Shown here in pieces: positions 1 to 41,156 of a stretch of DNA of 41,156 nucleotides. The notes under the pieces were generated by a model. It ran no database searches. It saw nothing but the letters and a program-made list of their open reading frames with translations, and was not told where the DNA came from. The stretch is from Gilliamella sp. wkB108 (GTDB lineage: Bacteria > Pseudomonadota > Gammaproteobacteria > Enterobacterales > Orbaceae): NCBI RefSeq assembly GCF_001690195.1, contig NZ_LZGM01000108.1, positions 1-41,156 on the forward strand, read 5' to 3'. A program made the translations under genes and the position numbers. The first letter of the stretch is position 1. Every line of letters begins with the position of its first letter.

Positions 1-102
1 AACCATTATGATGACTAAATATTTTTAAAAAAATATATGTACTGCATTAAATACCTAAAATTAAGTATACAGATCTATCCACGACATTAGTACCATATTT
101 TC

Positions 103-1500
103 CTATAAATTGTTCTCCAAAATCTTAAACATTTCTTTCTCATGGGCCTTTGCTTTTTCTTCCGTCCACCCGTCATTACTACACTTAGTTAACTCATCCA
201 TAATTTTTAATTTTAAGCTTTGATTAATTATACTAGGATATGAATTGATTTTACCTATTGGTGGTAAGTTTGAAAATTTAGAATTGCCAGAAATTGTTAT
301 TAAGGCTAGATTACCAAATCGGTTTAAAGACTTTTCATCCCAAGTTTCAACTTCTGTTGGATTTTGTGGATGGAAATGTTCGATTGAGTTTCTGAATTGA
401 AACTGCCAATTATCTTGAAGAGGTGATATATATTGATTTTTATTATATGTATAGCCATCCCGATAAAGTAAATAATCGAGGTAAGAAAATATGATTCGCT
501 CAAATGCAAACCCACTCATATTTTTATAATCAGATTCAACTATCTTTTCATTACAATAATTCTCTAATAAATTAATAAGATTAATAAGAATAGGTTTTTG
601 TTCTTTCAGTAATTCTGACATAACTATTGAGATCCAATGCATCGTTTTTGGTGATGTGTAGGTTATCCGCAAACAAGATTGAAGTGTCCTAAATTGTTTA
701 TTAAGCTCTTCTTTACTGTTAAAAGTACCTACATATTCAGCTTTATCATAATTATTATTATCTTTATATTTTTTTAAACGTTGTAGAGACCATTTCCCAA
801 TATCTTTGTAATCCCCAATAAATTCACGTTTTATAATATATTGATCAAATAGTACTCGGCATTTTAACAGGTGAAAAAGGTAGTTTTTGGCATTTTCAGT
901 ATTTGACCATGTCCAAGTTAAATTTTTGAGAAAGTTATTATCATTTAGGTTTGCATCTTCTTCCATGGATTTTTTAAGAGCTACATTTACCTGTAACAAA
1001 AAATTGGGAAATGAAATTATTGATTCAAAACGTTCTTTTTCTTCATCTTCTTTTGCATTATTAATATCACCCAACTTATTCTTATTTATCATGTCAAGTA
1101 AGGTTTTATTACTTATAGAGTCATTCCCTATAGATGCTTTCTTTTTTAACGAATCAAAATTAATCACTTGAGTAGAAAGCTCATCCCAATTTTCCGTAAA
1201 TATAGCATTACGTACATCAACAGAAAAATTCATCTGTACATATGAATTCATATCGGAACATTTTTCCCAAATCATTGATGCTATATTTTTATCTTCTTTA
1301 CTTTTTAGTGCACTTAACAATTTAGCCTTTACTATCTGATGAAGTTCCAGTTGCTCACCTCGAGTATTCATCACCTCGAAATAATGATTCAAATCTATAT
1401 TTTTAGGAACTTTAACTCGCACAAAAAAAACATTTTTTAATTTTTTAATAAAACTATCTTTTTCTATTTTTTTATTTTCAAAATATTTTGAAATTACTTT
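103..1500 (-). pseudogene. GmrSD-type DUF262/DUF1524 restriction protein, N-terminal part lost
   Basis: About 465 codons remain of a protein of the GmrSD/BrxU-like type IV restriction family, which cleaves modified DNA. The visible start of the frame carries the end of a DUF262 domain (VMNTRGEQLELHQIVKAKLL-like stretch). The C-terminus has the DUF1524 nuclease signature: IEHFHPQN, then RFGNLALITISGNSKFSN. The N-terminal half of DUF262, with the expected DGQQR-type nucleotide motif, is missing. The frame runs into the inverted repeat of the adjoining IS3-family element at 1500/1501, and its first ten or so codons up to 1527 are IS sequence. On the far side of the IS lies a different gene scrap (ardA), so the missing half is not nearby. 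Probably non-functional. The family call is confident; the inactivity is inferred. Confidence 0.75.
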
Positions 1501-1546
1501 TGTAAATACCCCATTCTTAGTACACAATTCACGTAGAAAATTACTC
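1501..1546 (+). repeat. IS3 element terminal inverted repeat (distal end)
   Basis: Imperfect inverted repeat, partner of 2651-2696. The outer 12 bases are TGTAAATACCCC, and there is a second conserved block GTAGAAAATT. It lies just past the end of orfB. Confidence 0.75.
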
Positions 1547-2377
1547 TGGGTGTTTTAGTGTTTTATATTCAATCGGCGTCATATTATTTAATGTCTTATG
1601 GGGTCTTTCGGTATTATAAATGGTTAACCTCTCCTCCGTTATTTTCCTTACTTGTTTCAGGTTGTTAAAAAGATATAAATCCAATACTTCTGTTCGATAA
1701 GTACGATTAAATCGTTCAATATAACCATTTTGATAAGGACTACCCGGATTGATGTAATCTATAGTTATGCCGTGTGCGTCAGCCCAGTTATTGAATACGT
1801 TTCCGGTAAATTCTGGTCCATTATCTACTCTTACTTTTAATGGATAACCATAATACTCAGCCAGTTTGTCGAGATAACGGGTCACTCTTCTGGCTAGTAA
1901 ACACACCGCTATATCAATACCTAATGCCTCTCGGTTAAAGTCATCAATAACATTGAAAGTCCTAAATCTCCGTTGATTTTAACTGCTGTCACTCATAAAA
2001 TCCATTGACCAACATTTACCTTGTTTATCTGCAACGGATAACTTTTCCGGACTTCGTGGTGGAATACGTTTTTTCTGCTTTATCCTGATATTCAGTTTTA
2101 ATTCACAATAAACCCGATATACTCGTTTATGATTCCATTTATAACCAAACTTTTTGATGCGGTTAAAACATTTAGGAAAACCCCAACGTAAATGTTGGTC
2201 GGTAATCGTATTGAGTATTGAAATAATCATCGAATCATCCTGTAACTTAGGTTGATAATAATAAGCACAGCGACTTAAGCCAACAATGGCACAACTCAGG
2301 GCTATAGTAAGGCATTCAGTGGTTTGTAATTCCTTTGCCCATGCCTTACGAGCCTCAGTTGGCACTACAGCTTTTTT
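1541..2377 (-). pseudogene. IS3-family transposase OrfB (DDE integrase), interrupted by a nonsense codon
   Basis: This is the rve-type catalytic part of the transposase, read in the -1 frame from the A6G slip site, giving KKAVVPTEARKAW at the join. It has HTH_21-type sequence followed by the integrase core: WSMDFMSD (first Asp), RVDNGPEFTG (second Asp) and NGYIERFNRTYR (Glu). A TAA at 1979-1981 interrupts the frame directly after WSMDFMSDSS. The same frame then continues without an indel through RRFRTFNVIDDFNREALGIDIAVCLLARR. One point mutation has therefore split an otherwise intact gene in two. The copy is unlikely to move by itself unless the stop is read through or another copy supplies transposase. 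Confidence 0.85.
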
Positions 2378-2622
2378 ATGATTTCTTCCTGCAACTGTGA
2401 TTTTAAACTCAATTCGGCAAACATTTGTTTAAGCTTACGATTTTCTGCTTCTAATTCCTTTAATCGCTTGATATCCGAGGTTTCCATACCGCCGTATTTT
2501 TCTCGCCATTTATAAAAAGTTGAGTTACCTATGGCATATTTTCGGCAAAGCTCTTTAACCGGAATGCCGGCTTCAGCTTCTTTTAAAATAGATACAATTT
2601 GGTGTTCAGTCATTTTTTTCAT
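2365..2622 (-). CDS. IS3-family transposase OrfA (helix-turn-helix protein)
   Basis: A protein of about 85 residues with the OrfA helix-turn-helix pattern (MTEHQIVSILKEAEAGI, then ELCRKYAIGNSTFYKWREKY). A heptad-rich leucine-zipper-like tail follows (LKELEAENRKLKQMFAEL). It binds the IS ends and forms the N-terminal part of the OrfAB transposase. I chose the ATG at 2622 because a purine-rich GAGG lies just upstream; an in-frame ATG at 2649 would add nine residues. The last codons contain the run ATAAAAAAGC, a classic A6G slippery site. A -1 slip there leads directly into orfB. Confidence 0.8.
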   Translation of the reverse strand: MKKMTEHQIVSILKEAEAGIPVKELCRKYAIGNSTFYKWREKYGGMETSDIKRLKELEAENRKLKQMFAELSLKSQLQEEIIKKL

Positions 2623-2650
2623 ATACAAATCCTCTTTTGCTTTTATCATA

Positions 2651-2696
2651 GAGAATTTTCTACTTGTTTGCTGTATTATTTTAGGGGATATTTACA
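2651..2696 (-). repeat. IS3 element terminal inverted repeat (transposase-proximal end)
   Basis: Read on the minus strand it begins TGTAAATATCCCC and holds the block GTAGAAAATT. It matches the distal repeat at 1501-1546 and lies just upstream of orfA, where the transposase promoter is expected. Confidence 0.75.
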
Positions 2697-2697
2697 A

Positions 2698-2912
2698 TGC
2701 AAACATTACCTCATGCATCGCCATGTCTGGAATCTACTGTGGTGGGTTCGAGTTCGATTTAAGTTTTTATCACCGATTTAGGTAAATATAACGAAGGAGA
2801 GCTAGTTGGTGAATGGCTTGAGTTATCCACAACAAACGAGCAAGTAAAACAATGCTTAGAAAAAATTGGTATTGATGGTATTAATTATGAATTCGTTATC
2901 ATTGAGCTTTAG
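2698..2912 (+). pseudogene. ardA antirestriction gene, 5' remnant
   Basis: In one frame, from 2763, the sequence reads VFITDLGKYNEGELVGEW, then a stretch including EQVKQCLEKIGI and YEFVIIEL, then stop. The first part is typical of the N-terminal domain of ArdA, a DNA-mimic antirestriction protein of mobile elements that blocks type I enzymes. A TAA at 2760-2762 interrupts the frame where a lysine codon (AAA) would fit, so it may be a point mutation. Upstream codons start right at the IS border. About two thirds of a normal ArdA (roughly 165-180 residues) is absent. It lies next to the IS3 element and is likely a relic of a plasmid or conjugative element. Confidence 0.55.
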
Positions 2913-3073
2913 TAAAAATTATATTTTCTTTTTTGAGAATAGAGTTATTTTAAAATAAAGATAAGTTTATTAAATTGAGTAGAAATAATTTTTCCTTTAT
3001 GAGATAATTATATTAATTGTCATTTATGACAAAAATTATAAATACAATTTTTTCAAACATATAGGTGTTTTTG

Positions 3074-4924
3074 ATGGGTGAGAAATCAAAAAAAATTCAA
3101 GTGTCTGTTTCTTTGCCTCATAAACTTTTTTATGATTTAGAAAAAGTTGTTAATGGAAAAAATCGTTCAGAGGTAATTCGAGACTTGTTAGAAAAATCAA
3201 TAAAAGAAGTTGATAAGAGAAGAAAAAATGGAGTGGTATACACTCCTAAATATCTTGCAGAATATGTTTCCAATAAAATTACAAATTATTTTGATGTAAA
3301 TATATCATGCACCAAGGTAACTAATTGTTATGTTCTCGATCCTGCATGTGGTGAAGGCATTTTACTCCAGTCTATCAAAACCTCATTAATAAATAAAAAA
3401 ATAGATTGTAAATATGTTGGTATTGATATAGATAATTTTGCTCTAAAACAAGCCAAAAAAAATTTGACAAAAAAATTTTATGGGTTTCACACAAATGCCT
3501 TATGTCCGTTTAACACTAATAGATTTATAGGTTGGGATAAAATTAATAATAGCTTAGGTAATGGTAATGGGTTTGATCTTATAATTGCTAATCCACCCTG
3601 GGGCGCTGATGTATCAAATTATAAAAAGTGGATTAACAAAGAAGATTTTAAAATGTTGTATGGGCGATACGATACATCAGACTTATTTATTGAATTATCT
3701 ATTTCATTATTAAAAGAAAATGGTGTTGCTGGTTTGATTATTCCTGATTCACTTTTTTCTCATGATCGAGCTCAATTGCGGAAACTTTTGTTAGATAATA
3801 CTAAAATTTTATTTATAGGGCGATTTGGTGAAAAAATATTTAAAGATATTAATCGTGCTTGTGCTGTAGTAATCTTTCAAAAAAGAACAAACTTCAATGA
3901 ACCTTATGAGATTGATTGTTTTCGTTTACCTACTGAGGAGAGAAATAATGTAATTAATGGTACTACTACTTTAAGTGCTGTTGAGAAAAAATACCTACAT
4001 AAGGTGGCCTTTTCTCGTTTTAATGTAGAACCCGATTATTTATTTAATCTAGATATTGACTCAACTTTAGAAAAAACATACCAAAAAATAGCATCAAATA
4101 AGAATAAACTTGGTGATTATTTAGATAATCATCGAGGTGTAGAGTTATCTAAAAAAGGGAAAATAATCAAATGTTCATCTTGTGAATTATGGAGTCCACT
4201 TCCTAAAGGATTAGATTTTACATGTAAAATCTGTGGGGAAAAAAGGTCTATTGATACCTTAATTTCAAAAGTGATTATACACAAAACATTTGATAAAGAT
4301 TTCTATTCTATTATAGTTGGTGAGGATATTAATCGTTATAAAATTAATCATAATTTCTGGATAGACATATCGAACTCAGGTGTGAATTATAAAAAAGCGA
4401 CAATTTATAATGGAGATAAGATTGTTGTGCGAAAGACTGGTATAGGCATTTCGGCTTCGATTGATTATACTTCAAGCTATACTAATCAAGTAGTATATAT
4501 ATTTAAGCTTAAAAGGGAATTTGAAAAAAAAATCCCTCTAGAGTTTCTATTAGCAATATTGAATTCCAGAGCAATTTTCTTTTTCATATCTATGTCAAAT
4601 GGAGAAATTGAGTGGAAGAGTCATCCTTATTTAACTCAAAAGCAAATTATTAATGTTCCCATTCCTGATTTGAATAAATTACATTATGAAGACATATGTT
4701 CAATATACGAATTATCTAATTGTTTAAAGGATAATCTTAAAAAAAATAAGCTTATTTCTCCAAATTTAGATGCTCGTATTGAAAAATTAGTGGCTAAACT
4801 TTATGGATTGGATTTTGAAAATTATCAGGCTATTTTTAAAGCTTTAGATAAAGCGCAAGAACTGATAGCTGTCAAGGTGTTAAAGAATATAAGTGCTAAT
4901 GATGTTTTCGGAATTAAGGAATAA
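3074..4924 (+). CDS. N6-adenine DNA methyltransferase with N-terminal ribbon-helix-helix domain
   Basis: About 616 residues. Residues 5-45 look like a ribbon-helix-helix DNA-binding domain (VSVSLPHKLFYDLEKVV, then NRSEVIRDLLEK). A gamma-type amino-methyltransferase core follows: motif X region GVVYTPKYLAEYV, motif I VLDPACGEGILL, acidic residue in GIDIDNFALKQA, catalytic motif IV IIANPPWG. The C-terminal half resembles the target-recognition part of TaqI/Eco57I-like enzymes and contains a likely zinc ribbon (CSSC, then CKIC). It should methylate adenine in a specific site and protect against the HNH nuclease encoded downstream. The ATG at 3074 is preferred over the GTG at 3065 because AGG lies about 8 nt before it. 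It is separated by only 2 nt from the next methyltransferase, so the two are co-transcribed. The RHH fusion is unusual and could allow self-regulation. Confidence 0.8.
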   Translation: MGEKSKKIQVSVSLPHKLFYDLEKVVNGKNRSEVIRDLLEKSIKEVDKRRKNGVVYTPKYLAEYVSNKITNYFDVNISCTKVTNCYVLDPACGEGILLQSIKTSLINKKIDCKYVGIDIDNFALKQAKKNLTKKFYGFHTNALCPFNTNRFIGWDKINNSLGNGNGFDLIIANPPWGADVSNYKKWINKEDFKMLYGRYDTSDLFIELSISLLKENGVAGLIIPDSLFSHDRAQLRKLLLDNTKILFIGRFGEKIFKDINRACAVVIFQKRTNFNEPYEIDCFRLPTEERNNVINGTTTLSAVEKKYLHKVAFSRFNVEPDYLFNLDIDSTLEKTYQKIASNKNKLGDYLDNHRGVELSKKGKIIKCSSCELWSPLPKGLDFTCKICGEKRSIDTLISKVIIHKTFDKDFYSIIVGEDINRYKINHNFWIDISNSGVNYKKATIYNGDKIVVRKTGIGISASIDYTSSYTNQVVYIFKLKREFEKKIPLEFLLAILNSRAIFFFISMSNGEIEWKSHPYLTQKQIINVPIPDLNKLHYEDICSIYELSNCLKDNLKKNKLISPNLDARIEKLVAKLYGLDFENYQAIFKALDKAQELIAVKVLKNISANDVFGIKE

Positions 4925-4926
4925 TT

Positions 4927-5994
4927 ATGGGATATCGATATATAGGTTCTAAAGTAAAAATAGTTGATAAAGTAATTAATAAAATATCTGAATTATGTAT
5001 GGAGGGAGGAACTGTATGTGATTTAATGTCGGGAACTGGTGTTGTATCTAGTGAGCTTAGAAAAAGAGAATATAGAGTTATTGCAAATGATCTTATGACA
5101 TATTCATACCATCACTCAATAGTTAATCTTAAATTCTCAAAGCAACCTGAATTTAATAAATTAATAAATTATATCTCAAATAAGTATGAGTTAGATTCAA
5201 ACAAATCACCTTATGAAAATGTGATTAATTTTTTGAATAATATAAAACCAATTCAAGGCTACTTTTGGAAAGAGTTTTCGGTTGAAGGTACTCCTTCTAA
5301 TATGGGGAAATCCCGTAATTATTTTCATCCTGAAAATGCGAAAAAGATTGATGGGATAAGATATATAATTAATATATTTTGGAAAGAAGAACTTTTAAGT
5401 AACTATGAGTATAGTTTATTACAACATGATTTGATTATGGCGTCTAATGATGTTGCAAACATAGCTGGAACGTATGGTCATTATATGGCTAAATTGAATG
5501 GAAGAGCATTATCTGCTATTCGGTTGGAATGTTCTAATTTATTTTTGAAAGAGGATATTGATAATCATATTGTCATGCAGGGGTATGCTGAAAAAATTGC
5601 TAGTAATATTCAGTGTGATTTGTGCTATATAGATCCTCCTTATATGAAAAGGCAATATGCAGCTAATTATCACATTTTAGAAACACTAGCTCGAGGCGAT
5701 GAGCCTGAAGCTATTGGGATTAGTGGTTTAAGACCATGGAGAGATCAATATTCAAATTTTTGTACTAAAACAAAAATAAGGCAATCAATGAAAGATATCG
5801 TTGAAAATATGAATTGTAACAATTTTTTAATTAGTTATAGTGAGGATGGATTATTATCTATTGAAGATTTCCAAACATTATTATCAAATTTTGGAGATAT
5901 CTATATTGATAGTTTTATACATAAGCGTTTTAAAAGTAATAACAGTCGTTTGAAAAATGAGTTAACTGAATATCTCATATACCTTCAAAAATAA
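4927..5994 (+). CDS. D12-class (Dam-like) DNA adenine methyltransferase
   Basis: 355 residues. The N-terminus MGYRYIGSKVKIVDKVI is the motif X/AdoMet-binding start of D12-class enzymes. Motif I appears as VCDLMSGTGVVSSEL, and the catalytic motif IV as CYIDPPYMKRQYAANYH, a DPPY enzyme of the alpha group. It transfers a methyl group to N6 of adenine. It starts 2 nt after the preceding methyltransferase gene and is probably translated with it. Two different adenine methyltransferases next to one nuclease gene usually mean that the recognition site is asymmetric and each enzyme protects one strand. That reading is inference from the layout. Confidence 0.85.
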   Translation: MGYRYIGSKVKIVDKVINKISELCMEGGTVCDLMSGTGVVSSELRKREYRVIANDLMTYSYHHSIVNLKFSKQPEFNKLINYISNKYELDSNKSPYENVINFLNNIKPIQGYFWKEFSVEGTPSNMGKSRNYFHPENAKKIDGIRYIINIFWKEELLSNYEYSLLQHDLIMASNDVANIAGTYGHYMAKLNGRALSAIRLECSNLFLKEDIDNHIVMQGYAEKIASNIQCDLCYIDPPYMKRQYAANYHILETLARGDEPEAIGISGLRPWRDQYSNFCTKTKIRQSMKDIVENMNCNNFLISYSEDGLLSIEDFQTLLSNFGDIYIDSFIHKRFKSNNSRLKNELTEYLIYLQK

Positions 5995-6008
5995 ATCTCA
6001 GACGAAAT

Positions 6009-6037
6009 AGAAAAAAGAGCCATATTAATATGGCTCA
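6009..6037 (-). terminator. Intrinsic terminator between convergent methyltransferase and nuclease genes
   Basis: A perfect 20-nt palindrome (GAGCCATATT joined to AATATGGCTC) lies at 6017-6036. On the minus strand it is followed by TTTTTTCTATTT, so it fits a rho-independent terminator for the HNH nuclease gene and sits directly after that gene's stop codon. On the plus strand the T-run is poor, so termination of the methyltransferase transcript here would be weaker. Confidence 0.75.
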
Positions 6038-7135
6038 TTATCTGTGGATTGAAGCTAAATGTTCAGGTGACCAAGTAATTGTATATTGTTTTTTATTGAT
6101 TTTTATAGTCAAATGTCCATATCCATTGCTATCTACTTTTATATTTTTCAAGTCTATCCCTTCAACTTCTGCATGATGGAGCATTCTATGTATAAGTGGG
6201 TTTACAACAATAAGATTACTTATTTCATCAGACCCTCCTTCACCTAAAGGGATAAGATGATGGGCTTCTGTGTAATCGATACCATCTTTTTTTTGAAAAG
6301 CAAATTCTTTTCCTGTAATTTGACACGTATTGTCGTAAACACGTTTTAAATTATTAACAAGGGACTTATTTCTAACCCTTATCATATTTAAATATTCTTT
6401 GGTGAAGACATTTCTAGAACTACTATCATTGTTGAATAGAGTATCTATAAAGTTTGATTCATCGTTAATTGGATTAGATATTGCTGAAATATAAGTTTCT
6501 TCCCCATGAGACTGAAGAGGGTAGTTTTTGTCTGCTGAATTTATATATATGTTATCGTTATCTCTAAAATTTATTATTCCACTATTGCCTTCAATACTCA
6601 AAAACATGGAGTTAATCGATTTAGGAGGTATTCCTTTTATTGGTAGGAGAGTTGTTCCGTCATTCAAAAACCAGCCCGCCCAAACTTTATGTGCATCTGT
6701 TGTAACAAGATAAACTATTAATCCAGCAGGACACTGTGTTCTATCCGTGTTATCAATCGGAACTGGAAAGCCAGCATCCGGATGCCAAGCTCTAACTCGG
6801 TTTGAACGAGAAGACAAAAGTTTTTGACTAGTTATGCTGACCGACTGAGGTCTCCTTTGATATATTTTCAGTTCTTGACTAGCTAAATCGTTTGCTTTAT
6901 CTAATTTTAGACTGTAAATTGGAAAAGTCCAACTTGGACCTTGTGTTTCTTGCTGTATCTTTACTTCATTTACTCCTGAAAAAAAATTACTCCATTGTTC
7001 TAGACTAACTGTGCTTGTTGGAAAATCTATGTAAGCTTGCCCCCCCCCTCCAGACTCCATGCCTGGTGGTTTATTTATATTGAAGAAATCCGCATTTGTT
7101 AAGCATCTGTAAACGATTGATTTTACTTTTTCCAT
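6038..7135 (-). CDS. HNH restriction endonuclease, candidate type II partner, possibly phase-variable
   Basis: 365 residues. The C-terminal quarter holds an HNH/beta-beta-alpha-metal nuclease: YDNTCQITG, then EAHHLIPLGEGGSDEISN, then NPLIHRMLHHAEVEG. The first 240 residues have no motif I can name and probably recognise DNA. The gene converges on two adenine methyltransferase genes with a shared terminator between. This is the usual layout of a type II restriction-modification system in which expression of nuclease and methylase is separated. Codons 30-32 are encoded by nine consecutive G (C on the plus strand, 7040-7048) giving part of the run SGGGGQ. This stands out in such AT-rich DNA and could switch the gene off by slippage; in this copy the frame is open. 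The recognition sequence cannot be read from the protein. Confidence 0.75.
   Translation of the reverse strand: MEKVKSIVYRCLTNADFFNINKPPGMESGGGGQAYIDFPTSTVSLEQWSNFFSGVNEVKIQQETQGPSWTFPIYSLKLDKANDLASQELKIYQRRPQSVSITSQKLLSSRSNRVRAWHPDAGFPVPIDNTDRTQCPAGLIVYLVTTDAHKVWAGWFLNDGTTLLPIKGIPPKSINSMFLSIEGNSGIINFRDNDNIYINSADKNYPLQSHGEETYISAISNPINDESNFIDTLFNNDSSSRNVFTKEYLNMIRVRNKSLVNNLKRVYDNTCQITGKEFAFQKKDGIDYTEAHHLIPLGEGGSDEISNLIVVNPLIHRMLHHAEVEGIDLKNIKVDSNGYGHLTIKINKKQYTITWSPEHLASIHR
7040..7048 (-). repeat. Nine-base G homopolymer inside the HNH nuclease gene
   Basis: C9 on the plus strand, G9 in the coding strand, forming exactly codons 30-32 of the nuclease. It is the longest G/C run I noticed in the window and a potential contingency tract. 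Confidence 0.85.
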
Positions 7136-7373
7136 ATTTGTGGTCTTCCTACTCGATTAAAATACATTTATAGATAAAAATATCTGATATTTATTTCTAA
7201 AGTAAGTTTCTGTTAAAATAGGTTATTACAATTATGTTAAATATAGATAAATGCGTCAATCCTATTTTTATTCAAAATTCAAATGTACTGTTGCTAATCT
7301 CGGAGGGCAATTTATTTTATAAATAAATTACTTTTTCGTAATCAACAAAAGAGCGATAGGTTTTCAGATATGA

Positions 7374-7403
7374 ATCATATAACTCGAATTCGACTTATAT
7401 GAT
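7374..7403. repeat. 30-nt near-perfect palindrome
   Basis: Fourteen of fifteen base pairs match. The arms are ATCATATAA and TTATATGAT, around the core TCGAATTCGA. The only mismatch is the C/C pair next to the core. No T-run follows, so it is not an obvious terminator. It lies in non-coding DNA between divergently transcribed units. Possible roles are an operator or a recombination or attachment site; none can be assigned from sequence. Confidence 0.7.
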
Positions 7404-7414
7404 ATACGGATACA

Positions 7415-7506
7415 GCCTCGGATACATCTTCTACCTAAATCCCCCAATTTAATAATCTCAAGGCTTTATGCTGTATCTTCGATTCCGCGTCCGGGTCCAA
7501 TCACCA
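7415..7506 (+). pseudogene. Decayed tRNA-Phe-like gene or attachment-site remnant
   Basis: The segment 7478-7497 reads TTCGATTCCGCGTCCGGGTC, followed by CAATCACCA. The 3' end of enterobacterial tRNA-Phe reads TTCGATTCCGAGTCCGGGCACCA, which differs at only two positions over the first 19 bases. Upstream, at 7415, GCCTCGGATA resembles the tRNA-Phe 5' end GCCCGGATA. The anticodon arm is not recognisable and the acceptor ends no longer pair properly, so this is not a working tRNA. Duplicated tRNA 3' ends are typical borders of integrated elements. The 3' match is what I see; the rest is inference. Confidence 0.4.
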
Positions 7507-7515
7507 AGTTCTAAG

Positions 7516-7537
7516 ACCTGCTTAAAGCTGGTTTTTT
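7516..7537 (+). terminator. Terminator-like hairpin after the tRNA-Phe relic
   Basis: ACCTGCT and AGCTGGT flank the loop TAA, pair except for one T/T mismatch, and are followed by six T. Its position 10 nt after the CCA of the tRNA-like relic is where a tRNA gene's terminator would stand, which supports the relic reading. Confidence 0.45.
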
Positions 7538-7709
7538 ATGCCCTAAGCCTTTTTTGAAGATGGTTATGGAAACTAATGAGTCAGCATGCCGGTAACCCAT
7601 CAAACCATAGAACATTACCAAACGATAAACAATTTCCTTACAAGTGTTAAATATTTTTAAAATTCAAATTATTGCGTTTACTATCACTTAACATATCGTT
7701 AACTTGACA

Positions 7710-8266
7710 AATATTGGCAGGTCAATTAAATTGTCGCTTCCATAATTTTTCTGCATTGAAGATTATGTATGACATCTCAGAAATTATTGCCAAAGGGGGC
7801 ATTTGAGGTCAATTGCTGCATTTTGCCAATAACTGTAAAGATAAAATCATTGATCAAAATGCCATGCCTTATGGACTGACATCCGCGTAATATAAAACAT
7901 TACTTCATATTGTTTTTAGAAATTTGATAACACCGATGGCACTTAGTCAAGCATTACCTATTGATAATGCAGCAATAAGGCGTTGGCTCGATCGTAGAAC
8001 AACCAGGTTTTTTATTCGCATCCGAGGTAAACAAGATAGACGGCAAATTAATATCGTATTTACTCAACAAGGTGAACAAATAAGTAAAAAATCCTCTCAA
8101 TTTTGGTCAATGCTTTAATCAATTAACCAGCCAATTAAGTCATGCAGAAATAATGCAATTAGAAGCATTGCTTAAAAAAATGTTACTCACTAACAGCTAT
8201 TTAGCCAACAACTTTGAACATAACAACATAGACGAACTCAATGACAACAGCACAAATAAAAGATAA
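7710..8266 (+). pseudogene. marR-family (emrR/mprA-like) repressor, decayed
   Basis: MarR-type sequence can be followed along this stretch: GQL, then FSALKIMYDIS; MPYGLTSA; YKTLLHI; TPMALSQALPIDNAAIRRWLDR; DRRQINIVFTQQGEQISKK. After a frame change near 8110 it continues NQLTSQLSHAEIMQLEALLKKML and reaches a stop at 8266. In-frame stops (TGA after KGGI, TAA after TSA) and the late frameshift show the gene is dead. It overlaps the start of emrA by 26 nt, as expected for the local repressor of an emrRAB operon. Its loss should leave emrAB without this control. Confidence 0.75.
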
Positions 8267-9407
8267 ACAAAAAATGACGCAACAACGCAAAAAAACGCTC
8301 ACTATTTTACTGGTGATTATTTTATTAAGTGGTTTAATCATCCTCGCGTGGTATTGGTTTTATGGACGATGGTATGAAAGCACTGACGATGCTTATGTAA
8401 ATGGTAATATTGTGCAAATCACGCCGTTGATTGACGGTTCGGTAGTGAGTATAACTGCCGATGATGGGGATTTGGTCAAGCAAGGGCAGATCCTTGTGGC
8501 ACTCGATCCTAATGATACCGAGATAGCGCTGCAACAAGCTAAAGCGAATTTAGCTAATAGTGTAAGAAAAGTGCGGAGCTTATATCGCACTGTCGATAGC
8601 TATCAAGCGCAGCTTAATAGTAGTCAAGCAACCTTAGAGAAGGCTGAACAAGATTATGAGCGCCGTAAAAAACTGATTGCACAAGGTGCCATATCTCATG
8701 AAGAGCTAACACATTCACGGGCGACACTCCAAGAAGCACAGGCTAATTTTAATAGCATCTTACAACAACTGCAAAGTAATAAGGTGTTAATTGATAATAC
8801 CAAGATAGAAACCCATCCGGATATTGTTACCGCATCGGCGCAACTAGAACAAGCTTACTTAAACTGGTTAAGAAGTGATTTAATTGCGCCAGTTTCAGGT
8901 TATATCGCTAAACGTTCTGTTCAAGTTGGGCAACATGTCGAAAAAAGTAAACCATTAATGGCGGTTATCCCACTTGATCAAGTATGGGTTGAAGCCAATT
9001 TTAAAGAAACCCAATTGCAATACATGCGTATTGGCCAACCGGTTACTTTAAAAGCAGATATCTATAGTGATGTGGTATATCATGGCAAAATTGCAAGTTT
9101 AGGTGCGGGTACAGGCAGTGCTTTTGCTTTACTTCCGGCTCAAAATGCCACGGGTAATTGGATTAAAATAGTACAACGCGTGCCAGTTAAAATCCAATTA
9201 GATCCTAAAGAACTGCAACAGCATCCGCTACGAATTGGCTTATCAATGGATGTGGAAGTTGATTTACATAACCAAGATGGGGCGGTTCTGACACAGCAAT
9301 CACCGGCTACACCGGTATTCTCAACCGATATTTATCATCAACAATTGGTTGCAGCCAAAAACATGATTAAGCAGATTATTGCCCAAAACGCGAATACAGA
9401 TAAATAA
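8241..9407 (+). CDS. emrA: Multidrug efflux periplasmic adaptor EmrA
   Basis: 388 residues, HlyD/EmrA membrane-fusion family. A short cytoplasmic tail is followed by one transmembrane helix at about residues 20-42 (LTILLVIILLSGLIILAWYW). The biotinyl/lipoyl half-motif YESTDDAYVNGNIVQI is next, then a long coiled-coil hairpin (about residues 95-200, rich in Gln, Ala and Leu) and the beta-barrel domain. It links the inner-membrane transporter EmrB to an outer-membrane channel such as TolC, which is not encoded here. The stop codon overlaps the emrB start. The only upstream regulator is a MarR-family relic. Confidence 0.9.
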   Translation: MTTAQIKDKQKMTQQRKKTLTILLVIILLSGLIILAWYWFYGRWYESTDDAYVNGNIVQITPLIDGSVVSITADDGDLVKQGQILVALDPNDTEIALQQAKANLANSVRKVRSLYRTVDSYQAQLNSSQATLEKAEQDYERRKKLIAQGAISHEELTHSRATLQEAQANFNSILQQLQSNKVLIDNTKIETHPDIVTASAQLEQAYLNWLRSDLIAPVSGYIAKRSVQVGQHVEKSKPLMAVIPLDQVWVEANFKETQLQYMRIGQPVTLKADIYSDVVYHGKIASLGAGTGSAFALLPAQNATGNWIKIVQRVPVKIQLDPKELQQHPLRIGLSMDVEVDLHNQDGAVLTQQSPATPVFSTDIYHQQLVAAKNMIKQIIAQNANTDK

Positions 9408-10915
9408 TGATGAATTCACAACAAGCTTTATTTAGACCTGCAAACCTTGTTTTAGCCACAATCGCTATTTCGCTTGCCAGCTTTATGCAGGTGCTTGATA
9501 CCACAATCGCGAATGTGGCATTACCCACGATTGCAGGAAATCTGGGCGTCAGTTCTGAACAAGGAACTTGGGTTATTACCTCGTTTGCAGTATGTAATGC
9601 CATCACACTGCCACTTACTGGCTGGTTATCAAGACGAGTCGGCGAAGTTAAATTATTTATTAGTGTGGTGCTGTTATTTGTTATTACTTCTTTCTTATGT
9701 GGTATCGCCACCAGTATGACCGAACTGATTATTTTTCGTTGCCTACAAGGTGCTGTGGCGGGGCCACTCTATCCAATTGCACAATCGCTGTTATTAGCCA
9801 TTTATCCACCTGCTAAGCGGGGGATGGCACTGGCTATTTTAAGTATTGTCACCGTTGTTGCTCCTGTTGCTGGACCAATATTGGGCGGTTGGATTTCGTA
9901 TAATTATACCTGGCCATGGATATTTTTTATCAATATCCCTTTTGGCCTTTTTGCGGCTGTTTTTGCTTATCAACAGATGAAAGCTAAACCACAAACAACT
10001 TCACGTCTACCTATTGATTATATTGGATTAATCAGTTTGGTGATTGGTGTTGGCGCGCTACAAATTGTATTAGATAAGGGTAATGATCTGGATTGGTTTG
10101 AATCAAACTTTATTATATTTGGTTCGGTGATTGCCGTTATTGGTATTGCCTTTTTTATCATTTGGGAATTAACCGATGCCAACCCTATTGTTAACTTAAA
10201 ACTGTTTATTAATAGAAACTTTAGCATTGGTTGTTTTTTATTGATATGTGGTTATTCTGGCTTTTTTGGTATTAACTTGCTGTTACCGCAATGGTTACAA
10301 ACCCAAATGGGTTATACCGCCACTTGGGCCGGTTTGGCTGCAGCTCCGATTGGTTTTATTCCTATTTTATTAACGCCTTTTTTAGGGCGCTACGCACATT
10401 ATTTTGATATGCGTTTATTGGCTAGTTTAGCGTTTACCGCTATTGGTATTAGTTGCTTTATGCGAGCGGGATTTAACACGCAAGTCAATTATCAGCATAT
10501 CGCTTTTGTTCAGCTCTTTATGGGGCTTGGCGTGGCACTATTTTTTATGCCGGTAATGTCTATTATTTTATCCAATATTAAGCAGCATCAAATTGCTGAA
10601 GCCTCAGGCTTAGCGGCTTTTTTACGTACCTTAGGCGGTAGCTTTTCAGCGTCATTAACCTCATGGATTTGGACGAGGAATGCTAGTTTACATCATGCTT
10701 ACCTTAGCGAAAGCATAACGCCTTATGATCCAACCACACAATATGCCCTAAATCAATTAGGTGGGCAATCAGTTGAAAGCTACGCCAAATTAGAAAATAT
10801 AGTGAATACTCAAGCTTATATGTTATCAACTATTGATTATTTTAGCATGCTAGGTACTGCTTTTATTCTGCTCATTATCGTTGCTTGGTTAGCATCGCCA
10901 AAACAAAAACAATAG
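9407..10915 (+). CDS. emrB: Multidrug efflux MFS transporter EmrB (DHA2 family)
   Basis: 502 residues with about 14 hydrophobic helices, typical of drug:H+ antiporters of the DHA2 family. Family marks are DTTIANVALPTIAGNLG in helix 1, WVITSFAVCNAITLPLTGWL (helix 2, motif D1 region), LSRRVGEVKLF (motif A loop) and APVAGPILGGWI (motif C in helix 5). It pumps hydrophobic compounds through EmrA and an outer-membrane channel. Its ATG overlaps the emrA stop (TAATG), so translation is coupled. A hairpin follows at 10958-10987. Confidence 0.9.
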   Translation: MMNSQQALFRPANLVLATIAISLASFMQVLDTTIANVALPTIAGNLGVSSEQGTWVITSFAVCNAITLPLTGWLSRRVGEVKLFISVVLLFVITSFLCGIATSMTELIIFRCLQGAVAGPLYPIAQSLLLAIYPPAKRGMALAILSIVTVVAPVAGPILGGWISYNYTWPWIFFINIPFGLFAAVFAYQQMKAKPQTTSRLPIDYIGLISLVIGVGALQIVLDKGNDLDWFESNFIIFGSVIAVIGIAFFIIWELTDANPIVNLKLFINRNFSIGCFLLICGYSGFFGINLLLPQWLQTQMGYTATWAGLAAAPIGFIPILLTPFLGRYAHYFDMRLLASLAFTAIGISCFMRAGFNTQVNYQHIAFVQLFMGLGVALFFMPVMSIILSNIKQHQIAEASGLAAFLRTLGGSFSASLTSWIWTRNASLHHAYLSESITPYDPTTQYALNQLGGQSVESYAKLENIVNTQAYMLSTIDYFSMLGTAFILLIIVAWLASPKQKQ

Positions 10916-10957
10916 TGAACTTTGCTCGCTTTTTAATATTTATATAAAGACTATTAC

Positions 10958-10987
10958 CATGCACTCTGCTAAAAGGTAGAGTGCATG
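10958..10987 (+). terminator. Hairpin after emrB
   Basis: CATGCACTCT and AGAGTGCATG pair perfectly around a 10-nt loop, about 45 nt after the emrB stop. There is only a weak T-tract afterwards (ATGATTATAAAAA), so efficient termination is uncertain. Confidence 0.5.
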
Positions 10988-11026
10988 ATGATTATAAAAA
11001 TTTAAGACTTGCTACTAAATTTCTAA

Positions 11027-11887
11027 ACTTATTTACAGAAAATCACCGATATCACCATTTGGAAAAAGGGAGATCAGCGTGCTCCTCATAAACCATTACT
11101 ATTGCTTTATGTCTTATCACAATATAAGCAAGGTCATAAACGGCTATTTGATTATGAAGCTGAAATTGAAGCGCCACTGCTTGATTTACTAACACGTTTT
11201 GGACCACAACGTACTCATTATTACCCTAATATGCCTTTCTGGCGTTTAAAAAGCGATGGTTTTTGGCAATTAATTAATACTGAAAATTGTATTAATCTTG
11301 AAAAGCCAAGCAAAGAACCAACAAGTAAGCAGCTTGCCTCTTGTCAGGTTTGCGACGGCTTTGATGAACAAACCTACCACTATCTAAAAAAACATCCTTT
11401 AATTATCGATCAATTAGCTGAACAAATTTTAAGTCAATACTTCCCCGAAAGTGTGCAGGATAACTTAATTAATCAGCTTGATTTTGGTCTAACTGAATTT
11501 AATCGCCAGCGTGATCCTAAGTTTAGACAATTGGTTTTGCGTGCTTATAACTACCAATGTGCCATTTGTGGTTTTGATTTAAGACATGACGCAATTGCAA
11601 TCGGCCTTGAAGCCGCTCATGTTAAATGGAAACAACATGGTGAACCGTGCCTTGTCAATAATGGTTTAGCACTTTGTTCATTACATTATTCGGCTTTTGA
11701 TATGGGTGCGATGGGGCTTGATAGTAGTTTAAAAATTAAAATATCAAATGGAGTTAATGGTCATCAAATGGTTGAAAAATTGTTCTGGGATTTTGAAGGT
11801 AAAAACATCCTACTACCTCGTTCAAAAGAAGATTATTTGCATGATCGGTTTATTGAATGGCATTTGCGGGAAGTGTTTAGGAAATAA
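11027..11887 (+). pseudogene. Phosphorothioate-dependent HNH restriction endonuclease, damaged 5' end
   Basis: The family has an N-terminal sulfur-binding domain that recognises phosphorothioated DNA and a C-terminal HNH nuclease. The N-terminal signature ITIWKKGDQRAPHKPLLLLY is encoded from about 11049. No ATG, GTG or TTG precedes it in frame, and a TAA stands at 11024-11026. A different frame just upstream reads ATKFLNLFTEN, which fits the expected first helix, so a one-base indel near 11036-11042 probably broke the gene. The first possible start, TTG at 11102, cuts away this signature. The HNH part looks sound: CAICG, LEAAHVKW, NNGLALCSLHYSAFDMGA. The second His of the usual LCSLHH is Tyr. 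Residual activity from internal starts cannot be excluded. Confidence 0.7.
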
Positions 11888-12275
11888 GAATAATGAGCAA
11901 GAATAAAGAGAAAATTAAACAAACGAGTTCAAGTGATATCTTAACTAATAAATAACCATGTAAAAAGTTCAAACAATAATTTAGAAAAAAACGATAATAG
12001 CGACATAGAGCATAACTTATTTATGGTATATGGCTAACGATAACGTTTATAGATTTTTGAGGTATTCACCTGTATGATTATACTCAAAATAAGTCAATTA
12101 GGTGTATGGGCTAGCTCGGCTAGCAAGGTAAAACATTAAGCATAGGCATTATGGCACCTAAGCGATTCAATTAAAAACACTTGAGTCCATTTTGATAAAA
12201 ATTATCAAAATTTATATTGTATAGATAATTGTTAGATGGTGTCTGATTTCGGTAACGTTATAAAACAGGGTAAAA
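11888..12275. other. Gene-free stretch upstream of hsdM
   Basis: 388 bp with no convincing gene. A 20-codon ORF at 11893-11955 (MSKNKEKIKQTSSSDILTNK) has no recognisable features. The right half holds a perfect inverted repeat (12189-12211), a plausible promoter and the octamer AACGTTAT (12254-12261), all close to hsdM. A short direct repeat GGCTAGC occurs twice near 12110-12125. Confidence 0.5.
12189..12220 (+). promoter_or_regulatory. Putative hsdM promoter overlapping a 23-nt inverted repeat
   Basis: ATTTTGATAA and TTATCAAAAT form a perfect 10-bp inverted repeat with an AAA centre at 12189-12211. It covers a possible -35 box TTGATA (12192-12197), with TATTGT 17 nt downstream (12215-12220). 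An operator overlapping the -35 region is a simple reading, which would let a repressor control the type I system. Not tested; inference from base pattern. Confidence 0.4.
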
Positions 12276-14867
12276 ATGAATAAACAACAATTGGCCGCTA
12301 AGATTTGGGAATCGGCAAACCAAATGCGTTCTAAAATAGAAGCTAATGAATATAAAGATTACATACTTGGTTTTATCTTTTATAAATATTTAAGTGATCA
12401 GTTAGTACAATTTGTCTCTAAAGAAGGCATGACAGCGGACGATATTAAATCTCTGACTGAAAAAGATACAGATACGGTTAAATTTGTGCAAAGTAACTTA
12501 GGTTACTTTATTGCCTATGATAACCTGTTTTCAACTTGGATTGATCCGAAATATGAATTTGACGAATCTAATGTGCGTGATGCACTATCAGCGTTTAGCC
12601 GTTTAATTTCACCAACCTATAAAAAGCTCTTTGAAGGTATTTTTACCACCTTAGAAACGGGTTTAAGTAAACTCGGTGAAAGTGCCGGGAAACGCACCAA
12701 AGCCATCAGCGATTTACTGGACTTGATTAAAAGTATCCCGATGAATGCCAATCAAGGATACGATGTGCTAGGTTACATTTACGAATATTTGCTTGGAAAA
12801 TTTGCGGCTAATGCGGGTAAAAAAGCCGGTGAATTTTACACGCCGCATGAAGTTTCAGTACTGATGTCAAACATCATTGCTCATGAATTAAAACATAAAA
12901 ACACGATTGAAATTTACGACCCAACATCGGGATCTGGTTCACTATTAATAAATATCGGTGAGGCGTTCCAGAAATATGCCAAAAATAAAGACTGTATTAC
13001 CTATTATGCTCAAGAGTTAAAAGCCAACACTTATAATTTAACCCGTATGAATTTGGTTATGCGTGGTATTAAAGCCAGCAACATAAAAACTCGTAATGGC
13101 GACACCTTGGAAGATGATTGGCCTTATTTTGATGACAGTGACCCACAAGGCACATATCATGCTTTGCATGTTGATGCAGTCGTATCGAATCCACCTTATT
13201 CCCAAAACTGGGATCCGAGCTTTAAAGAGAACGATCCGCGCTATTCTCGTTTTGGGCTTGCCCCCAAAACCAAAGCCGATTTCGCTTTTTTATTGCATGA
13301 CCTATACCATTTAAAACCTGATGGTATTATGACGATTGTGCTGCCTCATGGTGTTTTATTCCGAGGGGGGGAAGAAGGCGAGATTCGTAAGCAACTTATT
13401 GAGCAGAACCATATTGATACGATTATCGGTTTACCGGCAAATATCTTTTTTGGTACTGGTATTCCTACGGTAATTTTGGTACTTAAACAAAAACGCCAAA
13501 ATACTGACGTATTGGTGATTGATGCCTCGAAACACTTTATTAAAGAAGGTAAAAATAACAAACTGCAAACCAGTGATATCAAACGTATTACGGATGCGGT
13601 AATTAACCGTGAAAGTATCGACAAGTTCTCACAACTGGTTAGCAAACAGACCTTGCGTGATAATGACTATAATCTTAATATTCCTCGCTATGTGGACTCT
13701 GCGGAAGCGCCACAAAGCTGGGATTTACATGCCACTATGCTGGGTGGTATTCCTAACAGTGAAATTGCTGAATTACAGCACTATTGGCAAACCTTTCCAG
13801 AGCTGCGTAGCACGCTGTTTACAGCCAAATCAGCGGCTTATAGCGAGCTAGCTATAGATAAAAAAGACGTTAACCGAACGATTGCCAAGCATCCACAAGT
13901 GTTGGCATTTATTGACGCCTACAATCAAGCTTTTAATGGTTTTGATGCACATTTAAATACGCAATTGATTGAAAATTGGCAGAGTGTTAAACGTAATCAG
14001 TGTGAATCGGCATTAAGTACGGAATTATTTAACCGTTTAACGTCAATCAACCTAATCGACAAATATCAAGCTTATCAATTTTTAAGTGATCAATGGCAAA
14101 TCATCGGCGCTGATTTAGAAATGATGCAAACGGAAGGGTTTGCCGCCACTAAACAAGTTGACCCAAATATGGTGATTAAGAAGAAAAACGGTCAAGACAC
14201 AGAAGTGCAAGAAGGTTGGCGAGGCCACATATTACCGTTTGATTTAGTGCAACAGACTTATTTGAATGATGCGTTACAAGCATTAGCTGAAAAGGAAACT
14301 CGCTTAGCAGAAATCGCCAGCACACTAGAAGAGATATTAGAATCACTTACTGAGGAAGAAAAAGAGCAAGATACCATTAAAGACAGCCAAGATGGTTTTG
14401 CTAATGCTGAAGTGAGCAAAGTAGCTAAAATATTCTTGAAAGAACAAAAAGACAGCAAAATCAAGTTTACTGAAGATAGCTATGAGTACAAAATGATTCA
14501 AACTAGTCGGCTAATTGACGAAGAAAAAACACTGAAAAAAGCCGCTAAAGAGGCAGCTACAGCATTGCACCTAAAAACTAAAGCCACCATTGAAGCGTTA
14601 ACTGATGAACAGGTGAACAATTTACTGTACCTTAAATGGATCACCCCACTATGCAGTGAACTGGCAACATTGCCAAACGCAGTGATTAGCCAGTTGACTA
14701 ATCAAGTGCAATCTCTGGCTGATAAATACGCAGTTACTTACTCGCAAGTGGCCAATGACATCAAAACCACCGAGCAAGAGCTAGCGCAGATGCTGAGCGA
14801 ACTTACTGGTAATGAGTTTGATATGCAAGGCTTGGCTGAACTCGCTAGTTTGTTAAAGGGTGAATAA
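12276..14867 (+). CDS. hsdM: Type I restriction-modification system methyltransferase subunit HsdM
   Basis: 863 residues. The N-terminal HsdM helical domain (QLAAKIWESANQMR, then DYILGFIFYKYLSD) is followed by the N6-adenine methyltransferase core. Here are the pre-motif GEFYTPHEVSVLMSNI, motif I IYDPTSGSGSLL and catalytic motif IV VVSNPPYSQNWD. It pairs with HsdS to methylate adenine in a bipartite site, and with HsdR to restrict. It is longer than the classical HsdM of about 520 residues. The extra C-terminal 350 residues are charged and helical, with likely coiled coil, as in a long-HsdM subgroup. A G7 run lies at 13365-13371 in the conserved FRGGEEGEIRK segment. It leads a tight hsdM-hsdS-hsdR operon. 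Confidence 0.92.
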   Translation: MNKQQLAAKIWESANQMRSKIEANEYKDYILGFIFYKYLSDQLVQFVSKEGMTADDIKSLTEKDTDTVKFVQSNLGYFIAYDNLFSTWIDPKYEFDESNVRDALSAFSRLISPTYKKLFEGIFTTLETGLSKLGESAGKRTKAISDLLDLIKSIPMNANQGYDVLGYIYEYLLGKFAANAGKKAGEFYTPHEVSVLMSNIIAHELKHKNTIEIYDPTSGSGSLLINIGEAFQKYAKNKDCITYYAQELKANTYNLTRMNLVMRGIKASNIKTRNGDTLEDDWPYFDDSDPQGTYHALHVDAVVSNPPYSQNWDPSFKENDPRYSRFGLAPKTKADFAFLLHDLYHLKPDGIMTIVLPHGVLFRGGEEGEIRKQLIEQNHIDTIIGLPANIFFGTGIPTVILVLKQKRQNTDVLVIDASKHFIKEGKNNKLQTSDIKRITDAVINRESIDKFSQLVSKQTLRDNDYNLNIPRYVDSAEAPQSWDLHATMLGGIPNSEIAELQHYWQTFPELRSTLFTAKSAAYSELAIDKKDVNRTIAKHPQVLAFIDAYNQAFNGFDAHLNTQLIENWQSVKRNQCESALSTELFNRLTSINLIDKYQAYQFLSDQWQIIGADLEMMQTEGFAATKQVDPNMVIKKKNGQDTEVQEGWRGHILPFDLVQQTYLNDALQALAEKETRLAEIASTLEEILESLTEEEKEQDTIKDSQDGFANAEVSKVAKIFLKEQKDSKIKFTEDSYEYKMIQTSRLIDEEKTLKKAAKEAATALHLKTKATIEALTDEQVNNLLYLKWITPLCSELATLPNAVISQLTNQVQSLADKYAVTYSQVANDIKTTEQELAQMLSELTGNEFDMQGLAELASLLKGE

Positions 14868-14868
14868 T

Positions 14869-16101
14869 ATGAGTGCGGATAAAAAAGTGCCAGCAATTCG
14901 GTTTAAGGGGTTTCATGAAGAGTGGAAGTCAACAACGTTAGGCGCTAGTATTTCGTATACCAAAGGTTTCGCTTTTAAATCAAGTGATTATCAAAGTTAT
15001 GGAATAAGAATTATTAGAGTTTCAGATTTAACTCAAAATAACCTTTCAGAATCATCAAATAAAATATACATAAGTAGGACTGAAGCAAGTTTATATTCAA
15101 AATATGTAATTAATAATGGAGATATTGTAATTACGACAGTTGGTTCAAAAGCTGAAATGAGAGAATCTGCAGTAGGTAGAGCTATTTTTTTTACAAAAAG
15201 TGAAGATTATCTTCTAAATCAAAATTTAGTAAAAGTAACCCCTTTAATTAATAATGATAGTCGATTTCTTTATAATCAACTATTGAGAAAGCAATATGCT
15301 AAATTTATTGAAGATATTCAGAGAGGTAATGCAAACCAAGCCAATATAGCAATTAGTGATTTATGGGAATATTCTTTAAACAGCCCAATAAATAAAAAAG
15401 AACAAACCCAAATTGGCAACTACTTCCAAAAACTCGACACCCTAATCAACCAACACCAAAATAAGCATGATAAGCTTTGTAACATTAAAAAAGCCATGCT
15501 CGAAAAAATGTTCCCTAAACAAGGCAAAACTATGCCAGAAATTCGTTTTAAAGGGTTTAGTGGGGAGTGGGGGGAAATTGAGTTAAGTGACGAAGTTACT
15601 TTTCTTAATGGTCGAGCTTATAGCCAAGAAGAGCTCCAAGATAAAGGAAAGTACCCTGTTTTAAGGGTTGGTAATTTTTATACCAATTCCTCGTGGTACT
15701 ACTCAGATATGGAACTTGGTGATAAATATTACGCTGACTATGGCGACTTACTTTATACGTGGTCTGCCAGTTTTGGCCCACATATCTGGAACGGTGATAA
15801 AGTCATCTATCATTATCATATCTGGAAGTTAGAAATTTCTGAAAATATTGACAAGTTGTTTTTATTACATCTTCTTGACTATGACAGAGCAAAGATATTA
15901 TCAGGGTCTAATGGCTCTACAATGATCCATATTACAAAAACGGCTATGGAATCAAAAAAAGTATTTATTCCAAAGAAACAAGAACAAATAGCAATCGGTA
16001 ATTACTTCCAAAAACTTGACAATTTGATCAACCAACACCAGCAACAAATTACCAAACTCAAAAACATCAAGCAAGCCTGCTTGAGCAAAATGTTTGTTTA
16101 A
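14869..16101 (+). CDS. hsdS: Type I restriction-modification system specificity subunit HsdS
   Basis: About 410 residues in two similar halves. Each half begins with an IRFKGF..EW motif (residues about 8 and 222), then a target-recognition domain, then a helical conserved region. The two helical regions are near copies: IGNYFQKLDTLINQHQ and IGNYFQKLDNLINQHQ. Each recognition domain reads one half of a bipartite DNA site, and the helices set the spacing. I chose the ATG at 14869, one base after the hsdM stop; a GTG at 14860 overlaps hsdM and is also possible. The duplicated DNA at 15400-15459 and 15982-16040 could serve recombination that swaps recognition domains. Confidence 0.92.
   Translation: MSADKKVPAIRFKGFHEEWKSTTLGASISYTKGFAFKSSDYQSYGIRIIRVSDLTQNNLSESSNKIYISRTEASLYSKYVINNGDIVITTVGSKAEMRESAVGRAIFFTKSEDYLLNQNLVKVTPLINNDSRFLYNQLLRKQYAKFIEDIQRGNANQANIAISDLWEYSLNSPINKKEQTQIGNYFQKLDTLINQHQNKHDKLCNIKKAMLEKMFPKQGKTMPEIRFKGFSGEWGEIELSDEVTFLNGRAYSQEELQDKGKYPVLRVGNFYTNSSWYYSDMELGDKYYADYGDLLYTWSASFGPHIWNGDKVIYHYHIWKLEISENIDKLFLLHLLDYDRAKILSGSNGSTMIHITKTAMESKKVFIPKKQEQIAIGNYFQKLDNLINQHQQQITKLKNIKQACLSKMFV
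15400..15459 (+). repeat. hsdS internal repeat, first copy
   Basis: Encodes the central conserved helix region of HsdS and matches 15982-16040 over about 60 nt. Shared blocks are ACTTCCAAAAACT and ATCAACCAACACCA. Confidence 0.75.
15982..16040 (+). repeat. hsdS internal repeat, second copy
   Basis: Encodes the C-terminal conserved helix region; partner of 15400-15459. Confidence 0.75.
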
Positions 16102-16110
16102 GGAGAAACG

Positions 16111-19100
16111 ATGATAACCTTTAAAACTGAAGCACAATTTGAGCAGGCCTTTATAGATGTACTCACCCAAAAAGGGTGGGAACCTGAGATACTTAAAAAC
16201 AAAACTGAGGCGGAATTACTACAAAACTGGGCCTCTATTTTGTTTGAAAATAACCGCCAGCAAGATCGCCTAAACGATGTGCCATTAACCAATACCGAAA
16301 TGCAGCAAATCATTGAGCAAATCAAAGAACTTAAAACCCCACTCAAGCTAAACGGTTTAATAAATGGTAAAACCGTCGCCATTAAGCGTGATAACCCAGC
16401 TGATACCTTGCATCTAGGTAAAGAAGTCAGCTTAAAAATTTATGATCGCCAAGAAATTGCCGCCGGTCAAAGTCGTTACCAAATTGTGCAGCAACCCAAA
16501 TTTGAACGTGGTAGCCCTTTGCGTAATGACCGCCGTGGTGATGTTATGCTACTTATCAATGGGATGCCGGTGATCCACGTTGAGCTAAAGCGCAGTGGTA
16601 TTCCGGTTAGCCAAGCCGTCAACCAAATTGAAAAGTACAGTAAAGAAGGGATATTTAGCGGCCTGTTTTCGCTTATCCAAGTATTTGTGGCGATGGCGCC
16701 AGAGGAGACCAAATACTTTGCCAACCCTGGGCCAGATGGCAAGTTTAATCCTAATTATCAATTTAACTGGGCCGACTTTAATAATGAACCCATAAATTAT
16801 TGGAAAGACATTGCTTCGACTTTACTGTCTATTCCTATGGCACACCAGTTGATTGGCTTTTACACTGTCGCCGACGATACCGATGGCACCCTTAAAGTGA
16901 TGCGTAGTTATCAGTATTATGCTGCCAATGCAATATCAGATAAAGTAGCTAAAACCAATTGGCAACAACTCGGTAATGTAGCTAATAATCCAGATCGCCT
17001 CGGTGGCTATGTGTGGCATACCACGGGGTCAGGTAAAACCATGACCAGTTTTAAATCGGCACAGTTAATTGCCCAATCCAAAGATGCCGATAAAGTGATT
17101 TTTTTAATGGATCGTATTGAACTCGGTACGCAATCCCTTGCAGAGTATCGTAATTTTGCCAATGAAGGTGAAGACGTTCAAGCTACGGAAGATACCAATA
17201 TGCTCATTACCAAATTAAAAAGTAGTAACTCTGCTGACACCTTAATAGTTAGCTCCATCCAAAAAATGAGTAATATTTTTGAAGCGGTAGACGATGAAGG
17301 CACTGCCACAAACTCAGCTGATATTGAAAAAATCCGAGCCAAGCGTTTGGTATTTATTATTGACGAGGCTCACCGTTCAACGATGAGTGGTGGTAAAGAA
17401 AATAAAGAAGGTATGTTGGTAAGAATAAAAAAAACCTTCCCTAGAGCCCTCTTTTTTGGTTTTACCGGCACGCCGATTCATGAAGAAAACAAAATTAATC
17501 GCAATACTACCGCTGACGTGTTTGGCAATGAACTGCATCGTTATAGTATTGCTGATGGTATACGCGATGGCAACGTACTGGGTTTTGACCCTTATAAAGT
17601 TTCGACGTTTAGATATAGCGACTTGAGGGAAAAGGTGGCACTTGAACAAGCTAAAGCCACCACTGTTATTGAAGCCATAAATGATCCGGTAAAAAAGAAA
17701 AAATTTAATTATTTTATGAATGATGTGCCGATGGCTGGCTATCAAGATGCTACGGGTAAATACCACAAAGGCATTGAAGACTATATACCGAAAAGCCAAT
17801 ATTTAACCGAAGCGCATCAAGAAAAGGTTGTCAGTGACATCTTAGATAAATGGAATGTGCTCAGTCAAGGCAGTAAGTTTCATGCTATTTTTGCTACAGA
17901 CAGCATTGCCGAAGCCATTGATTATTATCGGCGCTTAAAAGCAGTTAAACCGGAACTGAAAGTGTCCGCCTTATTTGATCCACATATTGATAATAATGGT
18001 GATGATGACCGCGGTCCAACTTTTAAAGGTGATGGCTTAGAGGAAATTATGTCCGACTATAATGCACGCTATGGTCATGATTTTGATTTTGCCCGCCACG
18101 CTGCCTTTAAAAAAGATTTAGCGGCACGCCTTGCTCATAAAAAACCTTATGAACGCATTCATACTGAGCCTGCAAAACAATTAGATTTACTGATTGTGGT
18201 AGACCAAATGCTTACCGGTTTTGATTCTAAGTGGCTCAATACTTTATATTTAGATAAGGTGTTACAATACCAAAATATTATTCAGGCGTTCTCGCGTACT
18301 AATCGTTTGTTTGGGCCTGATAAACCTCATGGCATCATTCGTTATTACCGCTACCCACACACCATGGAGCGGCACATCAACGATGCTGTAAAACTCTATT
18401 CTGGTGATAAGCCGATTGGCCTATTTGTTGATAAGTTGGCAAGTAACCTTGAAGCCATGAATAAATTAGTGGCCGATATTAGTGAGCTGTTTATTAACGC
18501 GGGCATTGATAATTTTGAAAAACTGCCAGATGATATCGATGCTTGTGCTAAATTTGCTAAATTATTTAATCTATTTAATCAACACTTAGAAGCGGCTAAA
18601 ATACAAGGCTTTGACTGGAAACAGTCGATCTATTCCTTTGATGAAAAAGGTAAAAAGTATGAGGTAACCGTAGTTATCGACGAACAAACATACTTGAGTC
18701 TCGCTCTGCGTTATAAAGAGTTAGTAGGAAAAGGTGAACGTATTGGGGTGAGCGGTGGTGATGTACCTTTTGATGTTAATGGTTATTTAACAGAAATCGA
18801 TACCGGTAAAATCGATGCTAACTATATGAATAGTCGCTTTGATAAATATTTAAAAGAGCTAAATAATAATCAAGATGTGGCGAGTATTGAAACCACCTTA
18901 AATGAGCTACATAAGTCATTTGCATCGCTCACCCAAAGTGAGCAAAAGTACGCTAAACTCTTTTTACATGATTTACAACGCGGTGATGCGCAGTTAATTG
19001 ATAGTTATACTTTTAGGGATTATATCAATACTTACAAAGATAATGCTGAAAATGCACAAGTTAATGTGGTGGTTGATGCACTTGGTTTAGATAAAAAACT

Positions 19101-19308
19101 GCTCTTAACGTTATTGAGCGATAGTGTAAATGAGAAAAATCTTAATGATTTTGGCCGATTCGATGCATTAAAAGAAACGGTAGATAAAGCAAAAGCGAAG
19201 GCCTACTTTGAAAAACAAGACGGCATCACAATATCGTTATTTAAGCTGAATATTCGTATTGAACAGTTTTTAAAACAGTTTATTTTTTCACGAACAAATG
19301 ATCTGTAA
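16111..19308 (+). CDS. hsdR: Type I restriction enzyme motor and nuclease subunit HsdR
   Basis: 1065 residues. The N-terminal endonuclease domain carries the PD-(D/E)xK pattern (RRGDVMLLINGMPVIHVELKR, residues about 145-168) with a GQSRYQIVQQ lead-in. The superfamily 2 motor follows: Walker A VWHTTGSGKTMTSFKSAQ (about 304), DEAH box FIIDEAHRS (about 414), motif III FFGFTGTPI and motif VI QAFSRTNRL. It translocates and cuts unmethylated DNA together with HsdM and HsdS. The start follows a strong AAGGAG 9 nt after the hsdS stop, so it is in the same operon. The frame is full length with no disruption. Confidence 0.93.
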   Translation: MITFKTEAQFEQAFIDVLTQKGWEPEILKNKTEAELLQNWASILFENNRQQDRLNDVPLTNTEMQQIIEQIKELKTPLKLNGLINGKTVAIKRDNPADTLHLGKEVSLKIYDRQEIAAGQSRYQIVQQPKFERGSPLRNDRRGDVMLLINGMPVIHVELKRSGIPVSQAVNQIEKYSKEGIFSGLFSLIQVFVAMAPEETKYFANPGPDGKFNPNYQFNWADFNNEPINYWKDIASTLLSIPMAHQLIGFYTVADDTDGTLKVMRSYQYYAANAISDKVAKTNWQQLGNVANNPDRLGGYVWHTTGSGKTMTSFKSAQLIAQSKDADKVIFLMDRIELGTQSLAEYRNFANEGEDVQATEDTNMLITKLKSSNSADTLIVSSIQKMSNIFEAVDDEGTATNSADIEKIRAKRLVFIIDEAHRSTMSGGKENKEGMLVRIKKTFPRALFFGFTGTPIHEENKINRNTTADVFGNELHRYSIADGIRDGNVLGFDPYKVSTFRYSDLREKVALEQAKATTVIEAINDPVKKKKFNYFMNDVPMAGYQDATGKYHKGIEDYIPKSQYLTEAHQEKVVSDILDKWNVLSQGSKFHAIFATDSIAEAIDYYRRLKAVKPELKVSALFDPHIDNNGDDDRGPTFKGDGLEEIMSDYNARYGHDFDFARHAAFKKDLAARLAHKKPYERIHTEPAKQLDLLIVVDQMLTGFDSKWLNTLYLDKVLQYQNIIQAFSRTNRLFGPDKPHGIIRYYRYPHTMERHINDAVKLYSGDKPIGLFVDKLASNLEAMNKLVADISELFINAGIDNFEKLPDDIDACAKFAKLFNLFNQHLEAAKIQGFDWKQSIYSFDEKGKKYEVTVVIDEQTYLSLALRYKELVGKGERIGVSGGDVPFDVNGYLTEIDTGKIDANYMNSRFDKYLKELNNNQDVASIETTLNELHKSFASLTQSEQKYAKLFLHDLQRGDAQLIDSYTFRDYINTYKDNAENAQVNVVVDALGLDKKLLLTLLSDSVNEKNLNDFGRFDALKETVDKAKAKAYFEKQDGITISLFKLNIRIEQFLKQFIFSRTNDL

Positions 19309-19407
19309 GGCGATGTCGTTAGTATAGAATTTTACTAAGTTAGTTTTTTCAATAAGCTTTGGTTTGACCATTACTACAAACTTTGGCTGTTAGGTTCAAC
19401 TCGGATC

Positions 19408-19428
19408 ATAACGTTTTTGTAACGTTAT
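19408..19428. promoter_or_regulatory. Inverted repeat upstream of mrr, possible operator
   Basis: ATAACGTT and AACGTTAT flank a 5-nt centre (TTTGT), a perfect 8-bp inverted repeat about 115 nt before mrr. The same octamer AACGTTAT occurs at 12254-12261 in front of hsdM, and ATAACGTT at 12040-12047. A shared regulator of both restriction units is possible. A simple hairpin is the alternative. Confidence 0.35.
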
Positions 19429-19543
19429 ACCATAGTTTGCTAAAGTGTTTTTTGCATGAATATAAAGGAGTTGGATTGGCTAAAACTAACCTACATGATT
19501 GTGATAAGTTTAAAAAATAATCCATTATATTAAGGAGAAATAA

Positions 19544-20452
19544 ATGGCTATTCCTGATTATCAAACGCTTATGCTACCGCTTTTAGAATGGCTATCCGAT
19601 GGCAAAGTTCATACTGCCAGGCAAACATATGACCATTTGATTCAGCTATTTAACTTAACACCTGATGAGGCAAATCAATTACTCCCTAATAGTAATCAAC
19701 CAATTATTGAAAATCGAGTTGGTTGGGCTAAAACCTATTTGAAAAAAGCAGGCTTGGTTGATAACTCTAAACGAGGAATTTGGCAAATAAGTGAATTAGG
19801 ATTAAAGTTTTTAAAAAATAAGCCTACACGAATCACGAACGAAGACTTAATGCATATACCTGAATTTTTATCATTTAAACAATCATCGCATTCTAGTTCA
19901 AGCCAAGCCAATCAAATTAAAGTTGAATCTGAAAGTACTCCGACAGAACTAATGGATTTATCCTATCAAAGAATTCGAGATGCACTTGCCACCGAAGTGC
20001 TTAGCGCGGTTAAAAATTGTTCACCTGCTTTTTTTGAACGGTTAGTTGTGGACGTTATGCTAGCTTTAGGTTATGGCGGTTCTCGCCGTGATGCCGGGGA
20101 GGCAACACGCATAGCCAAAGATGGTGGCATTGATGGGATCATTCGCGAAGACAAGCTTGGGCTGGACATGATTTATTTACAAGCTAAAAAGTGGGAAGGC
20201 ACTGTTGGCCGACCTGAAATACAGAAATTTGTAGGGGCCCTACAGGGCGAAAGAGCTAGAAAAGGCGTGTTTATTACTACTTCTAATTTTAGCTGTGAAG
20301 CAATTGAGTATGTAAAACACTTAGATTCTAAAATTATTTTAATTAACGGTAGTCAATTAGCTGAGTTAATGATAGATCACAATGTTGGGGTTTCAACAAG
20401 GCAGGCTTATGAAGTTAAGCAAATTGATAGTGATTACTTTGAGGATGCCTAA
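19544..20452 (+). CDS. mrr: Type IV restriction endonuclease Mrr
   Basis: 302 residues, close to the usual Mrr length. The N-terminal winged-helix Mrr_N domain (PDYQTLMLPLLEWLSDGKVH, then GWAKTYLKKAGLVDNSKRGIW) is followed by the Mrr catalytic domain: FFERLVVDVMLALGYGG, DGGIDGIIREDKLGLDMIYLQAKKW. This gives the PD-(D/E)xK-type residues as D, then Q-x-K. Mrr cuts methylated DNA and can be toxic when foreign methylases enter. It has its own upstream region of 235 bp and a good AAGGAG ribosome site. Next to hsdMSR it forms a unit like the E. coli immigration control region. Confidence 0.92.
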   Translation: MAIPDYQTLMLPLLEWLSDGKVHTARQTYDHLIQLFNLTPDEANQLLPNSNQPIIENRVGWAKTYLKKAGLVDNSKRGIWQISELGLKFLKNKPTRITNEDLMHIPEFLSFKQSSHSSSSQANQIKVESESTPTELMDLSYQRIRDALATEVLSAVKNCSPAFFERLVVDVMLALGYGGSRRDAGEATRIAKDGGIDGIIREDKLGLDMIYLQAKKWEGTVGRPEIQKFVGALQGERARKGVFITTSNFSCEAIEYVKHLDSKIILINGSQLAELMIDHNVGVSTRQAYEVKQIDSDYFEDA

Positions 20453-20455
20453 TTA

Positions 20456-20477
20456 AACTTATTTCCTATAATAAGTT
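20456..20477 (+). terminator. Weak hairpin after mrr
   Basis: AACTTATT and AATAAGTT form a perfect 8-bp stem with the loop TCCTAT, directly after the mrr stop. The stem is AT-rich and no T-run follows, so terminator activity is doubtful. Confidence 0.3.
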
Positions 20478-20603
20478 CAATGTCATCATGAGTTGATACT
20501 ATATAAAATGACTAATAATGTGGGATGAGTTACAGTACCCTCGATCGATTTTTCCAGTATTTATCTAATACCAAGATTATTAAATATAGAAAAGGGAAAT
20601 AAT

Positions 20604-20690
20604 ATGCAATCTGCTCGTGATAAATTGACAAGAGGAATTGTTGAAGCTGATAATTTAGGGGGATATTTACACCGGTTATTTAGGTTATAG
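20604..20690 (+). other. Small ORF of 28 codons, perhaps a truncated gene start
   Basis: It reads MQSARDKLTRGIVEADNL and ends LHRLFRL. A good ribosome site (AAAGGG, 7 nt before the ATG) precedes it, and IS481 debris begins right after. The bases 20646-20671 resemble the inverted-repeat end of the IS3 element at 2651-2696 (both end in GGATATTTACA), so the ORF may be cut by an old IS end. No family recognised. Confidence 0.25.
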
Positions 20691-20692
20691 AA

Positions 20693-21008
20693 ATACATTT
20701 CAAAAGTTATTTCGCCACAAACCAATGGGATCTGTGAACGTTTTCATAAGACAATTTTTTATGAATTTTATATGGTAACACTCCGTAAAAGCGCTATTGA
20801 GATTTAGAAGCACGCCAAAGAGAGCTGAACAATAAGTTGCATTATTACAATAATGAACGAACGCATCAGAGAAAAGGCGCAGTGGAAGAACATCAATAGG
20901 AACATGATTTGATGGAAAAATCTGGGAAGAGAAAAACCTGAACCAAATTTAACCTGAGAGACACCTAATAAAAATAGGTAACTGTCAGATTAGGTTTGAG
21001 CTAGTACA
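20693..21008 (+). mobile_element. IS481-family transposase remnant
   Basis: A fragment of the C-terminal DDE transposase reads SPQTNGICERFHKTIFYEFY, then in another frame ELNNKLHYYNNERTHQ, then after further shifts scraps of the tail. The block SPQTNGICERFHKT is a hallmark of IS481 transposases (catalytic Glu region). Several frameshifts and stops (TAG after AIEI) make it inactive. The end at about 20985-21008, TGTCAGATTAGGTTTGAGC then TAGTACA, looks like an IS terminus. The left half of the element is gone. Confidence 0.65.
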
Positions 21009-21073
21009 AAGTTAATGGCTGTATTATACTTGAACAGTAAATAACTATTTTGAATGGATCAAGGGCATCTATT

Positions 21074-22087
21074 TTGTTAAAAAATAATGTATTGCCAAAT
21101 AATACACTAATACCTATTAAGGTTATTTCAACCGGTGTTGCATTACCATCTGAAAAAATCGAGGCTTTAGCGTTAGATAAAAAACTTAATAAACCCGCTG
21201 GTTACTCTTTTAAACGTTCTGGTATTCTCTACCGTTATTATGCAAATGAAGATCTTAATCAAGCGGATTTAGCAGCACAAGCAATTAATGATGCTTTAGT
21301 TCGTAGTAGTATCAATCCTCAATCAATCGATTTATTAATTTCTTCTTGCGCAATACCTGTTCAAGCCTTACCGTATAATGCTGCACATATTTTAAAAGCC
21401 AGTATGCTGCCCAAAACTTTAACCACTTTCGATATTAATTGTAGTTGTGTTAGTTTTATCTGTGCATTGCAAGTCGCAGCCGGTTTATTAAATAGTGGTA
21501 CTTATAAACGAATTGCAATTGTGTCTGCTGATCTGGCTTCACGCGGTTTAGATTGGCAAGATGAGGAATCGTCTTTGATTTTTGGCGACGGGGCGGCTTG
21601 TGCAATTGTTGAAAAAGGTAATGGTACTAGTGGTATTCTTTCTTGTTTATTTGAAACATATCCTGAAGGCATCGAGCTTTGTGAAATTCGCGCTGGTGGA
21701 ACTAGGTGTAATGTAAAAACAGCGATGAATGAAAGTGATTTTCTTTTCCATATGCAGGGAAAACAACTTTTCAAATTAGCCTCTTTGTTAATAGAGTCGT
21801 ATTTACATCGTTTGTTAATGCAAGCTAATTTAACATTGGAAGATATTGTAACGGTGATCCCTCATCAAGCGAGTCATTTATCTCTAGAACATATGCGTAA
21901 ACGGCTAAAAATATCAAACGATAGATTGATTGATATTTATCGATTTAGAGGTAATCAAGTGGCGGCATCTATTCCTAGCGCCTTACATGAAGCCATAATA
22001 ACTCAACGATTTAAACCTGATGATCCGGCGATGTTAATTGGCACAGCAGCAGGACTTACTTTGGGAGGGATGATTTTATTACCATGA
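21074..22087 (+). CDS. 3-oxoacyl-ACP synthase III family (FabH/OleA-like) condensing enzyme
   Basis: About 337 residues with the thiolase fold of KAS III. The likely nucleophile Cys lies in FDINCSCVSF (second Cys). The His is in VIPHQASHLSLE and the Asn in FRGNQVAASIPSAL, completing a Cys-His-Asn triad. Such enzymes join an acyl-CoA to malonyl-ACP, or two acyl chains head to head (OleA). It is not the housekeeping fabH by context: no plsX or fab genes are near. The start is TTG at 21074, with AAGGG 8 nt before it; TTG at 21050 would be longer and lacks such a site. It leads a coupled lipid operon, and its 3' end overlaps the next gene by 4 nt. IS481 debris lies directly upstream, so the promoter may be recent. 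Confidence 0.8.
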   Translation: MLKNNVLPNNTLIPIKVISTGVALPSEKIEALALDKKLNKPAGYSFKRSGILYRYYANEDLNQADLAAQAINDALVRSSINPQSIDLLISSCAIPVQALPYNAAHILKASMLPKTLTTFDINCSCVSFICALQVAAGLLNSGTYKRIAIVSADLASRGLDWQDEESSLIFGDGAACAIVEKGNGTSGILSCLFETYPEGIELCEIRAGGTRCNVKTAMNESDFLFHMQGKQLFKLASLLIESYLHRLLMQANLTLEDIVTVIPHQASHLSLEHMRKRLKISNDRLIDIYRFRGNQVAASIPSALHEAIITQRFKPDDPAMLIGTAAGLTLGGMILLP

Positions 22088-23091
22088 GATTTTTAGTTAC
22101 CGGAGCAACAAGCGGTTTAGGTCGTAATGCGGTCGAATGGTTGTTAAAAGAAGGTCATTGTGTCCATGCCACAGGGCGTAATAAAGAGGTTGGCAAACAT
22201 TTAGTTAAACTTGGAGCGAAATTTACTGAACTTGATTTAGTTACCGCAACGGATGTTGATTACAATTTCTTACTCAGTGATTGTGATACTGTTTGGCATT
22301 GTGCAGCACTATCTTCACCTTGGGGTAAATACTCATGGTTTTATCAAATAAATGTTCTTGTAACTTCTCGATTGGCGGTTTGTTGTGGAAAGCTCGGTAT
22401 TAAACGTTTTGTTCATGTATCAACACCTTCAATCTATTTCGATTTTAGATCTCATCAAAATATTACTGAGCATTATCGTGCTAAACATTTTGCTAATAAT
22501 TATGTAATAACAAAATATGAAGCAGAAAAATGTATTCAAGAATGTGTAAAAAGTTATCCTGATACAATTTATTTAATATTAAGACCTCGAGGTATTTTTG
22601 GTCCACATGATCGGGTGATCATCCCTCGAATACTAGCTTTATTAAAACGAACGAAAGGGAGTCTTTATTTACCCGGTGGGGGACAAAGTTATATCGACCT
22701 CACTTTTGTTCTTAATGTAGTTTATGCTTTATATCTCGCTTCCATAAATCAAAACATAAAATCAGGTGATATATTCAATATAACTAATCAACAACCTTGT
22801 CATCTTAAAGATTTATTGAAAGCATTGCTAAGTGATCGGTTACATATCAATTATAAAATCCGTACTTTGCCTTATCAATTTTTATATGGTGTGGCTACCA
22901 TGCTCGAAGGTTTAGCGAAATTAACAAACAAAGAACCCACATTAACGCGCTATAGTATTGGTACGCTATATTTTGATATGACATTGAGTCAAGAACATGC
23001 TATTAAACATTTAGGCTATAAACCAAAATACAATTTAAACGAAAGCATTGATATTACAGCCAATTGGCTACAACAAAATGGCATGGTTTAA
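22084..23091 (+). CDS. NAD(P)-dependent reductase of the OleD / 3beta-hydroxysteroid dehydrogenase type
   Basis: 335 residues, extended short-chain dehydrogenase. It has the Rossmann motif VTGATSGLGRNAVEWLL at the N-terminus. The catalytic Ser is in VHVSTPSIYFDF, and the Tyr/Lys pair in NNYVITKYEAEK. In the olefin (Ole) pathway the homologous OleD reduces the beta-keto acid made by OleA, and the pairing with a KAS III next door points to the same step here: reduction of a 3-oxoacyl product. It overlaps its upstream neighbour (ATGA) and is followed after one base by the next gene. The exact substrate is unknown. Confidence 0.8.
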   Translation: MRFLVTGATSGLGRNAVEWLLKEGHCVHATGRNKEVGKHLVKLGAKFTELDLVTATDVDYNFLLSDCDTVWHCAALSSPWGKYSWFYQINVLVTSRLAVCCGKLGIKRFVHVSTPSIYFDFRSHQNITEHYRAKHFANNYVITKYEAEKCIQECVKSYPDTIYLILRPRGIFGPHDRVIIPRILALLKRTKGSLYLPGGGQSYIDLTFVLNVVYALYLASINQNIKSGDIFNITNQQPCHLKDLLKALLSDRLHINYKIRTLPYQFLYGVATMLEGLAKLTNKEPTLTRYSIGTLYFDMTLSQEHAIKHLGYKPKYNLNESIDITANWLQQNGMV

Positions 23092-23092
23092 T

Positions 23093-23899
23093 ATGGCAAA
23101 AATTACAACTTTTAAAGCTGGTTATTGCACACATATTGCTTGTATGGCTATGCGTGGTGCAGGTCTTAAGGTGTGTCAGTTTCCTGCACGAGCTTGGCTT
23201 ATTGAAATTGATGGATATCGCTGGCTATGGGATACTGGTTATGCCGATTATTTTAACCAATACACACAAACAGGGATCTTTAAACTCTATCAAAAAACCA
23301 CACCTGTTTATCTCAATAAAGGCGAGTCTTTAAAAGAGCAATTTGATTCATTGGGTATTGATCTTGCCAGTATTCAAAACATCATAATATCGCATTTTCA
23401 TGGCGATCATATTGCTGGTTTAAAAGATTTTATCCATAGCAAATTTATTTGTTCCCAAGAAGGTTGGCAAACAGTCAAATATTTACGTGGATTTAATGCG
23501 CTTAGGCAAGGGTTTGTACCGGATCTTCTTCCAATTGATTTTGAAAAACGAGTTAGTTTTTTAGAGCAGTTTGAAAAATGTGAATTAGCGCCTGAATTGG
23601 CTCCATTTACTTTTGGTTATATTTTACCGCATAGTAAAAAACAAATTATTCTTGTTCCATTACCGGGTCATGCTGTAGGTCATATTGGAGCATTTATTTT
23701 AACTGATTGTGGCTGGACATTACTTGCAAGTGATGCTGCATGGGTTAAAGCGAATTATAAAGAGTTGAAAAAGCCTTCTCGGTTGGCACACTTGATTATG
23801 TCTGATTCAAAATCATATTATCAAACTCTTAAACAGATACATCAACTTTCTTATCATCCTGATGTTACGATTTATTTAAGTCATGAGGGTGAAGAATGA
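23093..23899 (+). CDS. Metallo-beta-lactamase-fold hydrolase
   Basis: About 268 residues. The zinc-site motif is SHFHGDHIAGL (HxHxDH), with the further ligands in LPGHAVGHIG and LLASDAAW and a late His in LSHEGEE. The fold suits hydrolysis of lactones or thioesters; AHL lactonases and other quorum-quenching enzymes look alike. In this operon it might act on a thioester or beta-lactone intermediate. The ATG at 23093 follows the preceding stop by one base; an in-frame ATG at 23048 inside the upstream gene is less likely. The stop overlaps the next start (ATGA). Confidence 0.8.
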   Translation: MAKITTFKAGYCTHIACMAMRGAGLKVCQFPARAWLIEIDGYRWLWDTGYADYFNQYTQTGIFKLYQKTTPVYLNKGESLKEQFDSLGIDLASIQNIIISHFHGDHIAGLKDFIHSKFICSQEGWQTVKYLRGFNALRQGFVPDLLPIDFEKRVSFLEQFEKCELAPELAPFTFGYILPHSKKQIILVPLPGHAVGHIGAFILTDCGWTLLASDAAWVKANYKELKKPSRLAHLIMSDSKSYYQTLKQIHQLSYHPDVTIYLSHEGEE

Positions 23900-25182
23900 G
23901 GTTATTGAAAATACTCTGGTATTATTGGCGAACAAAACAGTTAAGATTTAAAAATCGGATTGCGCTTGAAAATTATCAAGAAAAACAATTAGAAAAATTT
24001 AAGCATCGTGTTTTAAGCAAAAGCCCTTATTTCAAACAATTTATTGATCAACCTTTCAAATTTTGGCCATTAATGAATAAACAAATCATGATGCAAAATT
24101 TCGATCAAATGAATACTGCTCATCTTAGTTGTCAGGAATTATTTGCTTTAGCTCAACAAAGTGAAATTCAGCGAGATTTTTCCGCTAAAAAAAGTAAATT
24201 TAGCGTCGGGTTATCCTCTGGTACCTCAGGACAACGAGCCCTTTTTGTGGTAAGCCCTAAAGAGCAACAACTTTGGGCTGGCGTTATTCTTGCAAAAATG
24301 TTACCACGAGGAATATTAACCAAAGAGCGTATAGCTTTATTTTTAAGAGCTGATAATCATCTTTATCATAGTACTAATAGCAATAGATTAACATTTCGAT
24401 TTTTTGGACTATTTGATAATTTTCAGCAACAAATTTTATCGCTTAATCAATACCAACCGACTATTATTGTTGCGCCGGCACAAGTTCTTCGCGCTTTGGC
24501 TCAGGAAAAACTTAATGGTTCATTAACCGTTACGCCGGTACTCGTTATCTCGGTAGCTGAAGTTCTTGAAAAACAAGATAGGCAACTTATTGAACAAGCA
24601 TTTAATAAATTTGCTGAAGTATACCAAGCAACAGAGGGATTTTTAGCGGCGACGTGTCAATATGGGACACTACATTTAAATGAAGAGTTTATTTATATTG
24701 AACCCTTGTGGTTAGATGAAGACCGTTTTATGCCAATTATTACTGATTTTACTCGTGAAACCCAACCCATAGTACGCTATCAATTAGATGATATTTTAGT
24801 TCGTAGTAAAACCACATGCCAATGTGGTCGGCAAGGTATGGCAATATCGCATATTGAAGGTCGTCATGATGATCAGTTAGTTTTGTCCGATCATCATGGT
24901 AAACCGTTAACTATTTTTGCTGATTATTGCAGTCGTATTATTGCAAATACATTACCATTAACCAGTGACTATCGACTTATTCAACATACTAACCATTTTA
25001 TTGAGTTAATTGGGTGTTGTTCTGAGCAAAAATTAATACAATGTCAAAAAGCATTAATTACTCATTTTACTCATCAAGGGGTTAATATTAATCTATTGCA
25101 CTGGAAACTAACTCCAGTTAACAATATCCCTTACCAGTTTACACAAAAAAGGCGACGAATAATTCGTATTAGAGGTACATAA
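23896..25182 (+). CDS. PaaK / F390-synthetase-like adenylate-forming enzyme
   Basis: 428 residues. It carries the ATP-loop VGLSSGTSGQRALFV (residues about 108-122), YQATEGFLAA (A5 motif) and YQLDDILV (A7). The CxCG pattern TTCQCGRQG is followed by IEGRHDDQLVL, as in phenylacetate-CoA ligase and coenzyme F390 synthetase relatives. It should activate a carboxylate as an acyl-adenylate. In the Ole pathway the adenylating enzyme OleC makes a beta-lactone from the beta-hydroxy acid, but OleC belongs to a different branch, so an equivalent role here is only a hypothesis. It is coupled to both neighbours (ATGA before, TAATG after). Confidence 0.75.
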   Translation: MRLLKILWYYWRTKQLRFKNRIALENYQEKQLEKFKHRVLSKSPYFKQFIDQPFKFWPLMNKQIMMQNFDQMNTAHLSCQELFALAQQSEIQRDFSAKKSKFSVGLSSGTSGQRALFVVSPKEQQLWAGVILAKMLPRGILTKERIALFLRADNHLYHSTNSNRLTFRFFGLFDNFQQQILSLNQYQPTIIVAPAQVLRALAQEKLNGSLTVTPVLVISVAEVLEKQDRQLIEQAFNKFAEVYQATEGFLAATCQYGTLHLNEEFIYIEPLWLDEDRFMPIITDFTRETQPIVRYQLDDILVRSKTTCQCGRQGMAISHIEGRHDDQLVLSDHHGKPLTIFADYCSRIIANTLPLTSDYRLIQHTNHFIELIGCCSEQKLIQCQKALITHFTHQGVNINLLHWKLTPVNNIPYQFTQKRRRIIRIRGT

Positions 25183-25814
25183 TGAAATATATCTTTATGC
25201 GATTCGTTTATTTAATAGTGGGTTGGTTGATTGTCGGTATAATTTATAGTGGCACAGCTCATCTACAAGGTGAACCTACCTTGCTTTCACCATCAATTAT
25301 TGATGAATGGATAGCTTTTACACCTCATGCGATTTGGTTTTATCTTTCGTTTTTTTTGATTATTCCGTGGTGTTTTTTTATTGCTCCTTATAAGCGTGTA
25401 GCCTGGATGTGTGTGTGTTTTATTGTCAGTGGATGTCTTGCCGGTCTATTTTATCTTATTTTTCCAACAACCGTGATTTGCCCTGTTGATACAACAGCAA
25501 CTTTTATAAGTTCTTGGTTACTTGAAAAGCTCATCAGTGTTGATGTCCCGGTGAATTGTTTTCCTTCATTGCATGTTACTTTAACATTTATTGTAATTTG
25601 GGGATGCTTAGAAGCAACTCACCCTATAAGAAGTCTATTATTGATTTTATGGGGAATTGCTATTGTTTTTTCGGTTATTCAACTGCGTAGACATCTTTTC
25701 ATTGATTTTATTGGTGGTGTTATTTTGGCACTTTTTGTCGGATGGTTTGTTCGCTATTGTTTTTGTCGCCTTGTGATAAAAAAACAGAACATCAGGAATT
25801 GTTATTATGATTGA
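25182..25814 (+). CDS. PAP2-superfamily membrane phosphatase/phosphotransferase
   Basis: 210 residues with about five or six membrane helices. The active-site motifs are CFPSLHVTLTFIV (the PSGH motif, here PSLH) and VIQLRRHLFIDFIGG (the last motif with His and Asp). The PSLH variant is also found in PAP2 relatives that move phospho-headgroups between lipids, so it may transfer rather than just remove phosphate. The usual first motif KxxxxxxRP is not clear; a YKRVAW stretch lies near residue 68. Start and stop overlap the neighbouring genes. The role suggested by context is handling a lipid phosphate or headgroup in the membrane. Confidence 0.7.
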   Translation: MKYIFMRFVYLIVGWLIVGIIYSGTAHLQGEPTLLSPSIIDEWIAFTPHAIWFYLSFFLIIPWCFFIAPYKRVAWMCVCFIVSGCLAGLFYLIFPTTVICPVDTTATFISSWLLEKLISVDVPVNCFPSLHVTLTFIVIWGCLEATHPIRSLLLILWGIAIVFSVIQLRRHLFIDFIGGVILALFVGWFVRYCFCRLVIKKQNIRNCYYD

Positions 25815-26913
25815 ATTAATTTTACCTTTTGTCATTATGATAATATTGGTTGCTGTAGAAGCTTTCGTTTTACAATATATTAAGAAAGTAACAATTAACT
25901 GGTCAGATGTTATCTTTAATTTAAACTCCGGACATCTGATGCTATGGTTATTCCGTGGGCTTGAGTTAGTATGTTACCATTTTGTTTATACACATTTTAG
26001 CTTTAATTTATTTGTTCATGTTCCGATTATTTTGACTTGGATATTTACCTTGTTTGCTTGGGATTTTGGATTTTATTGGGAACATCGTCTTCATCACAAG
26101 ATCCCTTTTCTGTGGGCGATTCATATAGTACATCATCAAGGTGAACATTTTAATTTATCGTTAGCTATCCGAAATTCTTGGTACTCATCATTAACATCTA
26201 TTCCTTTTTTTGCAGTACTTGCTGTCATTGGTGTGCCTACACCTATTTTTATTGCAGTTTCAATCTTTCATTATTCAATACAGTTTTTTAATCATAATGC
26301 TATTACACCTAAATTAGGTATTTTAGAAAATATTATAGTGACGCCTAATCACCATAAAGTTCATCATCTTAAAGATAAATATTACTCCAACCATAACTTC
26401 TCAGGATCTTTTATCTTTTGGGATAAGATTTTTGGTACTTTTGAATCGAGTCCAACCAATAAAACAATTGAATATGGTAGCTATGGTCGCATGTCACAAA
26501 ATCCATTTTGGGCAAGCATGTTGCCTTTTATGAAATTATTAAATATCTCTTATAAACAACGAGCTGCTACTTATCATATATCCAATTTATTATTAGTCAC
26601 CGGTGGGTTATTTTTGTTTGCTTTGGTATTAAGTTATATCTTTGATTATGGCTACGGTTATCATAATGTTAGCATCACACAATATCTTTTATTCAGTTGT
26701 TTAGTCTTAGGAAGTATTGCATTGGGGGGGATTGCAGAAGGGAAACGCTGGGGGATCATTACATGGTTTATGCTTTGTTGGTTTATTCCATTGTTTTTTA
26801 TTGTCTTTCTGAAATGGTCAGCGTTTTATTGGTTACTGTTTATGTGGTTAATTGCTGTACATGGTACAATTACTTTTGTTTTGTGGCTTATGGGGAAATA
26901 CAATGCAAAGTAA
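25807..26913 (+). CDS. Sterol desaturase / fatty acid hydroxylase family membrane enzyme
   Basis: 368 residues with several transmembrane helices and the di-iron histidine clusters of the ERG3/fatty acid hydroxylase family: EHRLHHKIPFLW, HIVHHQGEHFN and TPNHHKVHHLKDKYY. It uses O2 to hydroxylate or desaturate lipid chains. The C-terminal hundred residues add four more hydrophobic helices without known motifs. It overlaps the PAP2 gene by 8 nt and is the last gene of the tightly coupled set. A G7 run at 26724-26730 lies in the frame. Bacterial relatives work on lipids, not sterols, as a rule. Confidence 0.8.
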   Translation: MIELILPFVIMIILVAVEAFVLQYIKKVTINWSDVIFNLNSGHLMLWLFRGLELVCYHFVYTHFSFNLFVHVPIILTWIFTLFAWDFGFYWEHRLHHKIPFLWAIHIVHHQGEHFNLSLAIRNSWYSSLTSIPFFAVLAVIGVPTPIFIAVSIFHYSIQFFNHNAITPKLGILENIIVTPNHHKVHHLKDKYYSNHNFSGSFIFWDKIFGTFESSPTNKTIEYGSYGRMSQNPFWASMLPFMKLLNISYKQRAATYHISNLLLVTGGLFLFALVLSYIFDYGYGYHNVSITQYLLFSCLVLGSIALGGIAEGKRWGIITWFMLCWFIPLFFIVFLKWSAFYWLLFMWLIAVHGTITFVLWLMGKYNAK

Positions 26914-27148
26914 GCTTCGATATTTTAAGATTAAAGAAGGCGCTTTTCATTAAATATGAATAGAACAAGATTTTTGGAGTGAAAAAAGGAAAGTTATTAT
27001 CCAGCATGACTAAGGATTTTTAACCGTTAGCTAAAAAATATTAACGTACCAATCGAAAGATTAGTTATTTTGTGTTATGTCGAACAACAAATTATTTGAA
27101 AAATAATAGAGAACCAAGTGAATAATATCAGTATGCGGAACTAAATTA

Positions 27149-28234
27149 ATGCATAATAAATCAGTTACACTACTTTTTTGCAATGAACAAGATCAATCGC
27201 TACGTGAAGCGTTAAATTCTGCTGCTAAAAACTATTTACTTAAAGCTAATGATCATCGTTATGCCGATATGGGGATGTTTTTAAAACTTGTTTTATTATT
27301 AACATTTAATGTCGTTTTTTATGTTGTTGCACTTCATCAACAATCCGGTTATTTATTCTTTTTATGCTACTTTTTATTTATTACATCGGCATTACTTTTG
27401 GCGATTAATGTTGTACATGATGCATCTCATCAAGTCTTTTTCAAAACCGCTAAAGCAAATATATGGCTTAATCGAATTATTACCATCCCTTTAGGTATAG
27501 ATCCTGAATGTTGGCGAATCCGTCATGTGATACAACATCACCCTTATACCAATATTGAATACTACGATCTTGATATTGATTATAATGGAGTACTTAGACA
27601 AACACCTTTTCAAGTTCATCATTGGTTTATGCGTTACCAACACTATTATTGGCCATTTGTCGCTGGTATGACCTTCCCTACTATTATTTGGTGTTTTGAC
27701 TGGCAAGATAGGCTTGGACTTAAATTTAATAAAAATAAATTTAGTCACAATGGATTTCGTGGTTGGATGGCATTTTTGATTATTAAATTTTTACATGTCA
27801 GTATAGCAATTATTATTCCTTATGTTATTTGTCCTCAATTTAGTTTGTGGTTTATTTTATTTACTTATTGTTTAAGTCAATTCTTTGCATCACTGATTTT
27901 TGTCATTTTAATTCTTGGCTCTCACTGGGCAAAAGCCACTTTTTACCAAGCGCCGGCAAATCATTGTATGCCACATGGTCCAACACAACATGTATTTAAT
28001 ACGACACTTAATTGGCGATTGAAATCACCCATTTTAGAATATTGGCTTGGCGGACTTAATCTACATTTAACTCATCATATTTATCCCGGATTTAGTCATC
28101 GACACTATCAAAATTTAACATTTATCATTCAACAAATTGCTAAGCAATATCACCTAGATTATCAAGAAATAAATCTATATGAACTATTTAAACAACAACA
28201 GATTTTTTTGAAAAGTATGGGTAAAAAACCATAA
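27149..28234 (+). CDS. Membrane fatty acid desaturase
   Basis: 361 residues, FA_desaturase family. The three histidine boxes are HDASHQVFF, HVIQHHPYTN and LHLTHHIYPGFSHRHY. Hydrophobic stretches at about 42-90 and 210-265 anchor it in the membrane. It introduces a double bond or hydroxyl into an acyl chain with O2. It lies 235 bp after the hydroxylase gene in the same direction, so it may have its own promoter while serving the same pathway. No terminator is visible in the gap. It is followed by the unrelated core gene ftsY after 217 bp. Confidence 0.82.
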   Translation: MHNKSVTLLFCNEQDQSLREALNSAAKNYLLKANDHRYADMGMFLKLVLLLTFNVVFYVVALHQQSGYLFFLCYFLFITSALLLAINVVHDASHQVFFKTAKANIWLNRIITIPLGIDPECWRIRHVIQHHPYTNIEYYDLDIDYNGVLRQTPFQVHHWFMRYQHYYWPFVAGMTFPTIIWCFDWQDRLGLKFNKNKFSHNGFRGWMAFLIIKFLHVSIAIIIPYVICPQFSLWFILFTYCLSQFFASLIFVILILGSHWAKATFYQAPANHCMPHGPTQHVFNTTLNWRLKSPILEYWLGGLNLHLTHHIYPGFSHRHYQNLTFIIQQIAKQYHLDYQEINLYELFKQQQIFLKSMGKKP

Positions 28235-28451
28235 AAAATCGACTTGGTTAGTGTTATTAATTTTATTGTAAAATTGGTAATGGCTAATGTTAGATAAACG
28301 AATTAATTTAAAAATAATCGTGACTCAATATTTTTATACAATTATTCAAACAACTCGATTAATAATAGTATTCTCTTTTATTCTATCCATTGGGCTTTAT
28401 TATAAAATAAGATAAAATGATCTTTAGATTCGATCATAGGATAATTTATTT

Positions 28452-29390
28452 ATGTCTGAACAAAAGAAAGAGGGATTTTTCTCTCGTTTGAAAAAGGGGC
28501 TTTTCAAAACCAAACAAAATATTGGATCTGGTTTCCTAAGTTTATTTAAAGGAAAAAAGATTGATGATGCGCTGTTTGAAGAATTAGAAGAGCAATTACT
28601 AATTGCCGATGTTGGCTTTGATACAACCCAAAAAATTATTGAGACATTGACTCAGCAAGCGTCAAGAAAAGAGTTAAAAGATGCTGATGCATTACATGAA
28701 CTTTTGAAACAAGAGATGAAAACTATTTTAGCAAATGTCGATAAACCTTTAGATATTCAAACTCATCATCCTTTTGTTATCTTAATGGTTGGCGTTAATG
28801 GTGTCGGTAAAACCACCACAATTGGTAAATTAGCTCGTCAATTTCAACAACAAGGAAAATCAGTGATGCTTGCTGCGGGTGATACTTTCCGGGCAGCAGC
28901 CGTTGAGCAATTACAAGTTTGGGGTGAACGTAACCATATTCCTGTCATCGCACAGCATACCAATGCTGATTCAGCTTCTGTCATTTTTGATGCCATTCAA
29001 GCTGCTAAGGCAAAAAAGATAGATATTTTAATTGCAGATACAGCGGGTCGTTTACAAAATAAATCTCATTTAATGGATGAATTGAAAAAAATTGTCCGCG
29101 TAATTAAAAAACAAGATGAAACCGCGCCTCATGAAATTATGTTAACGATTGATGCCAGTACTGGTCAAAATGCCATAAGTCAAACTAAATTATTTAATGA
29201 GGCAGTTGGTGTAACAGGATTAGCATTAACAAAATTAGATGGCACAGCAAAAGGGGGCATTATTTTTAGTATTGCTGATCAGTTTCAAATCCCTATTCGT
29301 TATATCGGTGTAGGTGAAAAAATTGAAGACTTAAGACCTTTTGTTGCCGATGATTTTATCAATGCACTGTTTGATGAAATAGAAGAATAG
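28452..29390 (+). CDS. ftsY: Signal recognition particle receptor FtsY
   Basis: 312 residues with the complete NG GTPase. It has G1 GVNGVGKTTTIGKLA, the insertion-box DTFRAAAVEQL, G3 DTAGR, G4 TKLDGTAKGG and the C-terminal RPFVADDFINALF. It docks ribosome-SRP complexes at the membrane for cotranslational insertion. The acidic A domain of E. coli FtsY (497 residues) is almost absent; only a short basic helix (FSRLKKGLFKTKQNIGSGF) precedes the N domain, and it can serve as a membrane anchor. It starts the ftsYEX-rpoH block; rsmD, which often precedes it, is not here. Confidence 0.95.
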   Translation: MSEQKKEGFFSRLKKGLFKTKQNIGSGFLSLFKGKKIDDALFEELEEQLLIADVGFDTTQKIIETLTQQASRKELKDADALHELLKQEMKTILANVDKPLDIQTHHPFVILMVGVNGVGKTTTIGKLARQFQQQGKSVMLAAGDTFRAAAVEQLQVWGERNHIPVIAQHTNADSASVIFDAIQAAKAKKIDILIADTAGRLQNKSHLMDELKKIVRVIKKQDETAPHEIMLTIDASTGQNAISQTKLFNEAVGVTGLALTKLDGTAKGGIIFSIADQFQIPIRYIGVGEKIEDLRPFVADDFINALFDEIEE

Positions 29391-29399
29391 AGAGAAAGC

Positions 29400-30053
29400 A
29401 TGATCCAATTTCAGCGAGTAAGTAAAGTCTACTCCGGTGGTAAACCTGCTTTACAAAATATAAGTTTTACTTTGCAATCTGGTGAAATGGCTTTTTTAAC
29501 AGGGCATTCAGGCGCAGGTAAAAGTACGCTATTACGTTTAATTTGTGGTTTAGAAAAAGCCAATGATGGTAAAATTTTGCTAGATAATATCGATGTTTCG
29601 CGGTTACGCAAACAAGATATGCCTTTTCTACGTCGTTCAATTGGTATGATTTTTCAAGATCATCAACTGCTTATGGATCATACTGTTTATGATAACGTTG
29701 CAATTCCATTAATTATTTTAGGTAAACCCGCCGAGGAAATTCGTCGGCGCGTTTCAGCTTCACTTGATAAAGTGGGATTAATCGATAAAATGAAATTTTA
29801 CCCGATTCAGTTATCAGGTGGCGAACAACAACGTGTAGGGATAGCGCGTGCGATAGTTAATCATCCAAGTGTATTGCTTGCAGACGAACCGACAGGTAAT
29901 TTAGATGATAAACTTTCTAAAGATATTCTAAAGCTATTTGAAGAATTTAATCAAGCTGGTGTAACAGTATTGATGGCAACTCATAATATGGCTCTTATAC
30001 GTCGCAAGCATCATCGTATACTGCATTTAAATCAAGGGCGTTTAGAGGAATAA
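29400..30053 (+). CDS. ftsE: Cell division ATP-binding protein FtsE
   Basis: 217 residues, ABC ATPase. Walker A is GHSGAGKSTLLRL, the signature LSGGEQQRVGIARA, Walker B VLLADEPTGNL and the switch His in MATHN. With FtsX it forms the complex that activates murein hydrolases through EnvC during septation. It begins 9 nt after ftsY and ends 6 nt before ftsX, in one operon. Confidence 0.96.
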   Translation: MIQFQRVSKVYSGGKPALQNISFTLQSGEMAFLTGHSGAGKSTLLRLICGLEKANDGKILLDNIDVSRLRKQDMPFLRRSIGMIFQDHQLLMDHTVYDNVAIPLIILGKPAEEIRRRVSASLDKVGLIDKMKFYPIQLSGGEQQRVGIARAIVNHPSVLLADEPTGNLDDKLSKDILKLFEEFNQAGVTVLMATHNMALIRRKHHRILHLNQGRLEE

Positions 30054-30059
30054 AAATTA

Positions 30060-31031
30060 ATGAACTACTCTAATGTCAAACAGACTAAATCAAAAACTAT
30101 AAATGGAAACAGCTTTTTAGGTCGTTGGAAAAGGCAAATAGGTTATGCTTGGTACAATGTATTTAATAATTTTAGCCAGCATATTTTAGCGTCATTATTA
30201 ACAATCTTTGTTATCGCAATATCAATTACTTTGCCAACCATTGGTTATTTGTTGTGGAAAAATGCTAATCAAGCTACCCAGCAATGGGATCCTACACCTA
30301 ATTTAACTGTTTATATCAATAAAACATTAACTCCCGAGCAGACTAATGAACTGATCAATAAATTTAAATCTTATTCCGAAATTGATAGGGTGGATTATCT
30401 TTCTCGAGACGAAACTAAAGAAGAATTTAAATCGTGGTCAGGTTTTGGAAGTGCATTGGATTTGTTAGAAGAAAATCCATTACCAGCAGTGGCAATTATT
30501 ATTCCTAAAGAGAATGCGAAACGAACCGATATACTACACGGGTTACAAACAAAACTAACTAAAATTGACGGAGTTGATGATGTTCATTTGGATGATAGTT
30601 GGTTTACACGCTTAACCGCATTGACTGATATGGTAAAATCTATTGTATGGGTTATTTCTATCTTTATGATAATTGCTGTTTCACTTGTTATTGGTAATAG
30701 CATTAGATTGAATATCTTTGCACGTAGACAGACTATTGTTGTTATGCAATTGATAGGTGCAACTGAAGGTTTTATATTACGTCCTTTTTTATATAATGGT
30801 ATTTTTATAGGTTTTGTCAGTGCCATTTTAGCTTTAGTTTTATCGGAAGTATTTATCCTACAAATAGATTCAATCATATTGAATGTTTCAGCTATTTTTG
30901 GAACAATGTTTACACTTAAAGGACTGTTATGGGACGAAAGTATACTGATTGTTCTATTGTCAATGATCATCGGCTGGCTTTCGGCATTAGTTGCTACAAA
31001 GAAATATTTAGAAATAGCGCGAATTGCTTAA
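30060..31031 (+). CDS. ftsX: Cell division membrane protein FtsX
   Basis: 323 residues. It has a cytoplasmic N-terminus, a first helix at about 45-68, a large periplasmic loop (about 70-200, TPEQTNELINKF, then DGVDDVHLDDSWFTRL) and three more helices with the FtsX-type motif VIGNSIRLNIFARRQTI. It transmits ATP hydrolysis by FtsE to periplasmic amidase activators. It directly follows ftsE; the gap of 185 bp to rpoH contains regulatory signals listed separately. Confidence 0.95.
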   Translation: MNYSNVKQTKSKTINGNSFLGRWKRQIGYAWYNVFNNFSQHILASLLTIFVIAISITLPTIGYLLWKNANQATQQWDPTPNLTVYINKTLTPEQTNELINKFKSYSEIDRVDYLSRDETKEEFKSWSGFGSALDLLEENPLPAVAIIIPKENAKRTDILHGLQTKLTKIDGVDDVHLDDSWFTRLTALTDMVKSIVWVISIFMIIAVSLVIGNSIRLNIFARRQTIVVMQLIGATEGFILRPFLYNGIFIGFVSAILALVLSEVFILQIDSIILNVSAIFGTMFTLKGLLWDESILIVLLSMIIGWLSALVATKKYLEIARIA

Positions 31032-31100
31032 CTATTTAATGATATATAAATAGATTATTTTTTTTAATATAATATTATATTTACAAATAAAATTAAAAAG

Positions 31101-31116
31101 TGTGAACTAAATCACT
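31101..31116 (+). promoter_or_regulatory. Near-consensus CRP (cAMP receptor protein) site upstream of rpoH
   Basis: TGTGA-ACTAAA-TCACT matches the CRP consensus TGTGA-N6-TCACA at nine of ten positions, with the usual A/T-rich flanks. It lies about 100 nt before the rpoH start. A possible -10 box TATAAC (31134-31139) would place the site near -38 to -40. E. coli rpoH is also under CRP control, which supports the call. Confidence 0.5.
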
Positions 31117-31130
31117 TTTTAATGGTCTAA
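31104..31130 (+). promoter_or_regulatory. Possible sigma-E-type promoter for rpoH
   Basis: GAACTA, then 16 nt, then TCTAA resembles the sigma-E pattern GAACTT-N16-TCTRA. E. coli rpoH has a sigma-E promoter. It overlaps the CRP site, so both readings share bases and only one may be real. Confidence 0.3.
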
Positions 31131-31162
31131 CTCTATAACTAAAATGCTCAGTAAGTTTTAAA

Positions 31163-31189
31163 TTGTTGCAGTTACTTAAATTGCAACAA
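31163..31189 (+). promoter_or_regulatory. Stem-loop in the rpoH leader
   Basis: TTGTTGCA and TGCAACAA pair perfectly around an 11-nt loop, ending 26 nt before the rpoH ATG. It does not cover the ribosome site AAGGGG. It could affect mRNA stability or be a protein-binding palindrome; it is too AT-rich and lacks the T-run of a terminator for ftsX. Confidence 0.35.
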
Positions 31190-31215
31190 AATGAGTTTAA
31201 TTTAAGGGGAATTAA

Positions 31216-32076
31216 ATGAGTACTGAAATGAAAATGCAAGCAGTTGCTTTAATCCCACAAGGAAATATTGAGTCATATCTTCGCATGATTAATACTTATC
31301 CGATGTTAACTGCAGAGGAAGAACAATCTTTAGGCGAAAAACTTTATTATAATGATGATGTTGATGCAGCACGACAATTAATATTGTCTCACTTACGATT
31401 TGTAGCACACATTGCACGAGGATATTCAGGCTATGGTTTACCACAAGCTGACTTGATCCAAGAAGGTAATATCGGCTTAATGAAAGCAGTGCGTCGTTTT
31501 AATCCAGAATTAGGTGTACGTCTAGTTTCATTTGCTGTTCACTGGATAAAAGCTGAAATACATGAATATGTATTAAAAAACTGGCGTATTGTTAAAGTTG
31601 CAACGACTAAAGCTCAAAGGAAGTTATTTTTTAATCTAAGAAAAAATAAACAACGCTTAGGTTGGTTTAATAATGCTGAAGTAGATATGGTGGCAGACGA
31701 ATTAGGTGTAAGTCGTAAAGATGTCCTTGAAATGGAATCACGTATGTCTGCACAAGATATGTCATTTGATGTAGATAGCGATGATGATGATAATGCTGTT
31801 GTCGCACCTGCTTTATATTTAGAAGATAATAATTCTGATTTTTCTAAATCAATTGAAAATGATAATTGGGAAACAGATGCAACAGATAAGTTACATGATG
31901 CACTATCACAATTAGATGAACGTAGCCAAGATATTATCAAAGCACGTTGGTTAGATTCTGATGATAGTAAATCAACACTACAGGTTTTAGCTGATAAATA
32001 CAGTGTTTCTGCTGAACGTATTCGTCAGTTAGAAAAAAATGCGATGAAAAAATTGCGTGTTGCAATTGAAGCATAA
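31216..32076 (+). CDS. rpoH: RNA polymerase heat-shock sigma factor RpoH (sigma-32)
   Basis: 286 residues. Region 1.2 ([20 protein letters not shown]) is followed by region 2 ([22 protein letters not shown], then [16 protein letters not shown]). The RpoH box [12 protein letters not shown] distinguishes it from RpoD and RpoS. Region 4 with the helix-turn-helix ([23 protein letters not shown]) ends the protein. It directs transcription of chaperone and protease genes on heat stress. AAGGGG stands 8 nt before the ATG. The gene is followed by a strong terminator. Confidence 0.96.
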
Positions 32077-32106
32077 ATTATTTTTCTTGTTAACTCCTAA
32101 ACCCCA

Positions 32107-32135
32107 AAGCCTTACGTAAAAGTAAGGCTTTTTTT
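32107..32135 (+). terminator. Rho-independent terminator after rpoH
   Basis: AAGCCTTAC and GTAAGGCTT form a perfect 9-bp stem with a 6-nt loop, running into a tract of seven T. It stands 31 nt after the rpoH stop. Confidence 0.9.
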
Positions 32136-32412
32136 ATTATCAAATCTGCTCATATTATAATTTATCATATGACAAGTTAATTCATTGAAAATATAAGAGA
32201 TAATGTATTTTTTAGCATGAAAGCATAAGCTTAAATTATCTTAACTAAGATTAGGATTTTAATTATATTAAATTGATGATATAAAAAATATATAGCAACT
32301 AAAGTTAATATAATAAAATAATTTATTATCGTTTTATTTTAATTAATTATTGTTTTTATTTTTTAATAGGAATAAACTGTGTTCAGTTTTTATAAAAAGA
32401 AAGGAAATGAAT

Positions 32413-32994
32413 ATGAACACAGATATGACTAAAAGTTACTCTCGATTAAATCTATATTGTAAATTTATGGCATTGTTAACGGCTATTCCTATTTTAGCTA
32501 TGTTAATTGGCTCTTTATCCCCATTACTGTTTTATTTTTTCGATATTACCAATATTGGACTTGATTCTGGAGGATACTCTTTCTTTATTTCCGGGGCGCT
32601 TGATGATGTAGATCCTAAAACATTATCCCTATGGCAAGCGACGTTGGCCACATTGATCGATACCTTATCGATACTCATTTTAGCTTATGCTTTTTATCAA
32701 CTTAGATTACTCTTTTTAAACTACAGTCAATCTGAATATTTTTCAGAAAAGTCGTCTAATCATTGTTATATTTTTGGGAAAATGTTAGTTATATGGTCAA
32801 TATTTGGTATTTTGTCTGAACCATTATTAACTTTTATTTTAACTTTTAATAGAGATCCTGCAGAACGTTATATTTCTTTTTCATTTACTGGCGATGATGT
32901 TATGACATTGTTTCCGGCTATCAGTATTATGCTTATTGGTCAAATTTTGAAAAAAGCATGCCAAATTGCAGAAGAAAATAAACAATTTATATAA
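32413..32994 (+). CDS. DUF2975-family membrane protein
   Basis: About 193 residues with four predicted membrane helices (about 15-45, 70-95, 115-145 and 155-180). It belongs by pattern to the DUF2975 family: hydrophobic protein with LILAYAFYQLRLLFLNYSQ, then EYFS at the loop. Members are commonly paired, as here, with a tiny XRE-type regulator, but the function is not established. The ATG at 32413 has AAGG at an ideal 8 nt; the ATG at 32407 is too close to it. Upstream 32136-32412 is very AT-rich, with no gene. Confidence 0.65.
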   Translation: MNTDMTKSYSRLNLYCKFMALLTAIPILAMLIGSLSPLLFYFFDITNIGLDSGGYSFFISGALDDVDPKTLSLWQATLATLIDTLSILILAYAFYQLRLLFLNYSQSEYFSEKSSNHCYIFGKMLVIWSIFGILSEPLLTFILTFNRDPAERYISFSFTGDDVMTLFPAISIMLIGQILKKACQIAEENKQFI

Positions 32995-33006
32995 AAGGAG
33001 TTGAGT

Positions 33007-33219
33007 ATGCCGATTATTATAAACTTAGATGTGATGCTGGCTAAGCGTAAGGTTAAGTCAAAAGATTTAGCCTTAGCAATAGGTATTACTGAACAAAATC
33101 TGTCATTACTTAAACAAGGAAAAGTTAAAGGATTCAGGCTAGCTACATTGGAGGCAATCTGTGAACATTTAGATTGCCAACCTGGAGATATATTAGAGTA
33201 TATTAATAAAAAAGAATAA
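33007..33219 (+). CDS. Small XRE-family (YozG-like) transcriptional regulator
   Basis: 70 residues, almost entirely one helix-turn-helix domain: VMLAKRKVKSKDLALAIGIT, EQNLSLLKQGKVKGFRLAT, then ICEHLDCQPGDILEY. It starts 12 nt after the DUF2975 gene with AAGGAG 6 nt before the ATG, so the two form an operon. It probably regulates its own operon; this is inferred from the common DUF2975-XRE pairing. Confidence 0.85.
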   Translation: MPIIINLDVMLAKRKVKSKDLALAIGITEQNLSLLKQGKVKGFRLATLEAICEHLDCQPGDILEYINKKE

Positions 33220-33225
33220 ACTCTA

Positions 33226-33915
33226 TTAACTGATTGATAACATTGCTGCTTCTTGAGCATGTAAAAAAGCTGTATCAAAAAAAGGAATACTACAATCTTG
33301 TTGTGTAATTAATAATCCGATTTCAGTACAGCCTAAAATAACGCCTTCCGCACCTTGTTTAACTAGTTTTTCAATAATAGTAAGATAGGCTTGTTTAGAT
33401 GACGATTTAATTACACCCCTACAAAGTTCATCATAAATAATGTTATTAATTACAATTCTATCTTGTTCATCGGGGATGATTACATTTAAGCCTTTGTCGA
33501 TCAGTTTTGATTTATAAAAATCTTGCTCCATAGTATATTTAGTACCCAATAATGCAACAGATTTAATATTTTGATTCAGTAAATGCTTAGCGGTGACATC
33601 CGCAATATGAATAATTGGAATCGTAATGGCTTTTTGAATTTGATCTGCAACTTTATGCATAGTATTTGTACAGATTACGATAAAATCTGCACCAGCCAAC
33701 GCTAATCTTTTGGCAGCATCAATTAAAATTGTGGCACTTTTATCCCATTGGTTATTAGCTTGACAACTTTCTATCTCTTGAAAATCGACACTATATAAAA
33801 TACTTTTTGCTGAATGCAAACCACCCAGTGATTTAGCAACAATTTGGTTAATAACTTGATAATAAGTAACTGTACTTTCCCAACTCATACCACCAATTAA
33901 ACCGATTGTTTTCAT
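33226..33915 (-). CDS. Aspartate/glutamate racemase family protein (YgeA-like)
   Basis: 229 residues. The fold's two catalytic cysteines are seen in VICTNTMHKVAD and LGCTEIGLLI, and the N-terminus KTIGLIGGMSWESTVTYYQ is typical of YgeA-like amino acid racemases. It should interconvert L- and D-forms of aspartate, glutamate or other amino acids; YgeA of E. coli is a broad-specificity racemase. The gene converges on the XRE regulator with only 6 nt between the stops. It is preceded by a long non-coding region. Confidence 0.88.
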   Translation of the reverse strand: MKTIGLIGGMSWESTVTYYQVINQIVAKSLGGLHSAKSILYSVDFQEIESCQANNQWDKSATILIDAAKRLALAGADFIVICTNTMHKVADQIQKAITIPIIHIADVTAKHLLNQNIKSVALLGTKYTMEQDFYKSKLIDKGLNVIIPDEQDRIVINNIIYDELCRGVIKSSSKQAYLTIIEKLVKQGAEGVILGCTEIGLLITQQDCSIPFFDTAFLHAQEAAMLSIS

Positions 33916-34393
33916 ATCATTAATCCCTTAAAAATTTATATTTGTGGTGAAAAACTTTTTTATTGTTAATTTTATTTTAAAACATGTAAAGTTATTTTCA
34001 GTCAATTGAGTAAAAACCATATTTAATTTAAGCAAATTAATACATTGCTAAAATAACTACATACATATAAGCCTTAATTTTTTTCAACATCGTTAACTAT
34101 CTTTATCAACATTAGTTCAATAAGCCGTATTATCCTTAATACTATATAATATATAGGAAAATATATTGTTTTATGGATAAGCCACTTTTTAGTTATCATC
34201 CTTTATTTTAATTACAATTTACACTTCGCGCTTAAAGTCTAGATCCCTTTTTTATGAAAAAAGTAAACATTTGTGAGAAAACATGATTTAATTTGTAAAA
34301 AAGTGTGATCTGTCGCGATATTATTAGCGAAATAAAATATGTGGTTAGATTAATTAAAAATAATATATAAAAATTAATTGGTTGTGAAATATT
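33916..34393. other. Gene-free divergent region
   Basis: 478 bp, strongly AT-rich, between the divergent racemase gene and the exported-protein gene. It should contain both promoters. TGTGA half-sites occur at about 34273 and 34306 but lack a matching second half. No ORF, RNA gene or repeat stands out. Confidence 0.5.
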
Positions 34394-35233
34394 ATGTGGA
34401 TGAAAAACAAAGTTCTGATAAATAAAACAAGTAAATTTTTCTTTTTTATGCCAATTATCTTCTTGCTATTTTCTTTTTCATGTTTGGCTGAAACAAAAGT
34501 GATTCATGTACTGGTTGCATTATGTGATAATAAATATCAAGCAATAGCTCCTGTTCCAAAAGCAATTGGTAATGGTCAAGATCCTAAAAACAATCTTTAT
34601 TGGGGAGCTGGTTTTGGTTTTAAAACTTATTTTGCAAAACAAAAAGAGTGGCAAGTTGTCCAGATCAATAAACCAGATGACGATAAAATATTAGAAGAAA
34701 TAATTTACAAACATCAAAATCAAGATGTCTATATAGTTGCCCAAGCATATAATGGTAAATACATTGGTGATACAGTTAAGGATTTTCTCACTTATTCAGC
34801 AGCTAAAGATATACAAACTTTTGAGGTTGGTAAAGTAAAAATAAATGCTGGAGGAAAGGCTGATCTGGTTATTTATATTGGCCATGATTATTTAATGGAA
34901 TGGTCATGGAGTAAATATTTACCAGATAGTTGGCGTTGGGAAACCTTATCAAAGGAGAAGCAAGAGCAACAAAAATCTCGTTACGCAGCTGTGTTTGCTT
35001 GTAAAAGTCAGAAATATTTTTCACCGGCATTATCTCGATTAGGTATTACCCCGCTTATTTTGACGACACAACTTATGGCTCCGGAAGCTTATAGTATATA
35101 TGCGATGATTGATGCTTGGTTAAAAAATGAATCAAAGTCTAGCATCAGATCAAAGGTTGCGACTGCATATAGTAAATATCAAAAATTGAGTAAACCAGCT
35201 TTACAAATGTTTGTAACAGAATATAGTCAATAA
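34394..35233 (+). CDS. Uncharacterised exported protein with possible clan CD-like His/Cys dyad
   Basis: 279 residues with a clear signal peptide: positive start, hydrophobic core FFFMPIIFLLFSFSC, likely cut after CLA before ETK. The mature part begins with a beta strand (VIHVLVALCDN). It contains a repeated type of pattern: a hydrophobic strand ending in a conserved-looking turn, ADLVIYIGHDYLMEW, and later RYAAVFACKSQKYF. A His just after one strand and a Cys after the next is the order seen in caspase-like (clan CD) peptidases, where the pair is catalytic. This is only a pattern match; the glycine normally after the His is not present. A Trp/Gly-rich segment NNLYWGAGFGFKTYF lies near residue 75. 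I do not recognise a named family, and the neighbours give no clue. Confidence 0.6.
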   Translation: MWMKNKVLINKTSKFFFFMPIIFLLFSFSCLAETKVIHVLVALCDNKYQAIAPVPKAIGNGQDPKNNLYWGAGFGFKTYFAKQKEWQVVQINKPDDDKILEEIIYKHQNQDVYIVAQAYNGKYIGDTVKDFLTYSAAKDIQTFEVGKVKINAGGKADLVIYIGHDYLMEWSWSKYLPDSWRWETLSKEKQEQQKSRYAAVFACKSQKYFSPALSRLGITPLILTTQLMAPEAYSIYAMIDAWLKNESKSSIRSKVATAYSKYQKLSKPALQMFVTEYSQ

Positions 35234-35350
35234 TAGATTTATCGTTTTAGAAAAATGGTTTTATTATTAAAAGTAACATAGGTTTTAAAACACTATTTTT
35301 CTATTTTTATCTTCTTTTATGGATGTTTTAAGAAAAGGTGAATACCCATT

Positions 35351-36034
35351 ATGGCAATACCCAAAATAGTAATTTTAACTGGTGCAGGCATTTCAGCTGA
35401 ATCAGGATTATCTACCTTTCGCGCTCAAAATGGTTTATGGGAAGGATATGATGTAAATGATGTGGCGACCTATGAAGGATATAGTCGAGATCCTATTGGC
35501 GTGCATAAATTTTATAATATGTTGCGCAATAAATTGCAAGATCCTAAAGTACGTCCAAATGCTGCTCATTATGCGTTAGCTGAGTTAGAACAAAAGTTAG
35601 GATCAGATAATGTATTAATTGTAACACAAAATGTGGATAACTTGCATGAACAGGCGGGTTCAAAGAATATTATTCACATGCATGGTGAATTGCTAAAGGT
35701 TCGTAATGAACAAACAGGGCAAATTATCGATTGTTATAATGATATTGACTATAATCAAAATAGATTACTTCGCCCTCATATTGTTTGGTTTGGTGAAGTA
35801 CCGTTACAAATGGACGAAATTTATGATGCGCTTGAACAAGCGGATCTCTTTATTTCAATTGGTACATCGGGAAATGTATATCCAGCAGCAGGCTTTGTTA
35901 AAATAGCAAATCAAGTTAGCGCGAAAACGGTTGAGCTTAATTTAGAACCAAGTCTAGGACAAAGTTTGTTTCAAACTAAAATATATGGGCCAGCAAGTAA
36001 GATTGTACCAGAATTTATTACCACGTTAATTTAA
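35351..36034 (+). CDS. cobB: NAD-dependent protein deacylase CobB (sirtuin), zinc site missing
   Basis: 227 residues. NAD-binding motifs are [16 protein letters not shown] (residues 9-24) and [12 protein letters not shown]. The catalytic His is in IHMHGE (His111), and the C-terminus TVELNLEPS closes the NAD site. It removes acyl groups from protein lysines with NAD. Two oddities: the small zinc domain that carries four Cys in E. coli CobB is reduced here to about 20 residues with one Cys (128). In the YxxR motif that gives desuccinylase activity, Tyr55 is present but the Arg position is Leu58, with an Arg beside it at 59. The gene is monocistronic and converges with mtgA. Confidence 0.9.
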
Positions 36035-36052
36035 TAACTAGCAACAGTTATT
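36033..36052. terminator. Short hairpin bridging the cobB and mtgA stop codons
   Basis: AATAACT and AGTTATT pair around AGCAAC, covering the ends of two convergent genes that are only 13 nt apart. It is weak, with seven mostly A/T pairs, and could serve as a poor two-way terminator. Confidence 0.3.
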
Positions 36053-36740
36053 TCAGTTGCTCTAAATAAGTTTTGTTACCCAAATTTTGCATTTGAGTAC
36101 GGATCCATTCTGCTTTAGTTCCTATATAAGAATTGGGTTTGGCGGGATTCCATTTTCTTGGATTAGGTAAAGTGGCGGCCAGTAAGCTTGCCTGATAAGT
36201 TGTTAGCTGATCGGCGCTGACATTAAAGTAGTATTGCGATGCGGCTTCAATACCAAAGATACCCTCTCCCCATTCTACACTATTAAGATAGATTTCAAGG
36301 GTACGCTTTTTTGACCACATAAGTTCGATCCAGATAGTAAACCAAGATTCAAATCCCTTACGTACCCAACTACGCGCTGGCCATAAAAAAATATTCTTAG
36401 CGACTTGTTGAGAAATTGTGCTAGCGCCACGTAGTTTCTTATTTTTTTTATTATACTTAATGGCTCTATTAATAGCTTCAAAATCGAATCCCCAATGGTT
36501 TGGGAAGTTTTGATCTTCTGAAGCAATAACTGCAACTTTTATATTATCCGAAATTTCATCCCAATCTTTCCAGATCCGTTGTTGGGTAATACTCCAATTG
36601 CTGATTTTTCTTTCTAACATTAACATCGAACCAAATGGATTAACCCAGCGCATAATTAAAACTGACAAAATCGACAATAGCATAAGTGCAATAATTACTT
36701 TTGCAGTTATTTTTAAAGTCTTCTTTGATAGTAGTTTCAT
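36048..36740 (-). CDS. mtgA: Monofunctional peptidoglycan glycosyltransferase MtgA
   Basis: 230 residues, GT51 family. One N-terminal membrane helix (about 8-30) is followed by the glycosyltransferase motifs: IASEDQNFPNHWGFDFEAI with the catalytic Glu, RGASTISQQVAKNIFLWP, and KKRTLEIYLNSVEWGEGIFGIEAAS. It polymerises lipid II into glycan strands in the periplasm. No transpeptidase domain is present, as expected for MtgA. It is convergent with cobB and follows mobB in the same direction after 45 bp. Confidence 0.95.
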   Translation of the reverse strand: MKLLSKKTLKITAKVIIALMLLSILSVLIMRWVNPFGSMLMLERKISNWSITQQRIWKDWDEISDNIKVAVIASEDQNFPNHWGFDFEAINRAIKYNKKNKKLRGASTISQQVAKNIFLWPARSWVRKGFESWFTIWIELMWSKKRTLEIYLNSVEWGEGIFGIEAASQYYFNVSADQLTTYQASLLAATLPNPRKWNPAKPNSYIGTKAEWIRTQMQNLGNKTYLEQLK

Positions 36741-36785
36741 ATTGGTTAAGTAAATGTAAAAAGTAAGTAATCAAGATACGATATA

Positions 36786-37280
36786 TTATTTATTAAATAA
36801 ATAATTTTTTATAAACTCAACAATTTGATTTGGTTTATCGATATTTAATTGAGGAACTGCCGTTTCCAATTTTATATTAGAAGCCACAGCAATTGTAAAT
36901 TCATCAATGAAAAGCGGTTTTTTAGTCTCGCTTCTATGACAGATGATTTTAGGGATTTTTTCATCTTTAAATCCTTCCACTAACACCAGATCTATATTGG
37001 TAAATTTATTCACCAATGATTTCAAGTCGGCAGGTTCATTCGGGGTTTCACAAATCATGGCATAACGCTTATCACATGCAATAATTGTTTGTAATGCGCC
37101 AGCTTTTCGTAGTTCATAGCTATCTTTACCCGGTATATCTATTTCAATATCATGATGGGCATGTTTTAACATCGCTACTTTAAAGTTTTGCTCACATAGT
37201 AGTGGAATAATTGTTTTAAGTAGTGTTGTTTTACCACTATTACTGTAACCACTGAAGGCAAGTAGTTTATTATTAATCAT
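36786..37280 (-). CDS. mobB: Molybdopterin-guanine dinucleotide biosynthesis protein MobB
   Basis: 164 residues. The P-loop is FSGYSNSGKTTLLKTII at the N-terminus, followed by MLKHAHHDIEID and DLVLVEGFKDEKIPKI. It is a GTP-binding helper of MobA in attaching GMP to molybdopterin, useful for DMSO-reductase-type enzymes. mobA is in the window at 38518-39108 on the same strand, but threonine aldolase on the other strand separates the two. Confidence 0.93.
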   Translation of the reverse strand: MINNKLLAFSGYSNSGKTTLLKTIIPLLCEQNFKVAMLKHAHHDIEIDIPGKDSYELRKAGALQTIIACDKRYAMICETPNEPADLKSLVNKFTNIDLVLVEGFKDEKIPKIICHRSETKKPLFIDEFTIAVASNIKLETAVPQLNIDKPNQIVEFIKNYLFNK

Positions 37281-37375
37281 TATGGTTAACTCTTAAAAGC
37301 ATCAAAATAAGATACTCATTATTTATAATTGATTATATTATGATGATATTCATTATAAGAGATAAAGGTATAAAT

Positions 37376-38401
37376 ATGTACAATTTTACTAATGATTACA
37401 ATGAAACCGCTCACCCTGAATTACTGAAAGTATTTTGTGAAACAGCTAATCAAAAATTAACTGGTTATGGCTTCGATGAATATTGTAATAACGCCAAAGA
37501 AAATATAAGAAAACAATTAAAGTCACCTAACGCCGATATTCATTTCATGCCAGGTGGAACGATTACCAATTTAACAGTAATTTCACATATTTTAAAACCT
37601 TATCAAGCCGTTATTGCGGCCGATAGTGGGCATGTGAATGTCCATGAAACAGGCGCAATTGAAGCAACCGGCCATAAAGTTTTAACAGCAACAACAACCG
37701 ATGGGAAATTAACCCCAGAACTGATTAAACCAATTTTAACCTTTCATAGTGATGAACACATGGTACAACCAAAGCTCGTGTATATTTCAAATACTACAGA
37801 GCTTGGTACTATATATACTCAACAAGAACTTAAAAAGTTATATCAATTTTGTCAAAAAAATGATTTATATCTCTATTTAGATGGTGCGCGTTTAGCTATG
37901 GCATTAGCGGCACAAGAAAATAATATAACCTTTCCTGATTTAGCAAAGTATACCGATGTATTTTATATCGGTGGGACTAAAGTTGGTGCTTTTGCTGGTG
38001 AGACCGTGATTTTTAATAATACTAAACTAAATAAGGATTTCCGGTTTAGTATGAAGCAAAAAGGTGCAATATTAGCTAAAAGTTGGATTGTTGCTGTACA
38101 AATGAATGCGTTAATGCAAAATAACCTTTACTTAACACTAGGTCAACATAGTAATCATATGGCCAATAAACTAAAAATGATTTTTGAAAAGGCTAAATTA
38201 ACCTTTTTAGCCAAACCACAAAGTAATCAACTTTTTGTTAATTTTCCTAATAAACTGGCTAAAAAAATTCAAGATCATTATGTAGTGGATTGTCTCGGGC
38301 AAACTGATTCACAGCATACCTGTTTACGATTTTGTACTTCCTGGGCAACTAAAGAGGAAGAGATAAATAGTTTTGCTAAGCAATTTCAAAAGTGGCTTTA
38401 A
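37376..38401 (+). CDS. ltaE: Low-specificity L-threonine aldolase
   Basis: 341 residues, PLP-dependent fold type I (beta-eliminating lyase family). The N-terminus MYNFTNDYNETAHPELLKV is typical. The PLP Lys lies in FYIGGTKVGAFAGE and the Asp that binds the pyridine ring in LYLDGARLAMAL. It cleaves threonine or allo-threonine to glycine and acetaldehyde. The ATG at 37376 is preferred, as AAAGG stands 8 nt before it; an upstream in-frame ATG at 37340 has no such site. The symbol is by function; the protein is nearer to the short aldolases of Firmicutes and Pasteurellaceae than I can decide. Confidence 0.85.
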   Translation: MYNFTNDYNETAHPELLKVFCETANQKLTGYGFDEYCNNAKENIRKQLKSPNADIHFMPGGTITNLTVISHILKPYQAVIAADSGHVNVHETGAIEATGHKVLTATTTDGKLTPELIKPILTFHSDEHMVQPKLVYISNTTELGTIYTQQELKKLYQFCQKNDLYLYLDGARLAMALAAQENNITFPDLAKYTDVFYIGGTKVGAFAGETVIFNNTKLNKDFRFSMKQKGAILAKSWIVAVQMNALMQNNLYLTLGQHSNHMANKLKMIFEKAKLTFLAKPQSNQLFVNFPNKLAKKIQDHYVVDCLGQTDSQHTCLRFCTSWATKEEEINSFAKQFQKWL

Positions 38402-38517
38402 TCATATTTTATGTTCAGATACAAAGCATTACTAATAGTGATAATAATACCACCATATAGCTGCTATTGAGATTATGTCGTGTAAAAATCAAATACTATT
38501 GAATCTATATAATGATA

Positions 38518-39108
38518 TTAGTTTTTATTTTTTATTTGATTAATTTTATTAAGAATTTCTGGGGTATTAATATTAATAAAACAGGATGAGAGATCACTAC
38601 AATCAACCGGAATTGCATCGATTTGTTGTAAAAATAGCATTAATTTTCGATCACCTTGTTCTAAGTAAGCTTTAAGTTGTTGGATAACCCTTTTATTGAT
38701 AAGGAGAATTGTCGGGTGGTCATGTTTACCATCAAAAGGGTAAATAGCGGTATTGGATGTGGTGTACATTGATAAACGAGTAATTAAATTACTGGGTAAA
38801 AAGGGGGTGTCACAACTCACAAATAAGTTCCAATGAGTTGTACTGCGTAGCAGTCCACTATAGATACCTGAAAGTGGGCCTAGATAACCCTTGAAATCAT
38901 CGGAAAATATGGGATAACCAGCGAGGCGGTATTGATCAAGATTTCGATTACAATTAATCATAATTGAATCAACCTGATGTTTAACACTATCAATTACATG
39001 TTGAAAAAGTGGTTTATTGTTTAATAATAATAAACCTTTATCATTACCATTCATGCGAGAGCTTAAGCCTCCAGCTAAAACGATAGCTGTAATAGATAGC
39101 TTTTCCAT
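38518..39108 (-). CDS. mobA: Molybdenum cofactor guanylyltransferase MobA
   Basis: 196 residues. The nucleotide-binding motif is VLAGGLSSRMNGNDKGLLLL, and the following blocks are GPLSGIYSGL and FVSCDTPFLPSNLI. It transfers GMP from GTP to molybdopterin to make the guanine dinucleotide cofactor. The gene converges with threonine aldolase, with 116 bp between the stops and no strong terminator visible. Confidence 0.94.
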   Translation of the reverse strand: MEKLSITAIVLAGGLSSRMNGNDKGLLLLNNKPLFQHVIDSVKHQVDSIMINCNRNLDQYRLAGYPIFSDDFKGYLGPLSGIYSGLLRSTTHWNLFVSCDTPFLPSNLITRLSMYTTSNTAIYPFDGKHDHPTILLINKRVIQQLKAYLEQGDRKLMLFLQQIDAIPVDCSDLSSCFININTPEILNKINQIKNKN

Positions 39109-39446
39109 AAATTATTTCTCTTTTACATTGCGAAAATACAAAATAACATTACTATATACCAAAATTATTTTAATTTGCAGGATAGAGCATTTAAAATACA
39201 ATCACGATTGTTTAGATTATGTAGGGTTGTTTGTTTATTTTATAGTGAATGTAATAGGTTATATTTTTTAAAAAAGTATATATTCAAAAAATTAATTATT
39301 TATTATTGCTTTGTTTTTGTAAGTTGGGAAAGGGGTTTAGTGGATTATATTTTACTCCCCAAAAGCTCTAGGTTGGAGTAAACTCTAAATTAAACTTTAT
39401 ATCATCATCTTCAATTGCGTTGAAGATTTAAAAAAAGGTATTAATT
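39109..39446. other. Gene-free region between mobA and yihD
   Basis: 338 bp, AT-rich, with the promoters of mobA (minus) and yihD (plus). Short open frames here have no coding character. A perfect 8-bp inverted repeat, ATCTTCAA and TTGAAGAT with a 5-nt loop (39407-39427), lies 19 nt before the yihD start and just ahead of its ribosome site. It could influence translation of the yihD-dsbA-like transcript. Confidence 0.5.
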
Positions 39447-39716
39447 ATGAAATGTCATCGAATTGATGAGTTAATGGAGTTGTTACAAACTGCTTGGGAA
39501 AAAGAGTCTGATCTCAACTTATTACAATTTTTGATTAAATTAGGTCAAGAAGCAGGTTTCGAAGGTGAATTAAAAGATTTAAGTGATGAAATTTTAATTT
39601 ATCATTTAAAAATGCGTGATTCAGATAAAAATGAAGCTATTCCGGGACTAAAAAAAGATTACGAAGAAGATTTTAAAACCGCCCTCTTAAAAGCACGCGG
39701 GATTATTAAAGAATAG
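39447..39716 (+). CDS. yihD: YihD family protein (DUF1040)
   Basis: 89 residues. It matches the small soluble YihD family by sequence: [53 protein letters not shown]. The function is unknown. In E. coli yihD lies just upstream of srkA and dsbA and near mobAB; here the next gene is a dsbA-like gene 13 nt downstream and srkA is absent. It is probably one transcript. Confidence 0.92.
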
Positions 39717-39729
39717 GGAGAAAGGATAT

Positions 39730-41156
39730 ATGAAGAAGACATTTTTTGCTATAAGTGCATTGTTATTTTCTATAAATTGTTTGGCTGATGAACCAAATAA
39801 TGCAGCACAAGTAGCAACTGAAAGCAATGCACCCGCGCCGATTGAAGTTGGGAAACAATACTTCGCATTACCAACTTATCCATCACCAAATAAAGAAGTT
39901 ATTGAGTTCTTCTCATTTAATAGTCCTAGCAGTTTTAGATTCGAAACACAATATCATTTTTCTCAAGTGCTAAGTAAAGCTATGCCAGAAGGGGTAACCT
40001 TTAAGCGTTATCATATAATTGATTATGGTTCCTTAGGTTTGGATTTATCACAAGCTTGGGCTGTTGCTAATGTCTTAAATATGCAAGATGAGGTATCAGA
40101 AGCACTTTATACAGCCGTACAAAAAGATCGCAAAATTAAATCTTTAGAGGATATTAAAGCCGTTTTTGAAACGTTAGGTGTAAATGGAGAAACGTATGAT
40201 AAAACTGTAGATAGTTTTTTGGCAAAAGCCTTTATGGCTCAACAAGTTGATGCAATTAATGAGATGCAACCCGACTCTGTGCCTCTTGTTATTGTAAATC
40301 GTAAGTATTTTATTAATGGACCAGCGCTAGATAGGACATCTGGTGAGAATTTTGCCAATGATTATGCACGAGTAGCAGTATATCTTAGTAATTTAGACAA
40401 TAAATCTAAGCCTAAAACTGAACCAGTATCAAATCCTCAATCAGAAACCGCGCCGGTACTAGAGGCGAAATCTGAAACTGTTGCGCCAGCCACAACGACT
40501 CAATCAGAAACCGCACCGGTTCCAGAGGTGAAACCTGAACCTGTTGCACCAGCCACAACGACTCAATCAGAGACCGCGCCAGTACCAGAAGCAAAACCTG
40601 AAACTGTTGCGCCAGCCACAACGACTCAGCCAGAAACCGCGCCGGTACTAGAGGCGAAATCTGAAACTGTTGCACCAGCCACAACGACTCAGCCAGAAAC
40701 CACGCCGATACCAGAGGTGAAACCTGAACCTGTTGCACCAGCAACAACGACTCAGCCAGAAACCACGCCGGCTCTAGAGGCGAAACCGGAAACTGTTGCA
40801 CCAGCAACAACGACTCAGCCAGAAACCGCGCCGGTACCAGAGGCAAAACCGGAAACTGTTGCACCAGCTACAACGACTCAATCAGAAACCGCGCCAGTAC
40901 CAGAAGCAAAACCTGAAACTGTTGCACCAGCAACAACGGCTCAGCCAGAAACCGCGCCGGCTCCAGAGGCAAAACCGGAAACTGTTGCACCAGCCACAAC
41001 GACTCAGCCAGAAACAGCTCCGGTACCAGAGGCAAAACCAGAAACCGTTGTACCAGCCACAACGGCTCAGCCAGAAACAGCTCCGGTACCAGAGGCAAAA
41101 CCAGAAACCGTTGCACCAGCCACAACGACTCAGCCAGAAACCGCGCCGGTACCAGA
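39730..41156 (+). CDS. DsbA-like periplasmic protein lacking active-site cysteines, with C-terminal repeats (runs off window)
   Basis: About 475 residues are visible; the end lies beyond the window. A signal peptide (MKKTFFAISALLFSINCLA) is followed by a DsbA/thioredoxin fold. VIEFFSFNSPSSFRFE (from residue 57) aligns with E. coli DsbA VLEFFSFYCPHCYQFE; then come PEGVTFKRYH, SQAWAVANVL and SVPLVIVNRKYF with cis-Pro185. Both active-site cysteines are Ser (65 and 68), so it cannot oxidise thiols like DsbA. From residue 237 a Pro/Thr/Glu/Ala-rich tail of 21-residue repeats begins. The gene keeps the yihD-dsbA position and a good ribosome site (GGAG/AAAGG). It might be a chaperone, adhesin-like or envelope protein; no function is claimed. 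Confidence 0.85.
   Translation, partial: MKKTFFAISALLFSINCLADEPNNAAQVATESNAPAPIEVGKQYFALPTYPSPNKEVIEFFSFNSPSSFRFETQYHFSQVLSKAMPEGVTFKRYHIIDYGSLGLDLSQAWAVANVLNMQDEVSEALYTAVQKDRKIKSLEDIKAVFETLGVNGETYDKTVDSFLAKAFMAQQVDAINEMQPDSVPLVIVNRKYFINGPALDRTSGENFANDYARVAVYLSNLDNKSKPKTEPVSNPQSETAPVLEAKSETVAPATTTQSETAPVPEVKPEPVAPATTTQSETAPVPEAKPETVAPATTTQPETAPVLEAKSETVAPATTTQPETTPIPEVKPEPVAPATTTQPETTPALEAKPETVAPATTTQPETAPVPEAKPETVAPATTTQSETAPVPEAKPETVAPATTAQPETAPAPEAKPETVAPATTTQPETAPVPEAKPETVVPATTAQPETAPVPEAKPETVAPATTTQPETAPVP
40438..41156 (+). repeat. Tandem 63-bp repeats (at least 11 units) in the DsbA-like gene
   Basis: Units of 63 bp encode 21 residues each, of the form QPETAPVPEAKPE followed by TVAPATTT, with small changes (QS/QP, EA/EV, PET/PEP, VLE/VPE). 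About 11.4 units are present before the window ends. The pattern stays in frame, so copy number can vary without loss of frame. Long minus-strand open frames here are a by-product of the repeats. Confidence 0.95.

What the first reader, a model, noticed from the sequence alone, without database searches (positions are those of the whole stretch)
21074..28234. Possible undescribed lipid pathway: KAS III, OleD-like reductase, MBL hydrolase, F390-like adenylating enzyme, PAP2, hydroxylase and desaturase
Six genes are joined by overlaps or a one-base gap (ATGA, TAATG, 8 nt) and a seventh follows. The first two resemble OleA and OleD of the long-chain olefin pathway, but OleB and OleC are absent. 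Their places are held by an MBL-fold hydrolase and a PaaK/F390-like adenylate-forming enzyme, joined by a PAP2 protein and two di-iron membrane enzymes. This suggests a condensed, hydroxylated and desaturated lipid with a possible headgroup step. The families and coupling are seen; the product is inference.
Basis: partly seen in the sequence, partly recalled or inferred. Interest (0 to 1): 0.78.

Follow-up and report, generated by a model that had tools for sequence, protein, structure and literature searches.

The report
Conserved operon for unknown bacterial lipid
A run of seven genes in a bee-gut-type bacterium, found in the same order in many other bacteria and matched in about one in eight complete E. 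coli genomes, probably makes an unusual membrane-type lipid for which I found no description.

Summary
Seven uninterrupted, tightly packed + strand genes (KAS III, SDR, MBL hydrolase, PaaK-like ligase TIGR02304, PAP2_3, di-iron hydroxylase, di-iron desaturase) lie at 21.07-28.23 kb. Of 40 sampled genomes with TIGR02304 over cut-off, own included, 38 have KAS-SDR-MBL-AMP in order and 27 have all seven families in order. E. coli Nissle 1917 carries the seven between narGHJI and tRNA-Tyr genes; DNA of that cluster matches 672 of 5426 complete E. coli genomes. The 'OleA' part does not hold: 0 of 44 cluster KAS have OleA's catalytic Glu, OleA is remote in the tree, and the SDR is far below OleD's cut-off. 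The KAS is not housekeeping FabH either. In relatives the four-gene core persists while neighbours change: PAP2_3+hydroxylase+desaturase, GT21+GT1, ATP-grasp and acetyltransferase, DUF3419, or none of these. I read this as a mobile lipid cassette with exchangeable headgroup steps. Product and reaction order are inferred. Ten paper searches found no description.

The parts
21074..22087 (+). KAS III-like ketosynthase (start uncertain: TTG 21050 or 21074); CHN triad present; no OleA Glu; MxnB/CorB side of a small KAS III tree
22084..23091 (+). extended SDR (OleD / 3beta-HSD-like reductase), YxxxK present
23093..23899 (+). MBL-fold hydrolase, nearest to AHL lactonases / 4-pyridoxolactonase; seven metal ligands invariant in 52 of 52 rows (one row a near-duplicate)
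23896..25182 (+). F390 synthetase-related (TIGR02304) PaaK-like adenylate-forming enzyme
25182..25814 (+). PAP2_3 membrane phosphatase/phosphotransferase-like protein; PSLH and RH...D residues invariant in 29 rows
25807..26913 (+). FA_hydroxylase / sterol-desaturase-type di-iron membrane enzyme
26914..27148 (+). 235-nt gap with a weak likely remnant of a first desaturase (DES1), intact at this place in 4 of 5 bee-gut-type relatives (L002, L003, L054, L108; not L109)
   Evidence: translated score 54; 0 of 300 shuffles reach it, highest 48. Against: blastn found nothing below E 1e-3
27149..28234 (+). fatty acid desaturase (FA_desaturase), matching the second desaturase of close relatives (78% against 40-45% for the first)

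Best explanation
A horizontally mobile operon that makes an unusual envelope lipid. Shown: the gene set, conserved catalytic motifs, conserved order, a persistent four-gene core and changing tailoring genes. Inferred: (1) the PaaK-like enzyme activates a carboxylic acid (probably a fatty acid) as acyl-AMP and thioester; (2) the KAS loads an acyl group on its Cys and condenses it with a pre-activated nucleophile (malonyl- or beta-ketoacyl-carrier), because it lacks the Glu base that OleA and PpyS use; (3) the SDR reduces the beta-keto group to a hydroxyl; (4) the lactonase-like MBL enzyme releases the product from a thioester or lactone; (5) the two di-iron enzymes hydroxylate and desaturate the chain; (6) the PAP2_3 protein moves a phospho-headgroup onto a lipid hydroxyl, or removes a phosphate. 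In relatives sugar transferases (GT21, GT1), DUF3419 or ATP-grasp/acetyltransferase genes would take the headgroup role.
For: 38 of 40 sampled genomes with TIGR02304 over cut-off have KAS-SDR-MBL-AMP in order; 27 of 40 have all seven families in order. The same seven genes are annotated in two E. coli records opened and their DNA matches 672 of 5426 complete E. coli genomes. Of 14 named records examined, 12 (Gamma-, Beta- and Alphaproteobacteria, Bacillota, Fusobacteriota) hold all four core families. Catalytic motifs are near invariant. Headgroup-type genes beside the core: GT21 in 10 of 40 genomes, DUF3419 in Rhizobium, PAP2_3 plus GT1 in Moraxella. The genome holds a second KAS III elsewhere that groups with E. 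coli FabH.
Against: No product, expression or enzyme data. The 40 genomes were picked by TIGR02304, so the counts are conditional on that gene. 3 of 40 genomes and several named records have the core without any tailoring family I tested. GT1, ATP-grasp and acetyltransferase families are broad and not lipid-specific. PAP2_3 matches no solved structure, so phosphatase versus transferase is open. The four core enzymes could also serve a degradative or signalling role. Distances of the four core families correlate at r 0.955-0.970, which shared descent alone could give. The window probably lost one desaturase (two are present in 17 of 40 genomes), so its product may differ.
Confidence: 0.55

Rival explanations
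1. An Ole-like (beta-lactone) pathway with non-homologous replacements: KAS makes a 2-alkyl-3-oxo acid from two chains, SDR reduces it, the PaaK-like enzyme closes a beta-lactone as OleC does, and the lactonase-like MBL opens or decarboxylates it as OleB does; tailoring follows.
For: Best NCBIfam hit of the SDR is OleD, and an OleD model is also best for the second SDR of a relative (L072); MBL nearest lactonases; an adenylating enzyme is present.
Against: OleA's catalytic Glu is Leu/Ile in 44 of 44; OleA is remote in the tree; SDR at 133.8 of 580 bits; ligase is PaaK-like; olefins would need no headgroup genes.
Confidence: 0.15
2. A small-molecule signal or pyrone-type metabolite pathway (MxnB/CorB-like condensation of two chains), with the membrane enzymes only trimming it.
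For: KAS nearest MxnB and CorB among solved structures by sequence (161.7 and 147.7 bits) and on their side of the tree (92/75). In Paracoccus a phosphopantetheine-binding protein and an AMP-binding protein lie about 2.5 kb upstream on the other strand.
Against: The 92/75 support is below the star level, only 8 references were used and the tree tool warned of long branches meeting; no PKS or carrier protein is annotated inside the E. coli cluster, though carrier proteins were not searched for; GT21, PAP2_3 and DUF3419 point to lipids.
Confidence: 0.15
3. A catabolic or detoxifying set: ligase, dehydrogenase, MBL lactonase/thioesterase and thiolase-like KAS break down an imported acid or lactone.
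For: PaaK relatives and lactonases are often catabolic (general knowledge).
Against: KAS with CHN triad is of the condensing FabH type; no transporter among the seven conserved families; headgroup-type genes in relatives.
Confidence: 0.1

Closest known systems
OleABCD long-chain olefin pathway
   Same: KAS III plus OleD-like SDR plus an adenylate-forming enzyme and a hydrolase, four enzymes
   Different: KAS lacks the OleA Glu and is closer to FabH/MxnB; ligase is PaaK-like; hydrolase is MBL-fold, not alpha/beta; tailoring genes added. An OleD-positive locus, L091, served for comparison; its OleA, OleB and OleC were recognised by eye
MxnB / CorB stand-alone ketosynthases
   Same: closest solved structures by sequence; CHN triad; non-acidic residue at the OleA Glu position (Val there, Leu/Ile here)
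   Different: no PKS assembly line annotated here; substrates unknown
Sphingolipid-type tailoring enzymes (SUR2, DES1, AUR1, ceramide glucosyltransferase; recalled)
   Same: the broad families FA_hydroxylase, FA_desaturase, PAP2_3 and GT21 occur in these clusters
   Different: no serine palmitoyltransferase-type gene among the seven window genes; resemblance is at family level only
Phenylacetate-CoA ligase PaaK / coenzyme F390 synthetase
   Same: PaaK-type ligases are the best solved-structure matches of the ligase
   Different: own curated family TIGR02304; PaaK and F390 models score 21 bits each against cut-offs of 646 and 459

Membership tests
OleABCD olefin pathway | OleA catalytic Glu (E117 in Xanthomonas, per PMC4578411) | tested here: not met
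   Leu 40, Ile 4 of 44 cluster KAS; Glu in the OleA of L091
OleABCD olefin pathway | OleD over curated cut-off | tested here: not met
   133.8 bits against 580
OleABCD olefin pathway | OleB (alpha/beta hydrolase) and OleC in the cluster | tested here: not met
   none among the seven genes; rest of the genome not tested
Housekeeping FabH | over TIGR00747 cut-off and grouping with FabH | tested here: not met
   202.2 of 292.1 bits; five FabH references group apart, 100/98
KAS III superfamily | Cys-His-Asn triad, PF08541/PF08545 | tested here: met
PRK07204 KAS III (NF005541) | curated cut-off | tested here: not met
   best hit, 323.4 of 402 bits
MxnB/CorB-type ketosynthase | groups with MxnB/CorB apart from FabH | tested here: inconclusive
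   92/75 support, few references, long-branch warning
MxnB/CorB-type ketosynthase | condenses two carrier-bound chains | not testable with these tools
   needs enzyme assay
TIGR02304 F390 synthetase-related | curated cut-off | tested here: met
   550.1 of 251.9 bits
PaaK / F390 synthetase proper | curated cut-offs | tested here: not met
   about 21 bits each
AHL lactonase | seven metal ligands of the two-metal MBL site (ligand set recalled) | tested here: met
   52 of 52 rows
AHL lactonase | AiiA-type Tyr after the bridging Asp (recalled) | tested here: not met
   Trp in 51 of 52, Tyr in 1
AHL lactonase | curated cut-offs of AiiA, AhlS, AttM, AidB models | tested here: not met
   33-46 bits against 360-475
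Ornithine lipid hydroxylase OlsE | curated cut-off | tested here: not met
   73 of 475 bits

The most novel reading that the evidence does not exclude
An undescribed class of bacterial two-tailed, hydroxylated lipids, a functional counterpart of sphingolipids made without a serine palmitoyltransferase, whose KAS-SDR-MBL-PaaK-like core is shared by at least three phyla (named records of Pseudomonadota, Bacillota and Fusobacteriota) and whose headgroup is swapped by exchange of modules (PAP2_3, GT21/GT1, DUF3419, ATP-grasp/acetyltransferase). Its genes would be present in about one in eight complete E. coli genomes and in some bee-gut symbionts.
Probability: 0.25. Interest if true: 0.87.

Novelty: new variant of a known kind. 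Interest (0 to 1): 0.68.

Why it matters
DNA of this seven-gene cluster is matched in 672 of 5426 complete E. coli genomes, 671 of them over at least 80% of its length, including the probiotic Nissle 1917, and I found no account of it. If it makes an envelope lipid, a component of a much-studied species has been missed. Its patchy presence in Gilliamella and Snodgrassella also makes a host-association role testable. The persistent core with changing tailoring genes gives a direct way to work out the core's chemistry by comparison.

Tried and rejected
Rejected: KAS as OleA and as housekeeping FabH. Considered and not adopted: MBL as a PqsE-like thioesterase; the profile's solved-structure hits at E 1e-8 are lactonases and other hydrolases, and no entry there is named PqsE. 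E. coli DNA search with the window's ligase gene gave no match; the E. coli cluster was reached by protein. Two structure predictions on four-sequence alignments were too poor to use (mean pLDDT 42.4 and 52.5), so no fold search was run. The PAP2_3 profile found no solved structure. Promoter and terminator scans were no richer than shuffles. The CFT073 stretch opened was the wrong place and was not used; the locus tag c1690 in the paper search was a guess and occurs in none of the four papers listed. Papers holding 'F390 synthetase' (10): passages of PMC9823363, PMC5467263 and PMC2649909 were read and do not describe this cluster; the other seven were seen only as search listing.

Limits: TIGR02304 was the entry point; KAS or SDR copies without it were not sought. 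Weaker TIGR02304 matches were not examined (four below cut-off; matches above E 1e-60 are not shown). Of 61 plasmid-collection records with a match, 12 were opened, chosen by me from the 20 best; the weaker ones were not. 'In order' means that no other tested family lies between, on the same strand and within 9.5 kb; untested genes are not seen. The genome's own FabH row was mis-picked, corrected before the tree, and skipped. L018 repeats the cluster of L005: it was left out of the KAS tree, the count, but is one of the 52 rows. L002 and L053 are the same contig. Two desaturase rows per locus may enter the 45 rows.
Full report
What is there. The window belongs to a Gilliamella-like genome (G000, contig C108). 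Between a restriction region and an ftsY-like gene lie seven + strand genes with overlaps of 4, 4, 1 and 8 nt, a 1-nt gap, and then a 235-nt gap before the last gene (ftsY named from its sequence, by eye). Families: KAS III; SDR with OleD as best NCBIfam hit but far under its cut-off; MBL fold; TIGR02304 'F390 synthetase-related' (550 bits, cut-off 251.9); PAP2_3; FA_hydroxylase; FA_desaturase. The KAS start is uncertain.

Do the enzymes look active? The KAS Cys-His-Asn triad is present in all 44 cluster KAS compared (L018 not counted). The MBL has the seven metal ligands in 52 of 52 rows. The ligase P-loop, YQxTEG, GRxDD and C-terminal Lys motifs (52 rows), the SDR YxxxK (50), the PAP2 PSLH and R-H...D residues (29) and the His boxes of the hydroxylase (29) and desaturases (45) are invariant or nearly so (motif names recalled).

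Is it conserved? TIGR02304 over cut-off was found in 3 of 40 relatives, 2 of 369 genomes drawn from the class, 7 of 398 from the phylum, 32 of 246 from one family of the same order and 5 of 44 of the own family; the own genome is counted in all but. It is thus uncommon overall and clustered in some groups. These are 40 distinct genomes. In 38 of 40 the order KAS-SDR-MBL-AMP recurs; the other two (L086, L089) show no KAS, and the ligase of L089 is short. In 27 of 40 PAP2, hydroxylase and at least one desaturase follow in order; 17 have two desaturases; 3 (L055, L061, L083) have the core with none of the tailoring families I tested. The E. coli cluster was met first in a record labelled plasmid and lies on the Nissle 1917 chromosome between narGHJI and tRNA-Tyr genes. 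A search with it matched 672 of 5426 complete E. coli genomes, 671 over at least 80% of the query; only 20 rows were listed. Of 14 named records examined, 12 have all four core families, 8 of them in the same order, and 3 all seven families in order. The exceptions are the Pseudomonas amygdali plasmid (ligase and ATP-grasp only) and Pseudomonas Leaf58 (no KAS). Other orders occur in Moraxella and Fusobacterium, and an ATP-grasp gene is inserted in Pontibacillus and Paenibacillus.

The core stays, the tailoring changes. Besides the PAP2-hydroxylase-desaturase module, 10 of 40 genomes carry a GT21 glycosyltransferase gene with a second SDR and a GT1-like gene; 5 of these also have the PAP2 module. 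The family names were tested on L072, and in part on L062 and L076. Two of 40 have an Acetyltransf_6 gene and a Rieske oxygenase. Paraburkholderia has ATP-grasp, Acetyltransf_6 and Rieske genes. Rhizobium has DUF3419 (the betaine-lipid BtaA family, as I recall) and a gene without Pfam match that my own acetyltransferase profile picks up. Moraxella has GT1 and PAP2_3 genes between ligase and KAS. Several of these families act on lipid hydroxyls or amines (general knowledge), which is the main argument that the core makes a lipid with a headgroup site. GT1, ATP-grasp and acetyltransferases are broad families, so this is an argument from families, not a demonstration.

What kind of KAS is it? The nearest solved structures by sequence are MxnB and CorB (161.7 and 147.7 bits), then FabH (143.3 and less). 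In a tree of 52 rows the five FabH references, including the genome's own second KAS III, which lies among plsX- and fabD-like ORFs (recognised by eye), stand together (100/98). MxnB and CorB join the 44 cluster KAS with 92/75, which is not strong, and the tool warned of long branches meeting; the single OleA is on a very long branch. OleA and PpyS use a Glu base, which MxnB and CorB lack (PMC4578411, parts 1 and 2 of 3 read). At that column the cluster KAS have Leu (40) or Ile (4) of 44. So a plain two-acyl condensation as in OleA is unlikely, and a malonyl or beta-keto partner is expected. PMC4578411 places MxnB and CorB within the FabH clade, so 'FabH-derived, not housekeeping' is the safest label.

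The other core enzymes. Among the MBL profile's best solved-structure matches are AHL lactonases and 4-pyridoxolactonase, but the window protein is far under the lactonase cut-offs, and the family has Trp where AiiA, as I recall, has Tyr (51 of 52). The ligase is nearest PaaK-type ligases, while Pfam's general AMP-binding model is silent at E 0.1. The SDR's best solved match is a sterol-4-alpha-carboxylate 3-dehydrogenase.

Mobility. Only 5 of 44 genomes of the own family have TIGR02304 over cut-off. Gilliamella WF3-4 and Snodgrassella communis share 80.5% over 8.1 kb of the cluster and no further match in the fetched flanks, and their KAS fall in one group with the window's (100/100; the pair itself is weakly supported, 88/10). 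This points to transfer between bee-gut symbionts. In the window the first desaturase seems reduced to a weak remnant: its translated score is above all 300 shuffles, but blastn saw nothing below E 1e-3.

Literature. Ten full-text searches showed no paper on this cluster; of the papers they listed only six were opened, five as passages. 'TIGR02304' occurs in none. PMC5724707 and PMC12304814 were read as passages. Subscription papers and preprints are not in that library, so a description may exist.

Verdict. The OleA comparison should be dropped; the Ole-like lactone logic stays only as a rival. The product is unknown.

Noticed in passing
window 12276-20452: Type I restriction-modification genes (HsdM, specificity, HsdR) followed by an Mrr-type restriction endonuclease lie just upstream; an Eco57I-like methylase is at 3065-4924.
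   Followed up: partly
window 20560-20955: Stretch with many stops that looks by eye like a decayed transposase, just upstream of the cluster.
   Followed up: no
window 26914-27148: Weak likely remnant of a first desaturase between hydroxylase and desaturase.
   Followed up: yes
L062:10346-14207, L072:14190-18044, L011:4031-5852: A second module, OleD-like SDR, GT21, an approximately 190-aa protein without family match, and a GT1-like enzyme, follows the core in 9 of 40 genomes (a tenth lacks the 190-aa match); GT21 plus the 190-aa type is also in Fusobacterium.
   Followed up: partly
L005 (NZ_CP141085.1): E. coli record labelled plasmid carries narGHJI, purU and galU and looks like a chromosome fragment.
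   Followed up: no
L098:2492-4167, L010:3500-5106: In Paracoccus and Ketogulonicigenium a divergent sulfotransferase and TetR gene sit beside the core, which may be a further headgroup step.
   Followed up: no
L098:1-1709: In Paracoccus a phosphopantetheine-binding protein and an AMP-binding protein lie upstream of the core on the other strand; a possible carrier for the KAS.
   Followed up: no
window 8241-10915: HlyD-type membrane fusion protein and MFS transporter pair, as in EmrAB-like efflux.
   Followed up: no
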